Notes under the pieces: model-generated
What the model was told of the DNA's origin: nothing
Seen by the model: only the letters and a program-made list of their open reading frames with translations
Databases searched by the model: none
Shown: in pieces, positions 1 through 64,000 of the stretch
Layout of the letters: every line of letters starts with the position of its first letter
Position numbering within the stretch: position 1 is the first letter of the stretch
NCBI RefSeq assembly: GCF_000715505.1
Contig: NZ_JHEH01000014.1
Location: 1-64,000 of the forward strand
Source of the DNA: Thioclava dalianensis
Lineage (GTDB): Bacteria; Pseudomonadota; Alphaproteobacteria; Rhodobacterales; Rhodobacteraceae
DNA length: 64,000 nucleotides
Direction: 5' to 3'
Program-made: the position numbers and the translations under genes

Positions 1-22
1 CGACAGCGGCGGGCGGGACGAA

Positions 23-40
23 CCTGACCTTTTGGTCAGG
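23..40. repeat. Short inverted repeat upstream of first gene
   Basis: A perfect 7-bp inverted repeat CCTGACC / GGTCAGG is separated by TTTT. It lies about 110 bases before the first gene. It could be a protein-binding dyad or the stem of a structure ending an upstream transcript. Nothing follows it that looks like a U-tract on the plus strand. Confidence 0.3.
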
Positions 41-149
41 TGCGCCGCACCCGTCCCGGTGGTTTTCCGCCATCGACCGGGAAATCTGCTTGGTGAAACG
101 CCTTCCGCAGCGTCAATGTGAGCATGTGGTAAAGGTGTGGGGATCGGGC

Positions 150-485
150 ATGTCGGGCCTTCTTGGATATGGGTTTTGTCTTCTTGCGGTGCTTGGGGTG
201 ATCGCAAGTCAGGCAGCCTGGGCCCCGGCGCTTGCTCGACGCGGGTCGCTCCCCGGAGCGGCGATCGCCCTTGGTGCCGCCATCCTCGCTGCCATCGCGG
301 CAGGATCGGGCCTGGCCCTGTATCAGGCGTCTTCGGGACAGGACGCGGGTACAGCATCTCTTTTCACGCTGCTGGCGCTCGTCAGCGTCGGTGTTCTTCT
401 GTTCGGCGGCAAACCCGCCTTGCAGGAAGCGCTCGGAATCGCATTGGCCTTGGGATCCATGCTTTTGATGGCGCGCATCGTGTGA
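150..485 (+). CDS. Small multi-spanning membrane protein, unknown function
   Basis: A 111-residue, strongly hydrophobic protein. The first segment (about residues 3-25) is followed by a short Arg-containing link, a second Ala/Gly-rich segment (about 32-52), and one or two further segments near 65-82 and 90-110, so three or four membrane passes are likely. The ATG at 150 puts the start directly before the first hydrophobic segment; an upstream in-frame GTG at 90 would add 20 basic residues with no obvious reason. I do not recognise the family. It precedes parE on the same strand with a 117-base gap that contains a strong hairpin, so the two are probably separate transcripts. Confidence 0.5.
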   Translation: MSGLLGYGFCLLAVLGVIASQAAWAPALARRGSLPGAAIALGAAILAAIAAGSGLALYQASSGQDAGTASLFTLLALVSVGVLLFGGKPALQEALGIALALGSMLLMARIV

Positions 486-523
486 GTGTCAGTTACCCGT
501 GGGGTTAGGGCCTACGGTTTTCA

Positions 524-556
524 GGGGCGGTTGGGGTGTTCTTGCCCCGCCGCCCC
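524..556 (+). other. GC-rich hairpin between membrane protein gene and parE
   Basis: GGGGCGG and GGGG on the left pair with CCCC and CCGCCCC on the right around an 8-base loop, with small internal bulges. No U-run follows, so this is not a canonical intrinsic terminator. It lies about 46 bases before the parE start and may sit in the parE leader. Confidence 0.4.
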
Positions 557-602
557 TACCTGCTGTATCTGTTGTGTAACCAACCACAAGAGGATGAGCA
601 GC

Positions 603-2558
603 ATGGCCGACGATCTCCTGACGCCCAAAACCGACAGCTACGATGCCTCCTCGATCGAGGTGCTCGAAGGGCTGGAGCCCGTGCGCAAGCGCCCCGGCAT
701 GTATATCGGCGGCACCGATGAGCGCGCGCTGCACCATCTTGTCGCCGAAGTCCTTGATAACTCGATGGATGAAGCCGTGGCCGGTCACGCCTCGCGCATC
801 GAGGTCGAGTTGCTGGCCGATTATTCCGTCGTGATCCGCGACAACGGGCGCGGCATCCCGATCGACCCGCATCCCAAGTTTCCCGGCAAATCCGCGCTCG
901 AAGTGATTCTGTGCACGCTCCATGCGGGCGGCAAATTCTCGGGCGATGCCTATGAGACTTCGGGCGGTCTGCACGGGGTCGGCGCCTCGGTCGTCAACGC
1001 GCTTTCGGACCTGATGGTCGTTCAGGTCGCCAAGAACAAAGAACTCTACGAGCAACGCTTCTCGCGCGGCATCCCCGAAGGCCCGGTGGCCAAGATCGGG
1101 GCCGCCCCCAATCGCCGCGGCACGACCGTGACCTTCCACCCCGACGAGCAGATCTTCGGCCATCACCGCTTCAAGCCCGCGCGCCTGATGAAAATGGTGC
1201 GCTCCAAGGCCTATCTCTTCTCGGGCGTCGAGATCCGCTGGAAATCCGAGATCGACGATGGCGAGACCCCCACCGAGGCCACCTTCCACTTCCCCGGCGG
1301 TTTGTCCGATTACCTGACCGAGACCCTCGGCGGGGCGACCACCTATTCCGAGCGCCCCTTTGCAGGCAAGGTGATGTTCAAAGAGAAATTTGGCGTGCCG
1401 GGGCAAGTCGAATGGGCGATCAACTGGACGCCGTCGCGCGACGGCTTCATCCAGTCCTACTGTAACACCGTGCCCACGCCCGAGGGCGGCACGCATGAGG
1501 CGGGTTTCTGGGCCGCGATCCTCAAAGGCATCCGGGCCTATGGCGAGCTGGTGAATAACAAGAAGGCCGCCCAGATCACCCGCGACGACCTGATCACCGG
1601 CGGCTGCGCGCTGGTCAGCTGTTTCATCCGCGAGCCGGAATTCGTGGGGCAGACCAAGGATCGGCTGGCCACCGTCGAGGCGCAGCGGCTCGTCGAAGGC
1701 GCGGTGCGCGACCATTTCGACAACTGGCTAGCGGCGGATACGAAATCGGCCGGCGCCATCCTCGATTTCCTGATCCTGCGCGCCGAAGAACGGCTCAAGC
1801 GGCGTCAGGAAAAGGAAACCGCGCGCAAGACGGCCACGAAAAAGCTGCGCCTGCCCGGCAAGCTGGTCGATTGCTCGGCCACCAACCGTGCCGGCACCGA
1901 GCTGTTCATCGTCGAGGGCGACTCGGCAGGTGGCTCGGCCAAGATGGCGCGCGACCGCAAGACCCAAGCGCTGCTGCCCCTGCGCGGCAAGATCCTCAAC
2001 GTGCTGGGGGCGGCCAGCTCCAAGCTCGGCTCGAACCAAGAGATCAGCGATCTGACGCAGGCGCTGGGTGTGGGGCTTGGCACGCGGTTCAATGTCGATG
2101 ACCTGCGCTACGACAAGATCATCATCATGACCGATGCAGATGTCGACGGCGCGCATATCGCCTCGCTCTTGATGACGTTCTTCTTCACCCAGATGCGCCC
2201 GATGATCGATCACGGGCATCTCTACCTCGCCTGCCCGCCGCTCTATCGGCTGACCCAAGGGGCCAAGCGGCTCTACGTCTCGGACGATGCCGAGAAAGAC
2301 GAGATGATGGCGAAAGGTCTGGGCGGCAAAGGCAAGATCGACATGCAGCGCTTTAAGGGTCTGGGCGAGATGGATGCCAAGGATCTGAAAGACACGACGA
2401 TGAACCCCGAGACCCGCAAGCTGATCCGGGTCACGATCCACGACGATATGCCAAATGAGACCGGCGATTTGGTGGAGCGCCTGATGGGCAAGAAGCCCGA
2501 ACTGCGGTTCCAATATATCACGGAGAACGCGCAGTTCGTGGAGGAGCTGGATGTGTAG
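603..2558 (+). CDS. parE: DNA topoisomerase IV subunit B (ParE)
   Basis: The ATPase subunit of topoisomerase IV, which with ParC decatenates daughter chromosomes. The 651-residue length fits alphaproteobacterial ParE and is too short for the roughly 800-residue GyrB. The GHKL ATPase motifs are visible: EVLDNSMDEA, DNGRGIP and GGLHGVGASVVNAL within the first 150 residues. The TOPRIM domain follows near residues 425-540 with FIVEGDSAGGSA and TDADVDGAHI, and the C-terminal RFKGLGEMD motif is present. I chose ATG 603 (reading MADDLL) because an AGAGG Shine-Dalgarno sequence ends 9 bases before it; ATG 594 would overlap that site. The parC partner is not in this window. Confidence 0.95.
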   Translation: MADDLLTPKTDSYDASSIEVLEGLEPVRKRPGMYIGGTDERALHHLVAEVLDNSMDEAVAGHASRIEVELLADYSVVIRDNGRGIPIDPHPKFPGKSALEVILCTLHAGGKFSGDAYETSGGLHGVGASVVNALSDLMVVQVAKNKELYEQRFSRGIPEGPVAKIGAAPNRRGTTVTFHPDEQIFGHHRFKPARLMKMVRSKAYLFSGVEIRWKSEIDDGETPTEATFHFPGGLSDYLTETLGGATTYSERPFAGKVMFKEKFGVPGQVEWAINWTPSRDGFIQSYCNTVPTPEGGTHEAGFWAAILKGIRAYGELVNNKKAAQITRDDLITGGCALVSCFIREPEFVGQTKDRLATVEAQRLVEGAVRDHFDNWLAADTKSAGAILDFLILRAEERLKRRQEKETARKTATKKLRLPGKLVDCSATNRAGTELFIVEGDSAGGSAKMARDRKTQALLPLRGKILNVLGAASSKLGSNQEISDLTQALGVGLGTRFNVDDLRYDKIIIMTDADVDGAHIASLLMTFFFTQMRPMIDHGHLYLACPPLYRLTQGAKRLYVSDDAEKDEMMAKGLGGKGKIDMQRFKGLGEMDAKDLKDTTMNPETRKLIRVTIHDDMPNETGDLVERLMGKKPELRFQYITENAQFVEELDV

Positions 2559-2585
2559 ATAACCCCACCAATACTTGGAGAGAGC

Positions 2586-3191
2586 ATGAATTTTAAACTG
2601 ATTTTTGCGGCAATTATCGCCGCTTGCGCTGGTCCCGCTCTGGCACAAGAAAACTGCAAAGCCATCAAAGACGATCCCGCACGTTTGGCGTGCTACGATC
2701 TAGCCAATGGCGTATCTGAAACGACTAAACTCAGCGGCGCTGGTCTAGGAAAATGGCAAAAGGCAGTAGATACCTCCAAGCTGACAGATGAAAAAAATGT
2801 TTTTCTCCATTTGGAAAGTGAAGATCCTCTGCCTGGGCGTTTCGGCGCTGCTGGAACCGCAGAGCTTTGGCTACGCTGTCAAGAAAACAAGACCTCAGCC
2901 TTTTTTACATTTAACGACAATTTCATGTCCGATATCCAAGGTTATGGCACGATTGATTATCGAATTGACGATCACCCGATGCAAAAACTTCGGACAAGTG
3001 CCAGCACGGACAACAAAGCCTTGGGGTTATGGTCGGGCGGCACCGCAATACCCTTCATCAAGTCTTTGACCAACAGCCAAGAATTGGTTGTACGCGCTAC
3101 TCCGTTTAACGCCTCTGCGCTGACGATGACGTTCAATACAAGTGGTCTTGATAGCGCATTAAAAGAGCTTCGTGAACCCTGCCACTGGTAA
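2586..3191 (+). CDS. Secreted VasI/TagO-like (type VI secretion-associated family) protein
   Basis: A 201-residue protein with a clear Sec signal peptide (residues 1-20, cleavage after ALA-Q). The mature part has an N-terminal CxxIxDDxxRLxCYD pattern and a body containing GTAELWLRCQENKTS, which resembles the VasI/TagO family linked to type VI secretion; similar domains also occur in prophages. Assignment rests on my recognition of these motifs. The gene is visibly AT-richer (about half GC) than parE upstream and the following gene, and no type VI structural genes are nearby, so it looks like a horizontally acquired orphan. A GGAGAG Shine-Dalgarno precedes ATG 2586. It lies 27 bases after parE and is followed by a 9-bp stem hairpin. 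Confidence 0.7.
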   Translation: MNFKLIFAAIIAACAGPALAQENCKAIKDDPARLACYDLANGVSETTKLSGAGLGKWQKAVDTSKLTDEKNVFLHLESEDPLPGRFGAAGTAELWLRCQENKTSAFFTFNDNFMSDIQGYGTIDYRIDDHPMQKLRTSASTDNKALGLWSGGTAIPFIKSLTNSQELVVRATPFNASALTMTFNTSGLDSALKELREPCHW

Positions 3192-3206
3192 ACATTGGCT
3201 CGACTT

Positions 3207-3229
3207 GCCCGGTGTGACCAACACCGGGC
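3207..3229 (+). terminator. Hairpin downstream of VasI-like gene
   Basis: A perfect 9-bp stem GCCCGGTGT / ACACCGGGC with a 5-base loop begins 15 bases after the stop codon. The U-tract is missing, so it may end transcription with Rho or protect the 3' end rather than act as a full intrinsic terminator. Confidence 0.45.
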
Positions 3230-3311
3230 CTCAAACCTGCGCTGCATTTTGGCCGATGGCCCCAAGTCGCGCCTCTTCTCAGCCTCGCGCCCTCGCGCTA
3301 ACCTGCCGCCC

Positions 3312-3818
3312 ATGACCCTGCCCTATTTCGCCTATGGCTCGAACCTGCTCACGGCGCGGCTTGCTGCGCGCTGTCCCTCGGTGCGCGTCATAGGGACGGG
3401 GCGCCTGCCCGGTCATCGGCTCGATTTCTCGAAATACGGGCGCGACGGATCGGGCAAGGCCACGATCACGCAAGGCGCAGGCACGGTGCCGGGGGTGCTG
3501 TTCGCGATTGCCGCCGAGGATATCCCGGCGCTCGATGCGGCGGAGGGCGCGGGGACGCATTACGACAAGATCGACGTTGTGTTGGAAGATGGCCGCCGCG
3601 CCTTCACCTATCGCGCGCTCATGCGGCGCGAGGGGATTGCGCCCTTCGCGTGGTATCTCGCGCTGATCCGGGCGGGGCGGGCCGAGCATGGGCTGGGCGC
3701 GCAAGACCTCTGCGCGATCACGGCAGAGCCAGATCCCGAGCCCAATCGCCCCGGCTTTATCGCCGCGCGCACAGCCCTCCAGCAGGCCGGTTACCGCGAC
3801 TGGCGCGCGGCGCTATAG
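3312..3818 (+). CDS. Gamma-glutamylcyclotransferase-like (AIG2/GGCT fold) protein
   Basis: A 168-residue protein starting MTLPYFAYGSNLL. The YGSNL segment is the substrate-binding loop of the gamma-glutamylcyclotransferase fold, and the DAAEGAG stretch (about residues 75-82) supplies the conserved catalytic glutamate. Such enzymes release 5-oxoproline from gamma-glutamyl amines or peptides; the exact substrate cannot be told. The ATG at 3312 is preferred because it begins at the conserved domain; longer readings add an unrelated basic leader. Its last 28 bases overlap the 3' end of the convergent pdeM gene. Confidence 0.75.
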   Translation: MTLPYFAYGSNLLTARLAARCPSVRVIGTGRLPGHRLDFSKYGRDGSGKATITQGAGTVPGVLFAIAAEDIPALDAAEGAGTHYDKIDVVLEDGRRAFTYRALMRREGIAPFAWYLALIRAGRAEHGLGAQDLCAITAEPDPEPNRPGFIAARTALQQAGYRDWRAAL

Positions 3819-4441
3819 CCCAAGGGGCGGGTGAGCATTGGCGTCCCGGTCAGCACCGCACGCCCCAGCCCAATCAGCGCACGCAGCTCTGGCCCGTCGC
3901 AATCAAGTCCGCCGGTATAGGTCCCGAAAGCGGGCAGGATGAGATGCGTCTGCCCCACGGCAAAGGCCGGACGCGCACGCCGCGCCAGCCGGGCCTTGGG
4001 GTGGTAGTGCCCTGAGATATCGGGCCCCTCGGCCTCCGCGATATGGCGCAGCGTGACGGGCCCGATGGGCAGGGCCTCGCAGCTTTGGCCCAAGCCCTGC
4101 GGATCGTGATTGCCCGCGATCCAGATCAGCTCCAACCGCCCCGCCAAAGCGGCCAGACGCTCCGCGACCTCGGGCGGCAGCTCGCGCGCGGCGGTGTCAT
4201 CATCAAACGCATCGCCCAGACTGATCAGACGCGCAGGCGCAAGCCGGGCCACCTCTGCCTCCAGCCGGTGCAGCGTGTCGAGGCTCTCGAAAGGCGGCAA
4301 CAGCGCCCCGCCGCGTCGCGCGATCCGGCCCGATTTGCCAAGATGCAGATCGGCCACGATCAGCATATCCTGCGCAGGCCAGTAAAGCGCGCCCGAGGGC
4401 TGCGCGTGAAACAACGCCCCCGCGAATTGGATCGGTGTCAT
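3791..4441 (-). CDS. pdeM: Ligase-associated DNA-damage-response metallophosphoesterase PdeM
   Basis: A 216-residue calcineurin-type phosphoesterase. Metal-binding motifs run in order: DLHLGK (about residue 31), GDAFDD (about 77), GNHDP (about 110) and GHYHPK (about 144). Pairing with an Lhr-type helicase identifies it as the PdeM component of the ligase-associated repair module. Its ATG overlaps the lhr stop as ATGA, so the two genes are translationally coupled with the helicase first. The ATP-dependent ligase and exonuclease often found in the same module are not in this window. Confidence 0.88.
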   Translation of the reverse strand: MTPIQFAGALFHAQPSGALYWPAQDMLIVADLHLGKSGRIARRGGALLPPFESLDTLHRLEAEVARLAPARLISLGDAFDDDTAARELPPEVAERLAALAGRLELIWIAGNHDPQGLGQSCEALPIGPVTLRHIAEAEGPDISGHYHPKARLARRARPAFAVGQTHLILPAFGTYTGGLDCDGPELRALIGLGRAVLTGTPMLTRPLGYSAARQSR

Positions 4442-6846
4442 TCCAGCCCCGCCTCGCGCATCATCGCCTCTGCCTCTTGCTCCATCAGCCGCGCCTCACC
4501 CTGCCCGCCGCGAATGCCAACCTGACCGTGTTCCAGCAGCAAGGGCGCGGCCAGAGGCGTGACATGCGGGGCGCGGATATGCACGATCTCATGTCCCTGC
4601 GCCAGCATCTCCTCGATCCGGTCGAAATCGACCAGCCCGCGCTGCGCCTCGTGCCGGGTGATGCGCAACAGCAGGTGATCGGGATCGTAGCGCCGCAGCG
4701 TGTCATAAAGGATATCCGAGGAAAACGTCGCCTGCCGCCCCGATTTGCGCTGACCCGGCAGGTTGCGCTGAATGAGCCCCGCGATGGTCGCAATCGCACG
4801 AAACGCGCGCTTCATCACCGCATTGCCGCCCAGCCAGTCGCGCAAGCCATCGCGCAGCCCCTCGGGAGAGAGCAGCGCGGCGGCATCCTCCACCGGATCG
4901 AGCGACCAGATCAGCAGCGCGTAATCGGTGGCCACAAAGCCAAGCGGCCCCAGCCCCGCCTGCTCCATCCGATGGGTCAGCAGCAGGCCCAGCGTCTGAT
5001 GCGCATTGCGGCCCGCAAAGCCGTAGAGGCAGAAATACCAGCGATCCCCACGCGCGAATGTCTCGCAGGTCAGCGTGTCGGGGCGCGGCAGCGTCGAGAT
5101 CCGGTCCTGCAGCGCCATCCAGTCGCGGGTCGCGGGCGGCAGCTGATCCCAATCGGCAGGCGTCGAGATCAGCCGCTGCACCCGCTGCGACAGCTCCAGC
5201 GAGGTCGCCATCTTGAGCCCTGAGAACACCGCGATGCGCGGCTCGCGCCCGCGTGCATCCGACACTTCGACCACCATCTCGCGCAGCCCCTCATAGCGCA
5301 CGACCTGCCCGCCGATCAGGAACGTATCGCCTTGGGTGAGCGAGGCGGCAAAGCCCTCCTCGACCTCGCCCAGAGGCGTGCCGCCCCGCCGGGCCTTGCG
5401 CCGGACCTTGAGCTTCTCGGTATCGGTGATCGTGCCGATATTCATCCGCAGATCGCGCGCCGTGCGCGGATCGCGCAACTGCCAAAGACCGTCGCGCTCC
5501 AGCAGCCGCTGCCAGCGGTCATAGGCGCGCAACGCGTAACCTCCCGTGGCGCAAAAGCTCAGACAGGCATCGAAATCGGCGCGCGGCAGATCGGCATAGG
5601 GACCGGCGCGCGCCACCTCGGCATAAAGCGCATCCGCCGCAAAGGGCGCCGCGCAGGCCGTGAGCAAGATATGCTGGCACAGCACATCAAGCGGCCCCGC
5701 CCAGCGTCGCCCGCCGCCATCGAGATCGCCTTCGCGCACGGCGGCCAGTGCTGCGGCACATTCCACCACCTCAAAGCGATTGGCCGCCACGATGCGCGCT
5801 TTCGAGGGCTGATCGTAGCGGTGATTGGCCCGCCCGATCCGCTGCACCAGCCGCTTGACGTTCTTGGGCGCGCCGACCTGCAGCACAAGATCCACATCGC
5901 CCCAGTCGAGCCCAAGATCGAGCGAGCCCGTGCAGACCACCGCGCGCAATGTCCCCGCCACCATCGCCTCTTCGACCCGGTGCCGGGCCTCGCGCGCGAG
6001 CGAGCCGTGATGCAGCCCGATGGGCAGGGCCTTGTCATTCACCTCCCAGAGCGCCTGAAAGAACAGCTCGGCCTGCGCGCGGGTGTTGAGAAAGATCAGG
6101 CTCAGCCGCGCCCGCTCAATCGCCGCCATCACATCGCGCGCCGCATAGCGCCCGCCGCCCCCGGCCCATGGCGGCGGGCTGGCCGTGGGCAGCATCGCGA
6201 TATCGGGTGCCGGGCCGGGATCGGCCTCGATCACGCGCGCACCGCCCATGAAGGCGGCCAGCGCCTCGGGGGCCTCCACCGTCGCAGACAGCCCCGCCAC
6301 CGACAGATCCGGGGCAAGCGCGCGCAGCCGCGACAGCCCCAGCATCAGCTGATCCCCGCGCTTGCTTTCGGCCAGAGCGTGGATCTCGTCGAGAATGACC
6401 CGCTTGAGGGTGCCAAAGATCTTCGGTGCCTCGGGGTAGGACAGCAGCAGCGCAAGGCTTTCGGGCGTGGTCAGCAGGATCTGCGGCGGATCGACCCTTT
6501 GACGTTTGCGCATCGTGGCGGAGGTATCGCCGGTGCGGTCCTCGATCCGGATCTCCAGCCCGATCTCGTCCACCGGCTGCGAGAGGTTGCGCGCGATATC
6601 CTTGCTCAGCGCCTTGAGCGGCGAGACATAAAGCGTGTGCAGCCCGGTATGGCCCTGCGCCAGATCCACCAGCGAGGGCAAAAACCCCGCCAGCGTCTTG
6701 CCCCCGCCCGTGGGCGCAATCAGCAGCGTATCGCCCCGCGTCTCGAGCAGCGCGAGCTGATGGGCATGCGGCTGCCAGCCCCGGTCTTTGAACCACTGAG
6801 CGAAGCGGGGCGGCAACAGGCCGGGGGGGTGCAGATTATCGGGCAT
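4438..6846 (-). CDS. Ligase-associated DEXH-box helicase (Lhr family)
   Basis: An 802-residue superfamily 2 helicase. The Walker A is APTGGGKTLAG near residue 45, the DEIH box is LDEIHAL near 150, motif III is GLSATV near 185, and motif VI is QRIGRANHR near 315. A winged-helix and Lhr-specific C-terminal region follows, ending near residue 800. Lhr proteins are 3'-5' helicases thought to act in DNA repair; pairing with pdeM supports the ligase-associated subtype. I start at ATG 6846 (MPDNLHPPG) because the upstream in-frame extension is basic and unlike the family. It is divergent from ilvD with a 195-base gap. Confidence 0.9.
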   Translation of the reverse strand: MPDNLHPPGLLPPRFAQWFKDRGWQPHAHQLALLETRGDTLLIAPTGGGKTLAGFLPSLVDLAQGHTGLHTLYVSPLKALSKDIARNLSQPVDEIGLEIRIEDRTGDTSATMRKRQRVDPPQILLTTPESLALLLSYPEAPKIFGTLKRVILDEIHALAESKRGDQLMLGLSRLRALAPDLSVAGLSATVEAPEALAAFMGGARVIEADPGPAPDIAMLPTASPPPWAGGGGRYAARDVMAAIERARLSLIFLNTRAQAELFFQALWEVNDKALPIGLHHGSLAREARHRVEEAMVAGTLRAVVCTGSLDLGLDWGDVDLVLQVGAPKNVKRLVQRIGRANHRYDQPSKARIVAANRFEVVECAAALAAVREGDLDGGGRRWAGPLDVLCQHILLTACAAPFAADALYAEVARAGPYADLPRADFDACLSFCATGGYALRAYDRWQRLLERDGLWQLRDPRTARDLRMNIGTITDTEKLKVRRKARRGGTPLGEVEEGFAASLTQGDTFLIGGQVVRYEGLREMVVEVSDARGREPRIAVFSGLKMATSLELSQRVQRLISTPADWDQLPPATRDWMALQDRISTLPRPDTLTCETFARGDRWYFCLYGFAGRNAHQTLGLLLTHRMEQAGLGPLGFVATDYALLIWSLDPVEDAAALLSPEGLRDGLRDWLGGNAVMKRAFRAIATIAGLIQRNLPGQRKSGRQATFSSDILYDTLRRYDPDHLLLRITRHEAQRGLVDFDRIEEMLAQGHEIVHIRAPHVTPLAAPLLLEHGQVGIRGGQGEARLMEQEAEAMMREAGLE

Positions 6847-7002
6847 CACCGCAAAGGTATGTGATCGGCGCGCCGGGACAAGCGCGACACAGCGCGCAGA
6901 CGCGCGCATTTCTGCCTTTCAGTCAATCCATGCACAGCCCGGACGCGGTCCGGCCCCTGTTCAAGGCGCTTTCCATGCGGTATTGAGACGCGACAGGAAA
7001 TT

Positions 7003-7020
7003 GCCCGAGTCCCCTCGGGC
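7003..7020 (+). other. Hairpin in ilvD leader
   Basis: A perfect 7-bp stem GCCCGAG / CTCGGGC with loop TCCC ends 21 bases before the ilvD start codon. It may affect translation or transcript stability. I see no leader peptide rich in branched-chain codons, so classical attenuation is not supported. Confidence 0.35.
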
Positions 7021-7041
7021 GCGACAGAAACGGAATACTCC

Positions 7042-8877
7042 ATGGCCTTTTATCGTTCCCGCAGATCCACCCATGGGCGCAACATGGCAGGCGCGCGGGG
7101 CCTGTGGCGCGCAACCGGTATGACCGACGATGATTTCGGCAAGCCGATCATTGCGGTCGTGAACTCGTTCACGCAGTTCGTCCCCGGCCACGTCCACCTG
7201 AAGGATCTGGGCCAGATGGTCTGCCGCGAAATCGAGAACGCAGGCGGTGTTGCCAAGGAATTCAACACCATCGCAGTCGATGACGGCATCGCGATGGGCC
7301 ATGACGGCATGCTCTATTCGCTGCCCTCGCGCGAGGTGATCGCGGATTCGGTCGAATATATGGTCAACGCCCATTGCGCCGATGCGATGGTCTGCATCTC
7401 GAATTGCGACAAGATCACCCCCGGCATGCTGATGGCCGCGATGCGGCTCAACATCCCGGTGATCTTCGTCTCGGGCGGGCCGATGGAAGCGGGCAAGGTT
7501 ACGATCGACGATCTGGAGCGCGCCGTCGATCTGGTCGATGCAATGGTGATCGCCGCCGATGACAAATACACCGATGCGCAAGTGGCCGAGATGGAGGCAA
7601 ATGCCTGCCCGACCTGCGGCTCTTGCTCGGGGATGTTCACGGCCAACTCGATGAACTGTCTGGCCGAAGCGCTGGGGCTTGCACTGCCGGGCAACGGCTC
7701 GATGCTGGCCACCCATGCCGACCGCAAGGAGCTGTTCCTTGAGGCGGGCCGCAAGATCGTCGAGATCACGCGCCGTCATTACGAGCTGGAGGACAAGGGC
7801 CTGCTGCCGCGCGAGATCGCGACCTTTGAGGCCTTCGAGAACGCGATGAGCCTTGATATCGCGATGGGCGGCTCGACCAATACCGTGCTGCACCTGCTCG
7901 CGATTGCCCATGAGGGCGAGGTCAATTTCACCATGGACGACATCGACCGGCTCTCGCGCAAGGTGCCGGTGCTGTGCAAGGTCGCGCCGGCCAAGCAAGA
8001 CGTGCATATGGAAGACGTCCACCGCGCGGGCGGCATCATGGGCATTCTGGGCGAGATGAACCGGGGCGGGCTGATCCATCAGGACGCGCGCACGGTGCAT
8101 TCCGACACGATGGGCGAGGCGCTGGCGAAATGGGACGTGATGAGTTCCAATGAAGAGGCCGTCGATCAGTTCTATCGGGCAGCCCCCGGCGGCGTGCGCA
8201 CCACGCAGGCCTTCTCGACCGAAAACCGCTACAAAGAGCTGGACCGCGACCGGGAGAACGGCGTGATCCGCACGGTCGAGCATGCGTTCTCGCAAGATGG
8301 CGGGCTTGCCGTGCTGTTTGGCAACATCGCCGAGCAGGGCTGCATCGTGAAGACCGCAGGGGTCGACGACTCGATCCTGAAATTCACCGGCACCGCCAAG
8401 GTCTATGAAAGTCAGGACGACGCCGTGTCGGGCATCCTGACCGGCAAGGTCGAAAAAGGCGAAGTGGTCATCATCCGCTACGAGGGACCGCGCGGCGGAC
8501 CCGGCATGCAAGAAATGCTCTACCCGACCTCCTATCTGAAATCCAAAGGTCTGGGCAAAGACTGCGCGCTGCTGACCGACGGGCGGTTCTCGGGCGGCAC
8601 TTCGGGCCTCTCCATCGGGCATGTCAGCCCCGAGGCCGAAGAGGGCGGGCTGATCGGTCTGGTCGAGACCGGCGACACGATCGAGATCGATATCCCGAAC
8701 CGCACGATCAACCTTGCCGTGGCCGATAACGTGCTGGCCGCGCGCCGCGAAGCCAAGGGCCCGTTGCCGTGGAAACCGGCAGCGCCGCGCAAACGCGCCG
8801 TCTCGACCGCGCTCAAAGCCTATGCGCTGCTGGCCTCGTCGGCAGCCAAAGGCGGCGTCCGGGTGCTGCCCGACTAA
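7042..8877 (+). CDS. ilvD: Dihydroxy-acid dehydratase
   Basis: A 611-residue enzyme that dehydrates 2,3-dihydroxy-3-methylbutanoate and its homologue to the 2-oxo acids in valine, leucine and isoleucine synthesis. The iron-sulfur cysteines are visible in [10 protein letters not shown] (about residue 120) and in [17 protein letters not shown] (about 190-208). The C-terminal signature [14 protein letters not shown] lies near residue 515. Length matches E. coli IlvD (616). It is a single-gene unit: divergent from the lhr gene on the left and closed by a strong intrinsic terminator on the right. Confidence 0.97.
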
Positions 8878-8902
8878 AGCGCGCGCCGCTGACTGAAACG
8901 CG

Positions 8903-8933
8903 AAAAGCCCTCGGCTCAGGCCGGGGGCTTTTT
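8903..8933 (+). terminator. Intrinsic terminator of ilvD
   Basis: Stem AAGCCCTCGG / CCGGGGGCTT with a 6-base loop is followed by a T-run, starting 26 bases after the ilvD stop. The A-rich left flank means it could also serve the opposite strand, where the FUSC gene ends 34 bases further on. Confidence 0.9.
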
Positions 8934-8966
8934 CATAGCGGCTGGCAGCTGGCCCTCCGGCGCGAT

Positions 8967-10013
8967 TTAGGATGGCAGCGAGCTGCCCATCCCAAGCGCC
9001 TCGCGGATCCGATGCGCGAGATAGGAGACCACGAGGGCCGCCCCACCGCCCAGCAAGGTGCCCACGATCCGCCCCCACGCATTCACGACAGGCTCGGCAT
9101 TGCCCATCGTCACCATGACCACGATCAGAGCCGTCAGGAAGGCCACGAAGCTTGGGAAATGGCGCCCGATGAACAGGATCGAGATCATCCCGAACAGCAC
9201 GTAGAACACTGGCAGCACCGGATTGGCTGGACCCAGTACAAGCACAAGCACGCTGGCCCCCACCGCCCCTGCCACGGTCGCGCCGGTGCGCAACGCAACC
9301 CGCTCCCATGTCAGCCCCGGTCGCGGCCCCAGCATCAAAAGCGCCGAGAGCGGCGCCCAATAGGGATGGTTGATCGCAAGGATCAGCGCGATGCCATAGG
9401 ACATGCCCACGGCCAGAATGGCCTGCAGCCCCTGCCCGATCACCGCATCGAGCGGTGCAGCCCCCTCCGGTGGCGCCTGCCCGTCGAGCGGCGCGCGATG
9501 GTCGGGGCCGAGCCAGCCCCAAGCCACGCGAAGCCCCTCTTCGATGGCAATCACCCAGATCATGGCCAAGGCGACCGTGACCAGCACCACCGCCGGGCTG
9601 TCGACATAATGCACGAGAAAGCCTGCAAGCGAGAAGAACAGCCAGCTTTGCAACAAGACCCACCACAGGCTCATGTCGCGCCGGGACAGAGCCCCCACGA
9701 CAAAGGCCCCGATCAACATGCCCGGAACGGTGAGCGCTACGCCTCCGACATGGAATTGCGCCGCAGCCATGCCCGCCGCAATCCCGAGCATCTTGCCCGC
9801 GATATCCATCAGCGTGATCGGCCAGCGGCGGTCGCGAAACCCCTTGCCCTGTCCCGTCGAGGTGGCAAAGCCCACGCCAAGTGCCGCCAGTTCCTGCGCG
9901 CGCGGCAAATCGAGCCAGAGCACGCCCATCAAGAGCCCGCTCAGGGCCACGACCGCAGGCAGCGCCCTTGGCCAGTTCAGATCCGCCACGCGGCGCAGAA
10001 GATCGATCATCAT
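8967..10013 (-). CDS. FUSC-type inner-membrane protein
   Basis: A 348-residue polytopic protein with two hydrophobic blocks of about six segments each, separated by a hydrophilic stretch near residues 160-195. This repeated arrangement and the RTGATVAGAVGA segment in the second half fit the FUSC/aromatic acid exporter superfamily (YccS/AaeB-like), but the large cytoplasmic domain of AaeB is absent. Substrate is unknown. The frame is open upstream to a TTG at 10034; I start at the ATG pair 10013/10010. No operon partner is adjacent: poxB ends 78 bases upstream on the same strand. Confidence 0.7.
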   Translation of the reverse strand: MMIDLLRRVADLNWPRALPAVVALSGLLMGVLWLDLPRAQELAALGVGFATSTGQGKGFRDRRWPITLMDIAGKMLGIAAGMAAAQFHVGGVALTVPGMLIGAFVVGALSRRDMSLWWVLLQSWLFFSLAGFLVHYVDSPAVVLVTVALAMIWVIAIEEGLRVAWGWLGPDHRAPLDGQAPPEGAAPLDAVIGQGLQAILAVGMSYGIALILAINHPYWAPLSALLMLGPRPGLTWERVALRTGATVAGAVGASVLVLVLGPANPVLPVFYVLFGMISILFIGRHFPSFVAFLTALIVVMVTMGNAEPVVNAWGRIVGTLLGGGAALVVSYLAHRIREALGMGSSLPS

Positions 10014-10091
10014 CGCCCCCGAAAGAGCCAACAACGGCGGGAATGGCGCCTTCGCACCCTCCCCGAGACTATCATGGCACCCGCGCGCGGC

Positions 10092-11807
10092 CTAGCGCAG
10101 GAAGTTGTTGCGCATCAGCTGGACGACCTCATTGGCGCGCCCGTTGAGCACGGCCTTCACGCCAAAGAGCGCGGTCGAGGTGACCTGTGACATCTCGATC
10201 TTGGGCGGCATCACCAACTCCAGCCGGTTCACCTTCACATCCAAAAGCGCGGGCCCCGGTGTGGCAAGCCATTGCGCCATCGCGCCTTCCAGATCGCCCA
10301 TCACCTCAACCTTGGTCCCCGCCATGCCAATCGCCCGCGCCATCGCCCCGAAATCGGGGTTTTTCAGCTCGGTATAGGCATCGAGCATCCCCTCGACGCG
10401 CTGCTCCATCTCGACAAAGCCCAGCGAGGAATTGTTGAACACCAACAACTTCACCGGCAAGTTTTCCTGCACCAATGTCAGCAGATCGCCCATCAACATG
10501 CTCATCCCGCCATCGCCACATAGCGCGATCACCTGCCGGTCGGGATAGGCCTTTTGCATACCAAGCGCCTGCGGATAGGCATTGGCCATCGTCCCGTGCA
10601 ACAGGCTGGTGAGGAAGCGTCGCTGGCCATTGGCACTCAGGTGGCGCAGAAGCCATACCATCGGCGAGCCGCCATCTGCGGTGAACACCGCATCGGGGGC
10701 CGCGTGACGGTCGAGCAGCTCGGTCAGCGCCTGCGGGTGGATCAGCGTCGGGTCAGGCTCGTTCGTGCTGTCGAGATAGCCTTTGAGATCCTCGGCATAT
10801 TGCTTGAGCGCCTTATTGAGATGCTTGCCGGACTCGCGCGGCTCAAGCCGGGGTAGCAGCGCGTCAATCGTGCAGCCGACATCGCCCACCAGACCCAGAT
10901 CGATCGGCGAGCGCCGCCCCAGATGGCTCGCATCGATATCGACCTGCGCGATCTTGGCCTTCGCCGGGTAGAACTGCGTGTAAGCGAAATCCGACCCCAG
11001 ACAGAGCAGCAGATCGCAATCGCCCACGGCTTCCATCCCGGCGCGATTGCCCAGAATACCTGTCATGCCCACGTTGTTGGGCTGATCGGGTTCGATGAAT
11101 TCCTTGGAGCGCGTGGTATGCACGACCGGCACGCCCAGATGCTCTGACAATTGCCGGATCTTGGCCTGCGACCCGCGCGCGCCGATCCCGGCATAGATCG
11201 TGATCCGGTCGGCCTCTTTGATCATCGCGGCCAGCGCGTTCAGCTCGGCATCCGAGGGGCGCGTGACCGGGGCGGGGCGATGCACGCTCCAATGCAGCGC
11301 GTCCGCCGTCTTTTCCTTGAACATATCGCCATTCACGATCACCACCGCGACACCCCCCTTGTTGAGCGCGGCTTGAGCGGCCTGCACAACGATGCGGCGC
11401 GCCTGATCGGGGTGGTTGATGCGCTCGCAGAACACCGAGGTCTGCTCATAGACCTTCTTCTGATCGACCTCTTGGGGAAAGCCTAACCCCTCCTCGTGGC
11501 GATCAATATTAGACGCAATGAGCACCACAGGCGCCCCGTTGCGATGGCTCTCGAAGATCCCGTTGACGAAATGCAGGCTGCCGGGTCCGGCGGTGCCCGC
11601 GCAGACCGACAGCTCGCCGGTCATGTAGCTCTCGCCGCCCGCCGCAAGCGCACCCACTTCCTCGTGGCGCACATGCACCCATTCAAGTGGCCCCTGACGT
11701 ACAGCGTCTGTGAAATGGTTGATCGTATCGCCCACGATTCCATAGACCCGTTTGGCCCCCGCCTCGACAAGGGTCTCGGCGACAACCTGGGATACTGTCT
11801 TGCTCAT
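10092..11807 (-). CDS. poxB: Thiamine-diphosphate-dependent pyruvate oxidase/dehydrogenase (PoxB type)
   Basis: A 571-residue enzyme, the length of E. coli PoxB (572), which oxidises pyruvate to acetate and CO2 and passes electrons to quinone. The catalytic glutamate lies in VRHEEVGAL (about residue 50), the FAD-binding middle domain spans about 185-335, and the ThDP motif GDGGMSMLM...NN begins near residue 430. The C terminus extends past the ThDP domain, as in the membrane-binding tail of PoxB. A GAGG Shine-Dalgarno precedes ATG 11807. It starts one base after the stop of the glutamate-synthase-like gene, implying co-transcription and coupling. Confidence 0.88.
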   Translation of the reverse strand: MSKTVSQVVAETLVEAGAKRVYGIVGDTINHFTDAVRQGPLEWVHVRHEEVGALAAGGESYMTGELSVCAGTAGPGSLHFVNGIFESHRNGAPVVLIASNIDRHEEGLGFPQEVDQKKVYEQTSVFCERINHPDQARRIVVQAAQAALNKGGVAVVIVNGDMFKEKTADALHWSVHRPAPVTRPSDAELNALAAMIKEADRITIYAGIGARGSQAKIRQLSEHLGVPVVHTTRSKEFIEPDQPNNVGMTGILGNRAGMEAVGDCDLLLCLGSDFAYTQFYPAKAKIAQVDIDASHLGRRSPIDLGLVGDVGCTIDALLPRLEPRESGKHLNKALKQYAEDLKGYLDSTNEPDPTLIHPQALTELLDRHAAPDAVFTADGGSPMVWLLRHLSANGQRRFLTSLLHGTMANAYPQALGMQKAYPDRQVIALCGDGGMSMLMGDLLTLVQENLPVKLLVFNNSSLGFVEMEQRVEGMLDAYTELKNPDFGAMARAIGMAGTKVEVMGDLEGAMAQWLATPGPALLDVKVNRLELVMPPKIEMSQVTSTALFGVKAVLNGRANEVVQLMRNNFLR

Positions 11808-11808
11808 A

Positions 11809-13455
11809 TTATGCCTCTTTTGCGTGGGAGTTGTGCGTGAGGCTGGCGCGGCGTCGAACCAGATCCGTCCGCGGCTTGAAGCTGTGCGGATCTGCGGCGT
11901 GCCACCAGTCGGCGTAGTCTGTGCTGTCGGGATCGTCGTTCAGAATGCCCTCGGGCAGGAACGGATAGACCCGGTCGATCGTGTGGCCCTGCGTGACGCC
12001 GATACGGTGCACGATGTGATGGGGTTGCAGATCGGTCGGATGCTTGAGCCCGGCGGAGGCGACGATGTCGGACAGGGCCTCAAGCGTCTTTTTGTGGAAC
12101 CGCGCGGCGCGTTCGCCCTGCACCTGCGGGATCAGACCGCGCTGACGCGCCTTGTCTTGGGTGGTGATCCCGGTGGGACAGGTGCCCAGATGGCACCGCT
12201 GGGCCTGAATGCAGCCAATCGAGAACATGAAGGCGCGCGCGGCATTGCACCAATCCACCCCCATCGCCATCGAATGCGCAAGCCCATAGCCGGAATAGAC
12301 CTTGCCCGAGGCCGCAAGACGCACCTTGTCCTTGATCCCGGCCCCGACCAGCGCATTGCGCATCAAGATCACCCCGTCGACCATCGGCATGCCGACGTGA
12401 TCGGACAGCTCCAGCGGAGCTGCCCCCGTGCCGCCCTCCGCGCCATCCACGACAATGAAATCCGGGTAAATGCCAGAGGTCTGCATCGCCTTGACCAAGG
12501 CAAAGGCCTCATGCGGCTGGCCGATACACAGCTTGAGCCCCACCGGCTTGCCGCCGGATAGATCGCGCATCCGGGCGGCGAATTCCATCATCTCAACGGG
12601 TGTGGAGAAGGCCGAATGACCGCGCGGGCTGAGGCAATCCTGATGCGCGGGAACCTTGCGGGTCTGCGCGATCTCTTCGGTCACCTTGGCGGCAGGCAGC
12701 AGCCCGCCATGGCCGGGTTTGGCCCCTTGGCTCAGCTTGATTTCGGTCATCTTGACCTGATCGCGGCTCGCCTGCTCGGCGAAAAGATCGGCATCGAAGC
12801 GGCCCGACTTGTCGCGCGCCCCGAAATAGCCAGAGCCCAGCTCCCAGACGATGTCGCCACCATGTTTCGCGTGATAGGGCGAATAGCCGCCCTCTCCCGT
12901 GTCATGATAAAATCCGCCGAGCTTGGCCCCGATATTGAGCGCCTCGACCGCATTGCCGGACAAAGCGCCGAAGCTCATGGCGGAAATGTTGAGCACAGAG
13001 GCGGAATAGGGCTTGGCGCATTGCGCATTGCCGACGCTCACACGCGGTGAGGTGTCGGGATCGTCGTTCGGGGCAATGGAATGATTGATCCATGCATATT
13101 CTTCGCTCTCGACGTCCAACTCGGTCCCGAAAGGATGCGTGTCGGTCTCGCCACGGGCGCGGGCATGAACCAGATTGCGAGCCTCATAGGAAAACGGCTT
13201 CCCCTCAAGATCGCCCTCAACAATATAGGCGCGCAGGAAGGGACGAAGGTCATAAAAGAGCCAGCGGAAGCGGGCTGCGACCGGATAGTTTCGCGTGATC
13301 GTCCAGCGGGTCTGGAAATAGTCGTAAAGACCAAGCGCGAAAAGCCCGAGACCGACCGCCGCAAGCAGGAGCCACCACAGACTAACAAACGCAAGCCCGA
13401 GCCCGATAACTCCCAAGATCAAGGCTCCGAGCGGAAGAATTGTGCGTCTCAACAT
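11809..13455 (-). CDS. Membrane-anchored FMN-binding glutamate synthase-family protein
   Basis: A 548-residue protein with two N-terminal membrane segments (about residues 7-45), then a domain like the FMN (synthase) domain of GltB. The cysteine spacing C-x5-C-x4-C in the IQAQRCHLGTCPTG region (about residues 415-430) matches the [3Fe-4S] motif of glutamate synthase. There is no glutaminase domain and no GltD partner, so it is probably not a functional GOGAT; the substrate is unknown. It lies between a tiny membrane protein gene (48 bases upstream) and poxB (1 base downstream), suggesting a membrane-associated redox unit. Confidence 0.82.
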   Translation of the reverse strand: MLRRTILPLGALILGVIGLGLAFVSLWWLLLAAVGLGLFALGLYDYFQTRWTITRNYPVAARFRWLFYDLRPFLRAYIVEGDLEGKPFSYEARNLVHARARGETDTHPFGTELDVESEEYAWINHSIAPNDDPDTSPRVSVGNAQCAKPYSASVLNISAMSFGALSGNAVEALNIGAKLGGFYHDTGEGGYSPYHAKHGGDIVWELGSGYFGARDKSGRFDADLFAEQASRDQVKMTEIKLSQGAKPGHGGLLPAAKVTEEIAQTRKVPAHQDCLSPRGHSAFSTPVEMMEFAARMRDLSGGKPVGLKLCIGQPHEAFALVKAMQTSGIYPDFIVVDGAEGGTGAAPLELSDHVGMPMVDGVILMRNALVGAGIKDKVRLAASGKVYSGYGLAHSMAMGVDWCNAARAFMFSIGCIQAQRCHLGTCPTGITTQDKARQRGLIPQVQGERAARFHKKTLEALSDIVASAGLKHPTDLQPHHIVHRIGVTQGHTIDRVYPFLPEGILNDDPDSTDYADWWHAADPHSFKPRTDLVRRRASLTHNSHAKEA

Positions 13456-13503
13456 TTGGACAAATCCTTCCGCTCGAATTGCTTTAGTTCATTTACAGTG
13501 CCG

Positions 13504-13689
13504 CTAGACGACCGCCTGTCCGCCCTTGGGTCCGGCCACCAGCCAGATGATGAAGCCAAGGATCGGCAAGATGATAATCAGCAAGATCCACAGCACCTTG
13601 GCGCCCGTCGAGGCACCAGAGCCGATGATCGACACGATGGCCCAGATATCGAGGACGAGGACAACGAGCCCTCCAATCATACTCAGCAT
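13504..13689 (-). CDS. Small PLDc_N-type membrane protein
   Basis: A 61-residue protein with two hydrophobic helices (about residues 4-22 and 30-52) ending in a GPKGG turn. The pattern matches the short PLDc_N (phospholipase D N-terminal transmembrane) family found as stand-alone membrane proteins. A GGGAGA Shine-Dalgarno precedes ATG 13689. It is the probable first gene of a unit with the glutamate-synthase-like gene and poxB. Confidence 0.72.
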   Translation of the reverse strand: MLSMIGGLVVLVLDIWAIVSIIGSGASTGAKVLWILLIIILPILGFIIWLVAGPKGGQAVV

Positions 13690-13823
13690 TTCTTATCTCC
13701 CATGAAATACACTCTTGCACGACTAACCCCCGAGTCTCGTGACTGGTTCCTCACTGACCTTTGCACAGCCCCGTGAACGCGCCTCGCCGGCGCGCCCTTC
13801 GCCCATCTGTCTGGCGTGATGGC

Positions 13824-16800
13824 CTATTTCTGCACAGGTCCGCCGCCCGGTGTGATCTTGCGGATCAGCACGTAGAAGGCAGGCACCATGAACACGCCGA
13901 TAAAAGTTGCTGCGGCCATCCCGCCCAGCACCCCGATCCCGATCGCGTTCTGTGCAGCCGCCCCTGCCCCGCTTGCGATGGCCAGTGGCACGACCCCCAG
14001 CATGAAGGCCAGCGAGGTCATCAGGATCGGTCGCAGGCGCAGGCGCGCGGCCTCCAGCGTCGCCTCGATCAGCCCTTTGCCCTGCGCCTCAAGATTGCGC
14101 GCAAATTCGACGATCAGAATGGCGTTTTTCGCCGCAAGCCCAATCGTGGTGAGAATGCCCACCTTGAAATAGACGTCATTGGCCTGCCCGAAGGCCCAGG
14201 CAGCCCCCAACGCCCCCAGCAGGCCGACCGGCACGGCCAGCATCACCGAAAGCGGGATCGACCAACTCTCATAGAGCGCCGCGAGACAGAGGAAGACCAC
14301 AAGCGCCGAGAGCGCATAAAGATAGGGCGCCTGATTGCCCGACTGGCGCTCCTGATAGCTCAGCCCCGTCCATGCGAGGCCATAGCCGCCCGGCAGCTTG
14401 CTCACCAGTTCCTGCATCGCATCCATCGCCGCCCCGGAACTGGCGCTGTCCGAGGCTTGGCCCGAAATCTCGATGGCATTGGTCGCATCGTAGCGCGACA
14501 GGCGCGGCGCGACGGCGACCCATTTCGTCGATGTGAAGGCCGAGAACGGCACCATCTCGCCCGAGCTGTTGCGCGCATACCAATCGTCGATATTGCCCGG
14601 CTGCATGCGATAGGGCGCATCGGCCTGCACATAGACCGGGCGCAGATTGCCGTTGAGATCGAAATCATTGACGTCCTTGCCCGAGAAGATCACCGACAGC
14701 ATCGAATTGAGACTGCTCAGCGAGAGCCCGTAGCTCTCCGCCTTTTGCTGATCGATATCGAGCTGCAGCGCGGCCTTATCCTCATCCCCATTGACGCGCA
14801 GGTTGGTCAGGCGGCTATCGGCCTCCGCCTCTTTAATCAGCGTGTCGGCAGCCTCTGCAAGCGCCTGCGGGCCATTGCCGGCCTGATCGACAAGATACAT
14901 CTGGAAGCCCGAACTGTTGCCCAGCCCGCGAATTGCGGGCGGTTGCACGAAAAATACCTGCCCGGCACGCAGGCCCGCGAAATGGGCATTGGCACGCGCC
15001 GCAATCGCCGCCACATTCTGCCCCGCGCCGGTGCGTTGGTCGAAATCCTTGAGCTTGGCAAAGACCATCGCCGTATTTTGCCCCGACCCGCCAAAGGAAA
15101 AGCCCAGAGTGGCGAAGACCGAGGCGACATTGTCCTTCTCGCTGGTCATCAGATATTTGGTGATCTGATCAACGACATCCGAGGTCTGCGCGGTCGTGGC
15201 CCCTTCCGAGAGGTTCACAATCGACATCAGAACGCCCTGGTCCTCCTTGGGCAGGAACGAGCTGGGCAAGCGCTGGGACACCCCCCATGCAGCGGCGATC
15301 ACCAGCACCAGCACCAGCGCCATCAGGAACGGTTTGCGCAAGATCCGCGCGACCGCCGCGCCATAGCCCGACTGGATCTTGCCAAAGCCGGTGTTGAACA
15401 TGCGCGCGGGCGCAATCGGGGCGCCCTTGGAGGGGCGCAGAAGCTTGGCTGCGAGTGCGGGCGTCAGGATCAGCGCCACAATAGCCGACAGTACCATCGC
15501 GGTAATGATCGTGACCGAGAACTGCCGATAGATCACCCCGGTCGAGCCCGGAAAGAAGGCCATCGGTAAGAACACCGCCGAGAGCACCAGCGCCACCCCC
15601 ACCAGCGCGCCGGTGATCTGCGACATGCTTTTCTCGGTGGCGGCCATCGGGCTCAGGCCCTCTTCCTCCATCACCCGCTCGACGTTTTCGACCACGACGA
15701 TCGCGTCATCGACCAGCAGACCAATCGCAAGCACCATCGCAAACATCGTCAGCGTGTTGATCGAATAGCCCGAGACCAGCAGCACCGCGAATGTGCCCAT
15801 CAGCACCACCGGAACCGCAACAATCGGGATCAGCGTCGCGCGCCATTTCTGCAAGAAAACGAGGATCACGATGAGCACGAGAACGATTGCCTCGGCCAGC
15901 GTGTGATAGACTTTCTCAATCGACAGCTCGACGAAGGGCGAGGTGTCATAGGCGATCTTGAAGCTCACCCCTTCAGGCAGCGAGGGGGCCAGCCGGTCCA
16001 GCGTCGCACGCACCGCCCGCGCCGTGTCGACCGCATTGGCCCCATTGGCGAGGTTGACGCCGAACCCGGAGGCATTCTCGCCGTTGAACTTCGAGTTCGT
16101 GCCGTAATTCTCTTGCCCGATCTCGACCCGCGCGACATCGCCCAGATAGACCGCTGAGCCGTTGCTTTCGGTCTTGAGCAGGATCTTCTCGAATTGCTCC
16201 ACCGTGTTGAGCTGGCTTTGCGCGGTGATCGTCGCGGTGAACTGCTGACCGGGCGTGGTCGGCAGATCGCCCAGCGCCCCCACCGACACGGTGGTGTTTT
16301 GCGCCTGCACGGCCGCGGTCACATCGGTCGGGGTCAGCTGGAACTGCTCGAGCTTATAGGGATCGAGCCAGACGCGCATCGCATAGCCCGAGCCAAAGAC
16401 ATTGAGCCCGCCCACGCCCTGCGTGCGCTCCACCGCGCCCTTGACCTCGGTATCGAGCAGGTTGCCGAGCTCAACGGTCGAATATTTGCCATCGCTCGAC
16501 ACCAGAGCGCCGACCAGCAAGATATCGGAGGACGAGCGCGAGACGCTGACGCCTGAGGTTTGTACCGCATCGGGAAGCTGGCTTTCGACCTTGCGGATCT
16601 TGGTCTGCACCTCGTTCTCGGCATCAATCGGATCGATTGAGCCATCAAAGGTCAGCGTCACTCGCGCGGAGCCCTGATTGGACGTGCTCTCCATGTAGAT
16701 CATGCCGTCGAGCCCGGTCAGCGCATCCTCGATCGGGGTTGTCACCGAGTTCTCGACCGCCTGCGCCGTGGCGCCCGAATAGCTGGCCGAGATACGGATC

Positions 16801-16925
16801 GTCGTGGGCGCGACTTCGGGATATTGCGACACCGGCAATTGCGTATAGGCATAGCCCCCCGCAAGCATCGTCACGAGCGCCAGCACGATGGCAAAAACGG
16901 GGCGGTGAATAAAGAAACGGATCAT
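13824..16925 (-). CDS. RND multidrug efflux permease (HAE1/AcrB family)
   Basis: A 1033-residue inner-membrane proton antiporter. The start is typical: MIRFFIHRPVFA followed by a first membrane helix. Twelve membrane helices with two large periplasmic loops are expected. The proton-relay helix is visible as GLLVDDAIVVVENVER (about residue 405), with its pair of aspartates intact. ATG 16925 gives the standard N terminus. Together with the adaptor gene 7 bases upstream it forms a two-gene operon; no TolC-like outer-membrane channel is adjacent, so it probably borrows one encoded elsewhere. Confidence 0.93.
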   Translation of the reverse strand: MIRFFIHRPVFAIVLALVTMLAGGYAYTQLPVSQYPEVAPTTIRISASYSGATAQAVENSVTTPIEDALTGLDGMIYMESTSNQGSARVTLTFDGSIDPIDAENEVQTKIRKVESQLPDAVQTSGVSVSRSSSDILLVGALVSSDGKYSTVELGNLLDTEVKGAVERTQGVGGLNVFGSGYAMRVWLDPYKLEQFQLTPTDVTAAVQAQNTTVSVGALGDLPTTPGQQFTATITAQSQLNTVEQFEKILLKTESNGSAVYLGDVARVEIGQENYGTNSKFNGENASGFGVNLANGANAVDTARAVRATLDRLAPSLPEGVSFKIAYDTSPFVELSIEKVYHTLAEAIVLVLIVILVFLQKWRATLIPIVAVPVVLMGTFAVLLVSGYSINTLTMFAMVLAIGLLVDDAIVVVENVERVMEEEGLSPMAATEKSMSQITGALVGVALVLSAVFLPMAFFPGSTGVIYRQFSVTIITAMVLSAIVALILTPALAAKLLRPSKGAPIAPARMFNTGFGKIQSGYGAAVARILRKPFLMALVLVLVIAAAWGVSQRLPSSFLPKEDQGVLMSIVNLSEGATTAQTSDVVDQITKYLMTSEKDNVASVFATLGFSFGGSGQNTAMVFAKLKDFDQRTGAGQNVAAIAARANAHFAGLRAGQVFFVQPPAIRGLGNSSGFQMYLVDQAGNGPQALAEAADTLIKEAEADSRLTNLRVNGDEDKAALQLDIDQQKAESYGLSLSSLNSMLSVIFSGKDVNDFDLNGNLRPVYVQADAPYRMQPGNIDDWYARNSSGEMVPFSAFTSTKWVAVAPRLSRYDATNAIEISGQASDSASSGAAMDAMQELVSKLPGGYGLAWTGLSYQERQSGNQAPYLYALSALVVFLCLAALYESWSIPLSVMLAVPVGLLGALGAAWAFGQANDVYFKVGILTTIGLAAKNAILIVEFARNLEAQGKGLIEATLEAARLRLRPILMTSLAFMLGVVPLAIASGAGAAAQNAIGIGVLGGMAAATFIGVFMVPAFYVLIRKITPGGGPVQK

Positions 16926-16932
16926 GTGCGCT

Positions 16933-18159
16933 TCACTCGCTCTTCTGCGGCTTGGCGGCACTGGCGGCCTGCCCGCCCCCGGCTGCGGCATCCGCCTGCG
17001 GCTTCACGTCTTCGACGACGCCCTGATCGTTGATCGTCACCGGAACGGTCTTGATATCGGCGTCATCGCGCAAATCCTTCAACCCATCGAGGATCAGCGC
17101 ATCGCCGCTTTGGATTCCATCGGTCACGATCCATGCATTCTTATAGGTGCCCGCCGAGGTCAGCACGACCTGGTGCGCCTTGCCATCGGTTGCGACAAAG
17201 GCCGTGAGCGCGCCATCGCCGCCGCGCGAGGTCGCGCCTTGCGGCACCAAAATCGCCTGCGTCTCTCCCAGCGTCAGGGTCACGCGCAGGAATTGACCGG
17301 GCAGGATCATCCGGTTGGGATTGTCGAACTGAAAGCGGAAATCGACCGAACCGGTCGTTGCCGACACCGTCGCGCCGGGGCTGATCAGGGTGCCGGTGCC
17401 ATCATATTGCTCCCCGGTCTCCAGCTGCACGGAGGCCTTGATCTGCGAGCCCGGTTTCAGCGTGCCCTGACGGATGCGCTGGCGGACCTTCATGATCCGG
17501 GCCGCACTTTCGCTGACATCGACATAGATTGGGTCAAGCCGCGTCACCGTGGTCAGCGCATCGGCCTGATTTGAGGTGACCAGCGAGCCCACCGAAACCG
17601 TCGCGACATCGGGAATCCCGTCAATCGGCGAGCGGATGACGGTGCGGTCGAGATTGAGCTGGGCGGTCTGCAAATCGGCCTTGGCGGTCAGAAGCGAGGC
17701 CTTGGCTTTCGCAAGCGTCACCTCTGCCGTCTCCAGATCGCTGATCGACACAGAGGTGGACTCGAGCTTCTTGTAGCGGTCGACCTGCGCCTGCGCGGCC
17801 TCGACATTGGCCTGCGCGCTGGCCTGCTCGGCCTCGGCGGCACTCAGCGAGGCCTGATAGGTGTCATCATCGATGTGAAACAGCGGATCGCCCGTCGCGA
17901 CCTTATGGCCCGCCCGATAGTCGATCGACTTGATCAGACCATCGACGCGAGGGCGGATATCGGTCTGCTCAAACGCCACGGCACGCCCCGGCAAGGTGAC
18001 CTCATAGGGCACGGCCTCGGTCTTGACCGTCATCACGCCCACTTCGGTCGGGCCGCCGCGCGCGCCGCCACGCATGCCCTGCGCCTGCGCCTGAGCCCCA
18101 AACAGTCCCAGCGCCAGCAGCAGCGCGAGAACGCGCCCTTGTCCCAACTCCGACATCAT
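16933..18159 (-). CDS. RND efflux periplasmic adaptor (membrane fusion protein)
   Basis: A 408-residue HlyD/AcrA-type adaptor. It has a Sec signal peptide (residues 1-26, Ala-Gln-rich cleavage region) without a lipobox cysteine, so it is not an obvious lipoprotein. A biotinyl-lipoyl-like half follows (RPRVDGLIKSIDYRAG), then an alpha-helical hairpin rich in Ala/Gln/Glu (about residues 95-160), the second lipoyl half (DRTVIRSPIDG) and a beta-barrel domain (VDVSESAAR onwards). The Ala/Gly-rich C-terminal tail is probably disordered. It is the first gene of the pump operon; a dyad at 18189-18211 could be its operator. Confidence 0.9.
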   Translation of the reverse strand: MMSELGQGRVLALLLALGLFGAQAQAQGMRGGARGGPTEVGVMTVKTEAVPYEVTLPGRAVAFEQTDIRPRVDGLIKSIDYRAGHKVATGDPLFHIDDDTYQASLSAAEAEQASAQANVEAAQAQVDRYKKLESTSVSISDLETAEVTLAKAKASLLTAKADLQTAQLNLDRTVIRSPIDGIPDVATVSVGSLVTSNQADALTTVTRLDPIYVDVSESAARIMKVRQRIRQGTLKPGSQIKASVQLETGEQYDGTGTLISPGATVSATTGSVDFRFQFDNPNRMILPGQFLRVTLTLGETQAILVPQGATSRGGDGALTAFVATDGKAHQVVLTSAGTYKNAWIVTDGIQSGDALILDGLKDLRDDADIKTVPVTINDQGVVEDVKPQADAAAGGGQAASAAKPQKSE

Positions 18160-18188
18160 CCCTGAAATCCTCTGTCCCGATAGTCCTG

Positions 18189-18211
18189 CCGGACGGGACG
18201 ACCCGTTCCGG
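18189..18211. promoter_or_regulatory. Candidate operator dyad upstream of RND operon
   Basis: CCGGACGGG and CCCGTTCCGG form an inverted repeat around ACGA, with one extra T in the right arm. It lies 30-52 bases upstream of the adaptor start, where TetR-type repressors of RND pumps commonly bind. No regulator gene is adjacent. Confidence 0.4.
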
Positions 18212-18312
18212 ACACCGTAAGGTCTTTCTACGCGGAAAGACGCGTTTTCCGACGGCGAAAATTATCTGCAGGCCGCGCGCCGTCTCGCCCGAAAGCCGCA
18301 GGCGCATCATGC

Positions 18313-18345
18313 AAAAAGAAGGGGCGCAAAGCACCCCTTCTTTTA
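18313..18345 (-). terminator. Intrinsic terminator downstream of cpdB-like gene
   Basis: A 12-bp stem (AAAAAGAAGGGG paired with CCCCTTCTTTTA) with a 9-base loop starts 15 bases after the stop codon of the nucleotidase gene on the minus strand. T-rich sequence flanks both sides, so it may work in both directions. Confidence 0.85.
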
Positions 18346-18360
18346 TTGTTTTACGGCCTC

Positions 18361-20328
18361 TTAGAGCGAAATACGGTAGCGCGCAAAGCCGCCCTCGCCG
18401 CCTGTGACCGGCTCAATATCGAGCCCGCGCGACTTCACGTCTTCGAGATAGGTCTGCGCCTTGGGCCCGGTCTCGAACAAGACCGTCGTGCCCTTCGCGG
18501 GCGCAAAGCTCCAATTCGCATCGGCCTGCGGGCTGACCGTGCCTTTGTCGTGGATGTAGCGCACGATCACGTCGCGGTTGGTGTCGGGGGCGCGGTAGAG
18601 CACAGTCGATCCATCGGCACCGGGGAAATTCCCGCCGCCCCCTGCGCGGTAATTGTTCGTAGCAATCACGAACTCGGCCTTGGGGTCGATCGGCTTGCCC
18701 TCGAATTGCAGATCGACAATCCGGTTCGTCTCGGGGTTCACAACGGCCCCGTCCTTGTCGAATTTCGCAGGCTGCGTGATGTCGATCTTATAGGTCACCC
18801 CGTCGATCACATCGAAATTGTAGCTCGGGAAATCCGGATTGAGCAGGAGCGCATCGCTTGATCCGGCAGGAACATGGTTGAACATGCCCGCCGAACGCTC
18901 CAACCAGTCTTTGACCTGCGCGCCCGTCACCTTCACCGCCTGAAGCGTGTTGGGATAAAGGTAGAGATCGGCCACGTTCTTGATCGCCAAAGGCCCTTTG
19001 GGCACATCGGTATAGTAATCCGGGCCGCCGCGCCCGCCCGCCTTGAACGGCGCCGCCGCCGACAGAAGCGGCAGCTTGCCCTCGGGCGTATCCTCAAGCA
19101 GCTTCTTCACATACCAAAGCTGCGCATTCGACACGATCTGCACGGACGGGTCATCAGCCACCAGCGCGAAATAGGAATACAGCGGGGCGGAGGTCTCACC
19201 GACTTTCGCGCGCACATATTTCAGCGTCGCCTCATGGACCTGATCGCTCGAATGCAGGACCGGTGCGTAATCGGTGGTCAGCGCGGTGATCGAGCGATCC
19301 TCGCCGCGCTTGAAGATCGGACGAATCTCGGAGCTGTGGGTCGCGATTTTCCAGGCGTTGCCGTCATGCTCGAGCATCAGGTCGATCAGGCCCATATGGT
19401 TGCCCCAGAACCCGGCCTGCACGGCGGGCTTGCCCATCAAAGTGCCCTTGTCATTGTCGATGCCGGGGCCTTCGAAATCCTTGCCGGGGAAGTTCAGGTG
19501 CTGGTGGCCGGTGATCACGACATCGATCCCCTCCACGCCCGCAAGATAGAGGGCTGCATTCTCCATGCCCTCGCTTTGGCCGCCCGCGTCGATCCCGGTA
19601 TGGGCGAGCGCCACGACGATATCGGCCCCCTCTTCGCGCATCTGCGGCACCCAAGCCGCGCCGGCCTGCACGATATCACGGGTGTTGTACTTGCCCTCCA
19701 GATGACCTCGGTCCCATTCCATGATCTGCGGCGGCACAAAGCCGATCACGCCGACCTTGATGGGCAGCTTGTTGCCCGCGCCATCGGTCAACTCGCGGTC
19801 GAGAATGATATAAGGGTCGAGATAGAGATCATCCTCGCGCGGGCTGGCGCCCAGCTTATGGGCGAAGTTGGCGCAAACCAGCGGGTAGCCCGCCTTCGCA
19901 TTGACCAGCCCGAGGAAATCCATGCCGTAGTTAAACTCGTGGTTGCCCAGCGTCCCGCAATCATAGCCCAGCACGTTCATCGCCGCGATCACCGGATGGG
20001 TATCGCCCTCTTTCATCCCCTTGGAATAGGCGATGTAATCGGCCATCGGATTGCCCTGCATGTAATCGCCATTGTCGAATGTCATGGTGTTCGTGGCCTC
20101 GGCCCGCACCCCCTCGATCAAATTGGCGGTGCGCGAGAGACCCACCGTGTCGACGGGCTTGTCGGCATAGTAGTCATAGGGCCGGATATGGCAGTGAAGA
20201 TCGGTCGTGCACAGCAGACGCAAATGCGCCTGACCAGCGGCTGCGCTGGCGGAAAACGGATGAACCATCACCAGCCCACTTGCGGCGGTGCTGGTCAGTA
20301 GAAACTGACGACGGGACAAAATCGACAT
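18361..20328 (-). CDS. cpdB: Periplasmic 2',3'-cyclic-nucleotide 2'-phosphodiesterase / 3'-nucleotidase
   Basis: A 655-residue 5'-nucleotidase-family enzyme that hydrolyses cyclic and 3'-nucleotides so that phosphate and nucleosides can be taken up. The N terminus SRRQFLLTS with an Ala-rich h-region looks like a twin-arginine signal, cleaved near residue 31. Metallophosphoesterase motifs: TTDLHCH (about 41), DNGDYMQG (about 86), GNHEFNYG (about 130), ALAHTG (about 215) and GHQHL (about 250). The C-terminal nucleotide-binding domain includes NNYRAGGGGNFPG. GGAGG precedes ATG 20328. It is monocistronic, with a terminator downstream and a possible Pho box upstream. Confidence 0.92.
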   Translation of the reverse strand: MSILSRRQFLLTSTAASGLVMVHPFSASAAAGQAHLRLLCTTDLHCHIRPYDYYADKPVDTVGLSRTANLIEGVRAEATNTMTFDNGDYMQGNPMADYIAYSKGMKEGDTHPVIAAMNVLGYDCGTLGNHEFNYGMDFLGLVNAKAGYPLVCANFAHKLGASPREDDLYLDPYIILDRELTDGAGNKLPIKVGVIGFVPPQIMEWDRGHLEGKYNTRDIVQAGAAWVPQMREEGADIVVALAHTGIDAGGQSEGMENAALYLAGVEGIDVVITGHQHLNFPGKDFEGPGIDNDKGTLMGKPAVQAGFWGNHMGLIDLMLEHDGNAWKIATHSSEIRPIFKRGEDRSITALTTDYAPVLHSSDQVHEATLKYVRAKVGETSAPLYSYFALVADDPSVQIVSNAQLWYVKKLLEDTPEGKLPLLSAAAPFKAGGRGGPDYYTDVPKGPLAIKNVADLYLYPNTLQAVKVTGAQVKDWLERSAGMFNHVPAGSSDALLLNPDFPSYNFDVIDGVTYKIDITQPAKFDKDGAVVNPETNRIVDLQFEGKPIDPKAEFVIATNNYRAGGGGNFPGADGSTVLYRAPDTNRDVIVRYIHDKGTVSPQADANWSFAPAKGTTVLFETGPKAQTYLEDVKSRGLDIEPVTGGEGGFARYRISL

Positions 20329-20380
20329 GGGAAAACCTCCGAGAGACTGGCGCCTTGCTCAGGCGCTCTATCGGAGGAAC

Positions 20381-20398
20381 GTAACAGCGTTTTGACTC
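20381..20398 (-). promoter_or_regulatory. Possible Pho box upstream of cpdB-like gene
   Basis: Read on the minus strand the site is GAGTCAA-AACG-CTGTTAC, two 7-mers spaced by 4 bases as in PhoB boxes (CTGTCAT-N4-CTGTCAT type). The second half is close to consensus and the first shares only GTCA. It lies about 55-70 bases before the start of a phosphate-scavenging gene, which is the expected context. Confidence 0.35.
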
Positions 20399-20475
20399 TT
20401 TGGACAAACCACGTCTGAGCCAGATGCGCACATCCGCGTGAGCGGGCGATGTGGCCACCGCCCGCGCCGCAATTT

Positions 20476-21492
20476 TCAGCTTTCCGCCAGCACCGCTTGC
20501 AGCTCTGGCGCGGGTCCGGGATGGTGGCAGAACACGGCGCGCCCCTCGACCTGCTCGGTGGGCGGCGTGCTGGCACATAGCTCGGTCGCACGCGGGCAAC
20601 GGTTGCGCAGCGGGCAACCCGATGGCGGGTTGAGTGGGCTGGGCAGATCGCCCTCAAGCGCGATGAGCTTCTTGCGCCGCTCGACTTCCGGATCGGGGAT
20701 CGGGACCGCCGACAGCAGGGCCTGCGTATAGGGATGCTGGGGCGCTGCAAACAGCTTCTCAGTCGGGCCCGCCTCCATCATCCGGCCAAGATACAGCACC
20801 ATCACCTCGTCGCAGACATGGCGCACGACGCTGAGATCGTGGGCGATGAAGATGATCGTCAGACCCAGATCGCGGCGCAGATCTTCCAGCAGGGCAATCA
20901 CCTGAGCCTGAATCGACACATCGAGCGCCGAGACCGGCTCGTCGCAGATCAGAAGCTTCGGCTCGACAACCAGCGCGCGGGCAATGCCGATGCGCTGACA
21001 TTGGCCCCCCGAGAACTCATGCGGGTAGCGATTGATCTGGTTGGGCAGCAAGCCCACCTTCTGCATCACCTCGCGCACTTTCTCCTTGCGCTCGCGCCCG
21101 CCCATTTTCGGGCGATGCGTGCGCAAGGGCTCGGCGATGATCTCGCCGACCGTCATGCGCGGATCGAGCGAGGCCAGCGGATCTTGGAAGATCATCTGAA
21201 TATCCGAGCGGTATTTCAGCATCTGGCGCGGGTTGAGCGGCAAGAGATCGGTCTGCCCCTGCCAGATCACCTCGCCCTCGGCGGGCAGCATCCGGATCAG
21301 CGCGCGCGCCAGTGTGGACTTCCCGCACCCGGATTCGCCCACGATCCCCAGCGTCTTGCCCTGCTCCAGCGCGAAACTCACACCATTGACCGCGCGCAGC
21401 TTCGGCGGCTCCTGCCATGGCAGATCCGAGCCGCGGCGGATTTCGAAAGTCACCCGCAGGTCGCGGGCTTCGATCAGAGCGGTGCCCATCAT
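20476..21492 (-). CDS. oppF: Oligopeptide ABC transporter ATP-binding protein (OppF)
   Basis: A 338-residue ATPase. Walker A GESGCGKSTL lies near residue 51, the signature FSGGQCQRIGIARAL near 165 and Walker B LLICDEP near 188. The C-terminal oligopeptide-transporter extension contains cysteines in GCPLRNRCPRATELC, as in DppD/OppD-type subunits. It is the last gene of the oppABCDF operon; its start overlaps the oppD stop within the ATGATG at 21487-21492. A GC-rich stretch without a clear terminator follows. Confidence 0.92.
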   Translation of the reverse strand: MMGTALIEARDLRVTFEIRRGSDLPWQEPPKLRAVNGVSFALEQGKTLGIVGESGCGKSTLARALIRMLPAEGEVIWQGQTDLLPLNPRQMLKYRSDIQMIFQDPLASLDPRMTVGEIIAEPLRTHRPKMGGRERKEKVREVMQKVGLLPNQINRYPHEFSGGQCQRIGIARALVVEPKLLICDEPVSALDVSIQAQVIALLEDLRRDLGLTIIFIAHDLSVVRHVCDEVMVLYLGRMMEAGPTEKLFAAPQHPYTQALLSAVPIPDPEVERRKKLIALEGDLPSPLNPPSGCPLRNRCPRATELCASTPPTEQVEGRAVFCHHPGPAPELQAVLAES

Positions 21493-22463
21493 GCAGCCTC
21501 CTCGATGAAATCGACCGAACGGTGACAGGCCCGCAGCCGGCCATCGGCAAACCCTTCGAGCGGCGGCATCGTCCTGTGGCAGATATCCTCGACGAAATCG
21601 CAGCGCGGGCAGAACGGGCAGCCCGTGGGCGCGCCGGTCATGTTGGGCGGATTGCCCCGGATCGGGGTCATCTTGCTGTCGTGGTCAAGCCGCGGCAGCG
21701 CGGCCAGAAGTCCGCGCGTATAGGGATGGGTGGGCTGCGCAAAAAGCGGATCGATGGGCGATTGCTCCATCACCTGCCCGCCATACATGACGATTGCGCG
21801 CTCGCAAAAGCCCGCCACAACACCCAGATCATGGGTGATCAGCACCGTGGCCATGCCCAGTTCGCGGCGCAGATCGCCCAGCAGATCCATGATCTGCGCC
21901 TGCACCGTCACATCGAGCGCGGTGGTGGGCTCATCCGCGATCAGCACATCGGGTTTGCACAACAGCGCCATCGCGATCATCACGCGCTGGCGCATCCCGC
22001 CCGAAAACTCATGCGGGAAAAGCCGCACCCGGTTTTTCGCGTCGGGGATCTTCACCGCATCCAGCATGCTCACCGCTTGCGCAATCGCGTCACGCTTGGA
22101 GAGCCCCTTATGCAGCATCAGCGTCTCGGCCATCTGATCCGAGATCCGCATATAGGGATTGAGCGCAGTCATCGGATCTTGAAACACCATCGCGATCCGG
22201 TCGGCGCGGATCTTGTTGAGCGCGCTCTCGGGCAGGTTGAGGATCTCGCGCCCATCAAAGCGGACCGATCCCGACGCCTTGCCGTTCGGCGCCAGCAGGC
22301 CGAGGATCGAGAAGCTGAGCTGGGATTTGCCCGAGCCAGACTCCCCCACGATGCCCAGTGCCTCGCCCTTTTCCAGCGCGAAGCTCACCCCGTTGACGGC
22401 ATGCACCTCGCCCTCTTGCGTGTCAAAGCGCACATTCAGGTCTGTTACGTCCAGCAATGCCAT
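21489..22463 (-). CDS. oppD: Oligopeptide ABC transporter ATP-binding protein (OppD)
   Basis: A 324-residue ATPase. Walker A is GESGSGKSQLSF near residue 38, the signature is FSGGMRQRVMIAMAL near 155 and Walker B is VLIADEP near 175. The C terminus has the OppD-type cysteine motif GCPFCPRCDF. The start at ATG 22463 (MALLDVTDL) leaves one base after the oppC stop; an upstream in-frame ATG at 22490 would add a basic leader inside oppC. It pairs with OppF as the heterodimeric ATPase. Confidence 0.92.
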   Translation of the reverse strand: MALLDVTDLNVRFDTQEGEVHAVNGVSFALEKGEALGIVGESGSGKSQLSFSILGLLAPNGKASGSVRFDGREILNLPESALNKIRADRIAMVFQDPMTALNPYMRISDQMAETLMLHKGLSKRDAIAQAVSMLDAVKIPDAKNRVRLFPHEFSGGMRQRVMIAMALLCKPDVLIADEPTTALDVTVQAQIMDLLGDLRRELGMATVLITHDLGVVAGFCERAIVMYGGQVMEQSPIDPLFAQPTHPYTRGLLAALPRLDHDSKMTPIRGNPPNMTGAPTGCPFCPRCDFVEDICHRTMPPLEGFADGRLRACHRSVDFIEEAA

Positions 22464-22464
22464 A

Positions 22465-23388
22465 TCAGCGCTCCTTCGGGTCGAGCGCATCGCGCAGCCC
22501 GTCCCCTACGAAATAGAAACCAAACAAGGTGATGATGAAGAAGAAGAGCGGAAACGCCAATTGCCAAAGCGTGCCGTAATTCATCGTCCCCGCCCCTTCC
22601 GAGATCAGCGCGCCAAGCGACGTCATGGGTTCTTGCACGCCCAGCCCGAGGAAAGAGATGAAGCTCTCGGTCAGGATCATCAGCGGCACCAGCAGCGTCG
22701 CAAAGACGACCACGACTCCCACGAGGTTGGGCAGGATATGGCGGCGGATGATCGTGGCGCTCGGCACCCCGATGGCGCGTGCGGCCTCGACATATTCGCG
22801 GTTCTTCAGCGTGAGCGTCTGGCCCCGCACGATCCGCGCCATCTCAAGCCACGAGATCAGCCCGACCCCTACGAACAGCATCCCGATCGAGCGCCCGTAG
22901 ATCACCAGCAGCAAGATCAGAACGAACATGTAGGGGATCGCCAGAAGGATATCGACCAGTCGCATCATGAAGCCGTCGATCCGGCCGCCGAAATAGCCCG
23001 CAATCGCGCCGTAAAGCGTGCCCACGGTGACGGCGATCATCGTCCCGATCACCCCGACCAGCAGCGAGATCTGCGTGCCCTGCACCGTGCGCGCGAAGAG
23101 ATCGCGGCCCAGATCGTCAGCGCCGAAATAGTGCCCGTCGGCAAAGGACGGCGCAGAGGCCACCCGGTCGCCCATCACGTTGTAATCGATGTCGGAATTG
23201 TTCCAAGCCGCCAGCCAGTTGCCAAACAGCGCAAACGCCACGACGAAGATCAACAGGCACAACCCGAAGATCGCCGCCTTGTTCTGGAAGAACCGCCGCC
23301 GCGCATTTGCCCAAAGCGACCGGCCCGCCACGTCTTCGCGCGATGTTGCTTCGGCCAGAGAGGCCATCTTGCGTTCATCTATGACCAT
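22465..23388 (-). CDS. oppC: Oligopeptide ABC transporter permease (OppC)
   Basis: A 307-residue permease. After a cytoplasmic N-terminal segment (to about residue 30) comes the first membrane helix, followed by a periplasmic insert and five further helices. The coupling EAA-type loop is visible as EYVEAARAIGVPSATIIRRH (about residues 200-220). ATG 23388 lies 2 bases after the oppB stop; an in-frame ATG at 23418 would overlap oppB. With OppB it forms the transmembrane channel. Confidence 0.9.
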   Translation of the reverse strand: MVIDERKMASLAEATSREDVAGRSLWANARRRFFQNKAAIFGLCLLIFVVAFALFGNWLAAWNNSDIDYNVMGDRVASAPSFADGHYFGADDLGRDLFARTVQGTQISLLVGVIGTMIAVTVGTLYGAIAGYFGGRIDGFMMRLVDILLAIPYMFVLILLLVIYGRSIGMLFVGVGLISWLEMARIVRGQTLTLKNREYVEAARAIGVPSATIIRRHILPNLVGVVVVFATLLVPLMILTESFISFLGLGVQEPMTSLGALISEGAGTMNYGTLWQLAFPLFFFIITLFGFYFVGDGLRDALDPKER

Positions 23389-23390
23389 GA

Positions 23391-24314
23391 TCAGTACCGG
23401 ATTTTTGGGTCGATCCATCCGTAGATGATATCGACGACAAGGTTGAAGAAGATGGTCAGCGTGCCCAGCAGGATCGTGATCCCCATCATCACCGCGTAGT
23501 CGCGATTGAGCGCGCTATCGACAAAGCTTTTGCCGATGCCGCCGGTGGTGAAATAGACATCCACGATCACCGAGCCGGTGATCATCGAGACAAAGGCCGG
23601 TCCAAGATAGGAGATCACCGGCAACAGCGCAGGCTTGAGCGCGTGGCGCAGGATGATCTTGCGCGACGGCAGCCCCTTGGCGCGTGCGGTGCGGATATGG
23701 TTCGAGCTGAGCACTTCGAGCATCGAGGAGCGCGTGATCCGCGCAATCGACGCCATATACGAGGTCGAGAGAGCCACGACCGGCATGATCCAGAACCGCG
23801 GATCGTCAAAGCTCCAGCCGCCACCGGGCAACCAGTGCAGCGTCAGTGTGAAGATCAACACGAGGATCGGCGCCATCACGAAATTCGGCAGCACCTGCGC
23901 GCCAATCGAGATCCCGACGGCGATATAGTCAAGCAGCGTGTTGCGCTTGATCGCGGCGGTCACGCCCAGCGAAACCCCCACCAGCACTGCGGCGATGAAG
24001 CTGAGAAACCCGTAGGTCAGCGTCACGGGGAAGCCTTGGGCGATGATGTCATTGACCGAGCGGTCCTTATAGGTGAACGACGGCCCGAAATCGAAATGGG
24101 CAATGATGCCCCAGAGATAGGTCACGATCTGGCGCCAGAGCGGCTGATCGAGCCCGTATTTCGCATTAAGATTGGCAAGAACTTCCGGCGGCACCTGGCG
24201 CTCGGATGTGAAAGGGCCACCGGGCGCTGCATGCATAAGCATGAAACTCGCGACGATGAGCACCAGCAGCGTCGGAATGGCAATCGCCAGACGCTTGAGA
24301 ATATAAACGATCAT
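23391..24314 (-). CDS. oppB: Oligopeptide ABC transporter permease (OppB)
   Basis: A 307-residue permease with the typical N terminus MIVYILKRLAIAIPTLLV forming the first helix, a periplasmic loop containing GGPFTSERQVPPEVLANL, and five more helices. The EAA-type loop is HIRTARAKGLPSRKIILRH (about residues 205-225). It begins 64 bases after the oppA stop; a strong hairpin occupies that gap. Confidence 0.92.
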   Translation of the reverse strand: MIVYILKRLAIAIPTLLVLIVASFMLMHAAPGGPFTSERQVPPEVLANLNAKYGLDQPLWRQIVTYLWGIIAHFDFGPSFTYKDRSVNDIIAQGFPVTLTYGFLSFIAAVLVGVSLGVTAAIKRNTLLDYIAVGISIGAQVLPNFVMAPILVLIFTLTLHWLPGGGWSFDDPRFWIMPVVALSTSYMASIARITRSSMLEVLSSNHIRTARAKGLPSRKIILRHALKPALLPVISYLGPAFVSMITGSVIVDVYFTTGGIGKSFVDSALNRDYAVMMGITILLGTLTIFFNLVVDIIYGWIDPKIRY

Positions 24315-24336
24315 GCGGATATCCCGAAATGGCTTA

Positions 24337-24361
24337 GGCGGGCCACCAAAGGTGACCCGCC
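24337..24361 (-). other. Intercistronic hairpin between oppA and oppB
   Basis: An 11-bp stem with one mismatch (GGCGGGCCACC / GGTGACCCGCC) and an AAA loop. On the minus strand no U-run follows, so it is more likely an mRNA-stabilising or partial-termination element. Such hairpins commonly raise binding-protein levels over those of the membrane subunits. Confidence 0.7.
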
Positions 24362-24378
24362 CGGGCTGTCAGCGCAGC

Positions 24379-25998
24379 TTATTGCGCCGTGCGGTACATG
24401 TTCTTCGCGTACCAATTGAGCTGAACGTTATCGAAGGGATAGCCCTTGATATGCGCGTTCAGAAGCATCGGCAGCGAATAGGCATAGATCGGCGCGAGCG
24501 GCATGTCCTGTGCGAGGATCTGCTCGGCCTTGGTGTAATCCGCTTCCGGATCTGCCGCCGTTTTGGAGTCTTTCATCAGCTTGTCATACTCGGCGTTCTT
24601 CCACTGACCCGAGTTCTGATCGGACCACGAGGTGTTCACGTCGAGATAGGTCGAGGCCTCGTTATAGTCGGCACACCAAGCGGTACGGGCCACGTCGAAG
24701 TCATGCTGCGTGTTGAGCTTGTCGAGATAGACCTTCCACTCGAAATTCTCGAGCGTCGCATCCACACCGATCTGTTTCCAGAACTGCTGCACCGCAATCG
24801 CGATCTTCTTGTGATCGGAAGAGGTGTTGTACATGATCCGCAGCTTGAGCGGGTGATCGGGGCCGTAGCCTGCCTCTTTGAGAAGCTCCTTGGCCTTGTC
24901 GGTCCGCTCTTTGTCGGTCCAATCCGCATAGGCGATATTGGGGGCTTTGAAGCCAGCGGTCGCCCAATGGGTCCAGCTATAGGCCGGTTTCTGACCGCCC
25001 TTGAGGATCTTGTCGATGATCACGTTGCGATTGATCGCATAGGACAGCGCCTGTCGCACTTTCACGTCCTTGAGCGCTTCGGGGCCGTTCGGCCCGACAT
25101 TGAAGCGATAGGCGTAAACGCAGGAGCGCGGCGGAGCATGCGCCTGATCAGGATACTCTTTCTTGAGGCGCGGATACTGCCCGGCCGGGGTCTGAACGAA
25201 GTCCAGCTCGCCCGCCTGATAGCGCGTCAGAGCTTGGTTGAGATCCTGAATCGGGATGAACTTCAGATCGGTCAGCGTCGTGTTCGCCGCATCCCAATAC
25301 TTGTCGTTCTTAGTCATCTCGATGCTTTCACCGATCTTCCAGCTTTTCAGCGTGTAAGCCCCGTTCGACACCATGTTTTCCGGCTTGGTCCAGTCGGAAC
25401 CGTATTTCTCCACCACCTTCTCGGGCACCGGGAAGGTCGAGGACAGCACCAGCATCTGGCGGAAGTACGGGATCGGCGTTTCCAGCGTGACCTGCAAGGT
25501 GTGGTCATCCAGCGCCTTCACACCCAGATCGGTGACCGGCTTGTCGCCTTGGATCACGTCATGGGCGTTCTTGACCTGCATCAGCTCGATATACCAAGCG
25601 TATTCCGAGGCGGTCTTGGGATCGGCTAGGCGACGCCACGCATAGACGAAGTCCTGCGCCGTGACCGGATCGCCGTTCGACCAGTTCTCGTCGCGCAGAT
25701 GGAACGTATAGGTCAGCTTGTCGTCGGAGACCTCAAAGCTCTTGGCCATCGCGGGCACGAGATTGCCGTGATCGTCTTGCTGATAAAGCCCGTCGAACAT
25801 CTGCTGGAGGACGTCATTGCCGTCCTTGGACGTGCTCAGATCGGGATCGAGCGTTTTGAGGTCGTCCTGCAACCAGTAGGTGAATGTCTGGTTGGCGGCC
25901 AGTTTCGTACCGGGCGGCACATGGTCGGATTGAGCGAGCGCGGGCGCTGCACTGCTCAGGCAAAGCGCCAAGGCAGAAATGGTGGCAAAATACTTCAA
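24379..25998 (-). CDS. oppA: Periplasmic oligopeptide-binding protein (OppA)
   Basis: A 539-residue SBP family 5 receptor. The signal peptide spans residues 1-22 (ALCLSSAAPALA, cleavage before QSD). The family pattern is visible in the first third: a LDPDLSTSKDG region, MFDGLYQQD and YTFHLRDENWSNGDPVTAQD. The start codon is TTG, at 25996-25998 on the minus strand: the frame begins TTG AAG TAT TTT and has a GGAGG Shine-Dalgarno 7 bases upstream, while the first internal ATG would remove the signal peptide. It is the first gene of oppABCDF and captures peptides for import. Confidence 0.93.
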   Translation of the reverse strand: MKYFATISALALCLSSAAPALAQSDHVPPGTKLAANQTFTYWLQDDLKTLDPDLSTSKDGNDVLQQMFDGLYQQDDHGNLVPAMAKSFEVSDDKLTYTFHLRDENWSNGDPVTAQDFVYAWRRLADPKTASEYAWYIELMQVKNAHDVIQGDKPVTDLGVKALDDHTLQVTLETPIPYFRQMLVLSSTFPVPEKVVEKYGSDWTKPENMVSNGAYTLKSWKIGESIEMTKNDKYWDAANTTLTDLKFIPIQDLNQALTRYQAGELDFVQTPAGQYPRLKKEYPDQAHAPPRSCVYAYRFNVGPNGPEALKDVKVRQALSYAINRNVIIDKILKGGQKPAYSWTHWATAGFKAPNIAYADWTDKERTDKAKELLKEAGYGPDHPLKLRIMYNTSSDHKKIAIAVQQFWKQIGVDATLENFEWKVYLDKLNTQHDFDVARTAWCADYNEASTYLDVNTSWSDQNSGQWKNAEYDKLMKDSKTAADPEADYTKAEQILAQDMPLAPIYAYSLPMLLNAHIKGYPFDNVQLNWYAKNMYRTAQ

Positions 25999-26566
25999 GG
26001 ATAGACCTCCGTGTTTCCGGGTTCACATCCGCATCTTTTTCGGCAGTTTCGCACGGCGCGGATGGCCCTGTTTCTTGTTTGAAGCCGCAATCAAAGGCAA
26101 CGCGGCACGCGAGCGCAAGAATGACGCAGCGGTGGTCACGACGATGTGAGAGGCGATTGCCAAAACGCCATGGACTTTTCGCGAAACTTGCGCAAAAGCC
26201 GCGCCCACCGCAACGAACGAACGCAGGGAACATCCGCAGCCCATCTCGCCTCTCCGGCACGCCGCAAGAGAGCCCCCAAGATTCGACGAATGCCCCGCAA
26301 TCCTGCCCTCGACGTCAAGCAGGCTGCCCCGGACCGCCCGGTCTCCTTAAAGTAGATCGAGGGCCACCGAGCGGACGCGTCAGGCGATCCTCCGACTTGC
26401 CACAGCGGATCGCCGAGAGTCTCTCTCCCTACGTTGAACACGGCAAAGACCAGATGAAATCTGCAGACCGAACTCTCTGAATACAGCCCCGCGCCAAAGC
26501 TCGGGGCATCCGCGTGCCGCCCATCTGCGGTCACGCCCAGTTTGTAGATCCGCAGACATCCCGATC
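25999..26566. other. Gene-poor region upstream of oppA
   Basis: About 570 bases without a coding sequence I can support. Short open frames exist on both strands but none has a convincing Shine-Dalgarno site, signal or known motif. The part next to 25998 should contain the oppA promoter; I could not place -35 and -10 boxes with confidence. Base composition is slightly lower in GC than the flanking genes. Confidence 0.5.
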
Positions 26567-26720
26567 ATTCAGAGGTTTCGTCCCGCCGGGGACACGGTCA
26601 TCGGACATGATGTCTGGATTGGGTCGGAAGCCATCATCATGCCGGGCGTGAAAGTCGGGGATGGTGCCATCCTCGGGACGCGCGCCTTGGTGACGCGCGA
26701 TGCCGATATTGACCAGCGGC
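26567..26720 (+). pseudogene. Remnant of CatB-type xenobiotic acetyltransferase (hexapeptide repeat)
   Basis: A frame without a proper start encodes a core fragment that reads [17 protein letters not shown] followed by [20 protein letters not shown]. This is the left-handed beta-helix (hexapeptide) region of the CatB-like chloramphenicol/xenobiotic acetyltransferase family, which normally spans about 210 residues. Only about 48 codons are recognisable. The C-terminal part (normally APYAIVGGNPA) is replaced by unrelated sequence after DADID, and I find no N-terminal half upstream. It is a decayed gene in an otherwise empty kilobase. Confidence 0.72.
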
Positions 26721-27044
26721 GATATCGAAGCGCTACACACGCATTGGCGCACGCAGATCCGCACAGCCTGAACCCAAGCGCTCGCCATCCGGCTTTTGGC
26801 GCCCGCCCAATCAAGGCGGGGTGGGCGCGCGAGGTGCAGGCCGAGGCTGCATGACCCGGACGCCGGATCACAACCGATCCGGCACGCCAAACGCTCCGCG
26901 CCGTGGCGTCACCGCCCGCGCTTTATGGTCGTTTTGAGCGCGGGCGGCCCTATCTGAGAGCGCAGCAGCCATCGGGTCAAAAGTGCGCTCGCACCCGGCC
27001 CCGATGGCAGAGCTTCACAGCGATACCGAGATCAGGAGATCGAC
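26721..27044. other. Non-coding stretch before the MDR oxidoreductase gene
   Basis: About 320 bases with no supported gene. It contains an 11-bp inverted repeat (listed separately) and presumably the promoter of the following gene. Confidence 0.5.
26912..26947. repeat. Perfect 11-bp inverted repeat upstream of MDR oxidoreductase gene
   Basis: CCGCCCGCGCT pairs exactly with AGCGCGGGCGG around a 14-base T-rich loop, about 100 bases before ATG 27045. No U-run follows on either strand. It could be a leader hairpin, a decayed terminator of the lost acetyltransferase gene, or a regulator site. Confidence 0.5.
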
Positions 27045-28157
27045 ATGGCAACCACCGGCAAACAACTGTTCACGACGCTGGAGGCAGACGGCACGCTCAC
27101 CGTCGCCCTTGAGGACGTCAGCTTCCCCGACCCGACTGGCAATCAGGTGCTGGTGAAAATGGAAGCGGCGCCGATCAACCCGTCGGATCTCGCCATCCTC
27201 GTGGGGGCCGCCGACATGGAGAACGCGACCTATTCGCCCGGCAAATTCGTGGCCACTGTGCCCGAACCCTACAATGCGGGCTCAAAGGCGCGTCATGGGC
27301 TCAAGCTGCCCGCAGGCAATGAGGGCGCGGGCACGGTGATTGCGACCGGCGACAGCGACGCGGCCAAAGCTTTGATGGGCCAGCGCGTCTCTTGCGTGCC
27401 GGGCAATGCCTATAGCCAATATTGCACCGCCGATGCGGGCATGTGCCTGCCGCTGGGCGATCATAGCACTGAAGAAGGGGCGAGCAGTTTCGTCAACCCA
27501 ATGACCGCGCTGGGATTTGCCGAGAATGCGAAAATGGACGGGCAGGACGCGATCCTGCACACGGTCGGGGCATCGAACCTTGGCCAGATGCTGACCCGCA
27601 TCTGCCAAGAAGACGGCCTCGGTCTGGTGAATATCGTGCGCAAGGACGATCAGGTCGAACTGCTCAAGAAGATCGGCGCCACTCATGTCGTCAACTCGTC
27701 GCAGGATGACTTCATGGCGCAACTCACTGCTGCGATTGACGATACCGGCGCGTTCTACGGCTTCGATCCGATCGGCGGCGGCACCTCGGTCGACACGGCC
27801 TTCAAGGCGATGGAGCGCGTCGCCGTGAGCCGGATGTCCGAGTATTCGCGCTACGGCTCAAACCAGCCCAAGCGGATGTTCATCTACGGACGGCTCGACA
27901 CTGGCGCGACCACGCTCTCTCCGAGCTACGGATTTGGCTGGACGCTTTCGGGCTGGCTGCTGTTCCCGTTCCTGCAATCGGCCGGGGCAGAAACTGTCGC
28001 GCGGATGCGCAAGCGCGTGCGCGACAATCTCACGACCACCTTCGCCAGCCACTATAAGAAACGCGTCAATCTTGAAGAGATGCTGACCAAAGAGGCCGTG
28101 AGTGATTACCGGACCATGAAGACGGGCGAGAAATACCTCGTCACGCCTTGGTCGTGA
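27045..28157 (+). CDS. MDR-family (zinc-binding dehydrogenase type) oxidoreductase
   Basis: A 370-residue medium-chain dehydrogenase/reductase. The N-terminal GroES-like domain contains APINPSDLAIL and PAGNEGAGTVIATG; the Rossmann part has HTVGASNLGQMLTRIC (about residue 165), an altered form of the nucleotide-binding loop. The catalytic zinc ligands of true alcohol dehydrogenases are not evident, so a quinone- or enone-reductase-like reaction is more likely. CAGGAG precedes ATG 27045. It is monocistronic, with a terminator immediately downstream. Substrate unknown. Confidence 0.75.
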   Translation: MATTGKQLFTTLEADGTLTVALEDVSFPDPTGNQVLVKMEAAPINPSDLAILVGAADMENATYSPGKFVATVPEPYNAGSKARHGLKLPAGNEGAGTVIATGDSDAAKALMGQRVSCVPGNAYSQYCTADAGMCLPLGDHSTEEGASSFVNPMTALGFAENAKMDGQDAILHTVGASNLGQMLTRICQEDGLGLVNIVRKDDQVELLKKIGATHVVNSSQDDFMAQLTAAIDDTGAFYGFDPIGGGTSVDTAFKAMERVAVSRMSEYSRYGSNQPKRMFIYGRLDTGATTLSPSYGFGWTLSGWLLFPFLQSAGAETVARMRKRVRDNLTTTFASHYKKRVNLEEMLTKEAVSDYRTMKTGEKYLVTPWS

Positions 28158-28165
28158 TCGCCACG

Positions 28166-28204
28166 CCGAGGCGGCCCTGATCGGATCAGGGCTGCTTCGG
28201 TTTT
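28166..28204 (+). terminator. Intrinsic terminator after MDR oxidoreductase gene
   Basis: A 17-bp stem with two G-T type mismatches (starting CCGAGGCGGCCCTGATC) closes over a short loop and is followed by TTTT. The stop codon of the convergent SDR gene lies inside the stem, so the structure is shared between the two gene ends. Confidence 0.82.
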
Positions 28205-28869
28205 GGATAGACCGGCAGATGCGGGATCAACACGTATTCGGGCTGCTCGATCGCGAAGAGGAACGCCCGCGCCACATCTTCAGGGCGCAGCGCATCGGGT
28301 TTCGCCTCATCAAAGAAGGGCGTGTCGACCATGCCCGGATGCAGACAGGTGACGCGCCCCCCGGCTGCGCCCAGTTCCTCGCCAAGATTGTCGGCATAGC
28401 CCCGGATGAACCATTTGGTTGCCGAATAGACCGAGCCCCACATCGGGCCTTGCGAGGCTTTGGAACCGGTCAGCACCATATGCCCTTTTGACGCGCGCAG
28501 ATGCGGCAGGGTGAATTTCGCGGTATAGGTCACCGCAAGGCAATTCAGCTCGATCATCTCGCGCAGGCTCTCGACCGGGGCGGCCTCGGTCCCGCGCGCC
28601 GATGCGCCGACACCTGCATTGGCCAGCACCACGTCGAGCCGACCGTAATGTGCAACCGCACGCGCCACCATGCGCTCCTGCGCCTCGGGATCGGTCACAT
28701 CGGTCGGCAGCGCCAGCGCGTTCTCAGCGCCCAGCTCCGTGACGAGCGCCTCCAGCTTATCGCTCGACCGCGCGGCCAAGGCGACCTTGTGGCCCGCCGC
28801 GACCGCATGGCGCGCGCAGCTCTCGCCGATGCCAGAGGAGGCACCGGTGATAAGAATGATTTTCGACAT
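28186..28869 (-). CDS. Short-chain dehydrogenase/reductase
   Basis: A 227-residue classical SDR. The cofactor motif TGASSGIG lies at residues 8-15, NAG at about 85, the catalytic serine in LTGSKAS (about 134) and the YSATK active site at about 149-153. Substrate is unknown. AAGAGG precedes ATG 28869. It is 66 bases downstream of the DJ-1-type gene on the same strand and may be co-transcribed with it. It differs from the SDR half of RhaD-type fusion enzymes only in being separate, so a link with the nearby aldolase is possible but unproven. Confidence 0.85.
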   Translation of the reverse strand: MSKIILITGASSGIGESCARHAVAAGHKVALAARSSDKLEALVTELGAENALALPTDVTDPEAQERMVARAVAHYGRLDVVLANAGVGASARGTEAAPVESLREMIELNCLAVTYTAKFTLPHLRASKGHMVLTGSKASQGPMWGSVYSATKWFIRGYADNLGEELGAAGGRVTCLHPGMVDTPFFDEAKPDALRPEDVARAFLFAIEQPEYVLIPHLPVYPKPKQP

Positions 28870-28935
28870 CTCAGCCTCTTTGAAAACAGTGTGAACGAAA
28901 AAAGCGCCCCCCGATCCGGGAGGCGCCCTGTGTCG

Positions 28936-29619
28936 TCAGCTCAGCAGAGCCAGCACTTTTTCCGCTGCCGCCTCAGAAGAGGCCGGGTTCTGGCCCGTCA
29001 CCAGCCGCCCGTCGACCACCGCATGGGGCTGCCAGTCGCCCACGCTTTCAAACTGCGCGCCCAGCTCGCGCAGGCGGGTTTCCAGCAGGAAGGGCACGGC
29101 ATCGGCAAGGCCCACGCCACGCTCCTCGCTGTCGGTGAAGGCCGAGACCTTGCGCCCTTTCACGATGGACACGCCATCTTTGTCCACGACCTTCGCGAAG
29201 GCCGCCGGACCGTGACAAACCGAGGCAACCACCTTGCCGCCATCCCAAGCAGCGCCAATCGCCTTGGCGGCGACATCGCTCTCGGCGAGGTCGTACATCG
29301 CGCCGTGACCGCCCGGAATATAAAGCGCGTCATAAGCGGTCACGTCCTCATCCTCGAGGCGGCCAGGGTTTGCCAAAAGCGCCGAGGCCACCGGATCTTC
29401 GCGGAAACGGGTGACAGATGCGGGCGCGTCATCGCCCGTCACATCCGAGTTCGGATCAATCGGGACCGGTTTGCCCGCGAGCGTGACGAGTTTGACCTCA
29501 TGCCCGGCGTCAAGGAAGGCGTAATACGGAGTCGCCAGTTCCTCATACCAGACGCCTGTGGATTTGCCGGTGTCGCCGAGGGCCTGTGCCGCGGTCGAGA
29601 GAATAAGAATGCGTGCCAT
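28936..29619 (-). CDS. DJ-1/PfpI-family protein (Hsp31-like glutamine amidotransferase fold)
   Basis: A 227-residue class I glutamine amidotransferase-like protein. The nucleophilic elbow is visible as ASVCHGPAAF (about residue 125), with the cysteine followed by histidine as in Hsp31/YajL-type proteins. An acidic partner, probably the Glu in STGVWYEEL (about residue 21), and the flap region AGHEVKLVTLAGKPVPIDP are present. Members act as glyoxalase III, chaperones or deglycases. GGAGG precedes ATG 29619. It is divergent from the LysR gene across 143 bases, the usual position for a target of that regulator. Confidence 0.85.
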   Translation of the reverse strand: MARILILSTAAQALGDTGKSTGVWYEELATPYYAFLDAGHEVKLVTLAGKPVPIDPNSDVTGDDAPASVTRFREDPVASALLANPGRLEDEDVTAYDALYIPGGHGAMYDLAESDVAAKAIGAAWDGGKVVASVCHGPAAFAKVVDKDGVSIVKGRKVSAFTDSEERGVGLADAVPFLLETRLRELGAQFESVGDWQPHAVVDGRLVTGQNPASSEAAAEKVLALLS

Positions 29620-29749
29620 TTTTTGGCCTCCTTCATGTCTGCGGTTCAAGGCGTCTCCGGCCCTGTCTGTCTCGGGCCATCAACGCGTCTAGGCAAAGAT
29701 AGGTTGCATTTAACAAACGAGAAATTGATGCAGGCCACGTCAGAAATCG

Positions 29750-29764
29750 ATATATTGGATATAT
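29750..29764. promoter_or_regulatory. AT-rich dyad overlapping LysR start codon
   Basis: ATATAT-TGG-ATATAT lies across the ATG of the LysR gene and faces the DJ-1-type gene. AT-rich dyads with a T-N11-A character in divergent lysR intergenic regions often bind the regulator. The position over the start codon would suit autorepression. Confidence 0.35.
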
Positions 29765-30671
29765 GACACCCGATATCTCGCTTCTGCGCGTGTTCCATGC
29801 CGTCATGGAAGAACGCAATGTCACCGCCGCAGCCCAGAGGCTCGGTCAATCCCAAAGTACCGTGAGCGCGGCGCTGTCGCGGCTGCGCGCGGTGCTGGGC
29901 GATGAGCTGTTTCTGCGCGCGCGCTACGGCGTGGAGCCGACCGAGAAGGCCCTTGAGATCGCGCCCGACATCGCCGCCGGGCTGGAGCGGCTGGAACAGG
30001 CCTTCCGCGCCGCCGAACCCTTTGACCCGGCACGCACCACGCGCCGCTTCCGGCTGTTGCTTGGCCCCTATGCCGAAATCGTGCTGGCCCCGGAACTGGC
30101 CGCCGCCTTCGCACAAGAGGCCCCGTCGGCACGCCTCGAAATCTCTCCCATCGGCCCGGATCTCGACCCGCGCGTCCTTGCGGGGCATGCGTTTGATCTG
30201 GCCGTCGGGCGGTTTCACGCACCGCCCGAAGATCTCGTGGTCTCAGAGCTGATCAATGACGGGTTTCGCTGCATCGTCGCGCCGCAGGCCTTGGCCGATG
30301 GCGCGCCGCTCGACCGCGCGCTCTATGAGACGCTCCCCCATGTCGTCATCGCCCCGCCCGGCAAATGGCGCACGGGGGTTTACAAGCGCACCGAGGCGAC
30401 CGGGCTGCGCCGCAACACCACGGTCGAGGTCACGCATTTCCTGACAGCCGCCCCCACGGTCGCGCGTCTGGGCGGGATTGCCACGGTGCCCGCCCGGGTG
30501 GCCGCCATGACCGCAGGCCCCTATGGGCTGCGCAACCTGCCCGTTCCGATCGATCTTGGCACGTTTCCCAGCCAGATCGCGTGGCACCCCCATCTGCGCC
30601 GTGATCCGGGCCATGCTTGGCTGCGCGGGCTGATCGCAGGGCTCGCGGCCAGATTCACGGCAGCGGGCTAA
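29763..30671 (+). CDS. LysR-family transcriptional regulator
   Basis: A 302-residue regulator with an N-terminal winged helix-turn-helix: LLRVFHAVMEERNVTAAAQRL, then QSQSTVSAALSRLRAVLGDELF (residues 7-52). The effector-binding PBP2-like domain starts near residue 90 (RRFRLLLGPYAEIVLAP). The inducer cannot be inferred. No Shine-Dalgarno sequence is visible before ATG 29763, where the sequence is AT-rich and palindromic, so translation may be weak or leaderless. It is divergent from the DJ-1/SDR pair and convergent with the aldolase gene. Confidence 0.88.
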   Translation: MTPDISLLRVFHAVMEERNVTAAAQRLGQSQSTVSAALSRLRAVLGDELFLRARYGVEPTEKALEIAPDIAAGLERLEQAFRAAEPFDPARTTRRFRLLLGPYAEIVLAPELAAAFAQEAPSARLEISPIGPDLDPRVLAGHAFDLAVGRFHAPPEDLVVSELINDGFRCIVAPQALADGAPLDRALYETLPHVVIAPPGKWRTGVYKRTEATGLRRNTTVEVTHFLTAAPTVARLGGIATVPARVAAMTAGPYGLRNLPVPIDLGTFPSQIAWHPHLRRDPGHAWLRGLIAGLAARFTAAG

Positions 30672-30708
30672 GGCGGGCGGAGGCCCTCTCAAGGCGAGAC
30701 GCGCGGTC

Positions 30709-31950
30709 TCAATTCTTCAGCTTGGCCTGTTCGAGCGACCAATATTCCATATCGAACAGCTCGCCCTCGGAGATCGGCGCGAACCGGCCGTAATCCTCCG
30801 CGGCATTCACGATGCGCGCCGTTTGCTCCAGCAGATCGCCCGCGATCCGCGACGCCTTGTCATTTGCGCCCAAACCGAACAGCCCCACCCCCGGCATAAG
30901 CACCACGCGCGGCGCGGGATCGAGCATGGTTTTCGGCTCCGAAGCATTGGGCGCGTTGCGCGCGAAATAGGCGGCGTAACGATCGGCATATTCGGCCAGC
31001 TTCCGCGTGATCGCGGCGGCATCATCGCCGGCCTCAAGGATCATCGGAAACGGCTTGATGCGGATCACATGGTCCGGGGTCGCAGTGCCGCGCATCGCCA
31101 GTTCCGCCAGATTTTCGCGCCCAAGATAGCGCCGGATTGCAGGCGTCGAGCGGAAATCGACCGCAGGCGCGGTGCCCAGCGCCCCTTGCGCGGCCAGTGC
31201 CTCGATCAGAGCTGCGGCAAGTTCTTCGGGCATCGGCGCGTCATTGGTCTGCGGGGCCTCGACCTCGATCCCTTTCGCCGCCAGAAACTCTTCGGCGGCG
31301 GTGACGAACTCAATCATCAGCTCATAGCTGTCGCGCGCGGTCTCCGCAAAGGTGAAAAGCCCGTGTTTCTCCAGCCAAAGCCCCTCGACCTTCGGATCGC
31401 GCGCGAGCGCATCATTACAGGCATGGCTGAGCGCGTAGCCGGGCATGACATAGGGCACGAAGCCGACCCGACCGCGATAGATCTCGCGCACCACCGGCTC
31501 CATATCCTCCTGATCGGCCAGCGCGAGGATGGCCGTGGCGTGGCTGTGATCGACGAAAGCCTGCGGCATATAGGCGTGCAGCAGCGCCTCAACAGAGGGG
31601 TTTGGCGCGGTCGGATCAAGAAGATGGCGGCGCAAAAAGGCGACCATCTCTTCGTCCGACATATGCGCAATCGCGCGGGTCTCCAGCAGCGGCTCCAGCC
31701 ACATCGCAGGCAGCCCGGGCGCCTCGATATCGCCCAGATCCCAGCCCGAACCCTTCACATGGATGATCTGCTTGCCCGGCGCATCGGGGATCTTGACCGA
31801 GGTATTGCCCCCCCCGTGCAGCACCAGATCGGGATCCTGTCCGATCAGGCGCGAGCTATAGACCCGCAGGCCCAGCGCTGCGGGTTGTCCCGCCGCTTCG
31901 GCGGCCTCGGCGAATTTGCGGGCGTCGGCGTCATTCCAGCGCGATTGCAT
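30709..31950 (-). CDS. Class II aldolase/adducin-family protein of the AI-2 (lsr) locus
   Basis: A 413-residue protein resembling the aldolase half of RhaD-type rhamnulose-1-phosphate aldolase/dehydrogenase fusions, but ending where the SDR half would begin. GGGNTSVK (about residue 48) is the phosphate-binding loop of the family, DHSHATAIL (about 130-138) gives two zinc-ligand histidines, and WLEKHGLFTF (about 195) gives a further metal ligand. ATG 31950 has a GAGGAG Shine-Dalgarno site; an ATG at 31971 lacks one. It follows lsrB by 70 bases on the same strand, where enteric operons carry lsrF-lsrG. I infer that it cleaves a phosphorylated AI-2 product, but this is untested. Confidence 0.82.
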   Translation of the reverse strand: MQSRWNDADARKFAEAAEAAGQPAALGLRVYSSRLIGQDPDLVLHGGGNTSVKIPDAPGKQIIHVKGSGWDLGDIEAPGLPAMWLEPLLETRAIAHMSDEEMVAFLRRHLLDPTAPNPSVEALLHAYMPQAFVDHSHATAILALADQEDMEPVVREIYRGRVGFVPYVMPGYALSHACNDALARDPKVEGLWLEKHGLFTFAETARDSYELMIEFVTAAEEFLAAKGIEVEAPQTNDAPMPEELAAALIEALAAQGALGTAPAVDFRSTPAIRRYLGRENLAELAMRGTATPDHVIRIKPFPMILEAGDDAAAITRKLAEYADRYAAYFARNAPNASEPKTMLDPAPRVVLMPGVGLFGLGANDKASRIAGDLLEQTARIVNAAEDYGRFAPISEGELFDMEYWSLEQAKLKN

Positions 31951-31975
31951 CAGCGGCTCCTCTCTCAACATATTT

Positions 31976-32001
31976 GCGAGGGCGCATCTCCACGCCCTCG
32001 C
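31976..32001 (-). other. Intercistronic hairpin between lsrB and the aldolase gene
   Basis: A perfect 9-bp stem GCGAGGGCG / CGCCCTCGC with an 8-base loop, 20 bases after the lsrB stop. No U-run follows on the minus strand. Like the hairpin after oppA, it could protect the binding-protein mRNA and lower expression of the downstream gene. Confidence 0.65.
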
Positions 32002-32020
32002 CAGATCACGTCACCAGAGA

Positions 32021-33040
32021 TCAGAAATCGAAGTTGTCGATATTGTCCTTGGTGAAAACGGCACGCTCGGGCAGCAGGACGATGCCATTATCCTTGGCCT
32101 CGTAGTTGTAGCCCTGCACCGAGTTGGGCGAGACCTTCACCTCACCCACGCCGGGCACGTTCATCGTATCGCCAACCTGAAGCGGGCCGTCTTTCAGCAC
32201 GTGATCGGCCACGGCCACCGAAATCGCGCCTTGCTTGGTCACGTCCCACAGGCCGAACCGCTTGACCGTGCCGCGCTTGACATAAGGGCGCATCACGTTG
32301 GGCGTCGAGAAGCCGACAATCGTCACCTTGCCCGCCTTACCAAGGTTTTCGGCGGCCTGAGCAGCTGCGGGCAGCGCATTGGCATCGGGCGCGATGATCG
32401 CATCGAGATCGGGATAGGCGCTCAGGATACCCTCAGCGGTCTGAAGCGATTTCTGCGCGTCATTATAGCCGTATTGCGTGGTCACGATCTCCCAGCCGGG
32501 ATGCTCCTTGGCGATCTTTTCCTTGGCCGCCGCGACCCATGCATTCTGATCGGTCACCGTGGGCGAAGAATAGAAGAAGGCGACCTTGGCCTTATCCTTG
32601 CCCTTCAGACCATCCGAGGCCATGTCCACCAGCATGCCGCCCAGCTGCGCCGGCGTGCCTTGGTTGATGTAGTAGGAGCGACATTCCGGGTTCACATCCG
32701 AGTCCCAAGTCATCACCAGAACGCCGCGTGCCATTGCCTGCTTGAGCGCCGGGCAGAGACCATCAGGCGAGACTGCGGCAACGATCACGGCCTTATAGCC
32801 CTGATTAACGAAGTTATTCACGAACTGAACCTGCCCCGAAACGCTGGGCTCGGTCGGGCCGTCATAGGTGACTTTGTCGCCAAGCTTCTTGCCCATCTCG
32901 ACGGCCCCCTTGCCGCCCGATGTGAAGTAGCCCACCCCGACAAGCTTCGGAATGAAGGCGATATCCGCGGCCGAGGCCGAATTGGCCATCAGCATCCCCG
33001 CCGCAAGGGTGCTCATCATCCATTTGGTCGTTTTACGCAT
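32021..33040 (-). CDS. lsrB: Periplasmic AI-2-binding protein LsrB
   Basis: A 339-residue periplasmic receptor (E. coli LsrB is 340). Signal peptide about residues 1-25 (MLMANSASA, cleaved before ADI). Residues reported to contact AI-2 in Salmonella LsrB have counterparts: the Asp in [10 protein letters not shown], Asp-Gln in TVTDQNAW and Pro/Ala in [10 protein letters not shown]. Long stretches such as [14 protein letters not shown] and the C terminus [17 protein letters not shown] closely resemble the enteric protein as I recall it. AGGAGG precedes ATG 33040; an earlier in-frame ATG at 33079 would overlap lsrD. It delivers AI-2 to LsrACD. Confidence 0.94.
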
Positions 33041-33075
33041 TTCAGTTCTCCTCCTCTGAACTCTTTGGGCGCGCG

Positions 33076-34059
33076 TCATTCTGACGGACGCGGCCGCACC
33101 GGAATGAACTCGCGCAGCAAGGGCGCCCCGTGGCGCATTGCGACGACGACAACCAGCAGCGCTCCGGACAACGCGCTGGAAACCTGACTGGGAACTCCGC
33201 TCATCTGCAGGCCCTGCTGCAGATAGCCGATGATAAACGTGGCGATGATGGTGCCGATCACCGAGCCCTGACCGCCATAGATCGACGCCCCACCAAGGAC
33301 GGCTGCCGTGATCGCGGGCAAAAGCGTGGCCTTGCCCAGATCCACCCGTGCCGAGCCGAAATAGGCCGAGAGCAGAAGCCCTGCCAGTGCAGCGGCGAGC
33401 CCGGTGATCACATAGGTCAGCATCTGAACCCGCGCGACGGGCATCCCCGCATGGCGGGCGGCGGATTCGTTCTGGCCGATCTGGAACACCAGCCGCCCGA
33501 AGCGCGTGACATGCAACAAAACCAGCATCACCAGTGAGAAGGAGAGGAACACGAAAAGCGGCATCGGCAGGCCGAAGATCATCTGATAGCCAAGCCCGGT
33601 GAACGCAGCCGGAAAGCCGCCGATCCCGTCAAAGCCATTCGCGCCGACCACGCCCGAGAGCACAGTTGCCGCCCCCGAGAACATGTAAAGCCCGCCCAGC
33701 GTGACCACGAGCGGTTGCAACCGCGTCAGCCGGATAATCGTTGCGTTGAGCAGCCCCGCCAGCGCGCCCGTCGCAAACCCGACGCCCAGCGAGACGGCCA
33801 GCGGCATGCCGAAGAAATTCGCGATCCCGAACGTGATTGCGCAAAGACCAACCGTGGAGGCAAAGCTCACATCGATCCCGCCTGCGATGATCACCAGCGT
33901 GAGCGGCACTGCCACGATACCCACCTGGACGAAATCCGAGGTGCCATAGAGCAGTGAGCCGAGATTGAGAAAGCGCGGGTTAATTGCTCCGAAGACCGCC
34001 AGTTCAAGAACCAGAATGCCGAGCAAAAGGACTTCCCACCGCATCATGAGACGCTTCAT
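33076..34059 (-). CDS. lsrD: AI-2 ABC transporter permease LsrD
   Basis: A 327-residue permease of the ribose/RbsC-type branch with about eight to ten membrane helices. The family signature for the cytoplasmic coupling region is seen as [19 protein letters not shown] (about residue 195). It is the second permease after LsrC, as in enteric lsrACDB. Its ATG overlaps the lsrC stop by 4 bases (ATGA) and it ends 35 bases before lsrB. Confidence 0.9.
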
Positions 34060-35066
34060 GCCGCTTCCTCCAGATCACGGGATTTCGATGGCTGCGTTCC
34101 GCCTCGGCGGTAGCGCGCGGCCCGATCTCGGGCCTCGAGCGCAATCCGTAACCGACCGTCGATCAGCAGCACCGCAAGCAACATCGCGCCGCCGATAAGG
34201 TCGTTCCAATAGGCCGGGATCTTGAGGAAGACGAGCGCGGTGTCGATCGAGGTGAAGAAGATCACGCCGATCACCACCCCCGCCACTGAGCCGACCCCGC
34301 CCAACAGGCTGATACCGCCTAACACAAGCGCCGCGATCGCTCGCAGTTCCAAGCCAGAGCCCGCCTGATTGGGCACAAACCCGATCTGCGCCGCAAAGGC
34401 GATGCCCGCGATTGCATACATCAAACCTGCCCAGACGAAGGCGAAGAACTCGATTCGGCGCACCGGCAGGCCCAGATGGCGCGCGGCCTCCCGGTTGTCG
34501 CCCACCGCAAAGATCCAGCGTCCGCGCCGTGTCCGCAGCACCAGCCAGACCACGACGATCACGGCCAATGCCACGATCCCGATTGCCGACAGTCCAAAGA
34601 AACCTTTATCCGCGAGGTCTTTGACGCCCTGCGGCAGCTCCTCGATCCACTCGCCGCCCGTGGCGATCAGCATCACGCCCCGGAACAGGCCAAGCGTGCC
34701 AAGCGTCGCCACGATAGAGGGCACACCGAGCAACGCCACGAGCCCGCCATTGAGCGCGCCTGCCGCAGCGCCCGCGCCAAGCGCCGCCGCGATCCCGACC
34801 GGCAGCGGCGCCCCGGCATTCACCGTCAGCCCAAGCGTCACCGCAGAGAGGCCAAGCACCGACCCGCCCGAGACATCGATATTGCGCGTAAGGATCACCG
34901 GGAAGATCCCGAGTGCCACGAGCATGAGCACCAGACCGTTCGACCAGATGATCGACGCCGTGCGCGCCGACAAAAAGCCGGGTGCGGCCATGCCGACCAA
35001 AAGCAACACGATCACGGTCACAAGAAACAACGTCGCGACTCGTTCGCGGGCGATCCGTTCAAGCAT
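34056..35066 (-). CDS. lsrC: AI-2 ABC transporter permease LsrC
   Basis: A 336-residue permease of the RbsC-type branch. VILTRNIDVSGGSVLGLSAV (about residues 55-75) is the conserved helix-2 signature of this family, and FAVGDNREAARHLGLPVRRI (about 205-225) is the coupling loop. ATG 35066 starts the protein as MLERIARERVATLF and overlaps the end of lsrA by 8 bases. With LsrD it forms the AI-2 channel. Confidence 0.9.
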   Translation of the reverse strand: MLERIARERVATLFLVTVIVLLLVGMAAPGFLSARTASIIWSNGLVLMLVALGIFPVILTRNIDVSGGSVLGLSAVTLGLTVNAGAPLPVGIAAALGAGAAAGALNGGLVALLGVPSIVATLGTLGLFRGVMLIATGGEWIEELPQGVKDLADKGFFGLSAIGIVALAVIVVVWLVLRTRRGRWIFAVGDNREAARHLGLPVRRIEFFAFVWAGLMYAIAGIAFAAQIGFVPNQAGSGLELRAIAALVLGGISLLGGVGSVAGVVIGVIFFTSIDTALVFLKIPAYWNDLIGGAMLLAVLLIDGRLRIALEARDRAARYRRGGTQPSKSRDLEEAA

Positions 35067-36534
35067 GGGCGGCCTCCTTGGATTCGAAGGCGAGCTGCGC
35101 GATCTCGTCCGTGCTGCTGCCGCCCGCAAGCGCACCAACGAGATGCCCGCCCGCCATCACCGCGATCCGGTCGGACAGGCGCACGACCTCGTCGAAATCG
35201 GACGAGATCAGCAACACCGCCGTGCCCGCATCGGCAAGCTGTTCGATCAATTCGTAAATATCGTTGCGCGCGCCGACATCGACACCGCGCGTGGGCTCGT
35301 CGAGGATCAAAACCCGTGGCTTGGCCGCGAGACATTTCGACAGCAGCACCTTTTGCTGGTTGCCGCCGGAGAGACTACGCACCGGCTGATCCGCCGTCTC
35401 GCATTTGATGCCAAGCGTCTTGCGATAGCCCTCAAACCGCGCCCGCTCCGCGCTGGGACGCAGCACGAAGGGCAACAGGTAATGAACGAGCGACGAGGTA
35501 TTCCAGAAAAGGGGCGCATCGAGGAACAGCCCGTATTGCTGCCGATCCTCCGACAGGATCACGACATTCTGGCGCACGGCCTCGCGCGGCGTGCGGGCCA
35601 GAAAGGGCCGCCCCTCCAGCGCGATCTTTCCGCCAGCGCGCGGCCGCAGCCCGACAAGCGTTTCGGCCAGCTCGGTGCGCCCTGCCCCGACCACACCGGT
35701 CAAGCCCAGCACCTCTCCATGATGCAGATCGAAGGAGATATCGACGAAGCCTTCGCCGCAGAGCCCTGTGACCTCAAGCGTCTTGCGCTCGGCCCGGGCG
35801 CGGTCGGCGCGCCGCTCACGCAGGGCTCCGACGCCGGGGCTCATCGCGGCCAGGATCTCGGCATCGCCGCTCTCTGACATCTTGGCGCTATGCATCACAT
35901 AGCCGTCACGCAGCACGGTGATCCGGTCACTGACCGCGCGCAGCTCGTGCAGCTTATGGGAAATGAAGACAAGACCATGGCCCGTTTCGCGCAAGGCCCG
36001 CATCCGCTCGAACAGCGTCTCTACCTCATGCGGCGTCAGCGCCGAGGTCGGCTCGTCGAGGATCAACACTTTCGCCTCGCGCACGAGACCCCGCAGAATC
36101 TCGACGACCTGACGGTCGGCGATCTCGAGCGTCGAGGCCTTGGCATCAGGCGAGAGCGCCACGCCCAGCTCTGCGATCAGATCACGGATACGGGTGCGAT
36201 AGGCCTCCGCCCGGCGTGGCAGGCCGATGCAGATATTCTCGAGAACGCTTTGATTTGGGAAGATATGCGCCTCTTGCGGCACCAGATAGAGCCCCATCGC
36301 CTGCGCCTGAGCGGGCGTTGCCGGAGACAGCGGCGCCCCGCCAATCGAGACGCGCCCGGCACTGGGCGCGATCAGACCGGCAAGGATCTTCATCAAGGTG
36401 GATTTGCCAGCCCCATTGCCGCCCAGAAGCGCATGAACCTCTCCGGCACGCACCTCGAAATCCACGCCCTTGAGCACAGGCACGTTGCCGTAGCTTTTCG
36501 AAACCCGGCCAAGCTCTGCGAGCACAGATGTCAT
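35059..36534 (-). CDS. lsrA: AI-2 ABC transporter ATP-binding protein LsrA
   Basis: A 491-residue ATPase with two fused nucleotide-binding domains, as in sugar transporters of the RbsA type. First domain: Walker A GGNGAGKSTL (about residue 40), Walker B VLILDEP. Second domain: VVGAGRTELAE in place of a canonical Walker A (about 285), signature SLSGGNQQKVLLSKCL (about 390) and Walker B VLILDEPTRGVDVG. The degenerate second Walker A is normal for this branch. ATG 36534 has GGAG 5 bases upstream. It is the first gene of the transport operon, facing lsrR across the shared control region. Confidence 0.92.
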   Translation of the reverse strand: MTSVLAELGRVSKSYGNVPVLKGVDFEVRAGEVHALLGGNGAGKSTLMKILAGLIAPSAGRVSIGGAPLSPATPAQAQAMGLYLVPQEAHIFPNQSVLENICIGLPRRAEAYRTRIRDLIAELGVALSPDAKASTLEIADRQVVEILRGLVREAKVLILDEPTSALTPHEVETLFERMRALRETGHGLVFISHKLHELRAVSDRITVLRDGYVMHSAKMSESGDAEILAAMSPGVGALRERRADRARAERKTLEVTGLCGEGFVDISFDLHHGEVLGLTGVVGAGRTELAETLVGLRPRAGGKIALEGRPFLARTPREAVRQNVVILSEDRQQYGLFLDAPLFWNTSSLVHYLLPFVLRPSAERARFEGYRKTLGIKCETADQPVRSLSGGNQQKVLLSKCLAAKPRVLILDEPTRGVDVGARNDIYELIEQLADAGTAVLLISSDFDEVVRLSDRIAVMAGGHLVGALAGGSSTDEIAQLAFESKEAAHA

Positions 36535-36578
36535 AGCGTCTCCTTCGCCCAGCACCCCAAATCCAGATTGTTCATCTG

Positions 36579-36590
36579 TTTTACGTAAAA
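36579..36590. promoter_or_regulatory. Palindrome in the lsrA-lsrR control region
   Basis: TTTTACGTAAAA is a perfect 12-bp palindrome 45-56 bases upstream of the lsrA start, flanked on both sides by copies of CATCTGTT. It sits where the lsrA promoter is expected and could be a second LsrR site or a site for another regulator such as a CRP-type protein. Confidence 0.45.
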
Positions 36591-36668
36591 ACATCTGTTC
36601 ACCTGGAATGCGTCCTGTCAACATTTTTTAGCTCATTTTTTACGCTGCATCGCGGCAAAATTGAGCGG

Positions 36669-36696
36669 TTGACTTGTTCAAATGATTTTGTAACGA
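36669..36696 (+). promoter_or_regulatory. Likely lsrR promoter
   Basis: TTGACT (-35) is followed after 16 bases by TAACGA (-10), 43 bases before ATG 36739. The -35 to -10 interval is covered by the inverted repeat listed next, so a repressor bound there would block RNA polymerase. Confidence 0.5.
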
Positions 36697-36708
36697 GTTA
36701 TTTGAACA
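36675..36708. promoter_or_regulatory. Putative LsrR operator
   Basis: TGTTCAAAT and ATTTGAACA form a perfect 9-bp inverted repeat with a 16-base spacer. It overlaps the lsrR promoter and lies 141 bases upstream of lsrA. SorC-family regulators act as oligomers on spaced half-sites. The related string TGTTCA also occurs around 36570 and 36596 on the lsrA side, which suggests multiple half-sites. Confidence 0.6.
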
Positions 36709-36738
36709 GTGACTGACTGCCTCGGAGGATCGATCACC

Positions 36739-37677
36739 ATGGAAGAGCTTGCGTTGAATGAAGCGGACGACGCCCTGCTCGCGCGGGTCGCTTGGCTGTA
36801 TTACAATGACGGCCTGACGCAGAGCGAAGTCGGCCATCAACTCAACCTCTCGCGGATCAAAGTGTCGCGGCTGCTCGATGCGGGGCGCGCCTCCGGGCTG
36901 ATCGAGGTGCGGATCAATTCGCGCCAGCAGGGCTGCCTCGAGATCGAGACGCGGCTGCAAGAGCGGTTCCGCCTCAAGGATTGCCGCGTGATCCCCGACA
37001 GCACCGGCGCAGATATCGACGCACGGATCGGGCAGGCCGCGGCGACCTTCCTGATGCAGAAACTCAATCCGGGCGACAGCCTCGCGGTTGGCTGGGGCGC
37101 GACCGTATCCAACGCGATCCGCGTGCTCGGCCATGTCGTGCATGAGCGCCGCATCGAGCTGTTTTCCCTGACCGGCGGCGTGCAGACCTATGTGCAGGGG
37201 ATGCGCGAGGCGCATTGGGATCGCACCCCCAACATCATCCCCGCGCCGCTCGTCGTCTCAACCCCGGAACTGGCCGCCGCCCTGCTGCGCGAGCCTGCGA
37301 TCTCGTCGCTGCTCAATCAGGCGATTGCAGCGGATTACAAGCTCGTAGGGATCGGCGGCATCTCAGAGCAAGCGACCGTCGTGTCGCAAGGCTACATCAC
37401 CGCGGGCGAGATCGAGCCCTTGCGCCGCAGCGGTGCGCGCGGCGATGTGCTGTGCCGGTTCTACGACCGGACCGGGCAGGACATGGAACTGCCACTGCAT
37501 GAGCGCGTGATCGGCGTCGACCTCGTCCAATTGCGCGATTGCGAGCAGGTGATCGGCGCGGCGGGCGGGCCGAACAAGGTGACCCCGATCCTCGCCGCGT
37601 TGCGCGGCCAAATTCTCGATATTCTGGTGACAGATGAGGCAACTGCGCTGTCCCTTCTCGATGCCGCGGAGGACTGA
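36739..37677 (+). CDS. lsrR: SorC/DeoR-type transcriptional regulator LsrR
   Basis: A 312-residue regulator with an N-terminal helix-turn-helix (GLTQSEVGHQLNLSRIKVSR, about residues 25-45) and a sugar-phosphate-binding SorC domain, in which GWGATVSNAIRVLG (about 115-128) is the phosphate-binding segment. In enterics LsrR represses the lsr operons until phospho-AI-2 binds. ATG 36739 has a GGAGG Shine-Dalgarno; the ATG at 36709 would lie at the edge of the operator and lacks one. lsrK follows after 1 base. Confidence 0.9.
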   Translation: MEELALNEADDALLARVAWLYYNDGLTQSEVGHQLNLSRIKVSRLLDAGRASGLIEVRINSRQQGCLEIETRLQERFRLKDCRVIPDSTGADIDARIGQAAATFLMQKLNPGDSLAVGWGATVSNAIRVLGHVVHERRIELFSLTGGVQTYVQGMREAHWDRTPNIIPAPLVVSTPELAAALLREPAISSLLNQAIAADYKLVGIGGISEQATVVSQGYITAGEIEPLRRSGARGDVLCRFYDRTGQDMELPLHERVIGVDLVQLRDCEQVIGAAGGPNKVTPILAALRGQILDILVTDEATALSLLDAAED

Positions 37678-37678
37678 T

Positions 37679-39208
37679 ATGCGCTATTTCCTCGCTTTTG
37701 ATGCCGGAACCGGGAGCGGACGCGCCGTCCTCTTCGACGAGACCGGCGCCGAGATCGCAACCGCCGGACAGGAATGGTGGCACGCAAGCGATCCACGCTA
37801 TCCCGGATCGATGGATTTCGACACGCAAGGCAATTGGACAGCCCTGGCGCGCTGCTGCCGCGAAGTGATCACCAAATCGGGTGTCGACCCCAAGGCCATC
37901 GTCTCGGTCAGCGCCACTTCGATGCGCGAAGCCTTCGTGCTTCATGATGAGAGCGGTGCGGAAATCTGGGCCTGCGCGAATGTCGATGCGCGCGCCGATG
38001 CCGAGGTCCGCGAACTCAAGCGGGACTATCCGGGGCTGGAGGAAGACATCTATGCGCGCTCGGGCCAGACCTACGCGCTTGGCGCCCTGCCCCGGCTGAT
38101 CTGGCTGCGCCGCCACATGCCGCAGATTCTGGAGCGGACGCGGGCGCTGACGATGCTCTCGGATTGGGTGCTGTATCGGCTCTCGGGAGAGCTGACCTCC
38201 GAGCCCTCAAATGCCGGGACAACCGGGCTGATCGGACTTGCCGATCGCCGGGTGCTGGCCGATGCGATGGACAAACTGGGGCTGCGCTCCGATATCTTCC
38301 CGCGCAGCGTGGTGACGGGCGAATGCGTGGGCACCGTAACCGAAGCTGCAGCCGAGCAGACCGGACTTGCGCCGGGCACGCTGGTTGTGGCGGGTGGTGG
38401 GGATTGCCAGATCGGCGGGCTGGGGCTGGGCATCGTTGAGGATGGCGATTGCGCGGTGCTGGGCGGGACGTTCTGGCAGCAGGTGGTCAATGTGCCGCTG
38501 ACCCTCACCGATCCCAGCATGAAGCTGCGGATCAACCCGCATGTGGTCCCTCACCTCAATCAGGCCGAGGCGATCAGCTTTTTCACCGGAGCCGCGATGC
38601 GCTGGTTCCGCGATGCCTTCGGGCAAGGCCGGGGCTATTCCGAGCTGGAAGCCGCTTCGAAAGACATACCGCCCGGCGCGCATGGGATCATCCCGATCCT
38701 GTCCGATGTGATGCGCTACAACGAGTGGATTCACGCAGCACCGTCGCTGCTGAATCTCTCGCTCGATCCCGAGAAATCCGGCCCCGCCGCGATCTTCCGC
38801 GCGCTTCAGGAAAACGCGGCAATCGTTGCGCATCGCAACCTTGAGGCCGTGTTTGACCTGACCGGCCAGCGCCCGGCGCGCATCGTCTTTGCCGGGGGCG
38901 CGTCGAAATCCCCGCATTGGTCGCAGATCCTTGCGGATGTGACAGGCCTTCCGGTCGTGACCTCCAAGGTCAAGGAAGCCACCGCATTGGGTTGTGCTGC
39001 AGCCGCTGCCACCGGAGCGGGCCAATTCGGCTCGCTGATGGAAGCGGGGGCTGCATGGTCTTGCATCGAGGATAAATACGAACCGAACCGCGCCTTGCGC
39101 GATCTCTACGACGCAGCAGGCACACGCTGGGCGCGCGCCTATGCCGCGCAACGCGAATTGGTTGCCGAGAGCGTGACCCAATCCATGTGGCGTGCACCGG
39201 GCACGTAA
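37679..39208 (+). CDS. lsrK: Autoinducer-2 kinase LsrK
   Basis: A 509-residue FGGY-family kinase (E. coli LsrK about 530) that phosphorylates AI-2 (DPD) in the cytoplasm, trapping it. The N-terminal phosphate-binding segment is FDAGTGSGRAVLFD (residues 6-19), and the second ATPase-fold motif AGGGDCQIGGLGLG lies near residue 240. The adenine-binding glycines are in VFAGGASKSPHW (about 405). ATG 37679 follows the lsrR stop by 1 base with GGAGGA upstream, so lsrR and lsrK are coupled. The gene next downstream is lsrG. Confidence 0.93.
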   Translation: MRYFLAFDAGTGSGRAVLFDETGAEIATAGQEWWHASDPRYPGSMDFDTQGNWTALARCCREVITKSGVDPKAIVSVSATSMREAFVLHDESGAEIWACANVDARADAEVRELKRDYPGLEEDIYARSGQTYALGALPRLIWLRRHMPQILERTRALTMLSDWVLYRLSGELTSEPSNAGTTGLIGLADRRVLADAMDKLGLRSDIFPRSVVTGECVGTVTEAAAEQTGLAPGTLVVAGGGDCQIGGLGLGIVEDGDCAVLGGTFWQQVVNVPLTLTDPSMKLRINPHVVPHLNQAEAISFFTGAAMRWFRDAFGQGRGYSELEAASKDIPPGAHGIIPILSDVMRYNEWIHAAPSLLNLSLDPEKSGPAAIFRALQENAAIVAHRNLEAVFDLTGQRPARIVFAGGASKSPHWSQILADVTGLPVVTSKVKEATALGCAAAAATGAGQFGSLMEAGAAWSCIEDKYEPNRALRDLYDAAGTRWARAYAAQRELVAESVTQSMWRAPGT

Positions 39209-39230
39209 GACAAAATGAGAGGATTTCTGA

Positions 39231-39539
39231 ATGCTGATTCAACTGGTGAATATCAAAGTGCAGCCGGGCACCCGCGAGACGTTTCTCGAAGCCTTCAAGA
39301 TCAATTGCGACGGCACCCGCGAAGAGCCGGGCAATCTGCGCTTCGACCTGCTGCACGACCCCGAGGACGCGAATAATTTCTTCGTCTATGAAATCTTCAA
39401 AAGCGATGACGCGCTCGAAGATCATCGCAAGACCGCCCATTATCAGAAATGCGTGGCCATGATCGATCCGATCACCATCGGCGGTCGCTCGAAGACCTAT
39501 TTCGAGCCGGTCCTGGTGCAGGGCGTCGCGCAGGACTAA
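39231..39539 (+). CDS. lsrG: Phospho-AI-2 isomerase LsrG
   Basis: A 102-residue antibiotic-biosynthesis-monooxygenase-fold protein. In E. coli LsrG isomerises phospho-DPD (P-HPD) to 3-hydroxy-2,4-pentadione-5-phosphate. The pattern GNLRFDLLHDPEDANNFFVYEIF (shown here as GNLRFDLL ... NNFFVYEIF, about residues 33-55) and the DDALEDHRKTAHYQK segment match LsrG. AGAGGA precedes ATG 39231. It is 22 bases after lsrK on the same strand, unlike enteric operons where it follows lsrF. Confidence 0.9.
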   Translation: MLIQLVNIKVQPGTRETFLEAFKINCDGTREEPGNLRFDLLHDPEDANNFFVYEIFKSDDALEDHRKTAHYQKCVAMIDPITIGGRSKTYFEPVLVQGVAQD

Positions 39540-39833
39540 CTCCGAGACCCGACGGCCAAGCCACGCGAAGCGCCGCGACGATGTCAAACCCGATATCGTC
39601 GCGCAAGCGCGCGCGCATCTCCCCTCACGCCGCTTCTGCGGGCCGCTCGACGCACAGCCGCGAGACGGCCCTTGTCGCGTTGGATAATGGCAGGGCGGCG
39701 CAAAACGTAGGGGGAGCTGAGGCGCGACCAGTCCGCCCTTTGCGACCTTTCACAGCTGCGTCCGGCGCGCTGTCGCAATCACGACTGACCCAAACAGATC
39801 AACGCTGTCCGCCGCATCATAGAAAGAAGGAAA
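39540..39833. other. Non-coding gap between lsrG and tRNA-Arg
   Basis: About 290 bases with only short open frames and no recognisable gene. I see no clear terminator directly after lsrG and no duplicated tRNA 3' end or integrase fragment that would mark an integration site. Confidence 0.4.
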
Positions 39834-39910
39834 TGGCGGACCCGGAGCGATTCGAACGCCCGACCCCTTGATTCGTAGTCAAGTGCTCTATCCAGCTGAG
39901 CTACGGGTCC
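39834..39910 (-). tRNA. tRNA-Arg (anticodon ACG)
   Basis: A full cloverleaf reads on the minus strand: acceptor GGACCCG paired with CGGGTCC, D stem GCTC/GAGC, anticodon stem CTTGA/TCAAG with loop CTACGAA (anticodon ACG), and a T stem with TTCGAAT loop. CCA is encoded at 39834-39836. ACG is read as ICG after deamination and decodes CGU/CGC/CGA. Confidence 0.97.
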
Positions 39911-40007
39911 GTTGGGGGCGATTTAGCGGGCGTGGCGGGGCGTTGCAAGGGCAAAAACCCGCGAATTCCGAAAATCGTCGGGAAATGTCGCTCTGGGCGC
40001 GGCGCGC

Positions 40008-41432
40008 TCAATCCTCGTGGGGGGGATGCTTGTCCGTGCTGCACAGCAGACCCTCGGCGGAGGGCAGAAACAGCCGGAACTCGGTCCCCGTCTCATCGGT
40101 CCGCACAAGATCCAGACGACCTCCGTGACCGCGGATCAGCTCGGCGGCGATGGCCAGACCCAGCCCGGTCCCACCGCGCCGCACACCGCCGGAGAAAGGC
40201 TTGAAGAGATGCTCGCGAGCCCGCTCGGGCAGGCCCGGCCCTGTGTCCTGCACCCGGATCCACCAGCCTTCTACGGTTTCCCCCGCTCCGACCTCGATCG
40301 TGCCGGGCTTGCCGGTGGCCTCGATCGCCTGACGCGCATTGCGCACAAGATTGTTGAGTACGCGGTAGAGCTGCTCGCGATCCGCCCGAATCACGAGATT
40401 CGGCGGTACATCGGCGAGCAGATCGACCAGCGGGTTCTCTGCCGGGTGCTCCTCATTCTCAAGCACCTCCTGCGCCAGCTCCGCCAGCATGAAGCGTGAC
40501 AGCGTCGGCGGCGGCTCCTCGGCCTTGCCGAAGGCGAGCGTGGTCTCACACAGGTTGATCGCGCGCTCGATGGAGCCGGTCAGCTTGGGCGCCGCCCGTT
40601 TCACGCCGGGATCGTCCGAGCTTTCCATGCGATCCGCGAAAAGCTGCGCGGTCGTGAGGATATTACGCAGATCGTGGCTGATCTTGGCCACCGCTTGCCC
40701 AAGCTGGGCCAAGCGCTCTTTCTGGCGCAGCGAGGCAGTGAGCTGCTTTTGCATCGAGGCCAGCGCCTCTTCGGCCACGCGCAACTCTTCCACGCTCGCC
40801 TCGGGCGAAATGATGCGCCGCGCATCCTCGGGCGCCTCGGCGTAAGACGCCATATGCGCCACCAGCCGCTTGATCGGCACCACCATCAGGCGGCGCACCA
40901 AGAAGAACAACAATAGCGCCGTGATCACCGAGAACACCGCCGAGATCGACAGCAGCCGCAGCCCGTATTCGACCATCGCAATGCGCATCGGCTCTGTGGC
41001 CAGCGTCACCTCGATCACGATCCCACCCTGCTGCACGGGTTCGCCCAAAACCCGGATCACATTGTTATCCGAATCAAAGAGCGCATGGACTGCGTCTCGT
41101 ATCCGAGTCCACTCGGTCGAATTGCGCAGATCATAGGTTTCGGTGACCGGCGAGGGAATCGGGGAGGACAGAACAAGCTGGCGCACGGCATTGCGCCGCA
41201 ACACAACGTTGAACACACCTGCGTTCGACAGCAGTTCTTTTTCCAGATTGGGCTCGATCGTGGTGTTGGTGGTCAGCAGCGCAAGCGACGCGATCTGCGC
41301 ACGCTCAAGGCGCGTGAGCAGGTAATCCTCGCGGAAATTTGCCAAGCCGGGCAGCAGAATCAATGCCTCCGCCAGCACGACAAACACCGTCGTCAGGATG
41401 AGAAAACGCCCGGAAAGTGTATTTACCGCCAT
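40008..41432 (-). CDS. Sensor histidine kinase (orphan)
   Basis: A 474-residue kinase. An N-terminal membrane helix (about residues 8-28), a periplasmic sensor region of about 130 residues and a second helix (about 165-190) are followed by a HAMP-like linker. The H-box is AKISHDLRN (about 270), the N-box [12 protein letters not shown] (about 375), G1 QDTGPGLP and G2 [10 protein letters not shown]. No response-regulator gene is adjacent, so its partner must be encoded elsewhere. ATG 41432 (MAVNTLSG) places the first helix correctly. Signal unknown. Confidence 0.88.
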
Positions 41433-41550
41433 CCGCCTATCACTTGTACAAGCCCCCAAGGCCACCAGTTCTATGCATCTTTACGCCTCACACTGCCGGT
41501 GACGCAACCGCAAGCGCCCGGAGGCGAAATTAAGCGCCTCTCGCAAAACG

Positions 41551-41577
41551 CAAAACCCCGTGACGCATCACGTTTTG
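41551..41577. repeat. Inverted repeat upstream of the histidine kinase gene
   Basis: CAAAAC...GTGA and TCAC-GTTTTG form a two-part inverted repeat around CGCA, with a CCC bulge in the left arm. It lies between the divergent histidine kinase and rpmH promoters and could be a regulator site for either. Confidence 0.3.
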
Positions 41578-41617
41578 ACCCGCAGACGCAAAAAGGCAAA
41601 AAAAAGCATCCGCAGAA

Positions 41618-41646
41618 TTGACTTGCAGGGACCGGGTCGCTAGAGA
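41618..41646 (+). promoter_or_regulatory. Promoter of rpmH-rnpA operon
   Basis: TTGACT (-35) and TAGAGA (-10) are separated by exactly 17 bases. This is the best sigma-70-like promoter I could place in the window and lies about 65 bases upstream of rpmH, a gene expected to be strongly expressed. Confidence 0.65.
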
Positions 41647-41711
41647 CCGGGCTTCGAATAACAGCAGGTCTCGAATCCACGCATTCAGGGGCCGCAACCG
41701 GAGTGACCAGG

Positions 41712-41846
41712 ATGAAACGCACGTTCCAGCCGTCGAACCTCGTTCGCGCACGCCGTCACGGGTTCCGTTCCCGTATGGCGACCAAGGCCGGCCGCAAGGT
41801 TCTTAACGCCCGCCGCGCCAAGGGCCGTAAATCTCTGTCGGCATAA
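41712..41846 (+). CDS. rpmH: 50S ribosomal protein L34
   Basis: A 44-residue basic protein beginning [18 protein letters not shown] and ending in AKGRKSLSA, the standard L34 sequence. It is very short and therefore easily missed. It is the first gene of the conserved rpmH-rnpA-yidD cluster, with a good promoter about 65 bases upstream. Confidence 0.98.
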
Positions 41847-41992
41847 GCCGACGAGAGCTTTAAACTGGCTCGATGACGCCGCCGGAGGCGCTCGTGGCCG
41901 ATCTTCAGGATCGGTATGCGGGTCGCATCCCGGCGGTTTGCTCATGTCGGGGTGTCGAATGTCTTGCGTTGCGCTGCTGAGGATCTGAACCG

Positions 41993-42436
41993 ATGGCCGC
42001 AATCCGCTCGCATCTCCCGGACCGTCCAATCGCGGTTCTGCGCCAGCGCAGTGAATTCTTGCGCGCGGCCGTGACCCAGCGCAAGGGCATGCCGGGCTTT
42101 TTGCTGCAGGCGCGCCTGCGCGATCCCGCGGAACCGGTCCCGCCCGGCCTGATCCGCATTGGCTTTACCTGTTCGAAGAAGCTCGGCAACGCTGTGGCCC
42201 GCAACCGGGCGAAGCGGCGGCTTCGCGAGATTGCGCGCGCCGTCTTGCCAGAGGCTGGTCGCCCGGGCTGGGATTACGTACTCATCGGACGCCCCGAAGC
42301 CACTGCCACCCGCGATTTCGCAGCGCTCTGCACCGATCTGGGGGAAGCGCTGAACGTGATCCACGACCTGCCCATCGAGCCGCGCCGTCCCCGAGGCCGC
42401 AAACCGGGCGCCAAACCGCGCAAGGTGGCCTCATGA
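41993..42436 (+). CDS. rnpA: Ribonuclease P protein component
   Basis: A 147-residue basic protein that helps the RNase P RNA bind and process precursor tRNA 5' ends. The RNR signature is visible in KKLGNAVARNRAKRRLRE (about residues 60-78). It has a longer, Pro/Arg/Lys-rich C-terminal tail (PRRPRGRKPGAKPRK) than E. coli RnpA. It is 146 bases after rpmH, and its stop overlaps the yidD start (ATGA). Confidence 0.96.
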   Translation: MAAIRSHLPDRPIAVLRQRSEFLRAAVTQRKGMPGFLLQARLRDPAEPVPPGLIRIGFTCSKKLGNAVARNRAKRRLREIARAVLPEAGRPGWDYVLIGRPEATATRDFAALCTDLGEALNVIHDLPIEPRRPRGRKPGAKPRKVAS

Positions 42437-42717
42437 GCCCTCTCGCCCATATCCTATCGCTGCCCGTGCAGGCCTATCGCCTGTTGCTGAGCCCTTGGAT
42501 CGGACATGGTTGCCGCTTCCAACCGACCTGCTCGGCCTATACGCTGGAGGCGCTCGAGCGCCATGGCGGGCTGCGCGGCAGTGCGCTTGCCCTGCGGCGC
42601 ATCGCCCGCTGCAACCCTTGGGGCGGGCATGGCTATGACCCGGTGCCCGGCGCCGACCCGCAATTCGACGCGACCCATCGTTGCGACGCTCACCGCAAGG
42701 ACGACCCCGATGCTTGA
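42433..42717 (+). CDS. yidD: Membrane protein insertion efficiency factor YidD
   Basis: A 94-residue YidD-family protein with the signature [20 protein letters not shown] (residues 25-44) and [14 protein letters not shown] near residue 60. It is thought to assist YidC-dependent insertion. It overlaps rnpA upstream by 4 bases and ttcA downstream by 8 bases, so three genes are translationally coupled. Confidence 0.95.
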
Positions 42718-43591
42718 CGACGAAGACAGCCCGATCCACCCGCTCTTCGCAGGCGCCCCCGCGAGCACGGAGTTCAAGAAGCTGCGCAAGCGCATCGTGC
42801 GCGAGACCCGCGAGGCGATTGAGCAATACGGGATGATCGAGCGCGGCGCGAAATGGCTCGTCTGCCTGTCGGGCGGCAAGGACAGCTACACGTTGCTCGC
42901 GGTGCTGCACGAGCTGCAATGGCGCGGGCTTTTGCCGGTCGAGCTGCTGGCGTGCAACCTCGACCAGGGCCAGCCGGGCTTTCCTGCGACCGTGCTGCCC
43001 GAGTTTCTGGACAAGATGGGCGTGCCGCACCGGATCGAGTATCAAGACACCTATTCGATCGTGATGGACAAGGTGCCTGCCGGCCGCACCTATTGCGCGC
43101 TCTGCTCGCGGCTGCGGCGCGGCAATCTCTATCGGATCGCGCGCGAAGAAGGCTGCTCTGCGGTCGTGCTGGGTCATCACCGCGACGACATCCTTGAGAC
43201 CTTCATGATGAACCTCTTCCACGGCGGCAGGCTGGCGACAATGCCGCCCAAGCTGGTGAACGAAGAGGGCGATCTGTTCGTCTATCGCCCGCTCTCTTTC
43301 GTGGCCGAGGCCGATTGCGAGAAATTCGCCCGTGCGCTGAATTATCCGATCATTCCCTGCGATCTGTGCGGCAGTCAGGACGGGCTGCAGCGCCAACAGG
43401 TCAAGCAGATCCTCGACGGCTGGGAAAAATCCGCTCCGGGCCGCAGACAAAAGATGTTCCGGGCGCTGATGAACACCCGTCCCTCGCATCTCTGCGATAC
43501 CGGGCTGTTCGATTTCGCAGGGCTGACCCGCCGCACCGCCGAACCCGAAGACCTTAGCGACAAATGTCCGGATTTACGCCAGCTGGATTAA
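42710..43591 (+). CDS. ttcA: tRNA 2-thiocytidine(32) synthetase TtcA
   Basis: A 293-residue enzyme that thiolates cytidine 32 of certain tRNAs using ATP and an iron-sulfur cluster. The PP-loop SGGKDS lies near residue 52. The cluster cysteines are seen in the pair [11 protein letters not shown] (about 127-130) and CDLCGSQD (about 219-222). ATG 42710 ([13 protein letters not shown]) overlaps the end of yidD; the frame is open upstream, but that sequence is the yidD region in another frame. Confidence 0.93.
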
Positions 43592-43665
43592 CCGCTCACT
43601 GACATATTCCCTTTAGCCTGCAGCGCAATCGGCCCCTTGGGGCCAGTCTGTGCGAGGTGGGAACG

Positions 43666-45225
43666 ATGGCGATGAACCAAGGAATGCGGCTGTCTGGGCG
43701 CGGCGCATCGTCCAAGCCTGCGGCGGGGCCCGTGCTGCTCCGCCGGGAATTGGTGGTATTCCTGCCCGCCGTGGCGCTCGCGGGGCTTTGGTTCGGGCTT
43801 GAGGGCCTGCTGCTGCTGGGCCTGACCGCGCTGCTTGTGGCGTGGATGACGCGGCCCTTGCCCCCGCCCGCGCTGACGCCAGAGGCCGCGCGCGATCCCG
43901 TCACCGGGCTGCCTCTGCGCGCAGAGGCCGAGGCGATCATGGAAAGCTATCTCACTGAGGCCATGGTCACTGAGCGCCGCACGGCCTGCATCGTTGTGGG
44001 CTTCGATGCGCCAGAGCTGCTGTTGCGCCAAATGCCCCGATCCAGCTTCGAGGACGTCATGCAACGCAGTGCCGAACGGCTCTCAGGCATGCTGCGCGAC
44101 TCCGACCGGCTGGCCTGGCTGGAGGAAGCCCGCTTTGCGGTGATGCTGCGCCCCTCGCCCGCGCTGGATCAAGAAGCACTGATCCAGCTTTCCGCCAAGC
44201 TACAGACCGCGTTCGAGACACCGATTTCGCTGGGCTCCCATGCGGTACAGCCGACCTGCCACATTGGCTTTTGCCGAATGGATCTCGCCCCTTCCGCAGG
44301 CGGATCCGCCCTGATCCGTGCCGCCTGCACCGCTGCGAGCGAAGCTGCGCGCAACGGCCACAGCGCCATCCGCTCCTACTCGCGCGCGATCCAAGACGCT
44401 GCAAAACGACGCTCAGAGCTGGAGCGAGAGGTGATCGGTGCGCTGGAAAACGGTCAGATCCGCGCGTTCTTCCAGCCCCAACTCTCGACCGATACAGGCG
44501 CAATCTCGGGGCTGCAGGCGATCCCCCGCTGGCTGCACCGAAAACGTGGGATGCTGACCGAAAACGACATTCTGTCCGCCGTCAAAGCTGCGGATCTGGA
44601 GACCCGCTTCGCCGAGGTGATGCTGTTGCAGGCCCTCAGCGCGCTGCGCGATTTCGACAGTGCAGATGTCGATTACGGCCCGGTTTCGCTGCCGCTTTGC
44701 ACCGGGCTGCTGCGCAATCCGAAACTCGTCGATCGCTTGAAATGGGAGTTCGACAGGTTCGAAATCGGTGCCCAGCGGATCTGCTTGATCGTGCATCAGG
44801 ACGCTTTGGCGCAGCACGACGACGCCACAATCGCCGACAACCTTGCCCGGATCGACGCCCTGGGCTGCCGCATCGAGCTGGCGATGGGCTGCGACGGCCC
44901 GATCTCCGCGCCCATGATTCGGCGCGCCAAGGCGCATCGCCTGTGCATCCACCGTGCCTTCATTGCCCGGATCGATCAGGACCCCGAACAACAACGCATC
45001 GTCGCCGCTATAATCGCGCTCAGCGAAGGGCTGGGGGTGCAAACCGTGGGTGATGGCACGAAAAGCCTTGGCGAACATGCGCTGCTCGGTCAGCTCGGCT
45101 GCAATCTTGTCCAAGGACCGGCCGTTGCCCCGCCAATCCCGCTTGAAGAGCTCGGTGACTGGTCCCGGCAGCACCGCACCAAGCTCGATGCGACTCCCCG
45201 CATCGACAGCTCGGGACGGATCTGA
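43666..45225 (+). CDS. Degenerate GGDEF/EAL-domain membrane protein
   Basis: A 519-residue protein with one or two membrane helices (about residues 28-62), a GGDEF-like domain (DPVTGLPLR at about 77, then DSDRLAWLEEARFAVML) and an EAL-like domain (FFQPQLSTDTGAISGLQAIPRW from about 268). The GGDEF signature is replaced by LEEAR, and the EAL triad by LQAI. The DDFGTG loop also looks lost (MGCDGP). It is therefore probably not an active cyclase or phosphodiesterase, but could bind c-di-GMP or act as a scaffold. GAGGTGG precedes ATG 43666. Confidence 0.82.
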   Translation: MAMNQGMRLSGRGASSKPAAGPVLLRRELVVFLPAVALAGLWFGLEGLLLLGLTALLVAWMTRPLPPPALTPEAARDPVTGLPLRAEAEAIMESYLTEAMVTERRTACIVVGFDAPELLLRQMPRSSFEDVMQRSAERLSGMLRDSDRLAWLEEARFAVMLRPSPALDQEALIQLSAKLQTAFETPISLGSHAVQPTCHIGFCRMDLAPSAGGSALIRAACTAASEAARNGHSAIRSYSRAIQDAAKRRSELEREVIGALENGQIRAFFQPQLSTDTGAISGLQAIPRWLHRKRGMLTENDILSAVKAADLETRFAEVMLLQALSALRDFDSADVDYGPVSLPLCTGLLRNPKLVDRLKWEFDRFEIGAQRICLIVHQDALAQHDDATIADNLARIDALGCRIELAMGCDGPISAPMIRRAKAHRLCIHRAFIARIDQDPEQQRIVAAIIALSEGLGVQTVGDGTKSLGEHALLGQLGCNLVQGPAVAPPIPLEELGDWSRQHRTKLDATPRIDSSGRI

Positions 45226-45413
45226 TCGCACCCGCCCCAGCGCCGCTCCCGACGCCGCGGGCGCCATCCACCCCGCCAAACGACAGAAGAAAAGGACCTC
45301 AAAGCGCCTCATTCGGCCCTCGCCCTGCGAATTGACCGGAAAATGGCTTGACCTTTGGCCCCCCCTTCTGTTGAACCTCCCCATCTTTGGGCAGGCTGGT
45401 GGATTCCGTCTTC

Positions 45414-47255
45414 ATGGACAATCAGAATAAGAACCTTCTTCTAACTCTCGTGCTTTCGGCAGTCGTGATTGCGGCTTGGGCTTTCTTCTTCCCGCCCGAG
45501 CAACAGCAGCCGGCACCGAATGCCGGACAGACGACGCAACAGGCCAATGCGCCCGGTGCAGCGTCTACCTCGGCAAGCGCGCCGCAGGCCAGCCCGGGTA
45601 CCGCGCCCGCAACAGCCGCCGCCACGCTGGGCAGCAACGTGCAGAACGCACCGCGCATTCGGATCGAGACGCCCGAAGTCGAAGGGTCGATCTCGCTCGC
45701 AGGGGGCCGGCTCGATAACCTGTCGCTCAAGAAATACAAAGAAACGCTGGCCAAAGATTCGCCCGATGTCCGCCTTCTGACCCCGATCGGTGGCGTCGAC
45801 GGCAGCACGACCAAGCCCTATTACGTCGTCTATGGCTGGTCGCCCGCAGGCGACCTGCCCGCCAATCAGGTGCCCGGCCCAGACACGCTCTGGAGTCAGG
45901 TTGGCACCGGCGAGCTGACGCCCTCGACCCCGATTACGCTGCAATGGGACAACGGCCATGGCCTGACCTTCCAGCGCGAGATCTCGGTCGATGACAAATA
46001 TCTCTTCACCATCAAGCAATCGGTGAAAAACGGCACCGACAAGCCGGTGAAGTTGGCGCCTTACGGCATTATCGCGCGGCACGGCATCCCCGAGGAACGT
46101 CGCGTCTACGTCCTCTTCGAGGGCGCTGTGCGGATGACCGATGGCGAGCTGGAAGAGGTGAAGTACAAAAACATCACCAAGCTCGACAATCAGGGCGCCG
46201 AAGGTCAGGCGCAGGTGCTTCAGGCCCAGAAAGCGGGCTGGATCGGCTTCACCGATAAATACTGGCAGACGATCCTCGCGCCGGTCTCGGGGCCCTTCAC
46301 CTCGGTCGTGAAATATTCGGGTGAAGCGTCCAATATCTACCAGACCGAGTCGCGCCTGCCCGTAATCGACGTGGCCCCCGGCGCAACGGGCGATGCCTCG
46401 ACGCATCTCTTTGCGGGTGCCAAGGAATGGGAAACCCTGCGCGACTATCAAGACAATGTTCCAATCCAGAACTTCGTCGACTCGATCGACTGGGGCTGGT
46501 TCTTCTTCCTGACCAAGCCGATGTTCCGCCTGCTGCATTTCCTGCATGACGCGATCGGCAACATGGGCTGGGCGATCATCGCGCTGACCTTCATCATCAA
46601 GCTGATCGTCTTCCCGCTGGCCCGCAAATCCTACATCTCGATGGCGCGCATGAAAGAGCTGCAGCCCGAAATGGAGAAGATGAAGGAAGCCGCAGGCGGC
46701 GACCGCCAAAAGATGCAGCAAGGGATGATGGAGCTCTACAAGAAGCATAAGGTGAACCCCGCTGCGGGCTGTTTGCCGATGCTGATCCAGATCCCGATCT
46801 TCTTCTCTCTCTACAAGGTGATCTACGTCACGATCGAGCTTTACCACGCCCCGTGGCTGGGCTGGATCCATGACCTCTCAGCGCCCGATCCCAGCTCGAT
46901 CCTGAACCTGTTCGGCCTGCTGCCCTACGCAGCTCCCGCCATCACCTCGCCGCTGCACATCATCTCGCTCGGCATCCTGCCGATCCTGCTGGGCGTGTCG
47001 ATGTGGTTCCAGCAAAAGCTCAACCCCGCGCCGACCGATGCGACGCAGGCGATGATCTTTGCATGGATGCCGTGGGTCTTCATGTTCATGCTGGGCAGCT
47101 TTGCCAGCGGTCTCGTGCTGTACTGGATCACCAACAACACGATCACCTTCATGCAGCAGTACACGATCATGTCGATGCATGGAAAACGGCCAGATCTGTT
47201 TGGCAACATCAGGTCGAGTTTCAAACGTAAGAAAACGGCTACCGACGGGAAATGA
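45414..47255 (+). CDS. yidC: Membrane protein insertase YidC
   Basis: A 613-residue insertase. Start MDNQNKNLLLTLVLSAVVIA gives the first membrane helix, followed by an Ala/Gln/Pro-rich linker and the large periplasmic beta-supersandwich domain (about residues 80-345). The conserved core of five helices begins near WGWFFFLTKPMF (about 360), with the KMQQGMMELYKKHKVNPAAG motif near 430 and NPAAGCLPMLIQIPIF. It inserts inner-membrane proteins alone or with SecYEG. Its stop overlaps the MOSC start. Confidence 0.97.
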   Translation: MDNQNKNLLLTLVLSAVVIAAWAFFFPPEQQQPAPNAGQTTQQANAPGAASTSASAPQASPGTAPATAAATLGSNVQNAPRIRIETPEVEGSISLAGGRLDNLSLKKYKETLAKDSPDVRLLTPIGGVDGSTTKPYYVVYGWSPAGDLPANQVPGPDTLWSQVGTGELTPSTPITLQWDNGHGLTFQREISVDDKYLFTIKQSVKNGTDKPVKLAPYGIIARHGIPEERRVYVLFEGAVRMTDGELEEVKYKNITKLDNQGAEGQAQVLQAQKAGWIGFTDKYWQTILAPVSGPFTSVVKYSGEASNIYQTESRLPVIDVAPGATGDASTHLFAGAKEWETLRDYQDNVPIQNFVDSIDWGWFFFLTKPMFRLLHFLHDAIGNMGWAIIALTFIIKLIVFPLARKSYISMARMKELQPEMEKMKEAAGGDRQKMQQGMMELYKKHKVNPAAGCLPMLIQIPIFFSLYKVIYVTIELYHAPWLGWIHDLSAPDPSSILNLFGLLPYAAPAITSPLHIISLGILPILLGVSMWFQQKLNPAPTDATQAMIFAWMPWVFMFMLGSFASGLVLYWITNNTITFMQQYTIMSMHGKRPDLFGNIRSSFKRKKTATDGK

Positions 47256-48022
47256 CCGGTCACCTGGCCCATATCTTTCGCCACCCGATCAAAGCCATCG
47301 GATGGGAAGAAATCAAAAGCGCGCCCCTCGAAAGGGGGCGCGCCTTGCCTTTTGACAGGGTCTGGGCCGTGGCCCATGCGAAGTCCAAACTCGTACAGGA
47401 CGGCCAGGGGGGCGCTGCCGAATGGGCGCGCAAGATCAACTTCCTGACCGGAGCCTCCTGCCCTGCCCTGATGGCCGTCACTCTGCACAGCCGCGAGGAT
47501 GGGCGGCTGATGCTCGAACATCCTGACCTGTGGCATATCGAAATCGACCCGACCCGCCCGGAAGATGCCGACAAGCTCTTCGAATGGCTGCGCCCGATCT
47601 GGCCGTTCGACAAGCCACAGCCAACCGCCCTGCTGCGAGCACCCGACGACCAGCCGCTGATGGACCAGTCCCGCCCGCTGATCTCGCTGATCGGCGCGGC
47701 CTCTCTTGAGGATCTCGGCGCCAAACTCGGCCAGCCGCTGGCACGCCCGCGGTTTCGCGCCAACCTGTGGGTCGATGGCTGGGCGCCTTTCGCCGAGTTC
47801 GACCTGATCGGAAAGCATCTGCGCATCGGCGAGGCCGTGCTGGAACCGGTCGCACGGATCGGTCGCTGCCGGGCCACGGATGCCAACCCATCGACGGGCC
47901 TGCGCGATATCGACATGCTCAAAGCTCTTGAGACCCATTATGGCCACACAGATCTTGGGGTGTTCTGCTCCGTGATCGAGGCTGGCGACATTGCCCGGGG
48001 TGACCCGGTGGAGGTGATCTGA
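47252..48022 (+). CDS. MOSC-domain protein
   Basis: A 256-residue protein with an N-terminal MOSC beta-barrel (HIFRHPIKAIGWEEI at residues 7-21) and a C-terminal MOSC domain (RANLWVDGWAPFAE... IGRCRATDANPSTG, about residues 168-220). The cysteine in GRCRATDANP is the conserved position of this family, which relates to molybdenum cofactor sulfuration or sulfur transfer. The substrate is not known. It overlaps yidC by 4 bases and engB by 1 base, so it is in the same operon. Confidence 0.88.
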   Translation: MTGHLAHIFRHPIKAIGWEEIKSAPLERGRALPFDRVWAVAHAKSKLVQDGQGGAAEWARKINFLTGASCPALMAVTLHSREDGRLMLEHPDLWHIEIDPTRPEDADKLFEWLRPIWPFDKPQPTALLRAPDDQPLMDQSRPLISLIGAASLEDLGAKLGQPLARPRFRANLWVDGWAPFAEFDLIGKHLRIGEAVLEPVARIGRCRATDANPSTGLRDIDMLKALETHYGHTDLGVFCSVIEAGDIARGDPVEVI

Positions 48023-48672
48023 TGGCACTGCCATTCCCGCTGGCTGAAGAACCCGACGAGTTCTCCCGCGAGGCCGGGCGCATGATGTTCGCCAACCCGG
48101 TCGAATTCCTCAAAGGCGTGGTTGCGATGTCAGGCCTGCCGCCTGCCGACCGGCTGGAGGTCTGCTTTGCGGGCCGCTCCAATGTCGGCAAGTCGAGCCT
48201 TATCAATGCGCTGACAAACCGCAAGAACCTCGCACGGGCCTCCAATACCCCGGGGCGGACGCAGGAGATCAACTATTTCACGACGCAAGACGGCCCCTAT
48301 CTGGTCGACCTTCCGGGCTATGGCTTTGCGCAGGCCCCGGTGGCCGTGGTCGCGAAATGGCAAGCGCTTCTGAAAGAATATCTCTCGGGCCGCGCCACGC
48401 TGCGCCGGGCCTTCGTGCTGATCGACACGCGGCACGGCGTGAAAGCCGTCGACGAAGAGATCCTCACCCTTCTCGACCGTGCCGCCGTGACCTTTCAGGT
48501 CGTCATGACCAAGGCCGACAAGGTGGGCGTGAAAGACCGTGAAAAGGCGATCGAACAGGTGCGCGGGGCACTCGCGGCGCACCCGGCCGCCTATCCCGAG
48601 ATCATCGTTACCTCTTCCGAGAAAGGCGACGGCATCGCCACGCTACGCGCCATCATCGCAGGACTTGCATAA
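48022..48672 (+). CDS. engB: Ribosome biogenesis GTP-binding protein YihA/YsxC (EngB)
   Basis: A 216-residue GTPase. The G1 loop GRSNVGKSSL lies near residue 52, G2/G3 in TPGRTQEINYF and DLPGYGFAQ (about 75-97), and G4 TKAD near 160. It acts in 50S subunit assembly. Its start overlaps the MOSC stop. The 3' end faces gshA across a region with two inverted copies of a dispersed repeat. Confidence 0.95.
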   Translation: MALPFPLAEEPDEFSREAGRMMFANPVEFLKGVVAMSGLPPADRLEVCFAGRSNVGKSSLINALTNRKNLARASNTPGRTQEINYFTTQDGPYLVDLPGYGFAQAPVAVVAKWQALLKEYLSGRATLRRAFVLIDTRHGVKAVDEEILTLLDRAAVTFQVVMTKADKVGVKDREKAIEQVRGALAAHPAAYPEIIVTSSEKGDGIATLRAIIAGLA

Positions 48673-48692
48673 ACTCCCGAACCCAAAAGCTT

Positions 48693-48762
48693 GGAGGCTC
48701 TGCCCCCGCAGCCAAACCCTGCGGCTTTGACTACTCCCCCGGGATATTTGGATCAAGCGGAA
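48693..48762 (-). repeat. Dispersed structured repeat, copy A
   Basis: Read on the minus strand it starts CTTGATCCAAATATCCC and later carries the stem CCGCAG/CTGCGG followed by GGGGGCAGAGCCTCC. The 17-base AT-rich box is identical to copy C. It faces copy B head to head between the convergent engB and gshA genes. Confidence 0.7.
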
Positions 48763-48780
48763 GAGAGGCGTGGCTGTTCT

Positions 48781-48847
48781 CTTCATCTTGGCCAAAATAC
48801 CTCAGGGGTGAATTCGGCACAGCCGAAGAGGGGGCAGCGCCCCCTGC
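48781..48847 (+). repeat. Dispersed structured repeat, copy B
   Basis: A diverged box CTTGGCCAAAATACCTC is followed by the hairpin TCGGC-ACA-GCCGA and the strong hairpin GGGGGC-AGC-GCCCCC. The same order of box, variable stem and GC hairpin is seen in copies A and C. Its end lies directly against the gshA stop. Confidence 0.65.
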
Positions 48848-48853
48848 CCGCTC

Positions 48854-50224
48854 TCAGTAGCTATAATCTTCGTAGATCCGGCTCAGGTCGCCTTGCCATG
48901 CACCGTGATATTTCTCCAACAGCTCGTCTGCCGGGGTGCGGCCCGATTCAACCGTCTCCTCAAGCGTATTGAGGAAATGGGTCTCGTCGGGGATCAGGCC
49001 ACCGGCGCCGGGACGGGCGCGTGCGGCGAGGCCTGCCTTAGAGATCGCCACGGTTTCACGTGCCAGATCATGCAGGCGGATCCCGTTGAACTCGCCTTGC
49101 AGCGCATCGCGGGCCGCAGCCACGCGTAGCCCGTCGCGGGTCTCGGCATCCCAGCCCCGGATCAGATCATGGGCCGCGTCTAGCGCGGTCTCGTCATACA
49201 AGAGGCCCACCCAATAGGCCGGGAGCGCGCAGAGGCGGCGCCACGGTCCGCCATCGGCGCCACGCATCTCGATATATTTCTTTGCGCGCGCTTCGGGGAA
49301 GACCGTCGTGAGGTGATCCGCCCAATCACTCAGCGTCGGCTTTTCGCCGGGCAACGCAGGCAGTTCGCCCTTCAGGAAATCGCGGAACGATTGGCCCAGA
49401 GCGTTGATATATTTCCCATCGCGGTAGACGAAATACATCGGCACATCGAGCACGTAATCCACATAGGCATCATAGCCCGCGCCGTCCTCGAACATGAAAG
49501 GCAGCATGCCGGTGCGCGCGTCATCAAGGTTTTGCCAGATATGCGCACGCCAGCTTTTCATGCCATTGGGCTTGCCGTCCAGAAACGGCGAATTGGCGAA
49601 CAGCGCGGTGGCAACGGGCTGAAGCGCCAGCGCGACACGCATCTTGCGCACCATGTCCTGCTCGGAGGAGAAATCGAGATTCACCTGAACGGTGCAGGTG
49701 CGATACATCATCTGGGTGCCGAGCGTGCCCACATCTTTCATGTAATCCGTCATCAGCCGGTAGCGCCCTTTGGGCATCATCGGCATCTGCTCTTGGCTCC
49801 AGATCGGGGCCGCACCGAGGCCGATGAAGCGCGCGCCGATATCATCGGCCACGCTTTGCACTTCGCGCAGATGGGCGTTCACCTCGTCGCAGGTCTGGTG
49901 TATCGTCTCGAGCGGTGCGCCCGAGAGTTCCAACTGGCCGCCCGGCTCAAGGCTGACATTGGCACCCTCGCGTTCCAGACCGATCAGCTTGCCCTGCTCT
50001 TCGACCGGGCTCCAGCCGAAACGGTCGCGCAGCCCTGTGAGCATCGCCTCGATCGAGCGCGGGCCTTCATAGGGCAGCGGGAGTTGCGCATCGGCGCAAT
50101 AGCCGAATTTCTCGTGCTCGGTCCCGATGCGCCACGCCTCGCGCGGCTTCTCGCCAGCGGCGAGATATTCTGCCAGCTGCTCGAACTTTTCGATCGGGCC
50201 GCCGCCCTCTTGCGGAATGGACAT
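48854..50224 (-). CDS. gshA: Glutamate-cysteine ligase, plant/alphaproteobacterial type
   Basis: A 456-residue class 2 gamma-glutamylcysteine synthetase that makes the first intermediate of glutathione. The start MSIPQEGGGPIEKFEQL and IGTEHEKFGY (about residue 33) are typical, as are GANVSLEPGGQLELSGAP (about 90-107) and YRTCTVQVNLDF (about 174). ATG 50224 gives the family-length protein; the upstream open frame is basic and unlike it. It follows the small membrane protein gene by 79 bases on the minus strand. Confidence 0.95.
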   Translation of the reverse strand: MSIPQEGGGPIEKFEQLAEYLAAGEKPREAWRIGTEHEKFGYCADAQLPLPYEGPRSIEAMLTGLRDRFGWSPVEEQGKLIGLEREGANVSLEPGGQLELSGAPLETIHQTCDEVNAHLREVQSVADDIGARFIGLGAAPIWSQEQMPMMPKGRYRLMTDYMKDVGTLGTQMMYRTCTVQVNLDFSSEQDMVRKMRVALALQPVATALFANSPFLDGKPNGMKSWRAHIWQNLDDARTGMLPFMFEDGAGYDAYVDYVLDVPMYFVYRDGKYINALGQSFRDFLKGELPALPGEKPTLSDWADHLTTVFPEARAKKYIEMRGADGGPWRRLCALPAYWVGLLYDETALDAAHDLIRGWDAETRDGLRVAAARDALQGEFNGIRLHDLARETVAISKAGLAARARPGAGGLIPDETHFLNTLEETVESGRTPADELLEKYHGAWQGDLSRIYEDYSY

Positions 50225-50303
50225 CAAACCCTCACACGCTCGTTTTCCGGGGGGAAACAGGTGGCGCGGCAGGCGCGCCAAGTCAAGCGCGAAACCGTTG
50301 TGC

Positions 50304-50837
50304 TTATTTGCGACGCCAAAGGGCTTGCATCGCAAGCGCGCGGCCCGGTGCGGCCGAGAGCTCACCCATATCGATGCCGGGCAGGCTTGCGAACGCGTCA
50401 TAGAGCGCCTCGGCCCCTGCCGCATCGAGCGGGATCATGATCGCCTCGCCCTCGCGCGTGCGCAGCCGCCAATATTGGCGGCCCGACAGCCGCAAAAGCC
50501 GGATCTCGACCAGCTCGCGCAGCGCGACCTCTCCGCCAAGCCCCTGCGGTGCCCCGCCCCCCGGAGCGGGCAGAGCTTGGGCGCGCGAGGCGGCGAAATA
50601 GGAAATGCGCCCTTCCACGACATCGACCAGCCCCGGCGCGCTGATCGCGCGGGCAAAGCGCAGCCTGCGCCAGCCGATCACCGCCCAGCCAAGACCGATG
50701 GCAATGACAAGCGCGCCCAGTGGCATCAGAAACCAGCCACCCAACCAGATCAGCCACAGGCCGAAGACGCAGACGCCGCCCGCCGCGATCACCTCACGCC
50801 AACGTGAGAGCACAGCGCTGATCTCGGGACGGATCAC
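50304..50837 (-). CDS. Conserved-type small membrane protein downstream of rsmE
   Basis: A 177-residue protein with two adjacent membrane helices (about residues 17-55) and a C-terminal soluble region of about 115 residues with a PH-like feel: GRISYFAASRAQALP, EIRLLRLSGRQYWRLRT and EAIMIPLDAAGAEALYDAF. I do not recognise a named family. The start is GTG at 50837, overlapping the rsmE stop as GTGA, so it is coupled to rsmE. An alternative start is not evident. Confidence 0.72.
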   Translation of the reverse strand: MIRPEISAVLSRWREVIAAGGVCVFGLWLIWLGGWFLMPLGALVIAIGLGWAVIGWRRLRFARAISAPGLVDVVEGRISYFAASRAQALPAPGGGAPQGLGGEVALRELVEIRLLRLSGRQYWRLRTREGEAIMIPLDAAGAEALYDAFASLPGIDMGELSAAPGRALAMQALWRRK

Positions 50838-51559
50838 GTCCAGTCCCCGATCGCCGACTGCCACAGGGTGATCGCCGCGCACACAGCCGTGTCGGCCCGC
50901 AAGATCCGGGGACCAAGGCTGATCGGGGTCACGAAGGGGAGCGCACGCAAGCTGGCGCGTTCGGCGGGGGAAAAGCCCCCCTCGGGGCCGATCAGGATGG
51001 CCCAAGGTCCGGGTGGCAGGTCCGCCAGCGTCTGAGCCGGGCCAACCAGCGCCTCATCGGCCCAGAGGATCCGGCGCGACGGATCCCACCCCTCAAGCAG
51101 CTTTGCGAGCGGTTGCAGATCCTCGACCGGTGGCACGAAGGTGCCAAGGCATTGCTCGGCGGCCTCTTTGGCATGGGCTTGCAGCCGGTCCTGACGGATC
51201 CGCGCGGAATTGGTAAAGGCGCTTTGCACCGGGAGCACCCGCGCGCAGCCCAGCTCGCAGGCTTTCTCGACGATGAAGTCGGTGCGCTCCTTCTTGATCG
51301 GCGAAAACAGGAGCCACAGATCGGGCGGGTCGAGCTGAGGGGCCGCCTGCTCGACACAGGCAAGGATGCCCCGCTTTTTATGGGCCTCGACGACCTCTGC
51401 GGTCCATTCACCATCGCGCCCATTGAACAGCGCGACACGGGCGCCGACTTCGAGTCGCATCACCGCAAAAAGATAGTGGGCCTGATCGGGTTCAAGCGGC
51501 ACCGCTTGCCCCGGACCCAGTGGGTGCTCTATTGAGAGCCTGATCTTGGCACGTTCCAT
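50834..51559 (-). CDS. rsmE: 16S rRNA (uracil(1498)-N3)-methyltransferase
   Basis: A 241-residue SPOUT-family methyltransferase that methylates U1498 of 16S rRNA. The N-terminal PUA-like part contains QAHYLFAVMRLEVGARVALFNG. The knotted SAM site is seen in ILIGPEGGFSPAE (about residue 185) and LGPRILRADTA (about 215). ATG 51559 starts at the conserved region; an ATG at 51583 would run into ubiA. It is divergent from ubiA with only 12 bases between the starts. Confidence 0.9.
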   Translation of the reverse strand: MERAKIRLSIEHPLGPGQAVPLEPDQAHYLFAVMRLEVGARVALFNGRDGEWTAEVVEAHKKRGILACVEQAAPQLDPPDLWLLFSPIKKERTDFIVEKACELGCARVLPVQSAFTNSARIRQDRLQAHAKEAAEQCLGTFVPPVEDLQPLAKLLEGWDPSRRILWADEALVGPAQTLADLPPGPWAILIGPEGGFSPAERASLRALPFVTPISLGPRILRADTAVCAAITLWQSAIGDWT

Positions 51560-51571
51560 GAGGCGGACTTT

Positions 51572-52555
51572 ATGAGCGGACATCCCGAAATGCCAGAGGC
51601 TCAAACCTCCGATGATGGCGGCACTGTGGCCGATGCTTATGACGGCAACTGGGTGGACCGGATCGCCCCGCCATGGGCGCGCCCCTATCTGCGGCTGAGC
51701 CGGGCGGATCGGCCCATCGGGACGTGGCTGCTGTTGCTGCCCTGCTGGTGGGGCGTGGCGCTGGCGGCGGCCTCAACCGGCGGCTTTCGCTGGTTCGACC
51801 TGTGGATCGCTGCGGGCTGCGGGATTGGCGCAATCTTGATGCGCGGCGCGGGCTGCACATGGAACGACATCACCGATCGCGATATCGACGGCGAGGTGGC
51901 ACGGACCCGCTCACGCCCGATCCCCTCGGGGCAGGTCACCACCCGGCAGGCCTTGGCCTGGGCTGTGATCCAATCGCTGATCTCATTCGCGATCCTGCTG
52001 ACCTTCAACCTGCCCGCGATTGTCCTTGGGATCGTCGCTCTGGCCCCCGTCGCCGTCTACCCATTTGCCAAGCGCTTCACGTGGTGGCCGCAGATCTTTC
52101 TTGGCATCGCATTCAACTGGGGCGCGCTTCTGGCGTGGGTTGCCCATACCGGGAGCCTCGCTTGGCCGCCGGTGCTTTTGTATTTCGCAGGGTTGGTCTG
52201 GACGCTGTTTTACGACACGATCTATGCCCATCAGGACAAAGAGGACGACGCGCTGATCGGGGTGAAATCAACCGCGCGTCTGTTTGGCGATGATAGCGCG
52301 AAATGGCTGGGCGGTTTCCTCATCGCCTCGGTCGGGCTGATGAGCCTTGCGGTGCTGGCGGCGCTTTTGCCCGGTGCATCGCCGTTGCGCCTTGCCGTGG
52401 CGCTGTGTGCGCCCGTGGCCATGGCCCTTCACATGCTGCGCCAGATGCGCAGGCTCGATATCGACAACCCCGATATCTGCCTCTCGCTGTTCCGCTCAAA
52501 CCGCGACACGGGGCTTCTGGCCGCGCTGTTTCTTGCCATTGGCGCATTCGTGTAG
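51572..52555 (+). CDS. ubiA: 4-hydroxybenzoate polyprenyltransferase
   Basis: A 327-residue membrane prenyltransferase that joins the polyprenyl chain to 4-hydroxybenzoate in ubiquinone synthesis. Two Asp-rich motifs are visible: NDITDRDID (about residue 106) and DTIYAHQDKEDD (about 215). About eight to nine membrane helices. A GAGG Shine-Dalgarno precedes ATG 51572. The promoter must lie inside rsmE because the divergent starts are only 12 bases apart. Confidence 0.94.
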   Translation: MSGHPEMPEAQTSDDGGTVADAYDGNWVDRIAPPWARPYLRLSRADRPIGTWLLLLPCWWGVALAAASTGGFRWFDLWIAAGCGIGAILMRGAGCTWNDITDRDIDGEVARTRSRPIPSGQVTTRQALAWAVIQSLISFAILLTFNLPAIVLGIVALAPVAVYPFAKRFTWWPQIFLGIAFNWGALLAWVAHTGSLAWPPVLLYFAGLVWTLFYDTIYAHQDKEDDALIGVKSTARLFGDDSAKWLGGFLIASVGLMSLAVLAALLPGASPLRLAVALCAPVAMALHMLRQMRRLDIDNPDICLSLFRSNRDTGLLAALFLAIGAFV

Positions 52556-52631
52556 AGCCGTGACGATTGATCCCCGGGCCCCCGCACCGTAAGGAAGGGC
52601 TGCCGAGTCCACCGGGGAGGATCCCAGACCC

Positions 52632-54680
52632 ATGCGCGCGCGCAGCACACTCATAACCATCGCAGCCTTCGTCCTTGCCCTGATCCTGTCGGTGGTGATC
52701 GCGGGAGGGGCCGCCACTGTAATCGAGAAACGCTCGCGCAGCGAAGTCCGCGTGGCGATGGAGACGCAGGGCCATGACTGGGTTCAGGTGCAGACCGACG
52801 GGTTGCAGGTGATCCTCAACGGCACCGCGCCCACCGAGGCCGAGCGCTTCCGTGCCGTCTCGCTGGCCGACAAATATGTCGACAGCTCGCGCGTCGTCGA
52901 CAACACCGATGTGGAGCAGGCCAAGGATATCAGCCCGCCGCCCTTCTCGATGCAAATGCTGCGCAACGAAAACGGGATCTCGCTGATCGGGCTGGTTCCG
53001 GCTGCGGTCGACCGCGACGCGATTGTCGCCGAGCTGAAGAAATCGGTCTCTGACGAAAGCATCACGGATATGCTTGATACCGCCGATTACCCCACGCCAG
53101 CGGGCTGGGATGAAGCGATGAAATTCGGCCTGACGACGCTTGAGACGCTGCCGCGCTCCAAGGTCTCGGTCGTGCCGGGCAAGGTCTCGGTGCAGGCGAT
53201 CACCGACAGCCGCGCCGAGAAGGGCCGCGTGGAGACGTCTCTCACGCGCCGCCGGCCCTCCGATCTCAAGCTCGATTTCGACATCTCCGCACCGCGCCCC
53301 GTGATCACGCCCTTCACGCTTCGCTTCCTTGTGGGCACGGATGACGATGGCGAAGGACCGCATTTCGATGCCTGCTCTGCCGATACCGAGAAAGCCCGTA
53401 ACGAGATCCTCGCCGCCGCGCGCGCCGCAGGCGCCAAGGGCACTCTGAGCTGCACGATCGGGATGGGGGTGCCCTCCCCCGACTGGTCGAAAGCCGCCGT
53501 GATGGCGATCAAGGCGGTGGGTACTCTGGGGGCGGCGTCGGTCACCTTCTCGGATGCCGATATCGTACTGAACGCGAAATCGAGCGTGCCGCAGAAAACC
53601 TTCGACGACGTGGTGGGCGAACTGGAATCGAACCTGCCGCAGGTCTTCTCGCTCAAATCGACTTTGGAGCCCAAGGCAAATGCCAAGGCCGAAGAGGCCG
53701 TCTTTACCGCAACGCGCGACGGCAAGGGCTCGGTCGATCTTAAGGGGCGTGTGCTTGATGCCCGGCAGCGCGAAGCGGTCGAGAGCTATGCCCGCGCGCA
53801 GTTTGGCCATGATAAGGTGCATGGCGCCACCCGGATCGACAAGACGCTTCCGGCGGGCTGGACGGTGCGCACGCTGGCAGGCCTCGAGGCGCTAGCATTG
53901 CTGCATGACGGAACGCTGACGGTGACGCCCAAGGATATCACCGTGACGGGCAATACCGGGGATCCGCAGGCTTCTGACGCAATTTCGCGCATCCTAACCG
54001 GTAAAATCGGCGAGGACGTGAAAATGGATCTCGAGGTGAAATACGACAAGCGTCTGGATGCCTCGCTTGCCCTGCCCGATGGCAAGGAATGCGTGGCACG
54101 GCTCAATGGCTCACTCAAGACCGCCAAAGTCAATTTCGATCCCGGCTCCGCGCAGGTCTCCTCGGACAGCCTCAAGGCGCTCGACGCGCTGGCAGCTGCC
54201 ATGAAGAACTGCACCGATTTCCGCATGGAGGTGGACGGCTACACCGACAATCAGGGCCGCGCCGAAATGAACCTGCAGCTCTCGCAAGAGCGCGCGCAGG
54301 CCGTCATCTCGGGGCTTTTGTCGCGCGGCGTTCTGATCGGGAACCTCGTGGCCAAGGGCTATGGCGAGGCACAGCCGATCGCGACCAATTCCACGGAAGA
54401 CGGTCGCGAGCAAAACCGCAGGATCGAGTTCGTTCTGCTCGACGAAACCCCGGTCGGGGATGACAGCGACTCCAGCGCGGAGGGCACGCCCAACTGGACC
54501 GGCCCGATCACCGATGATGGCGCTGCGGCAAGCGATGATGGCGCGGCCACGGATAGCGATACCCAAGCGGCCCCCGATGCGGATAGCGCGCCGCAATCCG
54601 ACGCGATCCCGGTGGAAACGCCCAAGGACGGCACGCCACGTCCAGCCGACCGCCCGCAAGATCTTCAGACCAAAGGCTAA
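52632..54680 (+). CDS. BON/OmpA-type envelope protein with acidic tail
   Basis: A 682-residue protein. An N-terminal hydrophobic segment (residues 8-30) without an obvious cleavage site suggests anchoring in the inner membrane. BON-like repeats follow (for example VQVQTDGLQVILNGTAPTEAE at about 50-70 and a further one near 355-400). The C-terminal OmpA peptidoglycan-binding domain spans about 495-612 with NFDPGSAQVSSDSLKALDAL and GYGEAQPIATNSTEDGR. The final 65 residues are Asp/Ala/Pro-rich. BON plus OmpA is also the plan of mycobacterial OmpATb. GGGGAGG precedes ATG 52632. It is 11 bases upstream of the next gene. Confidence 0.82.
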   Translation: MRARSTLITIAAFVLALILSVVIAGGAATVIEKRSRSEVRVAMETQGHDWVQVQTDGLQVILNGTAPTEAERFRAVSLADKYVDSSRVVDNTDVEQAKDISPPPFSMQMLRNENGISLIGLVPAAVDRDAIVAELKKSVSDESITDMLDTADYPTPAGWDEAMKFGLTTLETLPRSKVSVVPGKVSVQAITDSRAEKGRVETSLTRRRPSDLKLDFDISAPRPVITPFTLRFLVGTDDDGEGPHFDACSADTEKARNEILAAARAAGAKGTLSCTIGMGVPSPDWSKAAVMAIKAVGTLGAASVTFSDADIVLNAKSSVPQKTFDDVVGELESNLPQVFSLKSTLEPKANAKAEEAVFTATRDGKGSVDLKGRVLDARQREAVESYARAQFGHDKVHGATRIDKTLPAGWTVRTLAGLEALALLHDGTLTVTPKDITVTGNTGDPQASDAISRILTGKIGEDVKMDLEVKYDKRLDASLALPDGKECVARLNGSLKTAKVNFDPGSAQVSSDSLKALDALAAAMKNCTDFRMEVDGYTDNQGRAEMNLQLSQERAQAVISGLLSRGVLIGNLVAKGYGEAQPIATNSTEDGREQNRRIEFVLLDETPVGDDSDSSAEGTPNWTGPITDDGAAASDDGAATDSDTQAAPDADSAPQSDAIPVETPKDGTPRPADRPQDLQTKG

Positions 54681-54691
54681 GAGGACAGGCC

Positions 54692-55018
54692 ATGAACAGA
54701 ACCGAATTCGTCATCGCCACCGCGATCATCCTCTTCGTCGCTTTCGCCCTTGGCTGGTTTGCCTCTTGGCTGATCCACCGCCTGACCCGCGTCAGCCGCG
54801 CCGATATGGGCGAGCTGGAGCAGATGGCGCAGGCGCTGCATGAGGCCGAGGAAAACCGCGATCAAACACTGAGCTATTTCGAGCAGCGCGAAGCCGAGCT
54901 GACCAACCAGCTCAGCCAGTCCGAGGCCGAGCTGCGCGCCGCGATGGAGGGGCTGCGTGATGCCCGCCACGAGGCCGAGGAACTGCGCGCCTATATCGAC
55001 CGGATGCAGCAAAGCTGA
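54692..55018 (+). CDS. Single-pass membrane protein with coiled coil
   Basis: A 108-residue protein with one N-terminal membrane helix (about residues 7-28) and a long, charged helical region (about 40-105) rich in Glu, Ala, Gln and Leu that should form a coiled coil. I do not recognise the family. GAGGACAGGCC precedes ATG 54692. It lies 11 bases after the OmpA-type gene and is probably co-transcribed with it, suggesting a joint envelope role. Confidence 0.7.
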   Translation: MNRTEFVIATAIILFVAFALGWFASWLIHRLTRVSRADMGELEQMAQALHEAEENRDQTLSYFEQREAELTNQLSQSEAELRAAMEGLRDARHEAEELRAYIDRMQQS

Positions 55019-55064
55019 GTTTCACGCCCGGTGAGCCGCCTCACCACCGCGATCCCGATGCCCA

Positions 55065-55088
55065 TTTTGCGCCAATCGCGGCGCAAAA
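55065..55088. repeat. Perfect 9-bp dyad upstream of mipZ
   Basis: TTTTGCGCC and GGCGCAAAA flank AATCGC. On the plus strand the T-rich arm is on the left, so it is not a normal terminator for the upstream gene, but on the minus strand the mirror is the same. It may be a protein-binding site or leader structure. Confidence 0.45.
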
Positions 55089-55105
55089 CGCCCCGCCTGT
55101 TGCCA

Positions 55106-55118
55106 AAACACAGTGTTT
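55106..55118. promoter_or_regulatory. Short palindrome upstream of mipZ
   Basis: AAACAC-A-GTGTTT, a 13-bp odd palindrome about 107-119 bases before the mipZ start. Candidate regulator site; no factor can be named. It does not match the CtrA consensus TTAA-N7-TTAA. Confidence 0.25.
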
Positions 55119-55224
55119 CCTCCTGTCGTGGCATGCGGCCCTTTACATAGTCTTCCACCGTGTCTTGTGACAATCTATAGTGTCTGCCAAGGGACGAAAC
55201 ACAAGACAGGGCGGGGATTGGAAC

Positions 55225-56034
55225 GTGGCGCATATCATCGTGATGGGCAATGAAAAGGGTGGCTCGGGGAAATCCACCACTTCGATGCACGTGGCCACCG
55301 CGCTGGCTCGGATGGGCTGGCGCGTCGGTGCGCTCGATCTCGACCTGCGCCAGCGCAGTTTCGGGCGCTATATCGAGAACCGGCTGGCCTTTTGCGCCCG
55401 CGAGTCCCTCGATCTGCCGACCCCCGATTACCGCGAGCTGCCCGAGGTCGACACGGCCAGCCTCGATCCCGGCGAGAACCCCTTCGATCACCGCCTGTCC
55501 ACCGCGGTCGCCGAGATGGAGCAAAGCTGCGATTTCATCCTGATCGACTGCCCCGGCTCGCATACCCGGCTGAGCCAGGTCGCCCATTCGCTGGCCGATA
55601 CGCTGGTCACGCCGCTCAATGACAGCTTCATCGATTTCGACCTGCTCGCGCGGATTGATCCGGTGACCTCGAAGGTGATCGGCCCCTCGATCTATTCCGA
55701 GATGGTCTGGTCGGCGCGTCAGTTGCGCGCCAAGGCCGGGCTCAAGCCGATTGACTGGATCGTGCTGCGCAATCGCGTGGGCGCCCAGCAGATGCACAAC
55801 AAGCGCAAGGTCGGCGCGGCGCTCGAACAGCTCTCCAAGCGGATCGGTTTCCGCGTCGCTCCGGGCTTTGCCGAGCGGGTGATCTTCCGCGAATTGTTCC
55901 CGCGCGGGCTGACGCTGCTCGACCTCAAGGATCTGGGGATCGAGAACCTCAATATCTCCAATGTCGCCGCACGGCAGGAATTGCGCGATCTTCTGAAGGA
56001 ACTCGATCTGCCGGGCGTCTCCGTCGACTTCTAA
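55225..56034 (+). CDS. mipZ: Division-plane positioning ATPase MipZ
   Basis: A 269-residue ParA/MinD-type ATPase; Caulobacter MipZ (271 residues) forms polar gradients that keep FtsZ at midcell. The deviant Walker A is NEKGGSGKSTTS (residues 8-19), with DLDLRQRSFGRYIENR (about 40) and Walker B ILIDCPGS (about 110). I chose GTG 55225 because the protein then begins AHIIVMGNEKGG, matching family length; a GTG at 55180 adds 15 polar residues. The parAB partners are not in the window. Confidence 0.93.
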   Translation: MAHIIVMGNEKGGSGKSTTSMHVATALARMGWRVGALDLDLRQRSFGRYIENRLAFCARESLDLPTPDYRELPEVDTASLDPGENPFDHRLSTAVAEMEQSCDFILIDCPGSHTRLSQVAHSLADTLVTPLNDSFIDFDLLARIDPVTSKVIGPSIYSEMVWSARQLRAKAGLKPIDWIVLRNRVGAQQMHNKRKVGAALEQLSKRIGFRVAPGFAERVIFRELFPRGLTLLDLKDLGIENLNISNVAARQELRDLLKELDLPGVSVDF

Positions 56035-56145
56035 GGCGCGCCCGCCGCGTCTTCCCGACGCGACCGCATGCCGCCCGCGCTGGCCAATTGCACAGGTGTC
56101 AGCCAAGCGCTAAGAACGACGGGAGCAAGAGGGGGAGGAAAACCC

Positions 56146-57309
56146 ATGCCCGTGATCACCTGCATCGACGATCTCAAGCGGCTGCACAAACGCCGCACCC
56201 CCAAGATGTTCTACGATTACGCCGAGAGCGGTTCGTATACCGAGCAGACCTTTCGCGAGAACACGACCGATTTCGCACAGATCCGGCTGAACCAGAAAGT
56301 CGCTGTGGATTTGACGGGCCGCTCGACCGCAGGGCCGATGCTGGGCGAGAACCGCGCGATGCCGGTGGCACTCGCGCCGGTTGGGCTCACCGGGATGCAG
56401 CGTGCCGATGGCGAGATCAAGGCTGCGAAAGCCGCCGAGAAATTCGGCGTGCCCTACACCCTGTCCACGATGTCGGTCTGCTCCATCGAAGATGTGGCCG
56501 AACACACAAGCGCGCCGTTCTGGTTCCAGATCTACACGCTGACCGATGACGATTATAACCGGCGGGTGCTGGAGCGCGCGCGGGCGGCAGGCTGCTCGGC
56601 GCTGGTGATCACCGTCGATCTGCAACTGCTGGGGCAACGCCACAAGGACCTCAAGAACGGGCTGACGACGCCGCCCAAGCTAACCCCGGCAGTCCTAGCC
56701 GATCTCGCGACGAAATGGCGCTGGGGCCTTGAGATGCTGCAAACCAAGCGGCGGTTCTTTGGCAATATCGTCGGCCATGTCGAGATGGAGGGCGATACTT
56801 CCTCGCTGGCGGCTTGGACAGCGGCGAAATTCGATCAAAGGCTCGATTGGGACCGGATCAAGCACTTGATGGATATGTGGGGCGGCAAGGTGATCTTGAA
56901 GGGTATCCTCAACCCCGAAGACGCCGAGCTGGCCGCCGCGACGGGCGCTGATGCGATCGTGGTCTCGAACCATGGCGGGCGCCAGTTGGACGGGGCTTTG
57001 TCCTCGCTGCGCGTGCTGCCCTCCATCGTGCAGGCTGTCGGCAACAAGACCGAGGTCTGGATGGATAGCGGCATCCGCTCGGGGCAGGATGTGCTCAAGG
57101 CGCTGGCGCTGGGGGCGAAAGGCGTGATGATCGGACGGGCTTATATCCACGGGCTGGGCGCGATGGGCGAGCCGGGCGTGACCCGCGCGCTCGAGGTGAT
57201 CCAGAAAGAGCTCGACACGACGATGGCGCTGTGTGGCGAGACAACCCCCGCAGCGCTCGGCCGTCACAACCTTCTGGTGCCCAAGGACTTCTTCGACAGC
57301 TATTCCTGA
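56146..57309 (+). CDS. lldD: L-lactate dehydrogenase (FMN, alpha-hydroxyacid oxidase family)
   Basis: A 387-residue flavoenzyme that oxidises L-lactate to pyruvate and passes electrons to quinone. Start MPVITCIDDLKRLHKRR. The active-site signature SNHGGRQLDG (about residues 277-286) contains the catalytic His and Arg, and FMN-binding segments PVGLTGMQ and ITVDLQLLGQRHKDLKNG are present. GGGGGAGG precedes ATG 56146. Its last 10 bases overlap the convergent MFS gene. Confidence 0.92.
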   Translation: MPVITCIDDLKRLHKRRTPKMFYDYAESGSYTEQTFRENTTDFAQIRLNQKVAVDLTGRSTAGPMLGENRAMPVALAPVGLTGMQRADGEIKAAKAAEKFGVPYTLSTMSVCSIEDVAEHTSAPFWFQIYTLTDDDYNRRVLERARAAGCSALVITVDLQLLGQRHKDLKNGLTTPPKLTPAVLADLATKWRWGLEMLQTKRRFFGNIVGHVEMEGDTSSLAAWTAAKFDQRLDWDRIKHLMDMWGGKVILKGILNPEDAELAAATGADAIVVSNHGGRQLDGALSSLRVLPSIVQAVGNKTEVWMDSGIRSGQDVLKALALGAKGVMIGRAYIHGLGAMGEPGVTRALEVIQKELDTTMALCGETTPAALGRHNLLVPKDFFDSYS

Positions 57310-58448
57310 GGCGCTTTCAGCAAGCGGAGCAATCCCGGCACGATGGCCGCCATGATCACGGCCACGACCCCAAAGGCCCAGCGAAGCCCCACGCCTTCGG
57401 CAATCGCGCCCATCGCGACCGGCCCGATGAAAAAGCCGGTGAACCCGATCAGCCAGGCCCGCGACAGGGCCAGCGGTCGGGCGCGGGGCTTTACTCTGCG
57501 CCCCAAGAGCGAATTGGTCGAGGGCACGACCACCGCCGCCCCGATCCCGATCAGCGCGATGCCCAAAATCGCCAGCAGCTTGATCGGAGCGAGCGCCGTC
57601 AAAAGCGCGCCAAACGCGCCGATACAGGCCGACAGCACGATCAGACGCCGCTCGCCCAGACGTGCCGCCACGATCTGACCAAAGAGCCGCCCCATCCCCA
57701 TCGTCAGCCCCAGCATCATCGGGCCGAACGCCCCCTCGCCCGCCGCGGCGTGGAAATTGCGCTCGATATGCAAAGCCGACCAGCTTTCGGTGGAGTTCTC
57801 GGCCACGAAGGCGAAAAACAACATCGCGCCCGCCGGGATGACCACCAGCCACGGCGTCTTGGCGCGCGCAGCCCCCGGCTCGGAGCCTTCGCGCGGCTGA
57901 GCCGGCGGTTCATAGGTCGCGAGCGCCGCGCAGATCACGAGCGCGCCGACCAGCGCCATGATCCAGCCCGGCTCAGCACCTGCGCGCCGCGCAACGCCGC
58001 TCAGGCCCGCACTCGCCGCGAAGCAAAAGGAAAACAGCGCATGGTTCCAGTTCATCAAGGAGAGCCCGATCTGCGCCTCGCGATGCGAAATCTCGACATT
58101 GCTCGCAATATCAAGCCCCGACATCGACCAGCCCAGCCACAGCAGCACCAAACCCAATGCCAGCGGCGAACCAATCGCCCAAGCCACCATCCCGACAAGC
58201 CCCAGTTGGAGCGTGAGAACCGGCAGCGCCACGCGCCCCAGCCCGGATTGCACCCGCGGCCCCGCAGCCATCCCGCTCATTCCGCCCACGGCCGAGAGCA
58301 GCAGCAAGAGCCCCAAAACCCCGTCCGAGACACCGGCGCGCGCCTGCCAGTCGGGCATCAAAGCGGCAAACCCGCCCCAGAAGAACCCAAGCGCGCCGAG
58401 CCCCACCCCGGTTGCACGGCTCGTCGCTATCACTGTCTTGAGCCCCAT
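57300..58448 (-). CDS. Major facilitator superfamily transporter
   Basis: A 382-residue protein with about twelve membrane helices and a central hydrophilic loop near residues 185-200 (PPAQPREGSEPGAARAK). The loop between helices 2 and 3 is GPRVQSGLGRV rather than a canonical MFS motif A. Substrate unknown; the arrangement resembles small sugar or drug-type exporters. It is convergent with lldD and divergent from rplY. Confidence 0.8.
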   Translation of the reverse strand: MGLKTVIATSRATGVGLGALGFFWGGFAALMPDWQARAGVSDGVLGLLLLLSAVGGMSGMAAGPRVQSGLGRVALPVLTLQLGLVGMVAWAIGSPLALGLVLLWLGWSMSGLDIASNVEISHREAQIGLSLMNWNHALFSFCFAASAGLSGVARRAGAEPGWIMALVGALVICAALATYEPPAQPREGSEPGAARAKTPWLVVIPAGAMLFFAFVAENSTESWSALHIERNFHAAAGEGAFGPMMLGLTMGMGRLFGQIVAARLGERRLIVLSACIGAFGALLTALAPIKLLAILGIALIGIGAAVVVPSTNSLLGRRVKPRARPLALSRAWLIGFTGFFIGPVAMGAIAEGVGLRWAFGVVAVIMAAIVPGLLRLLKAPQE

Positions 58449-58635
58449 TGCGCGCCCCCATATTTCCGATACCCGCTAGCGCTATCATCGCGCCCCGGCC
58501 ACGCCAAGTGGTCCTTGAGGCGCCGCATAGGTACGAATCCCCTTGCTTTCAGCCCCGATGCCAAGTATCCGCGCGGACTTGTGGGCCCGACACCCTTGGA
58601 GGCAGCCCACCATTTTGACAAATTGGAGACCAGCA

Positions 58636-59271
58636 ATGGCAAAAGAGATCGAAACTCTCGACGCCGTGGCGCGCTCGGGGACAGGCAAGGGGGCCGCCCG
58701 CAAAGCTCGCCGCGAGGGCCTCGTACCCGGCGTCGTCTACGGTGACGGCCGCGACCCGATCGCGATCAACCTCGACTACAACAAGCTTCTGACGCGCCTG
58801 CGCAAGGGCCGCTTCATGTCGACCCTCTTCAACCTGAAGATGGCTGGCGAAGAAGATGTCCGCGTGATCTGCCGCGGCGTGCAGAAAGACGTGGTCAAGG
58901 ATCTGCCGACCCACGTTGATTTCATGCGTACGCACCGCAACTCGCGGATCTCGCTTTTCGTGCATGTTGAGTTCATCAACCACGAGAAGGCCCCCGGTCT
59001 CAAGCGTGGCGGCACCCTCGTGGCCGTGCGTCCGGAAGTCGAACTGAACGTGCTGGCAGGCGATATTCCTGATCAGATCGTTGTCGACCTCGAAGGCAAA
59101 GACATCGGCGACACCATCCACATCTCGGACGTGACGCTGCCCAAAGGCGCCAAGCCCACGATCGACCGTGACTTTGTCATCGCCAATGTCGCACAGCCCA
59201 AAGGCTTCGGCGGCGGCTCCTCTGACGACGATGCGGATGCCGAAGGCGAAGAGGCCAACGCCGAGGAGTAA
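58636..59271 (+). CDS. rplY: 50S ribosomal protein L25/Ctc
   Basis: A 211-residue long-form L25 (CTC type). The N-terminal 5S rRNA-binding domain (residues 3-92) includes [20 protein letters not shown], and the TL5-type C-terminal domain (about 98-190) includes [17 protein letters not shown] highly acidic tail ([15 protein letters not shown]) ends the protein. ATG 58636 begins [10 protein letters not shown]. It is closed by a clear terminator. In many bacteria pth follows directly; here a 700-base gap intervenes. Confidence 0.95.
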
Positions 59272-59302
59272 TCCTCGCAAGCCTCACGATACGCTTCAAA
59301 TT

Positions 59303-59333
59303 AAGGCGGCACCCTCTGGGTTGCCGCCTTTTC
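59303..59333 (+). terminator. Intrinsic terminator of rplY
   Basis: AAGGCGGCA-CCC pairs with GGG-TTGCCGCCTT around TCT, followed by TT and a T-rich stretch, 32 bases after the rplY stop. It separates rplY from pth transcription. Confidence 0.88.
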
Positions 59334-59434
59334 TCATGGCTCCGCCGCCCCTCAATACCACTCTCAAAACACCTATCCGCATGATCGAAATGCAACTTTT
59401 TGGCGACCCTCACGTGAATGTGAGAATATTTCCG

Positions 59435-59456
59435 TCGCAATTCGCAATGATTGCGA
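59435..59456. promoter_or_regulatory. TCGCAAT repeat cluster upstream of small ORF
   Basis: TCGCAAT occurs twice in tandem (59435-59441 and 59442-59448), followed after one base by its inverse ATTGCGA (59450-59456). The second and third form a 7-1-7 palindrome. It lies in an AT-rich stretch 46 bases before ATG 59502 and looks like an operator for an unknown regulator. Confidence 0.45.
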
Positions 59457-59501
59457 TAGGGTGATTGCAACCTATAGATGAGTCTCGCGAAAGAGAGCGC
59501 C

Positions 59502-59864
59502 ATGAAAAAAGTAACGACTTCAGATGTGCTGGCATATATCCACCAGCAGAAATCTGCGCTTTTTCAGGCGGCTGCAGCCTGCGTCCCAACAAGCTTTCGC
59601 CCTGGAACGCGCATGCAAAAGCGCGCTGAGCGCAACAGCGAACTGCTCAGGACTCGAGAAGCTCGCAAAACGCAACGTTCGCAGCCTGCACCGAACTGGT
59701 CCAAGCAGCAACCGATAGTTGATCGCCTGCTCGCAGAAACAGAGGTCCGCATTCATCAGCAAGATGCCTGCCGGACTCATGAAACAACGCTGCAACTGCG
59801 CGCGGCCCTCGCGGCACGTCGCGCCGAGACCCGGGCCTTCAAAGACGAGATGCTCCTGCCCTGA
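59502..59864 (+). CDS. Possible small basic protein between rplY and pth
   Basis: A 120-residue open frame starting MKKVTTSDVLAYIHQQK, rich in Arg, Gln, Ala and Thr, with no membrane segment or known motif. In favour: an AAAGAGAG Shine-Dalgarno-like stretch before the ATG, an upstream repeat cluster that looks regulatory, and no overlap with other genes. Against: third-codon positions are less GC-rich than those of neighbouring genes, and another frame is open for 64 codons over part of it. It may be acquired or spurious. Confidence 0.4.
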   Translation: MKKVTTSDVLAYIHQQKSALFQAAAACVPTSFRPGTRMQKRAERNSELLRTREARKTQRSQPAPNWSKQQPIVDRLLAETEVRIHQQDACRTHETTLQLRAALAARRAETRAFKDEMLLP

Positions 59865-59970
59865 TCGCCTGCGCCCCCTTTCCTCCCCGGTCCGCTTGAA
59901 ATACCCCTAAAGCGGAAGGGCGCGCGATCAGGGCGACGCCCCGGGTCGAAGCGGACGGAGGCATGTCGCG

Positions 59971-60678
59971 ATGCTACTTTGGGTTGGTCTGGGAAATCCC
60001 GGCGCGAAATACGCCCGGAACCGCCATAATATCGGCTTCATGGCGCTGGACCGGATTGCACAAGATCATCATTTCGGACCGTGGCGCGCGAAATTCCAAG
60101 GTCAGGTCAGCGAAGGCCGCCTCGGCTCGGAGCGCATCGTCCTTCTCAAACCCGAAACCTTCATGAACCTTTCGGGCCAATCCGTGCGGGCAGCCGCCGA
60201 TTTCTACAAAACCGACACCAGCGAGATCACCGTCTTTCACGATGAGCTCGACCTTGCCCCCGGAAAATGCCGCGTGAAGCAAGGTGGCGGCCATGCGGGC
60301 CATAACGGGCTGCGCTCCATCCATCAGCATTTCGGCCCTGAATATGCGCGGGTGCGCCTTGGTATTGGTCATCCAGGCCATAAAGACCGGGTGGCAGGCT
60401 ATGTGCTCAGCGATTTTGCCAAATCCGAGCAGGACATGCTCGATGATCTTTTGCGCGGAATCTCGGATGGGGCGGTCGAGCTGGCTGCGGGCAATGGGCC
60501 GAAATTCCTCAATGCCGTGGCCCTGCGCGTCAGCCCCCCGCGCCCCTCAACCGGAACACAAGGCAAGCCCACACCCGCCAGCGATGCCCCCGGCGCAGCT
60601 CCGGCCCCGGTACAAAAAAGGGCTGCTGAGTCCCCCCGCAGCCCCTTTGAAAAACTTAAAGATCACTTTCGGAAATAG
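59971..60678 (+). CDS. pth: Peptidyl-tRNA hydrolase
   Basis: A 235-residue enzyme that releases tRNA from prematurely dropped peptidyl-tRNA. The catalytic region is [19 protein letters not shown] (residues 6-24, with the essential His), then [10 protein letters not shown] (about 60), [10 protein letters not shown] (about 90) and [12 protein letters not shown] (about 105-116). The last 45 residues form a Pro/Ala-rich tail ending in a basic patch, longer than E. coli Pth (194 residues). GGAGG lies 11 bases before ATG 59971. A minus-strand terminator is embedded in the tail-coding DNA. Confidence 0.95.
60614..60644 (-). terminator. Minus-strand intrinsic terminator embedded in pth
   Basis: On the minus strand GGGCTGC and GCAGCCC form a perfect 7-bp stem with an 11-base loop, followed at once by TTTTTT. 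It lies inside the 3' coding part of pth, 120 bases beyond the stop codon of the convergent glyoxalase-family gene, and is the natural end of that transcript. Confidence 0.7.
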
Positions 60679-60690
60679 CCGTCTGCGGCC

Positions 60691-60753
60691 CCTTCCTCTT
60701 GATCCAAATATCCCCGCGGTGAGGCGCGAAGCGCCGAGGGGCAGAGCCCCTCC
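60691..60753 (+). repeat. Dispersed structured repeat, copy C
   Basis: CTTGATCCAAATATCCC is followed by the hairpin GGCGC-GAA-GCGCC and the hairpin GGGGC-AGA-GCCCC. It shares the order and the AT-rich box with copies A and B near 48.7 kb and again sits between convergent genes. Confidence 0.7.
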
Positions 60754-60763
60754 TCCGGGCCGC

Positions 60764-61198
60764 TTACCAGCTCCCGGAATTCTCCATGCTCGACCACGGC
60801 TCCTGGATCGGCAGGGGCTCTCCCATCTGCAGCAGCTCGACCGACACATTGTCGGGGGAACGCACGAAGGCCATATGGCCATCGCGCGGCGGCCGATTGA
60901 TCGTCACGCCGTTATCCATCAGCGACTGGCACAGCTCGTAGATATTCTCGACCCGGTAGGCGAGATGGCCGAAATGGCGGCTGTCAGAGGGCAGACCGCT
61001 ATCGCCGTCCCAGTTCCAGGTCAGCTCGACATCTGCGCGCCCATCCTCTTGGCCGGGCGGGCACAGGAAGACCAGCGTGAAGCGGCCTTTGTCATTCTCG
61101 ATGCGCCGCCGCTCCTTGAGCCCCAGCATCTCGTAAAACGCGATCGATTTCTCAAGATCGAGAACACGCACCATCGTGTGCAGGTATTCGATTTTCAT
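60764..61198 (-). CDS. Glyoxalase/VOC-superfamily protein (lactoylglutathione lyase-like)
   Basis: A 144-residue protein starting MKIEYLHTMVRVLDLEKSIAF, typical of glyoxalase I. Probable metal ligands: His 7 in LHTMVRV, Glu in VELTWN (about 58), His in FGHLAYRV (about 76) and Glu in VELLQMG (about 120). Glyoxalase I makes S-lactoylglutathione from the methylglyoxal-glutathione adduct, which fits a cell with gshA in the same region. The extra GEPLPIQEPWSSMENSGSW tail is longer than in E. coli GloA. It is divergent from thyX. Confidence 0.82.
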   Translation of the reverse strand: MKIEYLHTMVRVLDLEKSIAFYEMLGLKERRRIENDKGRFTLVFLCPPGQEDGRADVELTWNWDGDSGLPSDSRHFGHLAYRVENIYELCQSLMDNGVTINRPPRDGHMAFVRSPDNVSVELLQMGEPLPIQEPWSSMENSGSW

Positions 61199-61391
61199 CA
61201 GGGTCCTCCGGTCAGATTTGAGCCCTGACGATAGCCCTATGAGGCGGCGCGACAAGGCGCAAAGAGCCGATTGAGACACGTGCCCTGAGAGAGACAAACC
61301 GCGCCCCAAGACGGGCACCACATCATCTGGCGGTTCACCCGCCACGTCTTCGAAGATATAGTCAGTGCGATTCGACATGGAGGACTGACAG

Positions 61392-62306
61392 ATGGCGCTT
61401 ACCCCCGAACAAGAGGCCGAGATCGCCGCCCAGCGCGGCGCGCCCCAGCAAACCCTGCGCGCGGTCTCCCCGGGGATGGAGGCGCGGCTCTACAGCGCCC
61501 ATAACGTGCTCGATCACGGGCTGGTCCGCGTCATCGACTATATGGGCGATGATTCCGCGATCTGTCAGGCCGCGCGGGTCTCTTATGGGCGCGGCACCAA
61601 GACGGTGAACACGGACGCAGGGCTGATCCGCTATCTGATGCGGCACTGGCACTCGACCCCGTTCGAGATGTGCGAAGTGAAGTTCCACGTCAAACTTCCG
61701 GTCTTTGTCGCCCGCCAGTGGATTCGTCACCGCACCGCCAATGTCAACGAATACTCCGCGCGCTACTCGATCCTCGACCGTGAATTCTACATCCCCGAGG
61801 CGGGACAGCTGGCTGCACAATCGAGCCAGAACCATCAGGGCCGGGGCGCGGTTCTCGAAGGTGCAGAGGCCGCCCGCGTGCTCGACATTCTGCGCGAAGA
61901 TGCGATGCGCAGCTATGACCATTACGAGGACATGCTGACCCCCGACGAGGAAAGCGGCAAGCAGGGCCTCGCCCGCGAGCTGGCGCGAATGAACCTGCCC
62001 ACCAATATCTACACCCAATGGTATTGGAAGGTGGATCTGCACAACCTCTTCCACTTCCTGCGCCTGCGCGCCGACAGCCATGCCCAATACGAAATCCGCG
62101 TCTATGCCGAGACGATGTGCGATATCGTGCGCGACTGGGTGCCCGCAGCCTATTCAGCCTTTGAGGATTACCGCCTTGGCGGGGTGAACCTGTCTGGCAA
62201 GGCGGTCGAGATCCTCAAGCGGCGCTTGGCGGGCGAAGAGGTCACGCAGGAGAACTCGGGCATGAGCAAGGGCGAATGGCGCGAGTTTGAAAGCGTTTGG
62301 GGCTGA
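61392..62306 (+). CDS. thyX: Flavin-dependent thymidylate synthase
   Basis: A 304-residue ThyX that methylates dUMP using methylenetetrahydrofolate and FAD. The signature [14 protein letters not shown] (about residues 113-126) fits RHRxxSxNExSxR with Ala at the Ser position. The protein has an extended N terminus like other alphaproteobacterial ThyX. GGAGG precedes ATG 61392 by 8 bases. It is closed by a strong terminator. Confidence 0.95.
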
Positions 62307-62372
62307 GAGTGGCTGCGCGCCACTGACCCTGCCGACCGCGATCGGGTGACCGCTCAAACGCAGCTCAAAAAC

Positions 62373-62410
62373 AAAGACCGGGCCACCCTTGGGCAGCCCG
62401 GTCTTTTTTT
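62373..62410 (+). terminator. Bidirectional intrinsic terminator between thyX and GMC gene
   Basis: An 11-bp perfect stem AAAGACCGGGC / GCCCGGTCTTT with a 12-base loop is followed by a T-run on the plus strand; the A-rich left flank gives a U-run on the minus strand too. It serves both convergent genes. Confidence 0.93.
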
Positions 62411-62433
62411 CGTCTTAGCGCATCCTCGCGCGA

Positions 62434-64000
62434 TCAGATATTGCCCTTCGACATCTCATTGGAGATGAAATCGGCCTGCCGGATCGCCAAGGCCACAATG
62501 GTGAGCGTCGGGTTTTCCGACGCGCCGGTGGTGAATTGCGAGCCGTCCGAGACGAAGAGATTGGGCACGTCATGGGCCTGACCGTGCATGTTCACGACGC
62601 CATCGCGCGGGCGCTCGGACATCCGGTTGGTGCCGAGGTTATGCGTCGAGGGATAGGGAGGCGTCGGCAAGGTGCGGGTTGCGCCCACAGCCTCGTAGAT
62701 CGCCTTGCCGCGCGCATAGGCATGATCGCGCATCGCCCGGTCATTCGGGTGATCAGTGTAGTTCACATTCGCGACCGGCAGCCCGTAGGCGTCTTTGACC
62801 CCGTGGTTGAGCGTGATCCGGTTCGTTTCCTGCGGCATATCCTCGCCCACGATCCACATCCCGGCCATGTTCTCGTAGTCATCCAGCGCCGAGGTAAACT
62901 CGCGCCCCCAGCTTCCCGGATCGAGGAACGCTGCCATGAAGGGCAGACCGAGGCTGAGCGTCTCCAGCTCATACCCGCCCACAAAGCCCCGCGAGGGATC
63001 ATGGCGAGACTCGTCGCGGATGATGCCCGCCATCGTCGTGCCGCGCCACATTCTGACCGGTTTATCGAAGACGCCATAGACCGAGCCCGTCGTGTGGCGC
63101 ATGTAGTTGCGTCCCACCTGCCCCGAGCTGTTCGCAAGGCCGTCGGGGAACATCGACGAATGCGAATTCAACAGCACGCGCGGGCTTTCGATGGAATTAC
63201 CCGCGACGCAGACGATCTTGGCCTTTTGCATCTGCAGATTGCCATCCTGATCGAAATACTCGACCCCGGATGCACGGCCCTTATCGTCATGCACGATGCG
63301 CGCGACGTGGCTGTGATCGCGCACCTCAAGATTGCCCGTCGCCTCGCCGCGCGGAATGTCGGTGTAGGCAGAGGACCACTTGGCGCCCCATTTGCAGCCC
63401 TGAAAACAAAAACCCGTCTGCTGGCACGCCATCCGGTCATCATATTCGACCGAATTGATCGCCATATGGCCTGTGTTCACTTCCTTATAGCCCAGCGCCT
63501 TGGCCCCTTTCTCGAGCACCTTGAAGTTATTGCTGCCCGGCAGCCCCGGACGCCCCCCGGTGCGCGTGACCCCAAGCTTGGCTTCGGCCTTGTCGTAGTA
63601 AGGCGCAAGCTCGGCGGGATCGATCGGCCAGTCGAGCAGGTTCGCCCCGTCGACATCGCCGTAATGGGTCTTCGCCTTGAACTCGTGCTCTTGGAACCGA
63701 AGGCTCGCCCCCGCCCAGTGGATCGAGGTGCCGCCGACCGCCTTCACGATCCATGCGGGCAGACCGGAGAAATCCTTGGACACGCGCCAATCGCCACTGG
63801 TCGTGCGTGGCTCGGTCCAGGCGAGCTGGCCGAAACTGTCCCATTCGTCATTGATGTAATCCTCGGGCAGATAGCGACCGCCCGCTTCCAGCGCCACAAC
63901 CTTGACGCCCTTTTGTGCCAGTTCATTGGCCAAGACGCCGCCGCCTGCCCCGGTGCCGATGATGACAACGACGCTGTCGTCGCTCAGTTCAAATTTCGCA
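62434..64000 (-). CDS. GMC-family FAD-dependent dehydrogenase (partial, 5' end beyond window)
   Basis: The frame is open to the window edge, so the true start lies beyond 64000; about 521 residues are visible. The FAD-binding motif is IIGTGAGGGVLA near the visible N terminus, followed by GGTSIHWAGA. Cysteines spaced C-x5-C-x3-C (in CQQTGFCFQGCKWGAKW) match the [3Fe-4S] ligands reported for FAD-dependent glucose dehydrogenase. The C-terminal THNLGTNRM and SDGSQFTTGASENPT segments carry the catalytic His/Asn region. A sugar or polyol dehydrogenase of the gluconate 2-dehydrogenase type is likely. Partner small and cytochrome subunits would lie beyond the window. Confidence 0.85.
   Translation of the reverse strand, partial: AKFELSDDSVVVIIGTGAGGGVLANELAQKGVKVVALEAGGRYLPEDYINDEWDSFGQLAWTEPRTTSGDWRVSKDFSGLPAWIVKAVGGTSIHWAGASLRFQEHEFKAKTHYGDVDGANLLDWPIDPAELAPYYDKAEAKLGVTRTGGRPGLPGSNNFKVLEKGAKALGYKEVNTGHMAINSVEYDDRMACQQTGFCFQGCKWGAKWSSAYTDIPRGEATGNLEVRDHSHVARIVHDDKGRASGVEYFDQDGNLQMQKAKIVCVAGNSIESPRVLLNSHSSMFPDGLANSSGQVGRNYMRHTTGSVYGVFDKPVRMWRGTTMAGIIRDESRHDPSRGFVGGYELETLSLGLPFMAAFLDPGSWGREFTSALDDYENMAGMWIVGEDMPQETNRITLNHGVKDAYGLPVANVNYTDHPNDRAMRDHAYARGKAIYEAVGATRTLPTPPYPSTHNLGTNRMSERPRDGVVNMHGQAHDVPNLFVSDGSQFTTGASENPTLTIVALAIRQADFISNEMSKGNI

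Follow-up and report, generated by a model that had tools for sequence, protein, structure and literature searches.

AI-2 is a widespread interspecies bacterial signal; depending on its route of destruction, an eavesdropper either feeds on the signal or silences it. LsrF moves the acetyl group of the hydrated LsrG product to CoA and leaves DHAP (PMC8016206), and lsrF and lsrG are the rarest of the lsr genes (PMC3420918). Alphaproteobacterial lsr loci without lsrF are already published: an lsrBDCARKG arrangement was described in 2008 in R. sphaeroides and S. meliloti, both of which are without luxS (PMC2561040), and a 2012 paper noted that lsr had been transferred to both Rhodobacter and S. meliloti, as well as a putative Rhizobiales variant containing a fructose-bisphosphate aldolase (PMC3420918). 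A response to AI-2 is on record for Ruegeria mobilis Rm01, which carries lsrABCDKR (PMC6333666), and is reported for S. meliloti, which makes none itself (Pereira 2008, cited in PMC6333666). In a paper on R. capsulatus, glycerone phosphate stands at the end of AI-2 degradation (PMC9603854). The word 'aldolase' is absent from the main text of both PMC2561040 and PMC9603854. Our literature search returned no AI-2 role for a class II aldolase, the LsrF structure paper being the only result where such aldolases were sought together with LsrB, LsrF, LsrK or AI-2; primary papers on S. meliloti and on LsrF/LsrG fall outside the search and may mention the gene.

The AI-2 cluster analysed here lies in a 64,000-nucleotide stretch of a Thioclava-like genome (the window), with lsrACDB and a class II (metal-type) aldolase gene on the minus strand and lsrR-lsrK-lsrG running divergently. 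The minus-strand genes encode the ATPase LsrA (35059..36624, true start probably ~36534; NF011967, 671.9 bits, cut-off 586), the permeases LsrC (34056..35138, true start probably ~35066; best match NF011961, 357 bits, cut-off 388) and LsrD (33076..34059; best match NF011612, 383 bits, cut-off 500), the AI-2-binding protein LsrB (32021..33079; NF011937, 619.6 bits, cut-off 384) and the 413-residue aldolase, hereafter ALD (30709..31950; PF00596, E 2.5e-19; N-terminal part of NF006192). On the plus strand are the genes for the repressor LsrR (36709..37677, start probably 36739; best match NF011947, 294.6 bits, cut-off 486), the AI-2 kinase LsrK (37679..39208; NF008187, 765.2 bits, cut-off 528) and the phospho-AI-2 isomerase LsrG (39231..39539; sole match NF007791, 97.2 bits, cut-off 135; PF03992), the last on the lsrRK side, where an earlier note on this DNA had placed it. 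NCBIfam cut-offs are passed by LsrB, LsrA and LsrK and missed by LsrC, LsrD, LsrR and LsrG despite their Lsr best matches; LsrG shares 45% identity with its enteric counterpart in locus L058. The closest solved relative of the window LsrB is SmLsrB of S. meliloti (3ejw, E 1.3e-173), and LsrB contains four ligand-site motifs whose residues presumably have the roles that we assign to them. An inverted repeat between lsrA and lsrR, read by eye at 36675..36708 (TGTTCAAAT...ATTTGAACA; no strand assigned), is a possible LsrR operator. A misread rhamnose operon was ruled out: LsrB, LsrK and LsrA score over the Lsr cut-offs with RhaS and rhamnulokinase models far lower, and the RhaD fusion of this genome sits elsewhere.

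The aldolase reading frame stands directly behind lsrB, as the earlier note had it. Its start at 31950 is preferred over an upstream ATG at 31971 because a GAGAGGAG-like ribosome site lies upstream of it and homologue alignments begin at that Met. ALD and a convergent LysR gene end 37 bases apart, which makes ALD the final gene of the lsrACDB operon. Beyond it, at window positions 28186-30671, are this LysR regulator, a DJ-1/PfpI-family protein and an SDR-like protein, the last named by eye with a 28% match to an SDR half. We rejected the downstream genes as pathway members, the DJ-1 and SDR counterparts not being close behind ALD in six annotated relatives. In two of the six (Alloyangia and Rhizobium WL3), ALD is followed by a LysR gene, which could merit attention.

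LsrF, reported missing in the earlier note, was found neither at the locus nor elsewhere in the window genome. The note had named an lsrF gene at another site of the genome as grounds for refutation, and this check turned up none. An enteric-type query from L058, verified as LsrF by NF006081 (537 bits), had zero matches there, and the sole PF01791 match is a deoxyribose-phosphate aldolase. An lsrF gene hidden by incomplete assembly is unlikely at a genome completeness of 99.99%. Two class II aldolases were found in the genome, ALD and the RhaD-type fusion on contig 57.

The lsrB-ALD order is not confined to this genome. LsrB was found in 6 of the 394 family genomes searched, in 1 of 385 from the class, in 11 of 398 from the phylum and in 17 of 327 from a second family; these draws overlap and their union is 32 LsrB genomes, of which flanks were read for 31 besides the window. 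Directly 3' of lsrB stood ALD in 15 of the 32 with the window counted, LsrF in 11, neither in six and both in none, and two of the 11 LsrF loci belong to the window's own family. Wherever an LsrB/ALD locus was measured, ALD followed lsrB on its strand with a gap of 52-104 nt between the aligned ends, and the order recurs in two survey families and on a Thalassospira plasmid, ruling out a chance neighbourhood. At an identity of at least 69%, with weaker matches (23-32%, several genomes) counted as other class I aldolases, LsrF was present genome-wide in one of the 15 ALD genomes (G1421, on a contig other than that of lsr), leaving 14 without it, versus 13 of the 17 others. Standalone ALD was found in none of the 13 non-ALD LsrB genomes searched genome-wide (17 less G997, G1017, G1071 and G1095), save for a remnant in G1285. 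The mutual exclusion has a Fisher p of 0.001 among genomes searched for both genes, and of 8e-5 with four extra LsrF genomes not searched for ALD, both values being rough since the rows are related. These counts support, across genera and orders, the view that an aldolase resembling the N-terminal half of RhaD-type fusions has taken the place of LsrF.

The six loci with neither gene are of several kinds. Behind lsrB are repeats that read as a CRISPR array in G291, a transposase-like ORF (by eye) near the contig start in G1188, an ALD remnant comprising residues 8-59 in G1285 and an LVIVD-repeat gene on the 3.6-kb contig of G1194; in G1262 and G1322, LsrF is encoded away from the locus. A long CRISPR-array-like run of short repeats occupies ~5600-9300 of locus L054, directly behind lsrB in the expected place of ALD. 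In a tree of LsrK, the LsrB/ALD loci group together (100/100), the three ALD-less loci of G291, G1188 and G1285 among them, and G1262 and G1322 fall with the LsrF-type loci. On the basis of this placement, the absence of ALD from the former three is probably due to losses. Four of the six genomes have no standalone ALD and no close LsrF anywhere, suggesting that the final step is dispensable.

The tie of ALD to AI-2 processing is strong. We infer its reaction, its ancestral and present substrate, its products, metal and regulation as follows. LsrACDB would import AI-2, LsrK would phosphorylate it and LsrG would isomerise it, shifting the ketone to C4, adjoining the phosphate-bearing carbon, and so creating a DHAP half in its product, P-HPD (CH3-CO-CHOH-CO-CH2OP). 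This half resembles that of RhaD, FucA and DrdA substrates, but C2 of the LsrG product is a ketone; the C2 ketone in place of an alcohol is the sole difference between P-HPD and 5-deoxyribulose-1-phosphate. With the DHAP half held at its metal and phosphate site, ALD would split the C2-C3 bond of the P-HPD C2 gem-diol to give DHAP and acetate, which amounts overall to a hydrolytic retro-Claisen reaction. Judging from sequence, we think it reasonably probable that ALD replaces LsrF at the last step of AI-2 breakdown by cleaving the P-HPD C2 hydrate in this way. Loss of the SDR half would fit with acetate, and no aldehyde, as the product. The split into C2 and C3 pieces suggested in the earlier note survives insofar as the C2 hydrate would give acetate and DHAP, but the keto forms of both proposed substrates are not normal retro-aldol substrates. 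Cleavage of a 1,3-diketone by a class II aldolase is not known to us.

ALD consists of an aldolase domain and a C-terminal domain of ~180 residues. It covers just the first ~427 positions of the 685-position aldolase/SDR fusion models of NCBIfam, PF00596 is its only Pfam match, and neither database matches it to the LsrF thiolase family (PF01791 / NF006081); the C-terminal SDR half of bifunctional RhaD was not found in its 413 residues. The C-terminal domain has no recognisable match of its own among the best 50 of 233 Foldseek rows. That ALD shares the operon position of LsrF, and that this uncharacterised domain could bind a cofactor, would suit an LsrF-like enzyme passing the acetyl group of P-HPD to CoA, with acetyl-CoA and DHAP formed by metal enediolate chemistry. 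We consider such a transfer unlikely: no CoA-binding family was matched in NCBIfam or Pfam, and the same C-terminal region is present in the aldolase-SDR relatives, for which we know of no use of CoA.

The origin of ALD was addressed with a tree of 60 rows (28 standalone ALDs, 29 aldolase-SDR fusions and three RhaD fusions; repeats and near-copies excluded). The 28 ALDs form a single clade (100/100) nested, for the rows sampled, in the aldolase-SDR fusions; the RhaD fusions form a separate group (100/100), and ALD is not among the rhaI/rhaS-linked RhaD enzymes. The sister clade of ALD comprises five fusions, four of them with MtnA nearby, and MtnA lies near 11 of all 29 fusions at over 70 bits or 13 at E 1e-6, some flanks being short. 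On Ensifer and Shinella plasmids the fusion adjoins genes annotated mtnK and mtnA; on an Agrobacterium plasmid it sits among glycerol-phosphate genes, not mtnK/mtnA. ALD is about 42-50% identical to the mtnA-linked fusions versus 28-34% to the rhamnulose enzymes. The RhaD-type likeness recorded in the earlier note is thus right as to an aldolase half without its SDR, but the closest relatives outside lsr are mtnA-linked fusions and not rhamnulose enzymes. The gene mtnA belongs to the 5-deoxyribose/methylthioribose DHAP shunt. In this shunt, class II aldolases cleave 5-deoxyribulose-1-phosphate or methylthioribulose-1-phosphate (PMC6079011, PMC12632272), and one of them, DrdA, converts the former to DHAP and acetaldehyde (PMC6079011). 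The mtnA-linked fusions would act as DHAP-shunt aldolases, and the best reading is that ALD was recruited from a 5-deoxypentulose-1-phosphate aldolase and subsequently lost the dehydrogenase half.

The link of the nearest fusions to mtnK/mtnA, together with the several aldehydes that class II DHAP aldolases accept (PMC6079011), could also mean that ALD acts on a 5-deoxy- or 5-methylthio-pentulose-1-phosphate, or on some other sugar phosphate, and not on phospho-AI-2 products. This we regard as quite unlikely, as the available surroundings of 27 ALD rows contain no MtnA match at E 1e-6, and the window, which supplies the 28th row, contains none at E 1e-3; furthermore, the sampled standalone ALDs all sit beside LsrK or, once, an LsrK paralogue, and it is only in the ALD clade, among the sampled rows, that the SDR half is missing.

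Residues N49, T50, S51, S68, G69, S119, E121, H135, H137 and H196 are invariant in all 28 ALD rows, which therefore all contain the three His (H135, H137, H196) and the Glu (E121) of the class II DHAP aldolase site; the metal-ligand, phosphate-site and catalytic roles of these positions are assumed by us from FucA. Position 121 is Asp in all three RhaD-type rows and Glu in ALD, and 12 alignment columns, not mapped to a ligand, separate standalone ALD from the fused rows. An AlphaFold2 model (alignment of the window and 24 loci; pLDDT 93) gives a predicted structure that resembles class II aldolases. The best PDB match in Foldseek is the aldolase domain 3m4r (E 1.3e-18), followed by fuculose-1-phosphate aldolases (6.9e-8 and weaker), with iron enzymes of the same fold close behind. 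Since pyruvic oxime dioxygenase (1.9e-7) and the iron enzyme TqaM (3.7e-7) share the fold with E-values near those of the fuculose-1-phosphate aldolases, and P-HPD is a beta-diketone, ALD might be a metal oxygenase, using O2 to cleave the 1,3-diketone. We judge this very improbable given that the close sequence models are all of aldolases, that 3m4r is itself an aldolase-domain protein and that the Glu which we take to be catalytic in DHAP aldolases never varies in the 28 ALD rows.

A closest-relative scan returned 24 loci, among them one in Pseudotabrizicola alkalilacus (L007) where LsrK, LsrR, LsrG and ALD are present and LsrB has no match. The binding protein encoded there aligns with LuxP structures at E 4.6e-46, as against ~1e-11 for ribose-binding proteins. 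Roseicitreum antarcticum (L082) has the same gene set plus an RbsD/FucU gene. A search of the family for LsrK found 12 of 394 genomes, four of which are of the LuxP type (G135, G386, G074 and G303; loci L137-L140); in all four, lsrG precedes ALD by 52-372 nt in the same orientation, and none has LsrF of at least 69% identity genome-wide. With L007 these make five distinct loci, L082 probably being from the same organism as L140, and in all five the LuxP-like receptor is accompanied by another ABC transporter. What we take to be the LuxP ligand positions are mostly retained (Ser, Trp, Asn, Arg, Thr, Trp and Arg, with one Gln changed to Glu), as read by eye from an alignment and partly by motif in the five loci, one motif failing in L139. 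The LuxP/ALD loci form a separate group in the LsrK tree (91/98), the deep branch order being unsure. As they retain LsrK, LsrG and ALD, ALD stays with LsrK and LsrG across a change of receptor. The least probable alternative, a direct cleavage of phospho-DPD close to one of the options in the earlier note, by which ALD would bypass LsrG and yield methylglyoxal and phosphoglycolaldehyde, is feasible on paper through a C3 hydrate but poorly fits a DHAP-type aldolase, because the phosphate would be on the electrophile half, the reverse of such enzymes, and because lsrG is retained in every LsrB/ALD and LuxP/ALD locus covered at full length and precedes ALD in the LuxP type.

Two further LsrK genomes differ from these. 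In G325 (L141) a contig end cuts the locus before lsrB. In G273 (L142:6200-13260) an ALD-clade enzyme of 56% identity has as neighbours a distant LsrK paralogue, a hydroxyacid dehydrogenase and a protein that looks VOC-like by eye; there is no lsrG match at this locus, and hence the ALD clade may include another substrate, the L142 enzyme maybe acting on a related yet different one. An LVIVD-repeat beta-propeller protein adjoins LsrK in L007 (3649-4905), L082 (7851-9107), L137 (8363-9619), L138 (10736-11950) and L140 (10562-11818); it was not found in the LuxP-type locus L139, and a protein of this kind also lies beside a 67% LsrB in L136 (1044-2267). LuxP-like proteins with ~34% identity to that of L007 occur on Ruegeria pomeroyi and Tateyamaria plasmids (L083:4173-11041 and L084:4184-11080), where the surrounding tandem sugar ABC operons showed no recognisable lsr genes.

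LsrF homologues of ~70% identity are also present away from lsr (L154:9640-11315, L155:8465-11865 and L153:7872-10768). Those of L154 and L155 adjoin an SDR gene, in L155 together with dihydroxyacetone-kinase-like genes (by eye), and that of L153 adjoins a weak aldolase-SDR. These neighbours suggest that LsrF serves another pathway too.

ALD in the place of LsrF suggests a second way of destroying AI-2. If this is correct, unrelated enzymes have come to fill the end of AI-2 breakdown on at least two occasions, one of them drawn from deoxysugar salvage; the predicted product is acetate and not acetyl-CoA; rhizobia and roseobacters have an AI-2-degrading branch that lsrF-based annotation overlooks; and ALD is a concrete enzyme for assay. 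The joint reading is that a DHAP-type class II aldolase was turned into a hydrolytic retro-Claisen enzyme on a 1,3-diketone phosphate, providing an acetate-forming, CoA-independent end to AI-2 breakdown in Alphaproteobacteria, and that there is, in addition, an unrecognised AI-2 import system comprising a LuxP-type receptor together with a dedicated ABC transporter, LsrK, LsrR, an RbsD-like protein, LsrG and ALD. In this full form we offer it tentatively, being slightly more inclined to doubt it than to accept it whole.

The 2008 description of lsrBDCARKG in R. sphaeroides and S. meliloti was reportedly by Rezzonico and Duffy. A Tritonibacter mobilis plasmid, from what we take to be the same species as Ruegeria mobilis, carries an ALD locus. 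The window cluster resembles the enteric lsr operon (lsrRK / lsrACDBFG) in its receptor, transporter, kinase, repressor, isomerase and divergent layout, but has a class II aldolase of another family in place of lsrF, and its lsrG lies behind lsrK. It is like the orphan loci of S. meliloti and R. sphaeroides in having the lsrBDCARKG genes without lsrF (PMC2561040), and on pSymB of S. meliloti ALD is found behind lsrB. The LuxP-like protein of L007 matches the Vibrio LuxP structures, although its gene is set among ABC transporter genes and those for LsrK, LsrR, LsrG and ALD. ALD has its aldolase half and C-terminal region in common with the RhaD-type bifunctional rhamnulose-1-phosphate aldolase/SDR, from which it differs in the missing SDR half, in the low identity given above and in Glu rather than Asp at 121. 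It also resembles DrdA/Ald2 of the DHAP shunt and the mtnA-linked fusions, in that the former are class II aldolases and the latter its sister lineage; ALD differs from them in standing alone, tied to lsrK/lsrG rather than mtnK/mtnA, and the skeleton of the DHAP-shunt substrate is one oxidation state from P-HPD.
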